A stretch of 36,145 nt of DNA from Elusimicrobia bacterium RIFOXYD2_FULL_34_15 (GTDB lineage Bacteria; Elusimicrobiota; UBA8919). The stretch lies in contig MGVS01000031.1 in the NCBI GenBank assembly GCA_001800605.1, forward strand, positions 28,238-64,382. The letters are read 5' to 3'. This document shows, piece after piece, positions 1 through 36,145 of the stretch (positions are counted from its first letter, which is position 1; every line of letters begins with the position of its first letter). The translations under genes and the position numbers were made by a program. The notes under the pieces are model-generated. The model ran no database searches, was not told where the DNA came from, and saw only the letters and a list, made by a program, of their open reading frames with translations.

Positions 1-2
1 CA

Positions 3-3000
3 ATCGATGCAACCGATTATAATACCAATAGACCGGATATAATTACCGGATGGACGGGTAATCCGGGTAATATAGCCTGGTCTTCACAGGATCTCGTCAC
101 AAAAGGTGCAATGTTCTCACCCACTGACTGGGCACCTGAACCAAAGGCAAGTAACGCGACAAAGGCATCTTTAGGAATACCGGAAGCATTATATCAGGGT
201 GATGGTTACCGCAATGCTTCTCCTGCACCTATAGAAATGGCACGTATTACATTGAGTATAGTCGGCTCTACAGAAGCAGCAAGGTTTGATTGGCAAAAGT
301 TGAGGGTAACCAAATCAACCAGTTCAACCGGAGCATATAGCGATATAACTGAGATTGCACTTTATAAAGATACAAACGGTAACTCTGTATTTGACGGTGA
401 GGTAAGCCTCGGATTTGCGCCGTTAGACACATTTATAACATCCGGAACGTTTAACGCAAATAATAATCCGCCGGATTGCATACTTGATTTTTCAGGTAGT
501 AATATGCAGACAATCTATTCAGTTCCAACTAACTATTTTATCTGTGTAAGAGTTCCTATTACTGCCCAGAAAGGTAAAACTATCGGCTTAAGAGTTCTGG
601 ATACCGAATATCTTACAAGGACGCTTGATTCTGCAAAACTTGCAGCCAATAACTTCCCGTTCTTTACATTTGATTCAGAAATCAGAACTAATCCACCTGT
701 GGTTTCTATACAGGCAACTGATATAGCGGCATGGTACGAAATTGGTGCATATGCACAGTATCCGACTGTTGCTCAGGGAAAAGAAAATGTCGGTTTCATT
801 AAATTTGGCGCATGGACTAATGAGTTTACCGCGACCCTCAGAAAAGTAAGGGTTTCTGCTACCGGATTGGGTGCTGCTGACCGCTTGGCACAGAACATTC
901 CTGAATTGAAAATATATACTGACTTATATGCTACTCATGACGGTATATTTAAACCAAGCGAAGACCGGTTACTTTCAACTGTTCAGTTCTCAACGGAAAC
1001 TGCTACATGGATAAACGTAGCAGACGATCCTGTTACAAATGATAACAATCCCAATACAATTGATGATGTTGAAGACCTCATTTCTCCGACAACAAGATGG
1101 TATTATATTGCGTATAAGGTTGGTGACAACGCCCAGATAGGCGATACAATAGGAGCAAAGATACCTATTGACGGTTTCCAGATTACAGGCGGAGATTTAG
1201 GAACTCACAGAGACTTCCAATCCTCGGAACCCTCGATAACTTCGACAGTTGATACCGTATATATTGTTCCGAGGACATCGGAAGGTATTCCGCCGGAAAA
1301 TGTTGTGCAGGGAAATAAAAACAGAGCAATAGGCGCATTTAAATTATACACAGATGATAACGCCGCTATTTGGAAAAATCTAAAATTAAAGAGGGTTGGA
1401 AACGGTAATGATTCTGATGTCAGTGCAGTAAAGATTTGGTATGATGTCAATAATGACGGATTATTTGATTCTACTACTGATCAGTTGGTATCAAACAGCA
1501 GGACGTTCGGCCAGCCGCCGGATACACAGAATGAAGTTAACCTTACGATTTATGGTCCGTTTGAAGGCCAGGAAATTCAAAAAGCAAATCAATTACAAAA
1601 GACATATTTTGTAACATTCGACTTTTCGTATTTTGCAGGTGTAGGTCCGACAACACCCGGTTTTATTTTAGAAACCACAAATTACATTGGTGTATTGACA
1701 CCGGATAGAGTTACAGCATTTAACTCGATCCCGCCGTTTGAAAGAAAAATTGCAGGTTCTATTATGGAATATTCAGACGAGATTACTATTGATCCGCTGT
1801 CACAATGTCCTGCAACACTAATGCAGGGAACAACCAATGTTTCAATGATGAGATTCAAAATGACAACGGAACATTCATGGGCGCCATGGACAGCTACAAA
1901 AGTTAAACGTCTCGGAACTTCAAGAGATTCAGACATAGATGCGGTAAAGATAGCAAAAGATAACGGTGACGGCGTATTTAATGCGGATAAAGACGTTATT
2001 ATCGGCAGCGGCACATTCGGCAATTACGGTATACCCGGTGAGACATATATTAGATTCTCTTCATGGCCTGTAAATTATACCCAGGTAGTTTCAACTTATA
2101 CCCAGTTCTTCTATATCGTTTATGATATCTCGGATTTATCTATTCCTGATTTCTATATAGGTGCCGGTTTTGAATGTATAGATTCAACAAATTCGGTATT
2201 GGCTACACAGTCATTTTCTATAACTGCTCCTAATACTATGGGTACTGATAATTTGCCTGCGAGGTCTTCACTTGCGTTAATTGTACCTACACCGCGTGTT
2301 GTTACCGTTGTTCCAACGGACTTGTCTAAGACCGCCTGTGCTCTTGCAAGTTCAATAAATACGTCTGATACCAATCTGCCTATAGAGCCAGCTAATACGG
2401 GTGCTGCAACGTTTGATCCCCATGGTTATGAGGGCAGGAGGGTATTGATTGATAATGAAGTTATTTATTATACAGGAGTTTCAACAGGACTGCCTTACAA
2501 TTATTTGTTGGATTGCTCAAGGGGTGATCCTAACCTTGCCAATACAGCAAGAGCAGGACATGCAAATAATTCTACTGTCTGGAAAACAATGATTCAATCG
2601 GAACAGAATATTCCAATGATAATGTTTAAAGCATATTGTGATGGTTATAATGTAAAATGGTCTCAACTTGTATTAAGAAGAGAAACACTAATCGGCGGTG
2701 ATGTTCTGGATTCGGATGTTATTGAAATAAAGGTATGGCGGGATGCTGACGGATTAAACAGAGGAATGTTCTCAGCCGACGACGTTATGATATCAACCGG
2801 AGCATTTTATCCATATAAGTTCGGGACACCCGGTAAAGGTAATTTAGGGGCAGAGGGTATGGCTTATATCGACTTGGATGACCCTGAATATAAAAATACA
2901 TATGTACCCGGAGTCCCCGGCAGTTTCGCGTTAATTACAACCACACCTACATACTACTTTGTAACATTTAGTATTTCTGAATCAGCAAGAGAAAATGATT

Positions 3001-5714
3001 CAATAGGATGCTCATTATTCCGCATGGATGTTAACGATCCCAACTCTGTTTCACAAGCAAACTTCCCGATAAAATCAGCCACACCTATTATAAAACCTAC
3101 AAGAGATGCTATGGAAGTTCGTTATGAGGACCGTGTTAGGAAAACTGTCTTGCAGTCAACAACCGATTATGCTGTGTTAGCGCTTGACTTGAGAACAGAT
3201 AAAAGAGAATCGGTATGGAAAGGCCTTAAACTCAAAAAGACAGGCACAGCCATAGATTCAGATGTATATTCTATAAATATTTATAAAGACACAAACTTCT
3301 CCAATGATCTTGAACGTGAATTTGATGAAAAGATAACTCTTGGTACTGATAAATTTGTTGAAGGTACATCAATAATTAATCTATCTGAAAATAAATATCA
3401 GATAATACACTCGTACGAATATGAGGTATTAAAGCAATCTGTAGATCCTAAGTGGAATCAGAGATACTTTATCACATTAGACATAAATCCGACAGCAACG
3501 GTTGACAACTATTTAGGAGTTATAATTGAAAACACAACAGATTTCATTGTGGTTGATCCTGATTATGTTGAATTTAAGGGTTTACCGGCTGAGCCGCAAA
3601 GTGGTTATTCTACTATCACGGATTTCCCTGACGAGGTAACCTGTGAAATTTACGATATTGCGCCGCCGTCAGTTATTCAGGGAGACACAAATGTTCCTAT
3701 GCTTTGGATTAAAATGAAGACAGATGTATCAGAAGCTACTTGGAAAGCTATTTTGATAGACAGGATTCCTAAAATGCAGGAAGCACAGCAGGGAGCAGGC
3801 GGAGGAGCAAATAGAGATATTAGATATATAAAAATTTACAGAGATGCTAACTTAAACGGCAAGTTGGAAATTGGCGATGATCCGCTAATATCTTCCGGTA
3901 CGGACCAGTTCCCGGCTGATGTTGTAGGAAATACCAAATTAATAAGTTTACTAGAATCTCAGAAGATAGGAGCGCTATCCTGGAAATCTTACTTAATTGC
4001 GGTTGACGTATCACCTACCGCAATGAGAGAAAATACACTGGGACTATCGCTTGCATCCGAGGCATACTTTGTACTTGACCTTTCACAGAACCGTGCAGAT
4101 GTGGTAAAGACATTCCCGACATTTGAAACTGTGCCTTCTGCTATAGGCCCTATAAAGGTCACCGCAGCTCCGAAATATCTGATACCGGCAGGACTTACTC
4201 AGGGAAAGCAGTATGCGATGATGTCTCTTGGTATGAAAGCACATGTTCATTCAGTCGGCTGGATGGGTATTATCGTAGAACAAATCGGGACATATAATCC
4301 TCCGCTTTCAAATGAAGGCGACGGTGACGGCGATATCGCTGAACTTGGACTTTATAAAGATAACGGGAACGGTATTTTCGACGGCAATGAGGTGTTTATA
4401 TCTTCTGTTGTATATGGAACACCTGATTTTTATAACGGTGTTGCACGGCTTTCTTTCTCAACGCAGACAATAAATACGAACATGACCACGTATTATTTAG
4501 TCGCAATGATAGGCAAAATCAATACATCAAATCGTAGTACTGAAGGTGATCAAGTCGGACTACGCATCTCCAACTATGGTAACTTGACAATAAATCCGTA
4601 TACCGCTATCGCTTCGAGTGATACTGTATATCCGTATTTAACACCTTTAGGTATTGTAAGACATTACTCCAAAGCTTCCGATCCGATTGTATATGTCGAC
4701 GAGTGGATATCTTCACAGAATGAAGTTAAGGCAGCCTGGATACAAGGGGAATCACCGGAACCATTACAATATCCTGTTATATATAATGAATATGGTGTTT
4801 CAACCAAGCCCTGTATTAAAGATGATGATAAACCCGATTTCAGCGGTGACTATCAACGTGTAGAATTATCTACTTATGTTGTTGCGAATATGCCGATGCC
4901 TTTTGACCATAATCGTGCTTATTATGTAAGTGTACGTTCAGTTACTTCCGGTGCACAAACAGTTAGAGCTCTGGGTATCGCTTCAAATCCAGGGAATGCA
5001 ATGTTTAAAGTAGATTTATCGCCGCCTACAATACCCGGTAAACCGGAACCATCTACATATGTAACACGTGTGCCGGCATTAGCATATACCGTTAACTGGA
5101 ACTTTTCTGCGGACCCTGAATCAGGTGTATTTGGTTACGAAGTTCAGGAGAGAGAAGACAGTAATCCTGTGTGGCAATGGTATGATGTAAACGGCGATGG
5201 AATTACAGCAACTCCAAAAGAAACACATACTTTAGCAACAGATATTGTTGCCGGCGGTATCACAAAACTAACGGTATTGGCAAAGAAACCGGGACACTTC
5301 TATATATATAGATTAAGGTCTAAGAATAAGGCGGGTGCCTGGTCACAATGGTCTGAAATGTCTGAAGCTGCATCAACAGGATTACCGCCGGAAGTAATAA
5401 GTAATGTTTCCAATTATCCGAATCCGTTTGATACAAGAAAAGGCGGGGAAGAGGGCAAAACACACATTACATTTATTTTGAATCAGGATGCCGATGTAAC
5501 TATAACGTTGTATGACCTGCTTGGCTACAAAGTCATGGAAATGAATTTTGGAAAAGGCACCCCCGGCGGTAAACAAGGACCAAACGACGTTACATGGGAA
5601 GGCAAAAACGAACTTGGCGACTTTGTTGGCCGCGGCGGATACATAGCACACATCAAAGCGGTAGGCGATCGCGGTACAAAGACCACTGTCAGAAAGATAG
5701 GTGTCATTCATTAA
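3..5714 (+). CDS. Giant secreted repeat protein with Fn3-like region and FlgD-like C-terminal domain (5'-partial)
   Basis: The frame is open to the left edge, so the first ATG in it (111) is internal and the true start lies outside the window. The visible part is about 1900 residues. It holds at least eight repeats of roughly 175 residues. Each has a conserved Trp/Leu/Lys strand, often a DSD(V/I) motif, and an Asp/Asn-rich loop resembling a calcium-binding DxNxDGxFD loop (loops near 369, 919, 1443, 1960, 2743, 3287, 3842 and 4358). A Fn3-like region follows (about 5010-5370). The last ~105 residues begin with a YPNPF motif and match FlgD-Ig/type A sorting domains, typical of proteins exported by PorV-dependent type IX-like routes. 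Likely a surface or extracellular adhesin; the substrate is unknown. It lies just upstream of PorV-like genes, which fits a cargo role. The C-terminal domain is clear; the function of the repeats is not recognised. Confidence 0.85.
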   Translation: MDATDYNTNRPDIITGWTGNPGNIAWSSQDLVTKGAMFSPTDWAPEPKASNATKASLGIPEALYQGDGYRNASPAPIEMARITLSIVGSTEAARFDWQKLRVTKSTSSTGAYSDITEIALYKDTNGNSVFDGEVSLGFAPLDTFITSGTFNANNNPPDCILDFSGSNMQTIYSVPTNYFICVRVPITAQKGKTIGLRVLDTEYLTRTLDSAKLAANNFPFFTFDSEIRTNPPVVSIQATDIAAWYEIGAYAQYPTVAQGKENVGFIKFGAWTNEFTATLRKVRVSATGLGAADRLAQNIPELKIYTDLYATHDGIFKPSEDRLLSTVQFSTETATWINVADDPVTNDNNPNTIDDVEDLISPTTRWYYIAYKVGDNAQIGDTIGAKIPIDGFQITGGDLGTHRDFQSSEPSITSTVDTVYIVPRTSEGIPPENVVQGNKNRAIGAFKLYTDDNAAIWKNLKLKRVGNGNDSDVSAVKIWYDVNNDGLFDSTTDQLVSNSRTFGQPPDTQNEVNLTIYGPFEGQEIQKANQLQKTYFVTFDFSYFAGVGPTTPGFILETTNYIGVLTPDRVTAFNSIPPFERKIAGSIMEYSDEITIDPLSQCPATLMQGTTNVSMMRFKMTTEHSWAPWTATKVKRLGTSRDSDIDAVKIAKDNGDGVFNADKDVIIGSGTFGNYGIPGETYIRFSSWPVNYTQVVSTYTQFFYIVYDISDLSIPDFYIGAGFECIDSTNSVLATQSFSITAPNTMGTDNLPARSSLALIVPTPRVVTVVPTDLSKTACALASSINTSDTNLPIEPANTGAATFDPHGYEGRRVLIDNEVIYYTGVSTGLPYNYLLDCSRGDPNLANTARAGHANNSTVWKTMIQSEQNIPMIMFKAYCDGYNVKWSQLVLRRETLIGGDVLDSDVIEIKVWRDADGLNRGMFSADDVMISTGAFYPYKFGTPGKGNLGAEGMAYIDLDDPEYKNTYVPGVPGSFALITTTPTYYFVTFSISESARENDSIGCSLFRMDVNDPNSVSQANFPIKSATPIIKPTRDAMEVRYEDRVRKTVLQSTTDYAVLALDLRTDKRESVWKGLKLKKTGTAIDSDVYSINIYKDTNFSNDLEREFDEKITLGTDKFVEGTSIINLSENKYQIIHSYEYEVLKQSVDPKWNQRYFITLDINPTATVDNYLGVIIENTTDFIVVDPDYVEFKGLPAEPQSGYSTITDFPDEVTCEIYDIAPPSVIQGDTNVPMLWIKMKTDVSEATWKAILIDRIPKMQEAQQGAGGGANRDIRYIKIYRDANLNGKLEIGDDPLISSGTDQFPADVVGNTKLISLLESQKIGALSWKSYLIAVDVSPTAMRENTLGLSLASEAYFVLDLSQNRADVVKTFPTFETVPSAIGPIKVTAAPKYLIPAGLTQGKQYAMMSLGMKAHVHSVGWMGIIVEQIGTYNPPLSNEGDGDGDIAELGLYKDNGNGIFDGNEVFISSVVYGTPDFYNGVARLSFSTQTINTNMTTYYLVAMIGKINTSNRSTEGDQVGLRISNYGNLTINPYTAIASSDTVYPYLTPLGIVRHYSKASDPIVYVDEWISSQNEVKAAWIQGESPEPLQYPVIYNEYGVSTKPCIKDDDKPDFSGDYQRVELSTYVVANMPMPFDHNRAYYVSVRSVTSGAQTVRALGIASNPGNAMFKVDLSPPTIPGKPEPSTYVTRVPALAYTVNWNFSADPESGVFGYEVQEREDSNPVWQWYDVNGDGITATPKETHTLATDIVAGGITKLTVLAKKPGHFYIYRLRSKNKAGAWSQWSEMSEAASTGLPPEVISNVSNYPNPFDTRKGGEEGKTHITFILNQDADVTITLYDLLGYKVMEMNFGKGTPGGKQGPNDVTWEGKNELGDFVGRGGYIAHIKAVGDRGTKTTVRKIGVIH

Positions 5715-5720
5715 AAAGAC

Positions 5721-5770
5721 AAGTAACGGGTAACGAGTAATAGGTAAAAGGGTAGAAAAGTAACGGGTAA
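5721..5770 (+). repeat. Degenerate heptad array (GTAACGG/GTAACGA type)
   Basis: Tandem degenerate 7-mers of the form GTAAYRG, for example GTAACGGGTAACGAGTAA. The reverse complement of this pattern appears inside the next two genes (6366-6410, 7999-8047), and the same orientation recurs at 9911-9956. Arrays of opposite orientation thus flank the riboswitch region and could pair over long range. Confidence 0.7.
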
Positions 5771-5850
5771 GATATAAGAGTTCGGGAATAGTATTTAATC
5801 ACTGTAATCAGCAGTTAAAATCACCGTAATCGTTTTTATCAAAATACACC

Positions 5851-5879
5851 TTGACAAAATTGGAAAAATTCTTTATAAT
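5851..5879 (+). promoter_or_regulatory. Consensus sigma70-type promoter
   Basis: TTGACA at 5851-5856 and TATAAT at 5874-5879 are separated by exactly 17 bases, both hexamers matching consensus. The expected transcript start (about 5886) lies just upstream of the riboswitch aptamer, so this is the likely promoter of the riboswitch-controlled operon beginning at 6272. Confidence 0.85.
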
Positions 5880-5904
5880 TTTAGTGGTAGAGAAGAAGTA
5901 GTAT

Positions 5905-6032
5905 AAGCGATAATAGCAAACCCGTCGGAGATTGTATATTCAGACGGGGGCGCAAAGCCAATATCTATTATCATAAAAGTAGTGGAATTTTTGCTACTTT
6001 CTGTGTATAATGGATGCCGGGTTACCGAACAA
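5905..6032 (+). promoter_or_regulatory. c-di-GMP-I (GEMM) riboswitch aptamer candidate
   Basis: Visible hallmarks of the GEMM-I family, in order: GCAAACCC at 5916-5923; a P2 helix CCCGTC/GACGGG (5921-5926 with 5943-5948); GGCGCAAAGCC ending at 5959; a P3 helix ATCTATTAT/ATAATGGAT (5963-5971 with 6007-6015) continued by AAAGTAG/CTACTTT; and GCCGGGTTACCGAA at 6016-6029. These match the conserved GCAAACC, CGCAAAGCC and GGGTTRCCGA blocks of cyclic-di-GMP class I riboswitches. Two features are atypical: the P2 loop is longer than the usual GNNA tetraloop, and I cannot define a strong P1. The placement between a perfect promoter and an intrinsic terminator supports a functional switch. The family is recognised from memory; no covariance search was run. 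Confidence 0.8.
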
Positions 6033-6119
6033 AAGACACTTGAGATAGATTTAACTAGATGATAACTGGTTATTATATCAGTATTAATCAGTTACTTGTC
6101 TGTTTAAATCATGTTTCTT

Positions 6120-6156
6120 CCCGAGTTCCGGTAACCCCCGACAACTCGGTTTTTTT
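6120..6156 (+). terminator. Intrinsic terminator / riboswitch expression platform
   Basis: CCGAGTT (6121-6127) pairs with AACTCGG (6143-6149), followed by seven T residues. The left arm and loop, GTTCCGGTAACCC (6125-6137), are complementary to the aptamer 3' strand GGGTTACCGAAC (6019-6030): nine contiguous pairs plus three after a one-base bulge. This is a plausible antiterminator. The inferred logic is that ligand binding holds the aptamer strand, the terminator forms and downstream genes go off; without ligand the antiterminator forms and they go on. Confidence 0.8.
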
Positions 6157-6225
6157 ATGGGCTTTAGCCCATAACCCGCCAAAGATTCCTTGTCCGCCAA
6201 AGACTCAGTGGCGGAAGTGGCGGGT
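6157..6225. repeat. Palindromes after the terminator (GGGCTTTAGCCC hairpin and CCGCC/GGCGG nested inverted repeat)
   Basis: ATGGGC-TTTA-GCCCAT at 6157-6172 forms a perfect hairpin. Next, ACCCGCC (6174-6180) pairs with GGCGGGT (6219-6225), enclosing an inner CCGCC/GGCGG pair (6194-6198 with 6210-6214). The inner motif belongs to the ...CCGCCAC...GTGGCGG... palindrome family also seen near 9959, 18765, 30130 and 30639. No coding potential is evident. Confidence 0.6.
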
Positions 6226-6271
6226 AGGCAGTAGGAGTCGAAGGATAATCAAGGATAATCACGAAGGGTTT

Positions 6272-7936
6272 ATGAAAATAAAAATCAACCAGATAGGCAA
6301 GTTAACAACTAAAGGTCAAGGTTTACAAAATTTGAGCCTCCGGATTTTATTTTTCATTTTAGTTTTTAACTTATTACCCATTACCCGTTACTCGTTACTT
6401 GTCACTTGCCTTTCTGCTGCTGCATCCGGCGGTCAACCGGGACAATTTCTTTCCTGGGGTGCAGGTGCAAGAGCGCTTGCAATGGGAAAAGCATTCACTG
6501 CCATATCAGATGATGCCACTGCAACATATTGGAATCCGGCCGGGCTAACTCAATTGGAAAGAAAAGAGTTTGACGGATTATATGCAAAACTATGGTATGA
6601 TACAACATATAGTTTTATTTCTTATGCACATCCGACAACAAAACTAGGTGTGTTTGGTATTTCACTTGCTTCTCTTACATCTGATAAATTTGAAAAAGTT
6701 TCAATTGAAAGAAACGCAGATAACGATGTGGTTGATTTTAAGACCCTTGGATTTTTCAAGGATTCTCAAACAGCGTTCATAGGTTCATATGCAAGGGATA
6801 TTTCGAAAAATGTTACATTCGGTGCTAATGCGAAATATGTTTCGCACGCAATTGATATTTATAACGTTTCATTTTTAACAACTGATGTCGCGCTTATGTT
6901 AAAAGATATTTATCCAAAATTAAAGCTGGCAATTAATATACAAAATTTAATTTCGTTAAAATTAGGGGATACAGACGATGAATTTCCGATTATTTTAAAA
7001 TTAGGAACAGCATATAAAGCATTAAAGGATAAATTAACGGTTGCGTTGGATATAGATAAAGGCATGAAATCAAATATGAATTATCATCTTGGAGCGGAAT
7101 ACTGGGCAATGGATTATATCGCTGCGAGGTTTGGTTTTGATGTTGGTGATGATGGGATAAGAGAAACAACGGCCGGATTGGGCGGAAAATATAAAGATTA
7201 TTCGCTTGATTTGGCTATGGCATTTCATGCGCTGGGTTCATCAACAAGAGTTTCAGCAAGCTGGAAGTTTGGCAGGTCTTCTAAGACAGGCAAGTTTGAA
7301 GAAATGGCAAAGTATTTCAAAGAAGGTATGGAAGCATATAAGATTGGAGAATATCTTGTTGCGATGGACCGGTTATCTAGAGCATACGGTATAGATCCTA
7401 CAAATGAAGATCTTGCAAGAGCAATCCCGAGAATTCAGGTAGTTTCCGGCTGGATTGAAGCGGAAAAAGGAACAACCAATGAATCGGAAGCTATAAGAAC
7501 AGGCATAGCTTATTACATCGAAGGTGATGTAAATAATTCTGTTATGGCGTTGAGACATGCATATTCTTTACAACCGCAACACGAAAAGTTAAGAAGATTA
7601 TTAAATGATATTGAAAAAGAAGCAGGGCAGGTACTTACACCTATTTCCGGAACGAAACTTACTACAGCTCCTGCGCTTAGTTTGGTTGAGCAGAAACAGG
7701 AAAAAGCGAGAGAATTCTTTTCAAAGAAACAGTATGATGCGGCAATCAATGAATGTCAGGAAATACTTATTATTGATCCTAAGAATGTTTTGGCACTCAA
7801 GAGGATGGGTTCTTGTTATTATCAGATGGGTTTAAAAGATAAAGCGGTTGCAACATGGAAGAAGGTGCTCGAAATTGACCCGACAGATAAAGATGTTCTG
7901 GATATATTAAAAATGTTTGAAGGGGAAAATAAATGA
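6272..7936 (+). CDS. PorV-like outer-membrane beta-barrel protein with C-terminal TPRs
   Basis: Start chosen at ATG 6272. The same frame is open back to 6059, but that would run through the terminator and repeats. About 554 residues. Hydrophobic signal segment near residues 26-46, then a PorV/UPF0164-type N-terminus with the motifs GARALAMGKAFTAISDDA and NPAGL, and a barrel to about residue 326. TPR-like repeats follow (about 340-545), including a clear terminal pair. PorV-family proteins act in the outer membrane, in type IX secretion shuttling C-terminal-domain cargo. The TPR extension implies protein binding, presumably in the periplasm. The stop overlaps the start of the FliF-FliG gene by 4 bp, indicating translational coupling. 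The signal-peptide region is encoded by a dispersed repeat. Probably under the upstream c-di-GMP riboswitch. Barrel family is fairly sure; the exact role is inferred. Confidence 0.8.
   Translation: MKIKINQIGKLTTKGQGLQNLSLRILFFILVFNLLPITRYSLLVTCLSAAASGGQPGQFLSWGAGARALAMGKAFTAISDDATATYWNPAGLTQLERKEFDGLYAKLWYDTTYSFISYAHPTTKLGVFGISLASLTSDKFEKVSIERNADNDVVDFKTLGFFKDSQTAFIGSYARDISKNVTFGANAKYVSHAIDIYNVSFLTTDVALMLKDIYPKLKLAINIQNLISLKLGDTDDEFPIILKLGTAYKALKDKLTVALDIDKGMKSNMNYHLGAEYWAMDYIAARFGFDVGDDGIRETTAGLGGKYKDYSLDLAMAFHALGSSTRVSASWKFGRSSKTGKFEEMAKYFKEGMEAYKIGEYLVAMDRLSRAYGIDPTNEDLARAIPRIQVVSGWIEAEKGTTNESEAIRTGIAYYIEGDVNNSVMALRHAYSLQPQHEKLRRLLNDIEKEAGQVLTPISGTKLTTAPALSLVEQKQEKAREFFSKKQYDAAINECQEILIIDPKNVLALKRMGSCYYQMGLKDKAVATWKKVLEIDPTDKDVLDILKMFEGENK
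6366..6410 (-). repeat. Heptad array inside coding sequence (signal peptide region)
   Basis: TTACCCATTACCCGTTACTC and following 7-mers (TTACYYR type) are the reverse complement of the intergenic arrays at 5721 and 9911. In frame they encode the segment LLPITRYSLLVTCL of the signal peptide of the PorV-like protein. Confidence 0.75.
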
Positions 7937-9915
7937 AAATAACCAAGAACCTAAAATTGAGAGTTAAGGGTAGAAGTGTTTTTTTATTATTTATTTTAAC
8001 TTTTAACCTTTTACCCGTTACTCGTTACTCATTACCCGTCACTTGCCTTTTTGCCGCTGATGAAAACTATCCGTCTATACTTCAGGAAAAAATGAAGATA
8101 GAAAAACAGTATGAAACACGGATAGTTGAAATTATTGAAAAAATTGCCGGACCTAATAAAGCGGTTGTTGCAGTAACGGTTGAGTTGCGGCTTGCAAAAC
8201 AAACAGTATCAGCTTCCAAGAGTGAGGGAAGAGCCGAAAATAGTTCGCCTTTTTCAGGTTCACGGCCGAAGTCAAAAGTATTGCCCGGATTTGAGGAAGA
8301 AATATCGGAATCGCAACAGCAACAACAACAAAATAGCGGTGAAGGAAAGGCGACAGGTACTTCTCAAAGAATTGAGCAGACAGTAATACCAACCGTAATC
8401 AATTCTATAAAAGTGACAATTTTACTTGCCCAAGGAGTACCGGCAGATAAAGAAACTATAATTAAAGATGCAATTACACAATCCATAGGCGGAGATGTCG
8501 GTGATAGAACAAAATTCGATCTTATTATTAAAAAGGCTGCATTTTCATCACAGTCAACCGCTTTCTGGGTACCATTCCTTAAACCATCTGCTTTGATTCC
8601 GCTTGTTTTGGGTTTAATATTTTTAATAATTATAATCGGTCCGCTTCAGAGCGTACTTCGCTCGTTTGCTTCAGCTATTGGTGAAGGTAGAAAAGGCGGT
8701 GGTGAGTTTACAGTTTTGTCTAAAACCGAATCAAAAGGAGAAACATCCGGTAATGGAGCTGGCGGGGGAAGCGGAGTAGGTGTTGGTGCAGGAGGGAGTG
8801 GAGCCGCATCAGTTACGTTAGAAGAAGCAGAAAATAAGAAAAAGAAAAATAAAGAGAAACCATTTGAATATATAAACAAGGAAAATCTAAAAAACCTTCT
8901 TTATCTTATACAAGAAGAACCGGCGGAAGCGATTGCTGTTATAGTTACATATCTTGACCCTGAACTTTCTGCATCTATAATTGATGCTGTATCTCCGGAA
9001 GTTCAAATGCAGATAGCGCTTTGTTTAGTTAATGTAAGGCTTACATCAGAAGAGGATGTGTATAAAATTCATAATAATATTAAGAAAAAAATTGATTTTC
9101 TTGTAGGTGGTATAGACGCATTTATAAAAATTATTGAACAGGTTGATAATAAAGTCCGTTTGGAGATGTTGAGCATGCTTGAAAAACAATCGCCTCGCCT
9201 TGCCAGAAGAGTTAAAGAAAGTATTTTTATGTTCGAGGATTTGTCGAAACTTCCCGATCTGACAATTCAGTTTATTATGAGAGAAGTGAAAATGGACCAA
9301 TTGGCAATCGCTTTAAAAGGTGCCGGTATGGACGAGGTTATGAAAAAAGTTATGGCAAATATGTCTGAAGGCGGACGTGTACTATTAAAAGAAGAGATGG
9401 ATTTTGGAAGGCCGGCAACCCAGGAACAAATTGAAGAGGTACAGAGGGAAATTGAAAAAACAGTTAAAAAGATGGAAAAAGAAAGAAAGATTGTTATTAA
9501 AAAAGCAGAAGAAACAGATAAAACAAAAGGGGTAGAGCTCGAAGGCCGTCTTCAAAAACTCGATATCGGAGAAGAATACAAAAATCAACAACCGCAACAA
9601 CAGACACAGCAGCAGTCTGCTCAGGCACAGCGTCCAGGTGAATCTCCTCAGAGGGCAATTGAATATTATAATGCGGGTATAACGGCATATTCATCAAGTA
9701 AGATTGATGACGCCATTCACTATTTTCAGCGTTCTGTGGAATATAATCAAAATTTCTGGCAAGCCTGGCAATATCTCGGAAGTTGTCTTTATGCTAAAGG
9801 GAGAATCGAGGAATCGTTAAAAGCATATGAAAAATCATTATCTATAAATCCGTCAAATACGCAACTTAAGGATTGGCTAGCTTCGGAGAAGCAAAAAAGG
9901 ATAGCAAAAAGATAA
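7933..9915 (+). CDS. Natural FliF-FliG-like fusion with C-terminal TPR (flagellar-rotor-like inner-membrane protein)
   Basis: 660 residues. Signal or first membrane segment at 15-40. Residues about 45-205 resemble the region of FliF before its second membrane helix (IVEIIEKIAGPNKAVVAVTVEL, then a charged/Gln-rich loop, then IKVTILLAQGVPADKETI). A strong transmembrane helix lies at about 218-238. After a Gly-rich linker, residues 314-522 match the FliG middle and C-terminal domains: EEPAEAIAVIVTYLDPE, MFEDLSKLPDLTIQFIMREV, ALKGA and NMSEGGRVLLKEEM. A Gln-rich linker and TPR (about 573-655) end the protein. The ring-building N-terminal domains of FliF are absent. Predicted topology puts the FliF-like part in the periplasm and FliG plus TPR in the cytoplasm, as in a flagellar motor. 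No other flagellar gene is visible. It overlaps the preceding PorV-like gene by 4 bp. FliG homology is near certain; FliF homology is likely; function is inferred. Confidence 0.85.
   Translation: MKITKNLKLRVKGRSVFLLFILTFNLLPVTRYSLPVTCLFAADENYPSILQEKMKIEKQYETRIVEIIEKIAGPNKAVVAVTVELRLAKQTVSASKSEGRAENSSPFSGSRPKSKVLPGFEEEISESQQQQQQNSGEGKATGTSQRIEQTVIPTVINSIKVTILLAQGVPADKETIIKDAITQSIGGDVGDRTKFDLIIKKAAFSSQSTAFWVPFLKPSALIPLVLGLIFLIIIIGPLQSVLRSFASAIGEGRKGGGEFTVLSKTESKGETSGNGAGGGSGVGVGAGGSGAASVTLEEAENKKKKNKEKPFEYINKENLKNLLYLIQEEPAEAIAVIVTYLDPELSASIIDAVSPEVQMQIALCLVNVRLTSEEDVYKIHNNIKKKIDFLVGGIDAFIKIIEQVDNKVRLEMLSMLEKQSPRLARRVKESIFMFEDLSKLPDLTIQFIMREVKMDQLAIALKGAGMDEVMKKVMANMSEGGRVLLKEEMDFGRPATQEQIEEVQREIEKTVKKMEKERKIVIKKAEETDKTKGVELEGRLQKLDIGEEYKNQQPQQQTQQQSAQAQRPGESPQRAIEYYNAGITAYSSSKIDDAIHYFQRSVEYNQNFWQAWQYLGSCLYAKGRIEESLKAYEKSLSINPSNTQLKDWLASEKQKRIAKR
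7999..8047 (-). repeat. Heptad array inside coding sequence (second signal peptide)
   Basis: A second in-frame copy of the TTACYYR heptad array encodes LLPVTRYSLPVTCL in the FliF-FliG protein, nearly identical to the segment in the preceding gene. Confidence 0.75.
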
Positions 9916-10004
9916 GTAATAGTAACGGGTAACGAGTAACGGGTAATGAGTAAAAGTTTCCGCCACTTAAGCATCGGCGGATCCGCCAACGACTTAGTGG
10001 CGGA
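9911..10004. repeat. Heptad array plus TCCGCCACT palindrome
   Basis: GTAACGG/GTAACGA heptads cover about 9911-9956. TCCGCCACT (from 9959) is then inverted as AGTGGCGGA (ending 10004), with an inner perfect palindrome GGCGGATCCGCC at 9976-9987. Degenerate TTGAACC-type repeats continue to about 10085. This fills the gap before the coiled-coil gene. Confidence 0.65.
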
Positions 10005-10127
10005 CATAGTTCATAGTTCATAAATGAATAATAAAACCACAATTTTTAAAGTCGTTTTGAACCACTTGAACCCATTGAACTATTTGTGTAGATTTGAACC
10101 CTTAATTTTAGAATCTCGGAGGTTAAA

Positions 10128-13100
10128 ATGAACGAAGAAAAAAAAGATAATTTTAACGGGCCATTACCGCCGTTACCGGGTAATATTCCGGAACCGCCAA
10201 TGCCGGATTTACCTCAAAGTTCGCAAAACGAACCAATGTTAGATTTTAGTCCTGTGCTTCCAGTACAAAATACGTCTACTATTATTCCCAATGTTGATTA
10301 TGAAACAAAATTCCAGGAGATGGAATTGACGAGAAATAATTTAGTTAAAATGCTGGAAGAGATTCAGAATAACCATGAAAAAGAAAGGCAGATGTGGGAA
10401 GAAAGAGCAGCTTTTTTAAACAAGGATTCGCAGTCCTTGCTGGATGATTTTGCTATTCGCCAGTTAAAAGAAGAAGAAGAAAGAACAAAAAGAGAAACGG
10501 AAATACAATCAGAAAAGTTGAAGCTTGAGATGTCGCTCAAAGAACTTCAGACAAAATTGGAAGAGGCACGGGAAAAAACATTTTTTCAGGCATTAAAAAC
10601 AAAAGAGGAAGAAGCCACTGCAATAAAACTTGAAGCTGCTATGAAAGATGTTCAATTAAAAAATGTCCGGGCAAATGCTGAGCGTGAAATAGAAGCAATA
10701 AAAATGAAGATGGAGGCGGGTCTTTCTGAAAAACTTGTATCATTGCAGAAACAATACGAAGAAAAACTTACCGATGTTTATTTTAAGTCATCTCAAAAAG
10801 AAAAAGAACTTACAGGGAAAATCGAAAATCTCCAATCCGAAAAAGAAGCTCTTCTAAAACAGGCGGAGTTTGAAAAGGACCGTAGTACTAGAGAATATGC
10901 AGATAAAATTATTAAAAAACAAAACGAGATCAATCTACTTACTTCGAAGACGGAACACGAGAAAGAAATCTATACCAAAAATATTGCATCACTTCAGAAC
11001 GAACTTACTTCCGCAAAAGCAAAATTGCTTATAGACGTAGCTAATTTAAAATCTGAATATGAAAATAAAATAAATCAATTAAAGACCTCATTTCCCGTAA
11101 TGGAAGGGAAAATAGAGACTCTAAATTCGCAGATCGAATCAGAGAAAAAAAATACATCTGAGAAAATAAAATATAAAGATGAAGAAATAGCATCTCTTAG
11201 AAGACAATTTTCTGAAAGAGAGGAGTTGCTGAAAATAGAATTTGATAAACAAATTACTCAGAATGCGAATGATAAGAATAAAGCCGAATTTGAATTAAGA
11301 CAGCTAATTGAAAAAACAAGGGAAGAATACAGCCGAAAAATAAACACTGTCCAAAACGAAAAAAAAGCTCTCGAATACGATATTGTTTTAAAAAATGCGC
11401 AATATGAAAAAGTTCTGAGAGAGAAAGTTGAGGAATTAAGGAAGGAATATGAAAGCAAGATCGGTTTAAAGGATTTACAGCTACAAAAAGTTGAAATAGA
11501 ATTTAATAATAAAATATCGGAATTAAATGATATCCATCAGAAAAATACTGAAATATTGAAAGAAGATATTAGTCGGCAAAATCATTTATTAATGAGTGAA
11601 AAAGCCGGGTTCGAAAAATTAATCTTAGAAAAAAATAATGAGATTGTTTCAATAAAGAATTCTTTGCAGGACGAATTAAGAAAACAAAAGGAGTTCTACG
11701 AAGAGTCACTTTTAGAAAAAGAAGAGAAAATATCCGTTGTAACTGCAGATTTTGAAAAAAAAGAAGTAATGCTGCGTTCAGAGTATGAAAAACGGTTAGC
11801 AGATGCACTGAATGAAAATGTAAAATTAGAAATGAAATTTAGAAATGAGATAGAAGTTCTTAATAATGAATATACAAAGCGTCTTTCTGTTTCAATTGAC
11901 GAAAAAAGTAAGATAGAGCATGATTTTAGAAGCCGCATTGATTTTATTGAAAAAGAACACCTTAAGGAGATAGATTTACTTAATGAAAGATATGCACAGG
12001 AAAATGATAAACAAAATCAGGAATTTAAACGTAAGTTGGAAGATATTAGTCTTTCTAAAGTAGAATTGGACAAAAATTATCAGATAGCGATTGAAAAAAA
12101 GATAAATGAATACGAAAAAAATATTAAAAATAAAGATGAAGAATGGCGTTTGAAAATTGAAAGACTTGAATATGAGTATAATATAAAAAATAAAGAGCAT
12201 GATGCAGAAAAATTACAATTTGAAAAAAAGATTTTGGATATTACGAAAGATTATCAGGAAAGAAAAGCCGAGCTTGAAAAGAATTTTAAGGAGAAGGATG
12301 ATTTATTAAAAATAAAATTAAGTGAGCTTGAAAAAAATTACCAGAATAAGATAGCACAGGTTGAATCGGAAAAGAAAGCTTTGGAATTGGAAATCCAGAA
12401 AAAGCTGGAAAACATAAATTATGATTGGTCAAGGAAATTACAGGAAGAAAAAGCACAGCTTGAACAAAAGATAGCAGGTCTTTCTTCCGAACTTTTATCA
12501 AGAAATAAACAGTGGAATGAGGATGGTGAAAAATATAAAACGCTGATTTCGAATAAAGAACAGGAATTAATTTTGCTTAAAAGTAATTATGAAAATAGAA
12601 TTTCAGAAATGACGAAGAGCGAGAACAATTTAAAAACGATGATTGACAGATTATCAAATGACTTGCTTAATGAACGCGAACGATTTTCAAGAGAGCTTGC
12701 TAATAAAGTAAATGAATTTGAAAAAGAGAAAATTAGCATTAAAAAGCAAGGTGAAGCGGAAAATAGCAGTATTGAAAAAACTCATAGTGCGGAAATAAGA
12801 TCTATTGGTTTAGCAGGAGAAGAAAAATTAATAGATTTAAGGAGTCAGATAGTATTGTTAAAAAAGGAATCGGAAGCGATTAGGAATAAGTGGCTGGAAG
12901 AAAAAAAGGAATGGATGGATACGACAGCCAGGACAAATGATTATACATCAGATGAAACAAAGAAAATTTTGCTTAAAAAAGCGGAGTTGGAAGCCTTGGA
13001 GTATAAATTAAAAACTAATGAAAAGACACTGGAAGCTCGTATTGAAACAGAGAAACGAAAATTTGATGAGATGATTGAAGTTAAAAATAGGCAAATAGAT

Positions 13101-13718
13101 TCTTTAAAAGAACAGATGTCGGAAAATGAAGAAGAAATGCAGGAAAGAGTGAAAGAAATAATGCGGGATAAAGCTGCCGATAAGGAAACATTAGTAAATA
13201 AAGAAAAGGAAATGCAAGAAAGAATGAAAGAGATAACGCAGAATAATACTATTGATAAAAAAACATTAGCAGAAAAAGAAAAGGAAATTGAGAAGTTGAG
13301 AAATAACTCGAAACAGTTAGAATCTATCAAGGAACAGCTTGGTAGGGATATTGTTTCAATTACATCAGAAATTAAGAAAAAGGATGAAAAAATAAATTTT
13401 CTTCAGCAAGATATGGAATTACGATTAAAATTTCAAAAGGAAGATATAGAAACTCAGTTTTCAAAAAAATTAAGAGATATCGAAAACAAATATAAACAAG
13501 AAAAAGATAGCATTGAAAAGATACTTTCCGAAGCTAATAAACAACATTTTGAAGAAATAAAAAAGTTGGAAGGAGAAATAGAAATATCTAAAAATATTTC
13601 TTTATCCAGTGATAAATTAAATGAGTTAAAGCCGGTTATTGAAGAGATTTCTAAATCTGAAAAAAGTAAAGATTCTATTTTAACTAAGTTTTGGGATTGG
13701 CTAAATTCGCCGGTATAA
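10128..13718 (+). CDS. Giant cytoplasmic coiled-coil protein
   Basis: 1196 residues. A good ribosome binding site (GGAGG, 6 bases before the ATG) fixes the start. There is no signal peptide or membrane helix. The first ~60 residues are Pro-rich (PLPPLPGNIPEPPMPDLP). Nearly everything after that is Glu/Lys-rich heptad-repeat sequence predicted to form one very long coiled coil, with tandem-like copies such as MQERVKEIMRDKAADKETL and MQERMKEITQNNTIDKKTL near residues 1005-1045. The C-terminus ends in a short Trp-containing tail (FWDWLN). The family is not recognised beyond coiled coil; resemblance to SMC or filament proteins is compositional and no ATPase motifs are present. It may be a scaffold or filament binding the cytoplasmic FliG/TPR part of the neighbouring protein. 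That role is inference from context. Confidence 0.75.
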   Translation: MNEEKKDNFNGPLPPLPGNIPEPPMPDLPQSSQNEPMLDFSPVLPVQNTSTIIPNVDYETKFQEMELTRNNLVKMLEEIQNNHEKERQMWEERAAFLNKDSQSLLDDFAIRQLKEEEERTKRETEIQSEKLKLEMSLKELQTKLEEAREKTFFQALKTKEEEATAIKLEAAMKDVQLKNVRANAEREIEAIKMKMEAGLSEKLVSLQKQYEEKLTDVYFKSSQKEKELTGKIENLQSEKEALLKQAEFEKDRSTREYADKIIKKQNEINLLTSKTEHEKEIYTKNIASLQNELTSAKAKLLIDVANLKSEYENKINQLKTSFPVMEGKIETLNSQIESEKKNTSEKIKYKDEEIASLRRQFSEREELLKIEFDKQITQNANDKNKAEFELRQLIEKTREEYSRKINTVQNEKKALEYDIVLKNAQYEKVLREKVEELRKEYESKIGLKDLQLQKVEIEFNNKISELNDIHQKNTEILKEDISRQNHLLMSEKAGFEKLILEKNNEIVSIKNSLQDELRKQKEFYEESLLEKEEKISVVTADFEKKEVMLRSEYEKRLADALNENVKLEMKFRNEIEVLNNEYTKRLSVSIDEKSKIEHDFRSRIDFIEKEHLKEIDLLNERYAQENDKQNQEFKRKLEDISLSKVELDKNYQIAIEKKINEYEKNIKNKDEEWRLKIERLEYEYNIKNKEHDAEKLQFEKKILDITKDYQERKAELEKNFKEKDDLLKIKLSELEKNYQNKIAQVESEKKALELEIQKKLENINYDWSRKLQEEKAQLEQKIAGLSSELLSRNKQWNEDGEKYKTLISNKEQELILLKSNYENRISEMTKSENNLKTMIDRLSNDLLNERERFSRELANKVNEFEKEKISIKKQGEAENSSIEKTHSAEIRSIGLAGEEKLIDLRSQIVLLKKESEAIRNKWLEEKKEWMDTTARTNDYTSDETKKILLKKAELEALEYKLKTNEKTLEARIETEKRKFDEMIEVKNRQIDSLKEQMSENEEEMQERVKEIMRDKAADKETLVNKEKEMQERMKEITQNNTIDKKTLAEKEKEIEKLRNNSKQLESIKEQLGRDIVSITSEIKKKDEKINFLQQDMELRLKFQKEDIETQFSKKLRDIENKYKQEKDSIEKILSEANKQHFEEIKKLEGEIEISKNISLSSDKLNELKPVIEEISKSEKSKDSILTKFWDWLNSPV

Positions 13719-13723
13719 GGAAT

Positions 13724-16114
13724 ATGTTAAAAAAAATTATTATTAATATTAAGAAATATATGAAATATAGTTTTAAAGCTGCGTTTGTTTTTTTATTAAT
13801 ATTTGTTATATTTAGAGTATCTTTTATTTATTCTGCCGAGCCGTCACCGCCACAGTATCCCGCCGGGATATCCGATTTAACTGCTTTGACAGGTGTTTAT
13901 GAGGGAGATGTTATACTGACTTGGACCGCACCAGGCGATGATGGTAGTAAAGCCGACCCGCCGGTCTCAGGATATTCTATAAGATATTATGAGGGTCAAA
14001 TTACCAGAACAGGTTATAATGATTATGAAAAAGTTAAAATTTATAATAGCATATGGACAGATTTTGTTGCCGGGGGCAGCGTTGAGACAAGAGTATTAAC
14101 CGGACTTAGCGAATATTGTGGAAGAAAACTATATTTTGCACTCAAAGGTTATGATGAAGTACCAAACTATGGGATATGGAATTCATCTTCTGATGTTGGG
14201 GGATTAGAAATAAATTTATATAATTCCTGCATAGTGAAATTGATACCGCCTTCCCCGGTTAATAATTTAACCGTTTCAGCGGGTTATAAGAATGCAATTC
14301 TTTCCTGGACTTCACCCGGAGATGACGGTAATTCCGGAAATATAATAAACGGTGCAATAGAAATTAGGTGTTCACCAACAAATCCGATAACAAGCGAAAC
14401 AGATTGGAACAGCGTTTCTTCAGGTTATCCTTATAGGGCGGTGGTTTCATCTTCTATGATTGCCGGTTCATTACAAAGATATACTCTAACAGGATTAGCT
14501 ATAGGTTCTACTTATTATTTTGCTATAAAAATTAAAGATGAAAATGAGTCAGGTTGGTCTAATATTGATATTACTATACCCAAACCGGTAAGCTCTCCGA
14601 TTAATGCCCCTCCGGTTGCATTTGGACTTTCTTCTCCTGCCAATAGTATTATTTCTGCTACAGAAAAACCATCTTTTAGTTGGGAAAATTCCACCGATCC
14701 CGATAATTCTGGAATTTATTCATATGGACTTCAGATTTCTGAGTATAGTAATTTTTCTTCTTTTGTGCAGGCGCCCATAGGCATTGCATATTCTTCATAT
14801 ACTCTGATTGAAGCGATACCTGATGATAAAACATATTATTGGCGTGCCAAAGCGATAGATGTAGATGGAGGGGTGACATATTCAAATGAAAGCAGAATTC
14901 TATATGTGAACACTTCTAATGCATCTCCGGTAAATTTTAGTCTTACATCACCCAAGAACGAAACCGTTTTAAAAAAACCTACATTCGTATGGTCGGCATC
15001 GCAAGATCCGGATCCGCCGTGGACTGTTAAATATACTATATATTATTCTACTTATTCAGATTTCGCTTCATATCAAACAATAACTAATTTAAGCACTACG
15101 ACTTATACGTTTATTTCCAATCTGACTGAAAATACAACATATTACTGGAAAGTTGCAGCATCAGATGAATATATTGTCCCATCAAGCATATTTTCAACTG
15201 AAATTTATTCTTTTTATGTAAGGCCGGTATTGCCGGCTGCTCCTGCAGGTATAAAAATGACGAATAATTCTATTACATGGGATTCTGTTTTATTGGATGA
15301 AGACGGCGTATCAATTACTGATTTTTCAAAATACAAAATATACCGTTCTAGTGATATAAAAATCCTAGGCACATCCGGGACGTTTGCCGAAGATACTACC
15401 CAGAATTCGACCCTTGCTATAAGCGGTTATTGGACCGCCATCAGAGCTGTTGATGTTTATGGAAATGAAAGTGCAAATTCAATGTCAATAAATCCAGATG
15501 AAACCAAACAAATAATGATTTCAAATACCAGGGATTTGATTATAGAAATTCCAACCGAAGCACAGATTTCACTAACAGGTAAAATCATATCTATTTCTAA
15601 ATCCGGAAATATTTATGATATAAAGCCGCTTAATATAAGCAATATGAATGAAATTTACAATTTTGAATTTTCATCACCAGTAAAAATTACTTTTGAAACA
15701 AATGGTGATTGCGTTTATTGGTTTAATGGAATAGAATATGTTGCGCTAGGGGGTAGAATTGGTAACAGCATAACAGTTCAAACAAAGAAACTTGGTAGAT
15801 TTTATACCGGAAGTATAGGTTCATATAAACTTAAACTTGTTTCTTCGTTCCCTACTAAAATATTTACGCCCAATGGTGACGGTATTAATGATGAGATAAA
15901 TCTAACATTTTCGGGTATTACAGAAGAAAGTATAAATGCACAAATTTTTGATATGTCCGGTAAAAAAGTCTCGGATATGACACAAAGAGATTTTTCCTGG
16001 TTTTTATGGGACGGTAAAGATTCAGACGGTAAAGTAGTATTACCGGGTATTTATATTTATCAGGTAAAAAATGGAAAATATACCGCAAATGGAACGGTCG
16101 TGGTAGCGAGGTAG
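13724..16114 (+). CDS. Secreted Fn3-like multidomain protein with gliding-type C-terminal domain
   Basis: ATG 13724 is preferred; the frame opens at a TTG (13691) inside the upstream gene. About 796 residues. A signal peptide (hydrophobic stretch to about residue 42, ending IYSAEP) precedes two Fn3-like domains with the shared motif SP/APGDDG, then two domains with the pattern FSLTSP...PTFVWS...DPD typical of bacterial Fn3/Ig-like repeats, then a further Fn3-like unit. The C-terminal ~85 residues start FTPNGDGINDE and end with LPGIYIYQV, matching gliding-motility/type B C-terminal sorting domains (FlgD-Ig-like fold). Likely exported across the outer membrane and surface-anchored or released. 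It begins 5 bp after the coiled-coil gene and precedes a second PorV-like gene, so it is a probable cargo of this locus. Carbohydrate or protein ligand unknown. Confidence 0.8.
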   Translation: MLKKIIINIKKYMKYSFKAAFVFLLIFVIFRVSFIYSAEPSPPQYPAGISDLTALTGVYEGDVILTWTAPGDDGSKADPPVSGYSIRYYEGQITRTGYNDYEKVKIYNSIWTDFVAGGSVETRVLTGLSEYCGRKLYFALKGYDEVPNYGIWNSSSDVGGLEINLYNSCIVKLIPPSPVNNLTVSAGYKNAILSWTSPGDDGNSGNIINGAIEIRCSPTNPITSETDWNSVSSGYPYRAVVSSSMIAGSLQRYTLTGLAIGSTYYFAIKIKDENESGWSNIDITIPKPVSSPINAPPVAFGLSSPANSIISATEKPSFSWENSTDPDNSGIYSYGLQISEYSNFSSFVQAPIGIAYSSYTLIEAIPDDKTYYWRAKAIDVDGGVTYSNESRILYVNTSNASPVNFSLTSPKNETVLKKPTFVWSASQDPDPPWTVKYTIYYSTYSDFASYQTITNLSTTTYTFISNLTENTTYYWKVAASDEYIVPSSIFSTEIYSFYVRPVLPAAPAGIKMTNNSITWDSVLLDEDGVSITDFSKYKIYRSSDIKILGTSGTFAEDTTQNSTLAISGYWTAIRAVDVYGNESANSMSINPDETKQIMISNTRDLIIEIPTEAQISLTGKIISISKSGNIYDIKPLNISNMNEIYNFEFSSPVKITFETNGDCVYWFNGIEYVALGGRIGNSITVQTKKLGRFYTGSIGSYKLKLVSSFPTKIFTPNGDGINDEINLTFSGITEESINAQIFDMSGKKVSDMTQRDFSWFLWDGKDSDGKVVLPGIYIYQVKNGKYTANGTVVVAR

Positions 16115-16167
16115 GAACCAAGTTAAAATTAAAAGTTAAAAGTTAAAATTGTGGTATTTGAGAATTT

Positions 16168-17436
16168 ATGAAGAGAAAATATATTATATTATTTAGCTTA
16201 ATGCTTATCATAACACCTAATTTGTATTCGGCGTTTGAAAATACATTTTCAGGCGCTCGTCCGTATGGAATGGGGAATGCCTATACGGGGCTTTCTGATG
16301 ATATCCAGGGTATTTTTTATAATCCTGCGGGTTTATCACAAGTAAGGCATAGCGAATTAATTACATACTACGGTAAACCTTTTATGGGATTAGATGATAA
16401 AAGCAATCTTTCGGAAGGATTTGTCGGTTATTTACGTCCGTTAAGGGGGAGGGAATCTCTTGCGTTTTCAGTAAGTGATTTTAGGCTTATGTCTGCATAC
16501 ACTGAAAATACTGCTTCGCTAAGTTACGCAAAAGATATTTCAAGAGTAATTTCGCTGGGTGCTAATATAAAGATTCTGAAAATAATGTATGGAAGTGATG
16601 CGTACACAGCAATAGATCCTGTTTTCACAAGAACATCCAGAACCTCATTTTCAAGCGACGTTGGAATGTTTATTAAAATGACAAATAGAATTTCAGCAGG
16701 AATTGCTGCTTTTAATCTAAACGAACCGAATATAGGAATCTATGAAATGGTATCTCTTCCGATAAGAATGCGAATAGGTCTGAGTACCCGTGCAAAATTT
16801 GGTTCGATATGTTTAGATATTGAGAAACAAAAGAAAAAAGACATTAAATTTTTTGCCGGTGCCGAAAAAGCATTTTTCAAAGATAGGTTTTTTATAAGAG
16901 AAGGTGTTGAATATGCAAAAGACTCCCTGGGGGTATCATTAGGGCTTTCATTCTTGCCGGATCCGTTAAAAATTGATTATGCTTTTCAATTACCTTTAAT
17001 GGGAATTAGAGATGTTTTTGGTAGTCATCGTCTTTCGGTTGTTTTTATGTTTGGCAAGGAGCTTAACGATCCGTATACGGCAGATTTGGAAGATAAGATT
17101 GCCAACTTAGAAAAGGAAAAACAGGAACTACAAAAGAACTTAAAAGTTTCAGAAGAACAGCTTTCCACAACATCTACCGAAGCAGAAAAAACTAAAACTC
17201 AGCTTGATGAGATACAGAAACAAAAAGAACAGCTAGAAATAGAAAAAAGAAGGTTGGAATACCGCCCGCCTGCAAAAAGAATTATTTATCATACAGTCGA
17301 AAAAGGTGATACCCTGAATTCAATTTCACAGAAATATTACAATACACCGGACAGATGGCAGGAAATATATAATTCTAATAAAAGTAAAATTGAAAGAGGA
17401 ATGCCTGTCGTGGGCACAAAACTTTTAATACCGTAA
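16168..17436 (+). CDS. PorV-like outer-membrane barrel with coiled-coil linker and C-terminal LysM
   Basis: 422 residues. Signal peptide 1-22, then PorV-type motifs GARPYGMGNAYTGLSDD and NPAGL, and a barrel to about residue 295. A Lys/Glu-rich coiled coil spans about 300-365. The last ~50 residues form a LysM domain (YHTVEKGDTLNSISQKYY ... KIERGMPVVGTKLLIP). LysM domains bind peptidoglycan glycan strands, so the protein probably sits in the outer membrane with a periplasmic arm gripping the cell wall, an arrangement like OmpA-type anchors. It follows the Fn3-like gene by 53 bp, a spacer made of AGTTAAAA repeats. Together with the PorV/TPR protein it gives this locus two barrels. The assignment is confident; the secretion role is inferred. 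Confidence 0.8.
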   Translation: MKRKYIILFSLMLIITPNLYSAFENTFSGARPYGMGNAYTGLSDDIQGIFYNPAGLSQVRHSELITYYGKPFMGLDDKSNLSEGFVGYLRPLRGRESLAFSVSDFRLMSAYTENTASLSYAKDISRVISLGANIKILKIMYGSDAYTAIDPVFTRTSRTSFSSDVGMFIKMTNRISAGIAAFNLNEPNIGIYEMVSLPIRMRIGLSTRAKFGSICLDIEKQKKKDIKFFAGAEKAFFKDRFFIREGVEYAKDSLGVSLGLSFLPDPLKIDYAFQLPLMGIRDVFGSHRLSVVFMFGKELNDPYTADLEDKIANLEKEKQELQKNLKVSEEQLSTTSTEAEKTKTQLDEIQKQKEQLEIEKRRLEYRPPAKRIIYHTVEKGDTLNSISQKYYNTPDRWQEIYNSNKSKIERGMPVVGTKLLIP

Positions 17437-17449
17437 AATAAGGGGGAAA

Positions 17450-17573
17450 CCCCGTTAGAGATGCGTTTTTAAGCTATACATATTATTGAAATAATAAGAG
17501 AGATATTGAACTTTGGAGATATTTTTGATGACCACGGAAGCATTTAAGAAAACGCTTCCTATCTCTAACGGGG
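17450..17573 (+). mobile_element. MITE-like inverted-repeat element, copy 1
   Basis: Ends are perfect 13 bp inverted repeats CCCCGTTAGAGAT (17450-17462) and ATCTCTAACGGGG (17561-17573), with an inner GGAAGC/GCTTCC hairpin near the right end. A second copy in the same orientation lies at 18523-18640. The central TATACATATTATTGAAATAA is identical in both. No transposase is encoded. It could alternatively be a structured RNA repeat. Confidence 0.75.
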
Positions 17574-17580
17574 TAAACTT

Positions 17581-18531
17581 ATGAAATCATTAACTGATTA
17601 TTGGAGAGCTAAATTTGTAGAATTGCAGCATCTATTTAATGATGATAAAAAGAAAAGCAATTTAGAAAAAAAAGAATTGAAAGACAAAATATTTGAACAT
17701 ACCGCCACGATTAAAGAGCTTCAGGCTAAGATAGAAGAGCTTGAAAAAAATATATCAGAAACAAATAAAAAAATAGAAATAAAAGAAGAAGAAAAAAAAT
17801 CTCTGATAATACAAACTGTCAATGAAATAGAATCAGTAAGACAGGAGAGTATCGAAAATGTTTCTATTGTTGAAAACAAAAAAAATAACGAAGAAATAAT
17901 ACTTATTTCTGAGTTTGTAAGGTTTCTGAGAAAAGATATCGGAAATGTGGAAGGGCTTACAAGGGTGCTATCTGAAATATGTAAAGGAAAAAAAGCTAAA
18001 ATTATTCTTAACACTATTATTGAACATACGGAATGGATGTCGAAACTAGCCGATGAACTTTCCTGGTTTTCTGAACCGGTAAAAAAAGAGGACGGTACTA
18101 TTAATCCGGATGTTCTTTTTGATGAGGTAATTTCTGAATTCGAGGAAATATTATTTGAGAGGAATATCAAAATATCAAAAAGTGCTGTTGAAGGTATTCC
18201 TGAAGTAGCAATTTCCAAAGATCATTTAAAGATTATTTTCACTGAAGTAATCAGAAATTCTTTTGATGCAATGCCAAAAGGCGGTTTAATTAATATTAAA
18301 ATAAATTTTTCGGATAAAAATATTTTAGTTGAAGTTTCAGATACAGGACGTGGGATTCCGGTTCATTTGATGCCTAAAGTAGCGAGACCATTTTTTTCCA
18401 CCAAGAAAAAAAATGGTTTTGGTTTCGGTCTAACAAGGACACGCAGAATATTGGATGTGTATAACTGTCAATTCGATATTTCTAGTGAAGAAGACATAGG
18501 GACAACGGTTAAAATCAGTTTACCCCGTTAG
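17581..18531 (+). CDS. Histidine-kinase-like ATPase with N-terminal coiled coil, phospho-accepting His missing
   Basis: 316 residues, cytoplasmic. Residues 1-110 are coiled coil with no sensor or membrane domain. Residues about 115-165 align with a HisKA-type dimerisation domain, but the H-box reads LRKDIGN where AHEIRN is usual, so Lys replaces the phospho-accepting His. The ATPase domain looks intact: N-box IRNSFDAM, G1 DTGRGIP, F-box-like ARPFFSTKKK and G2 GFGFGL. It may bind ATP without autophosphorylating on the usual site, act as a regulatory pseudokinase, or use another residue. Flanked closely by two MITE-like copies: the first ends 7 bp before the ATG, and the second supplies the codons for Pro-Arg and the TAG stop. 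The original C-terminus may therefore have been trimmed, though the G2 region and last strand appear complete. Confidence 0.8.
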   Translation: MKSLTDYWRAKFVELQHLFNDDKKKSNLEKKELKDKIFEHTATIKELQAKIEELEKNISETNKKIEIKEEEKKSLIIQTVNEIESVRQESIENVSIVENKKNNEEIILISEFVRFLRKDIGNVEGLTRVLSEICKGKKAKIILNTIIEHTEWMSKLADELSWFSEPVKKEDGTINPDVLFDEVISEFEEILFERNIKISKSAVEGIPEVAISKDHLKIIFTEVIRNSFDAMPKGGLINIKINFSDKNILVEVSDTGRGIPVHLMPKVARPFFSTKKKNGFGFGLTRTRRILDVYNCQFDISSEEDIGTTVKISLPR

Positions 18532-18640
18532 AGATGGGTTGATGAGTTATACATATTATTGAAATAATAAGAGGGATATTGAACTTTGGAAATACTTTTA
18601 ATTACCACGGAAGCATAAATGCTTCCTATCTCTAACGGGG
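18523..18640 (+). mobile_element. MITE-like inverted-repeat element, copy 2 (supplies kinase stop codon)
   Basis: Same CCCCGTTAGAGAT/ATCTCTAACGGGG ends as copy 1 and the same central sequence; the internal hairpin GGAAGCAT-AA-ATGCTTCC is perfect here. Its first nine bases are read in frame as Pro-Arg-stop of the kinase-like gene. Confidence 0.75.
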
Positions 18641-18722
18641 CATGCCCCGGTAAATTTAAAAACAGCTAACGAGTAAAAAGTAAAATAAGTTCAGAGTTTA
18701 TAGTTTGTAGTATTTGTAGTTG

Positions 18723-18810
18723 CCGAGCTTGCTCGGTGAATTAATAAATATAAACCACAATTTTTTCCGCCACTGAGACTCTGGCGGGCAAGAACGACTT
18801 AGTGGCGGAA
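18723..18810. repeat. Palindromic repeats before the TPR/propeller gene
   Basis: CCGAGC-TT-GCTCGG at 18723-18736 is a perfect hairpin. TTCCGCCACT (18765-18774) is inverted as AGTGGCGGAA (18801-18810), another member of the CCGCCAC palindrome family. The stretch 18655-18720 holds weak GTAAAAG/AGTTTGTAGT-like repeats. Confidence 0.6.
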
Positions 18811-18833
18811 ACTTTTAACTTGATTTTAAAAAT

Positions 18834-19889
18834 ATGGATAAGATAAAAAATACAAATAAACATTATTATACCGCAAAAGCATATGCGATAGCAGGCATGT
18901 ATGAGGAAGCAATTGCCGAATTCAGCAGAGCATTAAAATTTTCAAATGAATTTGCCAATATTCATTATGATTTAGCAAGAACCTATGAAAAAATAAAACT
19001 TTATGGCAACGCCGCACGTGAATACAAAATTGCGTTGGATATCAATCCTCATTACGTTGATGCAAAAGAAGCATTAAAAGAGCTTATAGCAGGCAACCAT
19101 GACAAAAAATTAGAAGTGAAAAAACATATTCCATTAAAAAAGTTATTAAAATATTCGCTGGCCGGATTTTCAGCTATTTTATTTATTATTTTAGCGATAG
19201 TTTTTTATAACCCGCCAAAACCGGCTATTTCATATTATTCAACGCCATCACTTCATCCTTCAGGTATTACTATTTCTGACAATGAAATTTGGATTTGTGA
19301 CTGGTTTTCACAGACTTTATATAAACATAAATTGGATTCCTTTTTAACGCTTATAAAATCACAAAAACTTACAGACATTCATCCCTCGAGTATTGCTTCC
19401 GGTAAAAAGGTTTTATGGGTTTGTGATGCATTTTCAAGAAAAATTTTTCAACTGGACAAAAATTCATTAAAAGTAATCGGGAGCTTTCAAAGCCCCGGCA
19501 CAAATCCATCAGCAATATTTGATTCCGATAAATTCCTTTGGACATGCGACTCTGTTGAAGATAAAATTTATAAACATAAAAAAGATAAGGATCTGACCGT
19601 ACTATATTCAGCGTCTGTTTCAAATCCCAATGCAGTAGGTCTTTATATCAGGGGAAAAAATGTTTTTATTGCCGATGCAGACACTGATAAAGTGCATAGA
19701 TATTTTTTAGATGAAAAGAACAAAAAAATTAGCCAGATTTCCACATATGAAATACCCGCCTTCGGTTCTAATTCTGTTCAATCTAGGAAAATCTCAGGAC
19801 TGAGCATGACAACGGATAATCTTTTCCTTACCTCAGAAGGTACCGGTGAAGTTTACAAGGTACCCTTCGAAATGTTAAAAAGCAAATAG
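18834..19889 (+). CDS. TPR protein with one membrane helix and a C-terminal beta-propeller-like domain
   Basis: 351 residues. The N-terminal ~88 residues hold two TPR units (AYAIAGMYEEAIAEFSRAL and YGNAAREYKIALDINP). A single strong transmembrane helix lies at about 104-126 after a Lys-rich stretch, so the TPRs are predicted cytoplasmic and the rest periplasmic. Residues 130-345 contain repeated strands of the type SGITISDNEIWICDWFSQTLYKHKL, WVCDAFSRKIFQLDK and WTCDSVEDKIYKHK, about 40-45 residues apart, as in NHL/YVTN-type beta-propellers. A tethered protein-interaction or sensing role is likely. No strong ribosome binding site is visible. Nothing ties it directly to the upstream operon apart from the shared TPR theme. 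Function unknown. Confidence 0.75.
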   Translation: MDKIKNTNKHYYTAKAYAIAGMYEEAIAEFSRALKFSNEFANIHYDLARTYEKIKLYGNAAREYKIALDINPHYVDAKEALKELIAGNHDKKLEVKKHIPLKKLLKYSLAGFSAILFIILAIVFYNPPKPAISYYSTPSLHPSGITISDNEIWICDWFSQTLYKHKLDSFLTLIKSQKLTDIHPSSIASGKKVLWVCDAFSRKIFQLDKNSLKVIGSFQSPGTNPSAIFDSDKFLWTCDSVEDKIYKHKKDKDLTVLYSASVSNPNAVGLYIRGKNVFIADADTDKVHRYFLDEKNKKISQISTYEIPAFGSNSVQSRKISGLSMTTDNLFLTSEGTGEVYKVPFEMLKSK

Positions 19890-19898
19890 AAGAATTAA

Positions 19899-19965
19899 TA
19901 GAGTTTTAGGGTTTGTAGCGTTCTTAGGGTTAAAACTCAATAACTCTATAACCCTATAACGCGTT
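19899..19965. repeat. Inverted degenerate heptad array before the tRNA cluster
   Basis: Left half GAGTTTTAGGGTTTGTAGCG with TTAGGGTT is echoed inverted by TAACTCTATAACCCTATAAC, forming an imperfect long hairpin. It may terminate the preceding gene but lacks a clean T-run. Confidence 0.5.
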
Positions 19966-19971
19966 TTTATA

Positions 19972-19999
19972 TTGACTTTTTAATAGTTTTTTGTATAAT
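19972..19999 (+). promoter_or_regulatory. Strong promoter of the tRNA cluster
   Basis: TTGACT (19972-19977) and TATAAT (19994-19999) with a 16 bp spacer, ending 11 bp before tRNA-Glu. Such placement is typical of stable RNA promoters. Confidence 0.75.
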
Positions 20000-20010
20000 T
20001 TCTCATTACC

Positions 20011-20082
20011 GCCCCCATGGACTAGCGGTTAGGTCACCACCCTTTCAAGGTGGTAGCGCCAGTTCAACTCTGGCTGGGGGCA
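20011..20082 (+). tRNA. tRNA-Glu (anticodon TTC)
   Basis: Complete cloverleaf: acceptor GCCCCCA/TGGGGGC, D arm GACT/GGTC, anticodon stem CCACC/GGTGG with loop CTTTCAA (anticodon TTC), T arm GCCAG/CTGGC with TTCAACT loop. CCA is not encoded. Confidence 0.95.
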
Positions 20083-20083
20083 T

Positions 20084-20163
20084 ATGAATCAACTTATAAC
20101 CGATAACCTATAATTTATAATCTTTTTGTTATAAGTTATAAGCCATTAGTTATAGGTTGTTTC
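20084..20163. repeat. Inverted TATAACC heptad array between tRNA-Glu and tRNA-Val
   Basis: ACTTATAACCGATAACCTAT is followed across a TCTTTTTG centre by its imperfect inverse, ending AGTTATAGGTTG. It can form a long hairpin in the pre-tRNA transcript. Confidence 0.65.
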
Positions 20164-20168
20164 AGACT

Positions 20169-20240
20169 GGGCGATTAACTCAGCGGGAGAGTGCCACCCT
20201 TACAAGGTGGAAGCCACAGGTTCAATCCCTGTATCGCCCA
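20169..20240 (+). tRNA. tRNA-Val (anticodon TAC)
   Basis: Acceptor GGGCGAT/ATCGCCC, D arm ACTC/GAGT, anticodon stem CCACC/GGTGG with loop CTTACAA (anticodon TAC), T arm ACAGG/CCTGT. Discriminator A; no encoded CCA. Confidence 0.95.
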
Positions 20241-20249
20241 TTTTATAGA

Positions 20250-20404
20250 GGCAAGTTAAAATAAAAAGTATAAATAAAAATTGAGACAAAAGAGTCAAGT
20301 TAAAGACTTTTCCTGAAATAAGATTCGAAGAAAAATAATATAAATCAAAAATAAAGACATAAAGACTTTATTTTAATTTTAATTTTAACTTTTTATTGTC
20401 TCTT
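20250..20404. repeat. Inverted AT-rich array between tRNA-Val and the tRNA-Asp remnant
   Basis: AAGTTAAAATAAAAAG with GAGACAAAAGAG on the left is mirrored by TTTTAACTTTTTATTGTCTC on the right, giving a long imperfect inverted repeat. A short direct repeat of AAAGACTTT occurs within it. Confidence 0.55.
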
Positions 20405-20406
20405 TT

Positions 20407-20457
20407 GGTGACGTGGTGTAGCTTGGTTTAATCCCGATTCATCGGGATCAAGGCAGA
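20407..20457 (+). pseudogene. tRNA-Asp 5' fragment with hairpin replacing the anticodon-stem 5' side
   Basis: GGTGACGTGGTGTAGCTTGG matches the first 20 bases of the intact tRNA-Asp at 20710 with one mismatch. After TTTA, the expected ACATGCTGCCCTGT is replaced by the perfect palindrome ATCCCGAT-TC-ATCGGGAT; CAAGGCAGA then resumes the tRNA. The 3' half is missing, and the next base begins the ATG of a GIY-YIG gene. Confidence 0.8.
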
Positions 20458-20724
20458 ATGGAAGGTAAGTTTTTTGTATATATATTACAAAGTGAATCAG
20501 ATGGGACATATTATGTGGGTTATTCAGGTAATCCCGAAAAACGCTTATTGATACATAATTCTAGTGTTGATAGTTGGTCTAGTAGAAAAAAGCCGTGGAG
20601 AATAATATATAAAGAGGAGTTCACAAATAGAAGTGATGCTATAATTAGAGAAAAAGAAATAAAGCGGCAAAAAAGCAGAAAGTTCATTGAGAAATTAATT
20701 TTATCAATTGGGGACGTGGTGTAG
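20458..20724 (+). CDS. Small GIY-YIG (UvrC/URI-like) nuclease embedded in tRNA-Asp copies
   Basis: 88 residues, the usual size of a stand-alone GIY-YIG domain. Motifs: VYI (7-9), YVG (19-21), Arg29 and His33 in EKRLLIHN, and Glu65 in IIREKEIKRQKSRK; these include the conserved nuclease residues. The ATG directly follows a 51-base tRNA-Asp fragment. The TAG stop lies inside the intact tRNA-Asp, whose first bases encode Gly-Asp-Val-Val-stop. The gene is thus bounded by direct copies of the tRNA 5' end 303 bp apart. No clear ribosome binding site. GIY-YIG proteins include homing endonucleases and repair enzymes; the tRNA-bounded layout suggests a selfish element, which is inference. Domain assignment is very sure. 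Confidence 0.9.
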   Translation: MEGKFFVYILQSESDGTYYVGYSGNPEKRLLIHNSSVDSWSSRKKPWRIIYKEEFTNRSDAIIREKEIKRQKSRKFIEKLILSIGDVV

Positions 20725-20785
20725 CTTGGTTTAACATGCTGCCCTGTCAAGGCAGAGATCGCGGGTTCAAATCCCGTCGTCCCCG
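20710..20785 (+). tRNA. tRNA-Asp (anticodon GTC), intact
   Basis: Acceptor GGGGACG/CGTCCCC, D arm GTGT/ACAT, anticodon stem CTGCC/GGCAG with loop CTGTCAA (anticodon GTC), T arm GCGGG/CCCGT, discriminator G. Its first 15 bases double as the end of the GIY-YIG reading frame. Confidence 0.95.
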
Positions 20786-20808
20786 AGTAAAATATTTTGT
20801 AAAAATTT

Positions 20809-20884
20809 ACGAGGTGTAGCTTGGTTTAATCCCGATTCATCGGGATCAAGGCAGAGATCGCGGGTTCAAATCCCGTCGTCCCCG
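20809..20884 (+). pseudogene. tRNA-Asp pseudogene with the same anticodon-arm hairpin replacement
   Basis: From ACGAGGTGTAGCTTGG it follows tRNA-Asp. It then carries the same ATCCCGATTCATCGGGAT palindrome in place of the D-stem 3' strand, anticodon-stem 5' strand and most of the anticodon loop, followed by an intact variable region, T arm and acceptor 3' strand. The 5' GGGG of the acceptor is lost. It has no anticodon and cannot be a normal tRNA. Confidence 0.85.
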
Positions 20885-20917
20885 AGTAAATTTTTAAAAT
20901 TATGGCAGAACAATAGA

Positions 20918-21000
20918 AAATTGAAAATAGATCGCAATTGAAAATTTTTCTTTTTCTATTCTCTAATTTCAATTGCTCTATAATTTTTGTTTCACAAAAA
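20918..21000. repeat. Inverted AT-rich array before tRNA-Gly
   Basis: AATAGAAAATTGAAAATAG and CAATTGAAAA are mirrored by TCTATTCTCTAATTTCAATT and TCTATA, an imperfect long hairpin similar in style to the other tRNA spacers. Confidence 0.5.
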
Positions 21001-21004
21001 TTAT

Positions 21005-21075
21005 GCGGGTGTAGTTCAATGGTAGAACACTAGCCTTCCAAGCTGGATACGTGGGTTCGATTCCCATCACCCGCT
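21005..21075 (+). tRNA. tRNA-Gly (anticodon TCC)
   Basis: Acceptor GCGGGTG/CACCCGC, D arm GTTC/GAAC, anticodon stem CTAGC/GCTGG with loop CTTCCAA (anticodon TCC), T arm GTGGG/CCCAT, discriminator T. No encoded CCA. Confidence 0.95.
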
Positions 21076-21099
21076 TATAAATTTTTCGTTAATACTCAA

Positions 21100-21190
21100 A
21101 ATTTAAGTAATTTGTAATTAGTATTTAGTAATTAGCGCAAGGTGTTAATTTTATAAAGTTAAACGAAAAATTTATCCCTAACTACTAATT
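21100..21190. repeat. Inverted GTAATTAGTATTTAG array after tRNA-Gly
   Basis: GTAATTAGTATTTAGTAATT on the left is echoed inverted by AACTACTAATTACTCACACT on the right. The rest of this 227 bp gap shows nothing further except the hairpin at 21279. Confidence 0.55.
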
Positions 21191-21278
21191 ACTCACACTA
21201 AATACAGGTTTAAGTTATTTATAATTGCTTTTATGTTCGAGATGATAAGTGAAAAACTCAAATTGTTGTAGAGATCTT

Positions 21279-21302
21279 GCCCGGATTTAAAGGGCTTTTT
21301 TT
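21279..21302 (+). terminator. Weak hairpin with T-run directly before the epimerase-like gene
   Basis: GCCC (21279-21282) pairs with GGGC (21292-21295), followed by seven T residues and then the ATG. The stem is short, so it may be a poor tRNA terminator. AAAGGG (21289-21294) could instead be the ribosome binding site, so pairing would mask it. Confidence 0.4.
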
Positions 21303-22343
21303 ATGAACAAAAACATTTTACCTCTTATAAATACTGAACAAGAACTTGAAGAAATTTTATCAAGGCCATCGCCAGAAACAGTTAAAACTATTTCAAAGCT
21401 AAAAGGCGATATAATCATCCTTGGTATATCAGGTAAAATGGGTCCTACATTAGCAAAACTGGTTAAGAGGGCAATAAATGAAGCGGGAGTAAACAAAAAA
21501 GTTATCGGTGTCGCAAGATTTTCTTCTCCGGAATCTAAAAAAGATTTAGAAAAATCCGGTATAGAGACGATTACCTGTGACTTACTGGACGAAGAAGCTG
21601 TCAATAAACTGCCGGATGTGCCGAATGTTGTATTCATGGCCGGAATGAAGTTTGGTTCAACAGGCAACGAATCATTAACCTGGGCTATAAACTGTTATTT
21701 ACCCGCGATTATTGCAAAAAAATATAGAAATTCCAAAATAATTGCTTTTTCTACTGGCAATGTATATACAATGATGCCGTTTAATTCAAAAGGTTCAAAA
21801 GAAACAGACACCCCAGGTCCTAACGGTGAATATGCACAATCTTGTTTAGGCAGAGAAAGGATATTTCAATATTTTTCATCTAAATATAAAACTCCGGTTG
21901 TTTTGATAAGATTAAATTATGCAAATGAATTAAGATACGGTGTTCTATTGGATATTGCCCAAAAAGTGTATAATAAAAAAGTTATAGATTTAAGTATGGG
22001 TTATGCAAATATTATCTGGCAGGGAGATGCGAATAATATTACAGTACAGTCGTTTGATATTTGCAAGAGTCCTGCAAATGTTCTAAATATGACAGGTGCC
22101 GAAATTTTATCTGTAAGATATTTGGCAAACCGTTTCGGAAAAATCTTTAACAGAAAACCTGTTTTTAAAGGCAAAGAATCTAAAACCGCATTGTTAAGCA
22201 ACACGGAAAAATGCCGGAAATTATTTGGACCTGCAAAAATATCTGTAGAACAAATGATTCAATGGGTAGCACACTGGGTTAGAATTGAAGGAACGACAAT
22301 AAATAAACCGACACATTTTCAAAATAGGGATGGAAAATTCTAA
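21303..22343 (+). CDS. NAD-dependent epimerase/dehydratase-like protein with altered YxxxK motif
   Basis: 346 residues of extended short-chain dehydrogenase type. The nucleotide-binding motif is GISGKMG (41-47). Strand motif VVFMAGMKFG and the Ser/Thr region FSTGNVY (149-155) follow. The catalytic Tyr is Tyr177 in EYAQSCLGRERIF, where the usual YxxSK reads YAQSC, so Cys181 replaces the conserved Lys. This residue normally lowers the Tyr pKa and holds the cofactor ribose, so activity may be altered or lost. The gene is followed immediately, with no gap, by a DapA-family aldolase/lyase, suggesting a two-step pathway on a sugar-acid or amino-sugar-like substrate. The substrate cannot be named from sequence. 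Family assignment is sure. Confidence 0.8.
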   Translation: MNKNILPLINTEQELEEILSRPSPETVKTISKLKGDIIILGISGKMGPTLAKLVKRAINEAGVNKKVIGVARFSSPESKKDLEKSGIETITCDLLDEEAVNKLPDVPNVVFMAGMKFGSTGNESLTWAINCYLPAIIAKKYRNSKIIAFSTGNVYTMMPFNSKGSKETDTPGPNGEYAQSCLGRERIFQYFSSKYKTPVVLIRLNYANELRYGVLLDIAQKVYNKKVIDLSMGYANIIWQGDANNITVQSFDICKSPANVLNMTGAEILSVRYLANRFGKIFNRKPVFKGKESKTALLSNTEKCRKLFGPAKISVEQMIQWVAHWVRIEGTTINKPTHFQNRDGKF

Positions 22344-23381
22344 ATGAAGAAATCAAATGAAATTTTAAAATTATTAAAAGAAGGGCTGGTTATTCCTGCC
22401 CATCCATTAGCATTAAATAAAAACAGAAAATTAAACGAAAAAAGACAGAAAGCACTGACTCGCTATTATATTTCAGCAGGTGCCGGCGGTGTAGCTGTTG
22501 GTGTCCATACCACTCAATTTGAAATTCACGAAGAAAAAGTCGGGTTATATAAACCGGTGCTTGAATTAGCTTCTGTAACTGTAAATGAGTTTAACAGAAA
22601 ATTAATCAAAGTTGCAGGTATCTGCGGGAAAACAAAACAGGCGGTTTCTGAAGCAAATCTTGCCAACAACCTTGGGTATCATGCGGGTTTATTGTCACTA
22701 TCAGCATTTAAAAATGAAACAACCAATGAAATAATTGAACATTGCAAAAAAGTTGCGGAAATAATTCCTATTTTTGGATTTTACCTTCAGCCAAGTGTAG
22801 GCGGTAGAATACTTGATTTTAACTTTTGGACCCGTTTTTTACAAATACAAAATGTAATTGCAATAAAAATGGCGCCATTTAACAGATATCAGACAATAGA
22901 CGTAGTCCGTGCAGTAGCAGAAACAAATAGAACCGATATTGTTTTATATACCGGTAATGATGATAACATTGTAAATGACCTTATAACCACTTATGAGTTC
23001 AAAGGGAAAAAAATAAGAATTGTTGGCGGTTTATTGGGGCATTGGGCCTTTTGGACAAAAAAAGCAGTAGAACTTTTAAAAGAAACAAAAAGAGTCAAAA
23101 CATCCGATAAATTTATTCCTTCGAAATTAATTACAAAAGGCATTCAAATAACAGATTCAAATTCTACGGTATTTGATGTTGCTAATAAATTTAAAGGTTG
23201 TATTCCTGGAATTCACGAGATTTTAAGGCGTCAGGGTTTACTTTCAGGGCGATGGTGCTTAGATAAAAATTTAGATTTATCTCCCGGACAATCAAAAGAA
23301 ATTGACAGAGTATATAGTTCATATCCGCATCTAAATGATGATGAATTTGTTGCTGAACATCTTGATAGCTGGTTGAAATAA
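22344..23381 (+). CDS. DapA/N-acetylneuraminate-lyase superfamily protein
   Basis: 345 residues, TIM-barrel of the dihydrodipicolinate synthase family. The Schiff-base Lys is Lys175 in NVIAIKMAPFN, and Tyr147 in IFGFYLQPSVGG fits the conserved barrel Tyr. The N-terminus (LVIPAHPLALNKNRKLNEKR) and AGAGGVAVGVHTTQF differ from biosynthetic DapA, which usually has a GGT/S motif region and is about 290 residues. The C-terminus is longer by ~50 residues. A catabolic aldolase or dehydratase acting on a 2-keto acid is more likely than lysine biosynthesis. The ATG follows the epimerase stop codon directly, so the two are translated together. Family is sure; reaction unknown. Confidence 0.8.
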   Translation: MKKSNEILKLLKEGLVIPAHPLALNKNRKLNEKRQKALTRYYISAGAGGVAVGVHTTQFEIHEEKVGLYKPVLELASVTVNEFNRKLIKVAGICGKTKQAVSEANLANNLGYHAGLLSLSAFKNETTNEIIEHCKKVAEIIPIFGFYLQPSVGGRILDFNFWTRFLQIQNVIAIKMAPFNRYQTIDVVRAVAETNRTDIVLYTGNDDNIVNDLITTYEFKGKKIRIVGGLLGHWAFWTKKAVELLKETKRVKTSDKFIPSKLITKGIQITDSNSTVFDVANKFKGCIPGIHEILRRQGLLSGRWCLDKNLDLSPGQSKEIDRVYSSYPHLNDDEFVAEHLDSWLK

Positions 23382-23402
23382 TTTATTCTTATTCTATTTA
23401 AA

Positions 23403-23555
23403 AGGGACAGCGCCCAATATTTCAATATTCAATATTGATAAATTTAAAGAAATTTTAATGATATATTATTATTAAAAAATACAAAAATAACTGCAGAATA
23501 AATACCTTGTATATATCTAAGTAATTAGTGTAATAAATATATGGGCGCTGTCCCT
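23403..23555. mobile_element. MITE-like element with AGGGACAGCGCCCA terminal inverted repeats
   Basis: AGGGACAGCGCCCA (23403-23416) and its exact inverse TGGGCGCTGTCCCT (23542-23555) bound 153 bp of A+T-rich DNA without an ORF. Similar short-ended non-autonomous elements are common in repeat-rich genomes. It lies directly upstream of the ABC transporter operon, ending 21 bp before its start codon. Confidence 0.7.
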
Positions 23556-23576
23556 AATTAAATAAGGAGAAATATC

Positions 23577-24254
23577 GTGAGTATTATTGAAATTAAAGGA
23601 CTAAAAAAAGAATATCCTCTGGGTAGCACAACTGTATATGCTTTGCGGGGGATTGACTTACAAGTAAACGAGGGGGATTTTATGAGTATTATCGGACCCT
23701 CGGGTAGCGGAAAGACCACTCTTCTTAATGTTATAGGCTGTATTGATTTTGCTACAGAAGGAAGTGTTCAGGTAGGTGGAAGAGAAATAACTTCATTAAA
23801 AGATAAAGAGATAACTGATATAAGACTTAATAAAATAGGATTTATATTCCAGACATTCAATCTTATCCCCGTTCTTGATGTTATTGAAAATGTGGAGTTT
23901 CCTCTACTTTTAATGAAGAAACAATCGGTATCAGAAATAAGGAAACGGGCAGAAAAACTTATAGATGAGGTTGGTCTAACGGAATACGCAAAACACCGTC
24001 CTGCAGAGCTTTCTGGCGGCCAGCGTCAGCGAGTTGCTATTGCAAGGGCGCTTGTAACAAATCCCGATATAGTTCTTGCAGATGAACCGACCGCGAATCT
24101 TGACTCAGTAACCGGTGCACAGATTCTTGAGCTCATGAGGGTTATGAATCAAATAGAAAAAACAACATTTATTTTTTCTACACATGATGCAAATGTTTTG
24201 AAATATGCAAATAATATAACAAAAATTAAAGATGGTCTTATAGTCAGAGAATAA
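23577..24254 (+). CDS. ABC transporter ATPase, LolD/MacB type
   Basis: 225 residues with a GTG start and AAGGAG-type ribosome binding site 8 bases before it. Walker A GPSGSGKT (40-47), Q-loop FQTFN (91-95), signature LSGGQ (145-149), Walker B DIVLADEPT with Glu170, and the H-loop STHD are all intact. It belongs to the family driving FtsX-type permeases: lipoprotein release (LolCDE), MacB efflux or cell-division FtsE. Two FtsX-type permeases follow directly, then a LolA-like carrier and an outer-membrane barrel, favouring transport of a lipid or lipoprotein from the inner to the outer membrane. Energises the complex on the cytoplasmic face. Confidence 0.9.
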   Translation: MSIIEIKGLKKEYPLGSTTVYALRGIDLQVNEGDFMSIIGPSGSGKTTLLNVIGCIDFATEGSVQVGGREITSLKDKEITDIRLNKIGFIFQTFNLIPVLDVIENVEFPLLLMKKQSVSEIRKRAEKLIDEVGLTEYAKHRPAELSGGQRQRVAIARALVTNPDIVLADEPTANLDSVTGAQILELMRVMNQIEKTTFIFSTHDANVLKYANNITKIKDGLIVRE

Positions 24255-24264
24255 CGGAATTTGT

Positions 24265-25800
24265 ATGAATTTAATGTTTAAAATTGCATGGCGCAACATA
24301 CTTCGGCATAAAGGAAAAAGCATAGTTATCGGTATTATTTTGTTTATCGGAGCGTTTCTTATGACGATAGGAAACGGTATTATAAGCGGTATGAATGAGG
24401 GTATCAATAAAAATATAGTAAACACTTTTATGGGTGATTTAGTTTTGATATCCGATAAGCAAAAGACTGAAAACGTATTTTTTAATTTCATGGGCTCATC
24501 TGTAGAGCCCATCAATACATATAAGCAGATAAAAGAAGTTCTTAAAAATCAGGATTATGTGGAAAGATATTTGCCGGTCGGGAAAAACCTTGCGATGATA
24601 CTGAAAGAAGATGAAAACACGCCTAGTGTAGCATATCTACTAGGTGTCGATTTTACGCAATATCAAAAAATGTTTCCTAATAGTTTCAAAGTAATAGAAG
24701 GACGTCTATTAAATCCAGCAGAAAAAGGACTTCTAATGCCGACCCATGTTCGTGACGAACATGTATATACATCTTTAAATATATGGATTATCCCTGAAAA
24801 CAGCAAACTTGTAAAAGAAAATATGACAAAGGCAGCACTTGAAAATTTTCAGAATATTGCTATTTCTTCAAGTATTGTTCTTATGGGCATGGCAAGTAGT
24901 ATGAATTCGGCAACCGATGTCAGATTCGAAGTCAAAGGTATAATAAAATATAATGCGCTTAATACTATATTTGGTCATTTCTGCATTACTGATATAGAAT
25001 CTTACCGTGAATGTCTCGGTTATTTTTCTGCAACGGATTTAGCAGTAGAAATACCGATAGAAGAAAAAAAACTTTTAAATATGGAAAACTCCAATCTCGA
25101 TTCAATGTTCGGTTCAGAATCTCTAGTTGTTCCAAATATCCAAAATAAAGCAACTGAATTGAAAAAAGCCGACATATCATCGCAAAAAAAGCAAACGGAT
25201 ATTAATATTGAAAACGGTATTTATAATCTAGTTTTTATTAAGCTTAAAGAAGGGATTTCATATAAGACTGCAATAGCAAAACTCAATAATGTTCTTACTG
25301 AATCTAATACGGAAGTAAGAGCAATTACATGGAATAGAGCTTCGGGTCCTATCGGCAGTATGGCTATAATAATTAAAGGGGCATTGTTTGTTTTTGTAAC
25401 TGTGCTTTTTTGTGTAGCGGTTATAATTATTATTAATACGCTTACTATGGCAGCACTTGAAAGAACTTCTGAATTGGGAATGATGCGCGCTATTGGTGCA
25501 AGAAAATCGTTTATCGGCGGAATGTTTATCGGTGAGACAGCAATACTTTCCGCGGTCTTCGGCGGTGCGGGTATTATTGTAGGCGTAATAGTTGTCAAAC
25601 TTATACCGCTATTCAAAATAACTACTTCCAATGATATGGTTCAGCTGCTTTATGGCGGTGATATTTTTCGTCCTGTACTAATGATGCCGGATATAGGTCT
25701 AATATTGATACAGTTGATATTTGTAACAGTTATTGCAGCGTTATATCCGGTTGGTGTGGCAAGAAGTATTACACCGCTAGATGCGATAACAAGAGATTAA
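24265..25800 (+). CDS. FtsX/LolC-E-type ABC permease 1
   Basis: 511 residues. The N-terminal motif IAWRNILRHKGKS precedes transmembrane helix 1 (about 19-42). A large periplasmic MacB-type domain follows (about 45-365). Three C-terminal helices follow (about 369-395, 420-447 and 474-495), with the ERTSELGMMRAIGARKSFI motif between the first two, diagnostic of FtsX-domain permeases. It starts 10 bp after the ATPase gene and ends 3 bp before permease 2. The pair probably forms a heterodimer, as LolC and LolE do. Cargo is not evident from sequence. Confidence 0.88.
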   Translation: MNLMFKIAWRNILRHKGKSIVIGIILFIGAFLMTIGNGIISGMNEGINKNIVNTFMGDLVLISDKQKTENVFFNFMGSSVEPINTYKQIKEVLKNQDYVERYLPVGKNLAMILKEDENTPSVAYLLGVDFTQYQKMFPNSFKVIEGRLLNPAEKGLLMPTHVRDEHVYTSLNIWIIPENSKLVKENMTKAALENFQNIAISSSIVLMGMASSMNSATDVRFEVKGIIKYNALNTIFGHFCITDIESYRECLGYFSATDLAVEIPIEEKKLLNMENSNLDSMFGSESLVVPNIQNKATELKKADISSQKKQTDINIENGIYNLVFIKLKEGISYKTAIAKLNNVLTESNTEVRAITWNRASGPIGSMAIIIKGALFVFVTVLFCVAVIIIINTLTMAALERTSELGMMRAIGARKSFIGGMFIGETAILSAVFGGAGIIVGVIVVKLIPLFKITTSNDMVQLLYGGDIFRPVLMMPDIGLILIQLIFVTVIAALYPVGVARSITPLDAITRD

Positions 25801-25803
25801 AAT

Positions 25804-27567
25804 ATGAAACTATTAATAATGTTAAGTTTACGTAATCTATTTCGTCAAAAACGAAGAAATATACTTTTAGGAATAGCGATGGCTATGGGTGTAACTATTC
25901 TTGTCATTGCAAATTCATTTTCTCACGGTATTTCCGATATAATGTTTAATAAAATCATGCGTTGGGTAACGGGACAAGTTACAATTCGTTTCAATGAAAA
26001 AGGCAGAATATCCAGAGAATTGTTCCGCGATAAAGACCGTATAATGACAATAGTTAAAAGTGAACCCGGTGTTGAAGAAGCTGATGAAGGTGTAGGAATG
26101 TTCATGCGCGCTATCGGAAACGGGAAATCTGACAATATAATACTTGTCGGGGTGAATACAAAACAGGGTATAAGCGAAAAAACCAGAAAAGAAGTTGAGG
26201 AAGCATTCAGATTAATTGAAGGTACTTGGAAAGATCTGGAAAACCCGGCTATAGAAAATCCAGTTATAGTTTCTGAAGAAAAAGCGCGATATTTAAATGT
26301 AAAGAAAAACGACGTTATCCGTGTGCGTTTCCGGAACATGTTTGGTCAGGACCAGGCGGCGCGGCTTACAATTGTCGGTATTATGAAAAATGACAATATT
26401 TTCATGCAGCCGGTTATTTTTCTTGAACTTGATAAAGCAAAGGAAATATTGGCTTACCGTCCATACGAAACCGGAAGCATAAGCATTACCTTGAAAAATC
26501 CGCAGAAAAATGCGCGGATGCTTGCTGACAGGATTCATGACCGTTTAAAACCCGGGCTTGCGGTTATTCACGCAACAATAACGCACGGAAATAAACAGAT
26601 GGACGCGACTATATTCGGATACAAAAGTGACGATGAAACAAAGAAAAAACTTTTTAAAATGCTTAAATTCACTGATGGAACTCTTGAAAATGTTTTAACA
26701 AAAGATGGTGTCATCATTTCTCAACCGCTTGCAAATATTTTAGATGTTTTACCCGGCGATAACATAGAGGTAAGGTACGACAACAAATTTGAAAATAAAC
26801 AGACCATACTAACATATAAAGTAAATGCAATTTTTAACCCAAGCGACGGTTTAAGTGATAGTACAATTCTTGTAAATGATGAAAAATTTTATGATACCTA
26901 TTACGAGAATCTGCCTAAAAGTTATACTTTATACCCATCGGTATTGGTTCCCAAGGAGAATGACCCTTGGTATCCAATTCTTGCTCCAGAATGGATACTT
27001 TTAAAAAGGACATTAAATACTGACGAAGCAGTAGAAAAATACAGGGAATTAGGAAGAAAAAAGTGGAAGGGTACAGTCGTGGATGTAGCAACTATGTATG
27101 AGACCGCAAGTGATATATTGAAACTTGAAGGCGTGTTAAAACTGATAACGCTATCTGCTGTAATGGTTTTGTTTTTTATAATACTTTTAGGTGTTGTAAA
27201 TACTTTGCGAATGACTATCCGCGAACGCACCCGCGAAATTGGTACGGTGCGTGCTATCGGCATGCAAAAAAACGATGTAAGAAACACATTCATACTTGAA
27301 ACTTTCTTCCTGACGCTATTTGCATCAATTACCGGCACATTAATCGGATTTGGCGGGATTTGGTTTCTTTCCAGATTAACAATAAATATGCAGGACAATC
27401 CGTTAGGGATGCTGCTTGTAAACGGCCATCTTTATTTTCTGCCGACGGTAGCAGGTATAGCAGGTAATATATTGCTGATAATTGTAATTGCGGTAGTAAC
27501 CGCCTATTTTCCTGCAAGACGTGCGGCGAATCTATCGCCGGCAAAGGCACTTGGACATTTTGAGTAA
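25804..27567 (+). CDS. FtsX/LolC-E-type ABC permease 2
   Basis: 587 residues. Begins with LSLRNLFRQKRRN and helix 1 (about 19-40). The periplasmic domain is larger than in permease 1 (about 41-447). Three C-terminal helices carry the RERTREIGTVRAIGMQKNDV motif and end with AYFPARRAANLSPAKALGHFE, typical of this family. It is linked to permease 1 by 3 bp. The extra periplasmic mass may contact the LolA-like protein encoded downstream, by analogy with LolC and LolA. Confidence 0.88.
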   Translation: MKLLIMLSLRNLFRQKRRNILLGIAMAMGVTILVIANSFSHGISDIMFNKIMRWVTGQVTIRFNEKGRISRELFRDKDRIMTIVKSEPGVEEADEGVGMFMRAIGNGKSDNIILVGVNTKQGISEKTRKEVEEAFRLIEGTWKDLENPAIENPVIVSEEKARYLNVKKNDVIRVRFRNMFGQDQAARLTIVGIMKNDNIFMQPVIFLELDKAKEILAYRPYETGSISITLKNPQKNARMLADRIHDRLKPGLAVIHATITHGNKQMDATIFGYKSDDETKKKLFKMLKFTDGTLENVLTKDGVIISQPLANILDVLPGDNIEVRYDNKFENKQTILTYKVNAIFNPSDGLSDSTILVNDEKFYDTYYENLPKSYTLYPSVLVPKENDPWYPILAPEWILLKRTLNTDEAVEKYRELGRKKWKGTVVDVATMYETASDILKLEGVLKLITLSAVMVLFFIILLGVVNTLRMTIRERTREIGTVRAIGMQKNDVRNTFILETFFLTLFASITGTLIGFGGIWFLSRLTINMQDNPLGMLLVNGHLYFLPTVAGIAGNILLIIVIAVVTAYFPARRAANLSPAKALGHFE

Positions 27568-27593
27568 AAACATCCTTTAGGAAAAGGATGTTT
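27568..27593 (+). terminator. Perfect 11 bp hairpin after permease 2
   Basis: AAACATCCTTT (27568-27578) and AAAGGATGTTT (27583-27593) pair perfectly over an AGGA loop. No long T-run follows, so it may be an attenuator, an mRNA-stabilising structure or a terminator. Confidence 0.5.
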
Positions 27594-27683
27594 GATTACA
27601 CAGATTGGAAAATAGATTGCACAGATTAGAGCCCAACCCTTTTAATTGAATCCCTGCCTGTCGGCAGGCAGGTGTGTAATCAG
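27593..27683. repeat. Dispersed-type repeats before the LolA-like gene
   Basis: TGATTACACAGATT near 27593 is inverted as GTGTAATCAGATTC near 27671. Between them lie GATTGCACAGATTAGAG and the hairpin CCTGCC-TGTC-GGCAGG. This has the look of noncoding repeat clutter within the operon. Confidence 0.55.
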
Positions 27684-27703
27684 ATTCTATAAGGAGTTTA
27701 ACT

Positions 27704-28468
27704 TTGAAAAAAAATATTTTTATTTTATTTGTTATTTTAGTGTTTCCAATGATGGTTTTTGCTGAAAGCCGCGTAATTCCTATTCTTGAAAGCATCGACA
27801 AAAATTATAAAATCAAAACTGATGCAAATGCGAACGTAGTAATGACTCAGCAAAAAAAAGATGAAGGCACAAAAATAATTGAGATGGCATATTACCGCAG
27901 AGATTCCGACGATTCATTTCTTATTGTTATGAAATCGCCGGAAAACGAAAAAGGGAACGGATACCTGCGTGTAGGCGATAATTTTTGGATGTACCGCATA
28001 AACACAAGGACATTCCAGCATATAAACCGCGACGAAAGCATCGGGGGAACTGATGCGCATAGCGGAGATTTTGAAACCCGGAAATTAACAGAACTTTACG
28101 GACCCGTACTTGATGTCAACAGCAAAGAGAAAATTTCAGAAGAAATGCTAGGGCAAGTGCCTGTAAATAAATTTGAGGTAAAAGCAAAAGTTAATGATGT
28201 TGATTATCCGAAAAAAATCTACTGGACCCGTAGGGATAATAACCTTGTACTTAAAGAAGAATCCTATTCGCTTTCCGGAACATTAATGCAGACGGCATAT
28301 TTTCTAAAATTTACTATAATTGACGAAAGATATGTGCCGGTTAAGCATATTTATATTGATGAATTTGAAAAAGGCAACAAAACAATAGTGGAAATATCCA
28401 ACATTTCCACTAAAAAGCTTGACGATAAAATATTTACAAAGGCATATCTAGAGAATTTAAGTAAATAA
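27704..28468 (+). CDS. LolA-like outer-membrane lipoprotein-sorting protein
   Basis: 254 residues. TTG start supported by AAGGAG 7 bases upstream. Signal peptide 1-22 (ILFVILVFPMMVFAES). The mature part matches the LolA-like family found with export systems, including the stretch SPENEKGNGYLRVGDNFWMY and the motif GTDAHSGDFETRKL. LolA-fold proteins carry lipidated proteins or lipids across the periplasm in a hydrophobic half-barrel. Its place between an FtsX-type ABC exporter and an outer-membrane barrel gives a complete inner-membrane, periplasm, outer-membrane route. No lipobox Cys is seen in the signal peptide. Family confident; cargo unknown. Confidence 0.85.
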   Translation: MKKNIFILFVILVFPMMVFAESRVIPILESIDKNYKIKTDANANVVMTQQKKDEGTKIIEMAYYRRDSDDSFLIVMKSPENEKGNGYLRVGDNFWMYRINTRTFQHINRDESIGGTDAHSGDFETRKLTELYGPVLDVNSKEKISEEMLGQVPVNKFEVKAKVNDVDYPKKIYWTRRDNNLVLKEESYSLSGTLMQTAYFLKFTIIDERYVPVKHIYIDEFEKGNKTIVEISNISTKKLDDKIFTKAYLENLSK

Positions 28469-28473
28469 CTTGA

Positions 28474-28623
28474 GATTGCCGCACCCCTCGATAAACTCGG
28501 GGTTCGCAATGACGGCAAAGTGTTGTCATTGCCAGGAAGGTCGCCACAGCGACCGACGAAGCAATCCCGAAGGTTGCGAGCATTAACGCCTGCCCACCTA
28601 CGATTAAGTGGTGGGAAGCAATC
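28474..28623 (+). repeat. Dispersed GATTGCCGCACCCCTCG repeat, copy 1 (lacks inner insert)
   Basis: Begins GATTGCCGCACCCCTCGATA and runs through TCATTGC/GGAAGGTCGCC and GACGAAGCAATC to GTGGTGGGAAGCAATC. Compared with the copies at 29995 and 30504 it lacks the segment between CCTACGAT and AAGTGGTGGG. It fills the gap before the barrel gene. Confidence 0.85.
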
Positions 28624-28646
28624 GCTGTTATGTGACTTGAAATAAC

Positions 28647-29927
28647 ATGAAAAAATTATTAACGCTATCTATTCTTTTTGTAATTTTGTCAGCGGGAACC
28701 GGCTTTTCGGCAGAAGAAATAAATGAAAACGAAATGTTTTCTAATACTAATGTGATTACTCAGGAAGCCAATACAACACCGCAAGCCGAAGAAAAAAAAT
28801 CAATCGGATTTTCCGGAGAGCTCACTAGTGTAACGGAAGATATAGGAATAAGCACATCCACAAAAGATTTTTTAAATTCGTACATCCTTAGTAATATATT
28901 TCTCGATGTTAGGATGAAAAATGACATAAAAGCTTTTGCTAACCTTGAAACAAACTATCAGCCAAAATCAAGAACTACCGAATTTAATCTGCGCGAACTT
29001 TTCTTTGATTTTAATTTTGACCGTCACGTATATCTGCGAACCGGAAAACAGGTTCTCCATTGGGGTCGCTGCTATTTATGGAATCCTACAGATTTAATCA
29101 ATATAGAAAAGAAACCCTTTATACGTAAAATAGGTTACCGTGAAGGTGCATATGGTATGAAACTACACGTACCGTTCGGTACAAAGTATAATATATACGG
29201 ATTTCTCGATACCGGTAACGCTCCATCACCTGAAAATTTAGGCGGAGCACTGAAATATGAATTCCTCACCGGTAAAACAGAAATGGCATTTTCCGGCTGG
29301 GCAAAGAAAACATACAATCCGGTTTTTGGATATGATTTTTCCAGCCGGATAAGCGACATAGATATATTAGGAGAGTTTAGCATTTCAAAAGGCGACAACG
29401 TAAATCGAATCAGAGAAAATCAGGGGACACTTGAGATATTCAGAAATAATAAGGACTGGGCACCGCGTTCAAGTATTAATTTTTCTAAAGGATTCAGAAT
29501 AGGGAATTTCAACGACCGTCTTACTGTATCAACCGAATTTTTTTATAACCAACCGGGATATAAAGAAAACATTTTTAAAGATAATAACATCTACCAATTT
29601 AGTGCACCAACAATTTTAAGCAGCGGAACAAAAATGGAATTTTTATTATTGAACAACCTATATGATCCAAATTATCTTTCACGTTATTATAGTGCTATTT
29701 TTACCACACTAAGCAGATTTGTAATAAGTGACATGAATTTGAATATGAATTATATTCTTAATATAGATGATGGTTCAGGTATATTATCAACAGGAGTTAC
29801 CTACAAGAATATCAACGATTTATCTGCCGGATTCCTTGTCAATACTTTCCTTGGTGAAGAAAATGGTGAATACACGTTTTCGAACCTCAAATACGACTTA
29901 CAATTAACAGCCGGTATCTCTTTTTAA
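28647..29927 (+). CDS. Outer-membrane beta-barrel protein of the export cassette
   Basis: 426 residues with a signal peptide (1-22, ending GFSAEE). The mature part shows alternating amphipathic strands with aromatic girdles and ends in a C-terminal aromatic residue (LTAGISF), as outer-membrane barrels do. A characteristic stretch is RTGKQVLHWGRCYLWNPTDL, similar to porin-like proteins (DUF1302-type) that accompany LolA-like proteins in lipid export clusters. It lies downstream of the ABC/FtsX/LolA genes and probably receives or displays their cargo. An alternative is a substrate-specific porin. Exact family membership is a moderate-confidence call. Confidence 0.7.
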   Translation: MKKLLTLSILFVILSAGTGFSAEEINENEMFSNTNVITQEANTTPQAEEKKSIGFSGELTSVTEDIGISTSTKDFLNSYILSNIFLDVRMKNDIKAFANLETNYQPKSRTTEFNLRELFFDFNFDRHVYLRTGKQVLHWGRCYLWNPTDLINIEKKPFIRKIGYREGAYGMKLHVPFGTKYNIYGFLDTGNAPSPENLGGALKYEFLTGKTEMAFSGWAKKTYNPVFGYDFSSRISDIDILGEFSISKGDNVNRIRENQGTLEIFRNNKDWAPRSSINFSKGFRIGNFNDRLTVSTEFFYNQPGYKENIFKDNNIYQFSAPTILSSGTKMEFLLLNNLYDPNYLSRYYSAIFTTLSRFVISDMNLNMNYILNIDDGSGILSTGVTYKNINDLSAGFLVNTFLGEENGEYTFSNLKYDLQLTAGISF

Positions 29928-29994
29928 GCAATAAACTCACTTGTTGTAATTTAAAAAAAAATTATTATAATTGTATTTTAAAGCAATCTCATGG

Positions 29995-30199
29995 GATTGC
30001 CGCACCCCTCGATAAACTCGGGGTTCGCAATGACGGCCTGTTGTGTCATTGCGAGGAAGGTCGCCTTGGCGACCAACGAAGCAATCCCGAGGGTTGTGAG
30101 CATTATCGCCTGCCCACCTACGATTTCTTGTCCGCCCCCACCACTGAACCGTTGGTGGGCAAGAAAGTTTCAGTGGCGGAAGTGGTGGGAAGCAATCTC
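29995..30199 (+). repeat. 205 bp direct repeat, copy 2 (left flank of GIY-YIG ORF)
   Basis: Runs from GATTGCCGCACCCC to GGAAGCAATCTC. It differs from copy 3 at about eight of 205 positions by eye. It includes a nested palindromic segment (TTGTCCGCCCCCACCACTGA ... TCAGTGGCGG) absent from copy 1. Confidence 0.9.
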
Positions 30200-30215
30200 G
30201 AACTTACGAAGACTT

Positions 30216-30503
30216 ATGCAAAAATCCTATGCGATTTATATAATGACAAATACAAGTAACAATGTTCTTTATACAGGAGTAACAAGTAATTTAAAAAAGC
30301 GTATATACGAACATAAAAATAAAATAGTAAAAGGATTTACTGAAAAATATAATATAGATAAACTTGTTTATTATGAAATTTTCGATAGTTCTTTAAATGC
30401 AATAATAAGGGAGAAACAGATAAAGGCAGGTTCAAGAAGTAGAAAAATTAAACTAATCGAAGATATGAATAAAAATTGGAAAGATTTATATTGTGAATTA
30501 TAA
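30216..30503 (+). CDS. Small GIY-YIG nuclease between 205 bp direct repeats
   Basis: 95 residues from ATG 30216; the frame is open further upstream only through repeat sequence. Motifs: IYI (7-9), YTG (19-21), Arg29 in LKKRIYEHK, and Glu66 in IIREKQIKAGSRSRK. The conserved catalytic Arg and Glu are present. Only modest similarity to the GIY-YIG ORF at 20458, so not a recent duplicate. It occupies the 304 bp between repeat copies 2 and 3; its TAA ends at the base before copy 3 begins. No strong ribosome binding site. Possibly a nuclease linked to mobility or turnover of the repeat, by analogy with selfish GIY-YIG genes. Domain call is sure; role is inferred. Confidence 0.88.
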   Translation: MQKSYAIYIMTNTSNNVLYTGVTSNLKKRIYEHKNKIVKGFTEKYNIDKLVYYEIFDSSLNAIIREKQIKAGSRSRKIKLIEDMNKNWKDLYCEL

Positions 30504-30708
30504 GATTGCCGCACCCCTCGATAAACTCGGGGTTCGCAATGACGGCCTGTTGTGTCATTGCGAGGAAGGTCGCCACAGCGACCGACGAAGCAATCCCGAA
30601 GGTTGCGAGCATTAACGCCTGCCTACCTACGATTTCTTGTCCGCCCCCACCACTGAACCGTTGGTGGGCAAGAAAGTTTCAGTGGCGGAAGTGGTGGGAA
30701 GCAATCTC
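30504..30708 (+). repeat. 205 bp direct repeat, copy 3 (right flank of GIY-YIG ORF)
   Basis: Same length and ends as copy 2, in the same orientation, starting on the base after the nuclease stop codon. Contains the same nested palindromic insert. Confidence 0.9.
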
Positions 30709-30790
30709 ATCTATAACAAGCTCGGAACAGGCTCCGCAATCTAATGGGATTGCCGCACCCCTCGATAAACTCGGGGTTCGCAATGACGGC
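30709..30790 (+). repeat. Truncated fourth copy of the GATTGCCGC repeat and spacer
   Basis: 30748-30790 repeats the first ~43 bases (GATTGCCGCACCCCTCG to CAATGACGGC). The spacer 30709-30747 carries AGCTCGGAACAGGCTCCGCA. Together with copy 3 this explains the 350 bp without a real gene before 30854. Confidence 0.8.
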
Positions 30791-30853
30791 AAATACGACT
30801 TTTAAACTCTCTATAAAAAATGAAACTATTATAATAAAAAGGGCATCTAAACT

Positions 30854-31477
30854 ATGACCGCAGAAAAGAAAAGAAAAATAGCCAGGGTATTGTCATTTAT
30901 AGTGATTATTGCCGGTGTTACTGTAATAATAGGCTGGATATTTAATATAGAAATTTTGAAAAGCATTTCTCCGTCATGGGTGTCAATGAAGTTTGACACC
31001 GCGATATCTTTTTTATTAAGTGGTATTGTTATTTATAGTATCACTAAGGTACAAGAGGGCGAATTTGATAAGGCACAAATAATTATTTCAATAACCAGCT
31101 TAATTATTATTCTTCTTATGGGAATATTATTTTTTTCTACTCTTTTTAGAATTCATACAGGCCTGGAGAATTTATTTATTAGTGAAACAGCAGGCGGAGT
31201 TAAAACAGTGGTTCCCGGACGGCCATCAATCCCAACAATGATAAATTTTATATTGATAGCTGTATCAGGTATTTTAAGCATAGGAAATTTAGAAAAAGTT
31301 CATAAAAAACTAAAAATTATAGGAATAACAATCGGAATAATCGGCGCATTAGCAGTAATTGGTTATATTATTAATATTTCGTTTCTTTACTATTATATAA
31401 AAGGTGTAAATTCGGCGATGGCTTGTCATACAGCTATATTGTTTGTGCTATTAGGAATAGGATTGATATGTCTATAA
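30854..31477 (+). CDS. Multi-helix membrane sensor domain (MASE-like) encoded as a separate gene
   Basis: 207 residues with about six transmembrane helices. Motifs such as SWVSMKFDTAISFLLSGI, GRPSIPTMINF and NSAMACHTAILFVLLGIG resemble the N-terminal membrane-embedded sensor modules fused to PAS/GAF histidine kinases in other bacteria. Here it is a stand-alone protein whose end overlaps the next kinase gene by 10 bp, so the two are translationally coupled and probably form a sensory complex. AAAAAGGG about 10 bases before the ATG could serve as ribosome binding site. Either a natural split of a fused kinase or a separate subunit. The signal sensed is unknown. Confidence 0.7.
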   Translation: MTAEKKRKIARVLSFIVIIAGVTVIIGWIFNIEILKSISPSWVSMKFDTAISFLLSGIVIYSITKVQEGEFDKAQIIISITSLIIILLMGILFFSTLFRIHTGLENLFISETAGGVKTVVPGRPSIPTMINFILIAVSGILSIGNLEKVHKKLKIIGITIGIIGALAVIGYIINISFLYYYIKGVNSAMACHTAILFVLLGIGLICL

Positions 31478-34461
31478 GAACAAAACTTACTATTATGTTT
31501 CTTGCAGTTGCATTGATTCCTACGCTATTTGTAGGTTCTCTAACTTACACTAATTTTAAGCATTCTATAGAGGAACATCATATTGAAGGTTTGCAAAATA
31601 TTACCTTTTATAAAGCAGAAAGAATAGAAACGTATTTTTACGGATTAAAAACAAATATAGAAACAGCTCAGGGTTTTTATAACATTAAAACAAATTTGCC
31701 CGTACTGAACCGGTTTGCTAATAATCCGGCAAAGCAGGAATTTCTTACTGCTAAAAAAACTCTTGATGCGCAATTGCAACATATGCAGAGAGTGTTAGGG
31801 TTATCCGATATTATGCTGGTTAATCCCAGTGGTAAAATTGTTTACAAGAGTAACTCTAAAAATTTTAAAAATGATTTTCTAAATCTTCTTCCGGACCCAG
31901 AACAAAAGTCCTTCGAAGAAGGAAGTAATAAAGTTTATTTTTCTGATGTTTTCTTAAATAAAGTAAATGATAATAAATTGGTAATGCTGATTACTGCTCC
32001 GGCTTATGATTCCGATGGAATTTTTATCGGGGTTATTGTTTTTGAAGTTGATATGGTGCCCATTTTTAAAATTATGCAGGATGTAGCTGGATTAGGTGTT
32101 ACCGGAGAGATATTATTAGGGAAAAAAGTAGGAAATCAAATAGTATATATTAATCCTCTTAGACACGATCCGGGATCGGTTCTTAATAGAAGCGTAAATA
32201 TTGGAGGTAAGCTTGGCGGCCCAATTCAAGAAGCTGTGCAGGGCAAAAAAGGAGCAGGGCATCTAATTGACTACCGAGATAAGGAAGTAATTGCGGCATG
32301 GCAATATATACCTTCGTTAGATTGGGGAATAGTGGCTAAGATCGATGCCAAAGAAGCATTTATCGATACTACAAATTTAAGGAATTTGACAATTATAATA
32401 ATGATTATTACTTTAGTTTTGTGCGGTATAATGGCATTTTCTATTGCTCATTCTTTTTCTGAGCCGATTAAAAAACTATCTTATGGTGCAGAGATAATCG
32501 GGAGCGGTAATTTAGATTATGAAATCGAAATTAATTTAAAAGATGAAATTGGCCAGCTTTCAAAATCATTAAATAAAATGACTCATGATTTAAAGAATGT
32601 GACCGCTTCACGTAATGAATTGAATAAGGAAATAGCCGAACGCAAACAGGTAGAAGAAAAGCTGACAACTTTGTATTCTTCAATGACTGAGGGAGTTGTT
32701 ATTCACGATATTGTGTATGACGAATCAGGTAAAGCAGTTGATTATATAATAAAAGATACTAATCCCGCATTTAGCTCTATAACGGGTTTAGCAAAAGAAA
32801 ATGCAATAGGTAAAAAGGCATCGGAACTTTATGCAACAAACCAACCGCCTTATTTAGATATTTATTCGAGAGTTGCTTCTTCAGGTAACCCGGAATCATT
32901 TGAAACTTATTTTGCTCCGATGGGAAAGCATTTTAGTATATCCGTTTTTTCTCCGGGTAAAGGAAAATTTGCCACGGTCTTTCAGGATATAACTGAACGA
33001 AAGCAGTCAGAAAAATTATTGCAGGAAAGTGAGGAACAACTTGAAAGAGCACAGAAGATAGCACATCTTGGCAGTTGGGAACTGGATCTTATAAACAACC
33101 GGTTGATATGGTCAGATGAGGTTTATCGTATTTTTGGTTTGAAACCGCAAGAATTTGCTGCTACATACGAGGCATTTCTTGAGGCAATACATCCTGAAGA
33201 TCGTTCTATTGTTGATAATGCATATTCCAGTTCTATTCGTGAGGGAAGAGATAACTACGAAATAGAACACCGGGTTATAAATAAATCAACCGGCGAAACT
33301 CGGATAGTCCAAGAAAAATGTGAGCATATTAGAGATAAATCAGGTAAAATTATACAGTCAATCGGAATGATACAGGATATCACAGAACGCAGAGAGGCCG
33401 AGGATTCTGTTGTTCGTGCTAAAGAAGAATGGGAGAGAACATTTAACAGTGTACCGGATATGATTGCAATTCTTGATGATAAACATCAAATTATCCAGGT
33501 AAATGAAGCGATGTCGCGGCGTTTAGGGTTAAAAGCGGAGCAGTGCATAGGTTTACCCTGTTACAAGTGTGTACATGGATTATCAGAACCACCTAATTTT
33601 TGTCCCCATTCTCTTACACTGAAGGATGGACACCAGCATATAGAAGAAGTATATGAAAATAAACTTGGAGGTTATTTTTTAGTTAGTACAACCCCGCTAT
33701 TCGATAAAAAAGGAAAGATGATAGGTGACGTACACGTGGCTCGAGACATAACCGAACTCAAACGGGCTGAATTGGAACTTAAACGCTCTAATGAAAATTT
33801 AGAACAATTCGCATATGTTGCATCTCATGATTTACAAGAGCCCTTGAGAATGATGGCAAGTTATTCCGAGCTTTTAGAAAAACGTTATAAAGATAAACTG
33901 GATAAAGATGCGAATGAGTTTATAGAGTTTATAGTGGACGGAGCTAAGCGTTTACAGAAGTTAATAAATGACCTGCTGGCATATTCACGTATTGGACGTA
34001 CAGATAAGTCTGCGGGAGAAGTTGATTGCAATACAATCTTAGGTAAGGTAATTAATAGTATGCATGCATATATGGAAGAAAGCGGAGCGATTATCACTAA
34101 TGATGAGTTACCGACATTAATTGGCAATGAAAGTAATTTTGTTCAGTTATTTCAGAACCTTATAGGTAACGCAATTAAATTCCGCAAACAAGAACCGCCC
34201 CAAGTTCACATAAGCGCTAAGAAAGAAAACAATGAATGGTTATTCTCGGTAAAAGATAATGGAATAGGGATAGAACCGCAGTATAAAGATCGTATTTTTT
34301 TGATTTTTCAGCGTCTCCATGCGAGGGTTGAATATCCCGGGACTGGCATAGGGCTTTCGATATGTAAAAAAATTGTCGAAACGTTAGGCGGTAAAATTTG
34401 GGTAGAGTCAGAATATGGCAAAGGATCCACGTTTTATTTTACGATTCCTGCAAAGAGCTGA
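31468..34461 (+). CDS. Membrane histidine kinase: Cache-like, HAMP, three PAS, HisKA, HATPase
   Basis: ATG 31468 gives 997 residues starting MSIRTKLTIMFLAVAL; the ATG 45 bases upstream would add an unlikely extension inside the previous gene. Helix 1 (7-29), extracytoplasmic Cache-like domain (30-305), helix 2 (306-330), HAMP (328-382). PAS domains lie near 401-510, 531-640 and 654-761; the third carries a Cys cluster (CYKCVHG...FCPHS). HisKA has the H-box SHDLQEPLR with His787, as in phytochrome-type kinases. The ATPase has NLIGNAIKF, DNGIGI and GTGIGLS. Partner is likely the single-domain response regulator 21 bp downstream, behind a perfect AAGGAGG site. The signal is unknown; the PAS Cys residues could bind metal or sense redox. 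Confidence 0.92.
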   Translation: MSIRTKLTIMFLAVALIPTLFVGSLTYTNFKHSIEEHHIEGLQNITFYKAERIETYFYGLKTNIETAQGFYNIKTNLPVLNRFANNPAKQEFLTAKKTLDAQLQHMQRVLGLSDIMLVNPSGKIVYKSNSKNFKNDFLNLLPDPEQKSFEEGSNKVYFSDVFLNKVNDNKLVMLITAPAYDSDGIFIGVIVFEVDMVPIFKIMQDVAGLGVTGEILLGKKVGNQIVYINPLRHDPGSVLNRSVNIGGKLGGPIQEAVQGKKGAGHLIDYRDKEVIAAWQYIPSLDWGIVAKIDAKEAFIDTTNLRNLTIIIMIITLVLCGIMAFSIAHSFSEPIKKLSYGAEIIGSGNLDYEIEINLKDEIGQLSKSLNKMTHDLKNVTASRNELNKEIAERKQVEEKLTTLYSSMTEGVVIHDIVYDESGKAVDYIIKDTNPAFSSITGLAKENAIGKKASELYATNQPPYLDIYSRVASSGNPESFETYFAPMGKHFSISVFSPGKGKFATVFQDITERKQSEKLLQESEEQLERAQKIAHLGSWELDLINNRLIWSDEVYRIFGLKPQEFAATYEAFLEAIHPEDRSIVDNAYSSSIREGRDNYEIEHRVINKSTGETRIVQEKCEHIRDKSGKIIQSIGMIQDITERREAEDSVVRAKEEWERTFNSVPDMIAILDDKHQIIQVNEAMSRRLGLKAEQCIGLPCYKCVHGLSEPPNFCPHSLTLKDGHQHIEEVYENKLGGYFLVSTTPLFDKKGKMIGDVHVARDITELKRAELELKRSNENLEQFAYVASHDLQEPLRMMASYSELLEKRYKDKLDKDANEFIEFIVDGAKRLQKLINDLLAYSRIGRTDKSAGEVDCNTILGKVINSMHAYMEESGAIITNDELPTLIGNESNFVQLFQNLIGNAIKFRKQEPPQVHISAKKENNEWLFSVKDNGIGIEPQYKDRIFLIFQRLHARVEYPGTGIGLSICKKIVETLGGKIWVESEYGKGSTFYFTIPAKS

Positions 34462-34482
34462 TTACTTAAGGAGGATTGAAAA

Positions 34483-34932
34483 ATGAGCAATGAAAATTAT
34501 GTACAGCCAATTGAGATTTTATTGGTGGAAGATAATCCGGCCGATATACGTCTGACCACTGAGGCGCTTAAAGAGGAGAAGGTTTATAATAAGTTAAATG
34601 TTGTTACTGACGGCGTTGAGGCAATGGCATATCTTAATAAAGAAGGTAAATATGCAAAAGCTACACGTCCCGATCTTATTCTATTGGACCTTAATTTACC
34701 TAAAAAAGACGGCCGGGAAGTACTTAAAGAGATAAAAACTGATGATAAGCTAAAAAGTATTCCGGTAGTTGTGTTGACTGTATCTAAATCAGATGAAGAT
34801 ATATTGAAATCCTACAATCTGCATGCGAACAGTTACATTACTAAACCGGTAGACCTTACACAGTTTATAAAAGTCGCGAAATCAATTCAGGAATTTTGGC
34901 TTACAATAGTTAAACTGCCGCCGAAGACATAA
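34483..34932 (+). CDS. Single-domain response regulator (Rcp1-like)
   Basis: 149 residues, a lone receiver domain. Acidic pocket Glu17/Asp18 (LLVEDNP), phospho-accepting Asp69 ([11 protein letters not shown]), switch Thr ([10 protein letters not shown]) and the Lys in ITKPVDL are all present. The shape ([20 protein letters not shown]) is that of Rcp1-type regulators paired with phytochrome-like HDLQEPLR kinases, matching the kinase upstream. There is no output domain, so it acts by protein interaction or as a phosphorelay step, perhaps toward the hybrid kinase 18 bp downstream. Strong AAGGAGG ribosome binding site. Confidence 0.92.
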
Positions 34933-34950
34933 TAGTAAAGGTGTAAAAAT

Positions 34951-36060
34951 ATGAACACTGATATAAATATTCTTATAGTTGAAGACAATCCCGGTGATTT
35001 CAAGTTAGTGTCTGATATGTTAAAGAGACACATAAATCAATCTTTTAAGATTAGTAGTGCAGTTTTGATTAAAGATGCTTTGGAAATATTACAGAAAGAA
35101 AAATTTGATGTTATTCTGTTGGATATTAACCTGCCGGATAGCCGCGGTCTTGAGGGACTAGAAAAAATTACCAATCAGTCAAAATCATATCCGGTGATAA
35201 TGTTAACCGGTCTTGATGATGAAAATTTCGGGATGGAAGCCGTGAAGATGAAAGCATCGGATTATCTGGTTAAAGGGCAAATAACGGAAAATCTCCTGAT
35301 TCGTAGTATACGGTATGCCATCGAACGCAAACATGGTGAGGAAATGCTGAAAGCAAAAAATTTTGAATTGCTGGAGATAGATAAAAAGAAAACTGAATTT
35401 GTTTCAATGGTTGCACACGACTTAAGAACTCCGCTTACATCAATAATGGGATTTGCCGATTCACTTACAAATAGCAAACTGAAGTTGACAGAGGAACAAA
35501 AAGTAATTTTTATAGGGTACATACAGGAAGAATCGCGTAGATTAGGCAGATTAATTTCGGATTTTCTTGACATATCCAATATTGAAGAAGGAAAGCTTGA
35601 ATTGAAAAAGCAAAAAACAGATATTAAACCGATTATTTGTAAGACAATAGATATGTTTAAAATGGATGTAAAAGATATACAATTTAAGATAGAATTTGAG
35701 AACGATTTACCCGAAGTTGATATAGATTACGACAGGATAAGACAGGTATTGCAGAATATTATAGGAAACGCAATTAAATATTCACCTGCAAAATCTATTA
35801 TAAATATTGCTCTTAAAAGAAAATTTAACGAAGTTCAAACTATGATTAGTGACCAAGGACCCGGTATTGCAAATGAAGAGAAATTGAAAATATTTGAGAA
35901 ATTTTACAGAGTGGATAGTCACATATCAAGATTGGAGTTAGGTACCGGATTGGGGTTGGCTATTTCCAAAGCAATTATTAAAAGACATGGCGGAAGAATA
36001 TGGGTTGAAGATAATATGCCCACCGGCAGTTGCTTCATTTTCACTTTACCGCTTGACTGA
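34951..36060 (+). CDS. Receiver-histidine kinase hybrid (REC-HisKA-HATPase)
   Basis: 369 residues, cytoplasmic. N-terminal receiver with VEDNPGD and phospho-accepting Asp58 (LLDINLPDSRG), ending near residue 125. HisKA has the H-box AHDLRTPLTS with His156. The ATPase has NIIGNAIKYSP, DQGPGI and GTGLGLAIS. The order receiver-then-kinase means input by phosphorylation rather than by a sensor, so it may relay from the upstream kinase and regulator. Together the four genes make a phosphorelay module; its target lies outside the window. Confidence 0.92.
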   Translation: MNTDINILIVEDNPGDFKLVSDMLKRHINQSFKISSAVLIKDALEILQKEKFDVILLDINLPDSRGLEGLEKITNQSKSYPVIMLTGLDDENFGMEAVKMKASDYLVKGQITENLLIRSIRYAIERKHGEEMLKAKNFELLEIDKKKTEFVSMVAHDLRTPLTSIMGFADSLTNSKLKLTEEQKVIFIGYIQEESRRLGRLISDFLDISNIEEGKLELKKQKTDIKPIICKTIDMFKMDVKDIQFKIEFENDLPEVDIDYDRIRQVLQNIIGNAIKYSPAKSIINIALKRKFNEVQTMISDQGPGIANEEKLKIFEKFYRVDSHISRLELGTGLGLAISKAIIKRHGGRIWVEDNMPTGSCFIFTLPLD

Positions 36061-36072
36061 AAACGCGCCAAG

Positions 36073-36093
36073 CCCCGATGCTTGGCATCGGGG
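36073..36093. repeat. CCCCGATGC hairpin after the hybrid kinase
   Basis: CCCCGATGC (36073-36081) pairs with GCATCGGGG (36085-36093) over a 3-base loop. No T-run follows. It could terminate weakly or be a dispersed palindrome related in style to the ATCCCGATTCATCGGGAT insert in the tRNA pseudogenes. Confidence 0.5.
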
Positions 36094-36145
36094 GATCAGA
36101 GCGGCAAAGCAATTTTGAGGAAAAAAGTGGTATAATAATGGCATG

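Follow-up and report, generated by a model that had tools for sequence, protein, structure and literature searches.

The 36,145-nt stretch of DNA analysed here (the window: positions 28,238–64,382 of the forward strand of MGVS01000031.1, from Elusimicrobia bacterium RIFOXYD2_FULL_34_15) carries a locus which, judged from its sequence, is on balance best read as part of a c-di-GMP-repressed, non-flagellar rotary motor that connects to outer-membrane proteins of PorV type and to surface proteins, putatively for gliding, surface-protein movement or secretion. The window locus would provide the rotor half. That the FliFG-MotAB machine is a motor is well supported; the coupling of the rotor to outer-membrane PorV-type proteins is indicated by indirect evidence. 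The organism belongs to the Elusimicrobiota, a little-studied phylum.

The five consecutive genes listed in the preliminary description are all present, in a single run on the + strand. The first gene (6272–7936) encodes an outer-membrane barrel of the PorV family whose C-terminal TPRs are predicted to be periplasmic; next comes the rotor subunit (7933–9915), where profile and structure matches indicate a FliF RBM3/collar region, a transmembrane helix, a Gly-rich linker, domains M and C of FliG, and TPRs. The third gene (10128–13718) encodes a proline-rich head and then a giant coiled coil of cytoplasmic type, recognised by composition and periodicity: an 845-residue stretch is free of proline and has a helical periodicity of 3.62. 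A secreted Fn3-repeat surface protein (13724–16114, frame open from TTG 13691) and a PorV-like barrel, joined by a helix to a LysM domain as putative peptidoglycan anchor (16168–17436; profile and fold match), complete the run. A GHKL histidine kinase with an N-terminal coiled coil (17581–18531, +) adjoins the cluster, as it does in close relatives. For the first gene, a start around 6272 (MKIKINQ..., with a GAAGGG-type ribosome site) is preferred to the ATG at 6059, which falls inside the riboswitch expression platform. Upstream lies the giant secreted protein described earlier; its C-terminal domain is FlgD-like (E 0.0043). It is far larger than the 1903 C-terminal residues contained in the window (3–5714, +): the frame stays open for about 28 kb, as far as the beginning of contig C31, giving a nominal length of about 11,300 residues; it runs across a 13-N scaffold gap, where its continuity is unverifiable. 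Several relatives also feature a large, FlgD-tailed ORF upstream of the cluster.

The FliF-FliG fusion is real and carries TPRs, as first described; its FliF part, in contrast, is limited to RBM3/collar and the last transmembrane helix. This part matches FliF residues 226–431 in a profile-profile comparison (E 3.1e-10), where 20 column shuffles used as control gave a best E of 0.08; a profile search for FliF RBM1/2 (PF01514) found no match in the window's genome. Of FliG, the fusion has domains M and C (FliG_C, 87.9 bits) but lacks a full N domain. The predicted structure matches FliG (E 1.5e-11) and also FliF RBM3/collar; the model is of moderate confidence (mean pLDDT 67) and silent on oligomers. 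At the level of sequence, the fusion is shown to be a minimal MS/C-ring subunit, composed of RBM3/collar, one membrane helix and the FliG torque domains. Three such fusions are present in the window's genome, and 96 of the 98 FliG proteins of non-flagellar type are FliF fusions. The torque contacts known from E. coli are kept only in part: of 99 aligned proteins, 61 carry Gly in place of FliG Arg281.

Gene order, which might have proved scattered in relatives, is conserved across the phylum. Complete loci numbering 30 and spread over many families keep the succession PorV, FliFG, coiled coil: PorV-TPR adjoins FliFG in all 30 complete loci of the window's type, and almost every locus of the type has the proline-headed coiled coil one to a few genes downstream of FliFG. 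PorV neighbours are called in 86 of 100 cases, some of these calls being TPR proteins that lack a barrel, since the PorV model includes TPRs. The five-gene set, as originally listed, is not universal. What holds phylum-wide is a core of riboswitch, PorV-TPR, FliFG-TPR and proline-headed coiled coil, plus FlbD-MotA-MotB; the arrangement with Fn3/CHU_C and PorV-LysM proteins belongs to the version found in the window's family.

Riboswitch control, already proposed for the locus, is borne out by a c-di-GMP-I class aptamer at 5906–6030 (+). It scores 28.9 bits with RF03167 and 32.0 bits with RF01051 (E 2e-4 for the genome), the latter below Rfam's own threshold of 35 bits; the aptamer found at the same place in a relative exceeds this threshold (44.7 bits). 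Of the 30 complete loci, 28 have a c-di-GMP-I riboswitch upstream, where chance would give about 0.3 over the whole set of FliG hits; in 26 of these 28 positive orthologous loci the RF01051 match is over the 35-bit cut-off. Riboswitches of this class also occur upstream of 5 of 38 SprA-like genes (0.06 expected), and others lie ahead of CTD-tailed surface proteins, frequently accompanied by PorV. In the expression platform (6019–6156, +), an antiterminator, formed by GGGTTACC (6019–6026) pairing with GGTAACCC (6130–6137), accompanies an intrinsic terminator, CCGAGTT (6121–6127) with AACTCGG (6143–6149) and a T run. In the absence of ligand, the fold of lowest energy contains the antiterminator; a relative (L042) has a similar terminator. 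Rising c-di-GMP would stop transcription at the terminator and so shut down the rotor operon, the OFF direction being suggested only by folding.

Outer-membrane and surface components resemble those of type IX secretion. PorV-TPR is over the cut-off of the PorV/PorQ family (NF033709, 132.7 vs 90 bits). PorV-LysM is below it (54 vs 90 bits); its predicted structure has 14 strands and finds its best solved match in the type IX PorV 6h3i_F (E 5e-12). The Fn3 protein carries, as cargo would, a C-terminal sorting domain of the CHU_C/type IX kind (33.7 bits, cut-off 27). A SprA-like protein of 1733 aa (TIGR04189, 136.8 bits, E 4.8e-40, under the equivalog cut-off of 200) has a PorV gene nearby, and the type IX motor protein GldM/PorM (PF12081) was found in 0 of 20 genomes. 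These data would fit a motor devoted mainly to protein export, in which FliFG-MotAB replaces GldLM and energises the secretion of CTD-tailed proteins through SprA/PorV, with no cell motility; the riboswitch common to some SprA-like genes and the CTD-tailed cargo adjoining the motor genes point the same way. Yet SprA-like genes, present in 58 of 60 genomes, persist in 18 of the 20 that have no fusion, so translocation does not strictly need the FliFG motor, and the case for SprA as a specific partner of FliFG is weakened. These counts come from a dedicated profile, which detects SprA-like genes in 40 of 40 genomes, vs 15 of the same 40 for Pfam SprA_N. A single secretion system is also hard put to explain several paralogous motors per genome, and a mainly exporting role seems unlikely.

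In many loci of related families, FlbD/SwrD, MotA and MotB lie directly downstream of the cluster; the window locus has no MotA of its own, and the FlbD-MotA-MotB genes of its genome are elsewhere (G000:C70). Stator genes adjoin the majority of FliFG rotors: for 59 FliFG genes, MotA is found within 6 kb on the same strand, together with MotB. MotA matches flagellar MotA/PomA models far better than TolQ; the channel prolines Pro173/Pro222 are kept in 68 of 68, and position 90 is K/R in 53 of 68. The ion-binding Asp of MotB is present in all 26 readable single-MotB loci, and at least one MotB keeps it in 32 of 32 loci with two; some versions feature an asymmetric MotB pair, where one partner lacks this residue. 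MotB also carries an OmpA domain. A flagellar-type stator, with MotA channel prolines and MotB Asp and OmpA domain, is recognisable, though curated equivalog cut-offs are not reached. FlbD (PF06289) occurs in 35 of 39 fusion-bearing non-flagellated genomes vs none of the 20 fusion-free ones (Fisher p 4e-12), beside MotA in about 31 of the 35; according to work cited in PMC9195833, SwrD (FlbD) increases motor power in Bacillus.

The stators, being ion channels, could also serve a machine for envelope maintenance, similar to Tol-Pal or to a cell-wall machine, with the PorV/LysM parts as anchors: LysM, OmpA and TPR domains are all present, and the first two bind peptidoglycan. Likeness to MotA/PomA rather than TolQ, and c-di-GMP control together with surface proteins, make this role rather improbable, as does its absence from 20 near-complete genomes sampled within the phylum, which shows that the machine is dispensable. 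Still less probable is a static platform for adhesion or sensing, where a non-rotating FliFG ring would scaffold PorV and giant adhesins and the stators would serve some other function. The frequent loss of Arg281 and the missing MotA of the window locus could be taken in its favour; against it stand the 59 loci with MotA and MotB near FliFG, with ion-path residues kept, and the co-occurrence of FlbD with the fusion.

A complete normal flagellar gene set, considered in the preliminary description, is not what the genome holds: full FliF, FliM/N and FlhA are lacking, with 0 matches each to FliM/N, FlhA and YscJ_FliF in profile searches. Neither this result nor the gene order in relatives refutes the interpretation given in that description, which is supported in part. 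FlhA and FliM/N are missing in 39 of 40 FliG-bearing genomes, only one of the 39 having a weak, sub-threshold YscJ_FliF piece; the one truly flagellated relative carries a distinct FliG, which groups with canonical flagellar ones. A decaying relic of a lost flagellum, to which the few flagellar-type genes left could be ascribed, is rejected as extremely improbable, given this distinct FliG, genes intact, conserved and often in several loci per genome, and the kept order, riboswitch regulation, ion-binding Asp and other ion-path residues.

In the proposed rotary motor, FliFG subunits would form an inner-membrane ring, turned by MotA as in the flagellum; ions passing the MotB aspartate would supply MotA with energy, and the OmpA domain of MotB would anchor the stator to peptidoglycan. 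Torque may pass from the periplasmic collar to PorV-type barrels, via their TPRs, and onward to large surface proteins that have tails of FlgD/CHU_C type and that the SprA-like translocon would export; the output would be gliding, motion of surface proteins or powered secretion. A scaffold or track in the cytoplasm might be formed by the cytoplasmic TPRs of FliFG together with the proline-headed coiled coil.

The flagellar motor shares with this machine FliG M/C, FliF RBM3/collar, a MotA/PomA-type MotA, a MotB with Asp and OmpA domain, and FlbD/SwrD; here, however, FliM/N, FlhA and FliF RBM1/2 are lacking, and FliF and FliG form one fused protein, which bears C-terminal TPRs and has a link to PorV-type barrels. 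With type IX secretion and the gliding of Bacteroidota (SprA, PorV, GldLM), the machine has in common PorV-type barrels, the SprA-like protein and CHU_C/type A-like C-terminal domains, but GldM was not found, and a flagellar-type rotor and stator are present instead; the SprA-like score, as noted, also falls short of the equivalog level. The Agl-Glt gliding motor of Myxococcus is similar in being powered by ions, sitting in the inner membrane and combining TPR proteins with a coiled coil in the cytoplasm. It differs in having no FliG, and its AglRS, of the TolQR kind, are generic ion transporters (PMC12505986). A covalent FliF-FliG subunit is also known from flagellated bacteria, and a fused FliFG protein has been used for the Vibrio MS-ring (PMC11481574); those fusions are flagellar and contain full FliF, whereas only RBM3/collar, FliG M/C and TPRs are found here, in non-flagellated cells.

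A literature search of open-licence PMC papers returned no description of this gene set; an earlier description elsewhere is possible. A broader proposal may be advanced tentatively: FliG and MotAB, the torque pair of the flagellum, would form a rotary envelope machine that occurs throughout the phylum. Lacking the switch and export components of a flagellum, it would drive PorV/SprA-type surface-protein transport or gliding, and its rotor module possibly has a flagellum-independent history. The analysis yields a concrete, testable candidate, composed of a conserved cluster, a stator, a regulator and probable outer-membrane partners. If confirmed, this candidate would be a further type of rotary envelope machine driven by ions. 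It would then reveal the capabilities of a rotor reduced to FliG alone, with a collar fused to it, and bear on the evolutionary assembly of the flagellar motor.

FliFG, the putative rotor subunit encoded at 7933..9915 (+) of the window, is 660 residues long and matches FliG_M and FliG_C with 36.3 and 87.9 bits, respectively. In the PDB, its structure model (mean pLDDT 67) matches FliG (1lkv, E 1.5e-11) as well as TPR proteins and FliF; the FliF matches include RBM3/collar structures at E about 1e-3. A profile of the periplasmic part, built from 16 family members, matches FliF residues 226-431 with E 3.1e-10 and probability 96.8; 20 column-shuffled profiles gave a best E of only 0.08. Domain scores, structure matches and the controlled profile match thus identify FliFG, at the level of sequence and model, as the RBM3/collar and last membrane helix of FliF, joined to the FliG M and C domains, with TPRs added.

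This torque module and that of flagella are homologous. Defining features of a flagellum are absent: searches of the window's genome (2.47 Mb, 97% complete) for FliM/N, FlhA and YscJ_FliF found nothing. FliG_C is present in 40 of 120 genomes of the phylum, the Elusimicrobiota; in 39 of them FlhA and FliM/N were not found, "non-flagellated" resting here on a survey of FliG_C, FlhA, FliM/N and FliF. The sole exception, G031, carries further flagellar genes besides FlhA, FliM/N and FliF; its FliG clusters with those of E. coli, Vibrio and Thermotoga, separate from the fusions (branch support 94/99). Fusions make up 96 of the 98 non-flagellar FliG proteins; of the other two, one is truncated at a contig end. 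The second, a FliG(M,C)-TPR protein that is soluble, has its gene flanked by parA and parB in G036 (L065:9671-10711), and its FliG-type domain was possibly recruited to chromosome segregation.

A single strand of the window encodes, in this order, the FlgD-like-tailed end of a giant secreted protein (3-5714), a c-di-GMP-I riboswitch (5906-6030), a PorV-family barrel with TPRs, FliFG, a proline-headed coiled coil (1196 residues), an Fn3/CHU_C protein, a PorV-LysM barrel and a histidine kinase. The giant repeat protein (G000:C31:2-33951; L174, L004) has a nominal length of about 11,300 residues, its frame, presumed to continue across a 13-N scaffold gap, being open to the contig start. Downstream, 23577-28468 holds a Lol/MacB-type cluster (ABC transporter ATPase, two FtsX-like permeases, LolA-like lipoprotein-sorting gene).

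Neighbourhoods of essentially all FliG matches were examined. The order PorV-TPR, FliFG-TPR, proline-headed coiled coil defines type I loci, the type of the window: PorV-TPR adjoins FliFG in all 30 complete ones, and a large FlgD-tailed ORF lies upstream of several. Type I loci only about 30-45% identical to the others come from entries labelled Clostridia bacterium and bacterium (L083, L084), possibly another lineage or mislabelled MAGs. In other locus types, which the window's genome has at C3 and C86, FliFG is immediately 5' of MotA and MotB, frequently with another MotB behind them. In several families the type I cluster runs on into FlbD-MotA-MotB; in the window's family this module is placed elsewhere, and at G000:C70, in the window's genome, it is followed by a pyruvate-phosphate-dikinase-like gene (906 residues). 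The intact cluster of G011 has the same order, with a similar gene (883 residues) after MotB.

Several sequence features support a motor. MotA scores up to 228.7 bits against flagellar MotA/PomA models, below their equivalog cut-offs, versus 18.8 bits against TolQ. Channel prolines 173 and 222 are kept in 68 of 68 MotA, 53 of which have K or R at position 90. Of 99 FliG sequences, 96 carry E, D or Q at position 288, Arg281 being mostly replaced by Gly. The ion-binding Asp is kept in all 26 readable single-MotB loci and in at least one MotB of all 32 two-MotB loci; since in 16 of these 32 the Asp of the partner is replaced by N, G, S or A (L046, L048, L052, L053, L057, L067, L108, L116, L120, L006 and others), the sequences suggest asymmetric pairs. 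Of the 39 non-flagellated genomes with a fusion, 35 also have FlbD, versus 0 of 20 genomes without one (Fisher p 4e-12, a guide only, related genomes not being independent); G031 lacks it. A member of the FlbD family, SwrD, makes the flagellar motor of Bacillus more powerful (cited in PMC9195833).

The window aptamer scores 28.9-32 bits, under the Rfam threshold; c-di-GMP-I matches, scoring as high as 92 bits, lie 5' of 28 of the 30 complete type I loci, about 0.3 being expected by chance over all FliG matches. Some are in tandem (L101, L063, L066, L072, L074 and L112, from G103, G036, G034, G077, G060 and G081, respectively). In the unliganded fold of the window, GGGTTACC pairs with GGTAACCC, in competition with a terminator; binding of c-di-GMP would free the latter, and the ligand is therefore predicted, from this modelled fold, to turn the operon off. 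Elsewhere in these genomes, c-di-GMP-I riboswitches lie 5' of genes for CTD-tailed surface proteins (L154, L157, L162, L164-L166, L168), which often have a PorV gene behind them, and in five cases 5' of SprA-like genes; copies are also found 5' of PilT-like (L169) and HEAT-repeat-like genes.

An SprA-like protein (1733 residues) is encoded in the window's genome, and one is present in 58 of the 60 genomes tested. GldM was found in none of the 20 searched. The PorV-LysM model has 14 strands, with PorV of the type IX translocon as best PDB match. Defining features of the type IX motor are lacking. No paper on this set was found in the open-licence PMC literature, and the combination of parts appears to be undescribed. 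Given the shared riboswitch, the position of PorV and CTD-tailed proteins next to the motor genes and the missing GldM, the putative FliFG motor probably performs work at the outer membrane, a role analogous to that of GldLM in Bacteroidota. Export as its sole role is argued against by the presence of SprA without FliFG; the motor may serve to make cells glide, to move giant adhesins or to power export.

Follow-up and report, generated by a model that had tools for sequence, protein, structure and literature searches.

A small GIY-YIG nuclease gene among tRNA-Asp copies points to a palindrome-associated mobile element in bacteria

What kind of genetic unit places the gene of a small GIY-YIG nuclease between copies of a tRNA gene and lets it share bases with them? 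The question is raised by a locus of Elusimicrobia bacterium RIFOXYD2_FULL_34_15, located on contig 31 of a draft genome with 2.47 Mb in 119 contigs. In the window, i.e., the whole stretch of 36,145 nucleotides that was analyzed, the gene order is tRNA-Glu, tRNA-Val, a broken tRNA-Asp (copy 1), the GIY-YIG ORF, an intact tRNA-Asp (copy 2), a second broken tRNA-Asp (copy 3) and tRNA-Gly. The locus comprises the following features:

20409..20457, + strand: broken tRNA-Asp copy 1, the 5' part of the tRNA with a palindrome in the anticodon arm, abutting the ORF start
20432..20447, + strand: palindrome TCCCGATTCATCGGGA in tRNA-Asp copy 1, a member of the dispersed family TCCCGATNNATCGGGA
20458..20724, + strand: GIY-YIG nuclease ORF, 88 amino acids, group A, every catalytic residue present
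20709..20786, + strand: intact tRNA-Asp(GTC), copy 2, according to ARAGORN, sharing 16 bases with the 3' end of the ORF
20808..20885, + strand: broken tRNA-Asp copy 3, 5' end degenerate, same palindrome, 3' half complete
20830..20845, + strand: palindrome TCCCGATTCATCGGGA in tRNA-Asp copy 3

Coordinates and ARAGORN bear out the claim of a preliminary description that the ORF starts right after a tRNA-Asp 5' fragment (its first base follows 20409-20457) and has its stop codon (TAG, 20722-20724) inside the intact tRNA-Asp. The 5' end of the tRNA is likewise duplicated 303 bp apart, as had been stated, with GACGTGGTGTAG at 20410 and 20713. The upstream piece is a 5' fragment as described, but differs from a simple half tRNA in that the palindrome TCCCGATTCATCGGGA stands in place of bases 27-38 (CATGCTGCCCTG); beyond it, the tRNA sequence continues through TCAAGGCAGA up to the ATG of the ORF. 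Similarly, the broken and the intact copy reported before are both real, but the total is three. Copy 3 (20808-20885), which reaches only 15 bits with the Rfam tRNA model, carries the identical palindrome in place of the same bases 27-38, and in a comparison of the three tRNA-Asp copies the palindrome is absent from intact copy 2. Pattern searches with single palindromes, on which all genome-wide counts given here are based, find 31 copies of the family TCCCGATNNATCGGGA in the source genome versus none for the reversed control pattern. Third tRNA copies and dispersed palindromes, the latter a constant part of the structure, thus extend the original picture. A further palindrome of related make-up, CCCGATGCTTGGCATCGGG, lies near the end of the window (36074-36092).

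The ORF belongs to the GIY-YIG family, with 59.4 bits against PF01541 (E 4e-16; cut-off 22.6) and the catalytic Y..Y, G, R, H and E in place. These active-site residues are 99-100% conserved in 173 homologs (100 of group A and 73 of group B), and dN/dS values of 0.07-0.20, tandem copies included, imply purifying selection on the ORF. The predicted structure (pLDDT 85.5) and the sequence profile both place UPF0213 and Slx1 nearest, the latter being a nuclease that cuts branched DNA (PMC7017083). We consider it likely that a compact selfish element, pairing a gene for a small GIY-YIG endonuclease with a short palindrome, has one of its copies here, and that it settles in hairpin arms of tRNA genes without loss of an intact tRNA.

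The source genome contains eight GIY-YIG matches. At its tRNA-Ser(TGA) locus, a 5' part with palindromic inserts is followed by an ORF, an intact tRNA and a third copy with the same insert. Chance can be excluded as the origin of the window layout, because this layout recurs at tRNA-Ser(TGA) and in many genomes, isolates included. In a tRNA-Pro copy at a contig end, the T arm is replaced by a palindrome. In tRNA-Ser(CGA) (L151 480-566, contig 69), a palindrome of the window family makes up the variable arm of a gene that still scores as a good tRNA; a mobile palindrome may here have become part of a working tRNA. Related ORFs occur in 26 of the 60 relatives searched and form three sequence groups: group A ('STK..P' type), found in the context of tRNA and CCCCG-type repeats; group B ('GFTKKY...WKDLY' type), in the context of GTCAT-hairpin-ATCC repeats; and group C, which is YhbQ-like. 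In a genome of the same genus, the intact tRNA of the orthologous Asp site is in its native position and accompanied by a pseudo copy that contains two palindromes, one of them an exact replacement of the T arm, and the tRNA-Ser site holds a 5' fragment with palindromes; the ORF is absent from both sites. Four loci in which a GIY-YIG gene neighbors tRNA-Gly(CCC) (L001, L015, L025 and L026) were rejected as elements and left out of the element counts: their gene is of the YhbQ-like group C, tRNA fragments are absent and its position behind this tRNA is a conserved, ordinary gene order in the family.

Empty and occupied versions of a single site are found in Flavobacterium, where the gene order GatB/YqeY - tRNA-Arg(TCG) is conserved across the 30 loci compared. 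Both ORF and palindrome are missing from 27 of these and both are present in three (Fisher 2e-4), i.e., one conserved site is polymorphic for presence and absence, as expected of a homing element. Among the occupied sites, the ORF lies upstream of the tRNA in two and downstream in one, where a broken copy follows; at one of the three (L246) the contig stops within the tRNA, leaving the intact tRNA out of view. Together with the ORF-free Asp site of the same-genus genome, these 27 empty genomes provide the comparison with empty sites that had been suggested.

One alternative is that the nuclease is a companion or housekeeping enzyme by which the host trims or resolves hairpins, with the palindromes and tRNA pieces nearby acting as regulatory sequences (attenuators, promoters) instead of ends of a mobile element. 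Its YhbQ/UPF0213 and Slx1 relatives are of a structure-specific or repair type, hairpins adjoining short genes can serve as terminators and the ORF could be driven by the tRNA promoter. However, a host function does not sit well with the patchy presence at fixed sites (3/30) or with palindromes that lie within broken copies of whichever tRNA is local, and none of the 10 YhbQ-like group C genes from the same genomes, albeit a small control, has inverted-repeat flanks. We regard this explanation as unlikely.

A scan with the group-A profile, using one genome per species, yielded 80 loci from Bacteroidota, Patescibacteria lineages, Omnitrophota, Elusimicrobiota, Planctomycetota, Verrucomicrobiota, Acidobacteriota, Ignavibacteriota and others. 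An intact tRNA occurs within 150 bp of the ORF in 51 of them, compared to 4.2% of random positions in the same loci. ORF and tRNA share the strand in all 51 cases, the ORF being upstream in 37 and downstream in 14, and the tRNAs represent 16 amino-acid types. The association is specific: tRNA proximity applies to 64 of 99 group-A ORFs versus 14 of 177 control ORFs (Fisher 1e-23). Extra pieces of the local tRNA, mostly its 5' half and often containing palindromes, flank the ORF in 45 of the 54 loci with a tRNA within 350 bp. Both the recurrent tRNA association and the duplicated tRNA pieces for which a search had been proposed are thus observed, and the proposed architecture of a split tRNA with a retained intact copy is seen across loci. 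The earlier reading as a homing or tRNA-targeting selfish element gains support from this recurrence and from the empty sites, while cutting of DNA and self-spread would be the activities behind it. In the isolates Zunongwangia atlantica and Leeuwenhoekiella, the unit of 5' fragment, palindrome and ORF even forms tandem arrays that end in an intact tRNA (L057, from Z. atlantica, with four ORFs; L101); the former array could have grown by unequal recombination. Just downstream of this array-bearing tRNA-Arg lies a serine recombinase gene (L057 3267-4835), and the tRNA appears to be used by two kinds of element.

The palindromes occupy various positions. A whole anticodon arm is exactly exchanged for a palindrome at five loci (L041, L050, L115, L110 and L037) and a T arm at one, and clean insertions are found in other tRNA copies at 22/23, 32/33, 37/38 and 39/40. 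Many positions in broken copies are not exact arm swaps and the order of the parts varies, so that no single insertion rule emerges. The Bacteroidota palindrome CCTGCCTGCCGGCAGGCAGG (20 bases) is dispersed as well, with 4-12 copies in six of the eight genomes tested, one copy in one and none in one (control: 0). Inverted-repeat flanks are not the rule in group A (27/99), and by the tests used, 20 of the 99 ORFs have neither a tRNA nor such flanks.

Genes for tRNA are only one setting of a wider association between GIY-YIG genes and palindromes, which had escaped the preliminary description. The window itself includes a second such gene, situated between two copies of a repeat block (GATTGCCGC...GAAGCAATCTC; span about 29995-30708):

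29995..30198, + strand: first copy of the dispersed repeat block (GATTGCCGCACCCC ... CATTGCGAGG ... GAAGCAATCTC), 5' of the group-B ORF
30216..30503, + strand: the window's other GIY-YIG ORF, a member of group B (ORF finder start 29991; family N-terminus at 30216)
30504..30707, + strand: second copy of the repeat block, directly 3' of the group-B ORF

Inverted repeats on both sides (score of at least 24) characterize 55 of 73 group-B ORFs, versus 13 of 356 control ORFs from these loci and 1.6% of random windows; on named replicons, the proportion is 12 out of 14 (score of at least 23). By the tests used, 18 of the 73 have neither a tRNA nor inverted-repeat flanks. The flanks read GTCAT...ATCC and the repeat families include GTCATTCCCG...CGGGAATCC, GTCATTCTGA...GAATC and GTCATTGCGAG...GCAATC, among others. 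On the protein tree, hairpin types form clusters (13 changes versus a shuffled mean of 30.5), which partly reflects relatedness; single genomes hold paralogs with differing hairpin types, with modest within-genome support (p = 0.03). Repetitive extragenic palindromes (REPs) are of two sorts, those with a GTAG tag, tied to RAYT transposases, and those with a CGTC tag, including Neisseria dRS3, which 'apparently lack a dedicated transposase' (Di Nocera and colleagues, 2013, PMC3733652). Plain CGTC-tagged repeats flank group-B genes in Neisseria (dRS3), Azospirillum, Aeromonas, Rhizobium, Neorhizobium and Shinella. Group-B loci, e.g., in Neisseria, Azospirillum, Rhizobium and Shinella, display the typical organization of such REPs, with CGTC at one end and mostly head-to-head pairs, which the tRNA palindrome of the window does not. 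Sister group B thus accompanies CGTC-tagged REPs in the same companion manner, an association that is strong in this sample. In two alphaproteobacterial lineages, group-B elements appear to be located in the gap after sufB (L212, Azospirillum, annotated between sufB and sufC; L254, Shinella, placed by sequence only).

Genes for tRNA are known hot spots of integration, and tRNA fragments are the usual remnants of att sites. The GIY-YIG genes might accordingly be passengers, brought to these hot spots by unrelated integrases, with the tRNA pieces as ordinary att duplications, and the serine recombinase gene behind tRNA-Arg in L057 would fit this idea. Yet the duplication mostly concerns the 5' half plus a palindrome, whereas at integrase att sites it is typically the 3' end, the unit contains the ORF alone, in tandem arrays, the orientation of ORF and tRNA is the same in 51 out of 51 cases and the coupling of ORF and palindrome recurs away from tRNAs; we find this origin quite improbable. 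An integrase-type tRNA island, with an integrase in the element and a duplicated 3' end as att site, does not describe these units of a GIY-YIG ORF and a 5'-half duplication either. A group I intron carrying a GIY-YIG ORF in a tRNA was rejected too: the tRNA beside the ORF is complete and contiguous, and the other pieces are separate broken copies.

Action on RNA, by which the protein, a toxin or anticodon nuclease, would cut the anticodon loop of tRNA, with the additional tRNA copies serving as antidotes or decoys, might explain why breaks and palindromes center on the anticodon arm in many copies. It is very unlikely, however, given that most of the would-be decoys are either 5' fragments or heavily damaged, that the tRNAs represent at least 16 amino-acid types and that close paralogs sit in DNA palindromes outside tRNAs. 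Finally, an artefact of metagenome assembly or a tandem duplication by chance is extremely improbable, even though the draft genome has 119 contigs and repeats are prone to misassembly, as the tRNA-Asp copies differ in sequence and lie well inside a 64 kb contig, and the same layout is found in isolates such as Zunongwangia, Leeuwenhoekiella and Flavobacterium tiangeerense.

Returning to a selfish element, its target would be the hairpin arms of tRNA genes, most often the anticodon arm and at times the D, variable or T arm. The palindrome would enter or replace an arm of one tRNA copy, the ORF would end up between the copies and the duplicated intact tRNA beside the element would allow the host to survive. 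The nuclease, as a relative of the branched-DNA nucleases Slx1 and UPF0213, may recognize and cut extruded hairpins or cruciforms. Homing or transposition would follow if repair from an element-bearing copy or sister chromosome imports the palindrome and the ORF and duplicates the tRNA, as the tandem copies and empty sites suggest, with only those events that leave an intact tRNA surviving. Non-autonomous palindrome copies lacking the ORF may settle as well, as suggested by the same-genus genome, and would then move using the nuclease in trans. If true, replacement of hairpin for hairpin is an unusual mode of insertion.

The recurrent layout across phyla points to a mobile element that was not described before, and its nuclease may also supply the partner that is missing for a large class of palindromic repeats in bacteria. 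We give an even chance to the broader proposal that small GIY-YIG nucleases are the mobilizing enzymes of CGTC-type and related repeats, recognizing DNA hairpins instead of a sequence and exchanging or inserting them, with the tRNA-splitters as a branch that uses the arms of tRNA genes, at times in an exact swap of arm for palindrome. The element accounts for GIY-YIG genes whose start or end lies within a tRNA or a repeat, and illustrates how essential tRNA genes can be exploited by a selfish element while one intact copy persists. In the open-access journal literature searched, we found no link between GIY-YIG genes and bacterial REPs, CGTC repeats or broken copies of tRNAs.

Several known systems resemble parts of this arrangement. 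UPF0213/YhbQ and eukaryotic Slx1 are closest by sequence profile and fold, but the YhbQ-like group C of the same genomes lacks a palindrome or tRNA-fragment context, and Slx1 has a further zinc-finger domain that is absent in these nucleases. Fungal mitochondria, where double-hairpin elements also occur, have gene-splitting elements whose endonuclease ORF invades a gene, with a duplicated piece restoring the intact gene. The likeness would lie in this insertion with restoration, while those elements concern protein-coding genes in mitochondria. SegB of T-even phages, a free-standing GIY-YIG homing endonuclease, is also a small enzyme adjoining tRNA genes (treated in PMC13096335). Here, by contrast, bacterial chromosomes and many tRNA types are involved. 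Broken tRNA copies with palindromes have, to our knowledge, not been described for SegB systems. REP/RAYT systems (REPtrons) share short dispersed palindromes, a single small nuclease gene and ORF-less copies that outnumber coding ones, and their placement of the enzyme gene between inverted palindrome copies is found in group B (55/73), though not as a rule in group A (27/99). They differ in their enzyme, RAYT being an HUH tyrosine transposase and not a GIY-YIG nuclease, and in their GTAG tag, in place of which group B has GTCAT...ATCC flanks and the tRNA palindromes are untagged; moreover, group A uses tRNA genes and retains an intact tRNA copy. CGTC-tagged REPs, including Neisseria dRS3 and Rickettsia RPE-4/RPE-6 (PMC3733652), are the type of repeat that flanks group-B genes in Neisseria, Azospirillum, Rhizobium, Shinella and others, whereas the group-A palindromes in tRNA copies are other sequences without the CGTC tag. 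No enzyme gene was associated with these REPs in the 2013 study (PMC3733652), while a GIY-YIG gene is their recurrent companion here, so that the enzyme question, published as open for repeats such as dRS3, gains a concrete candidate.
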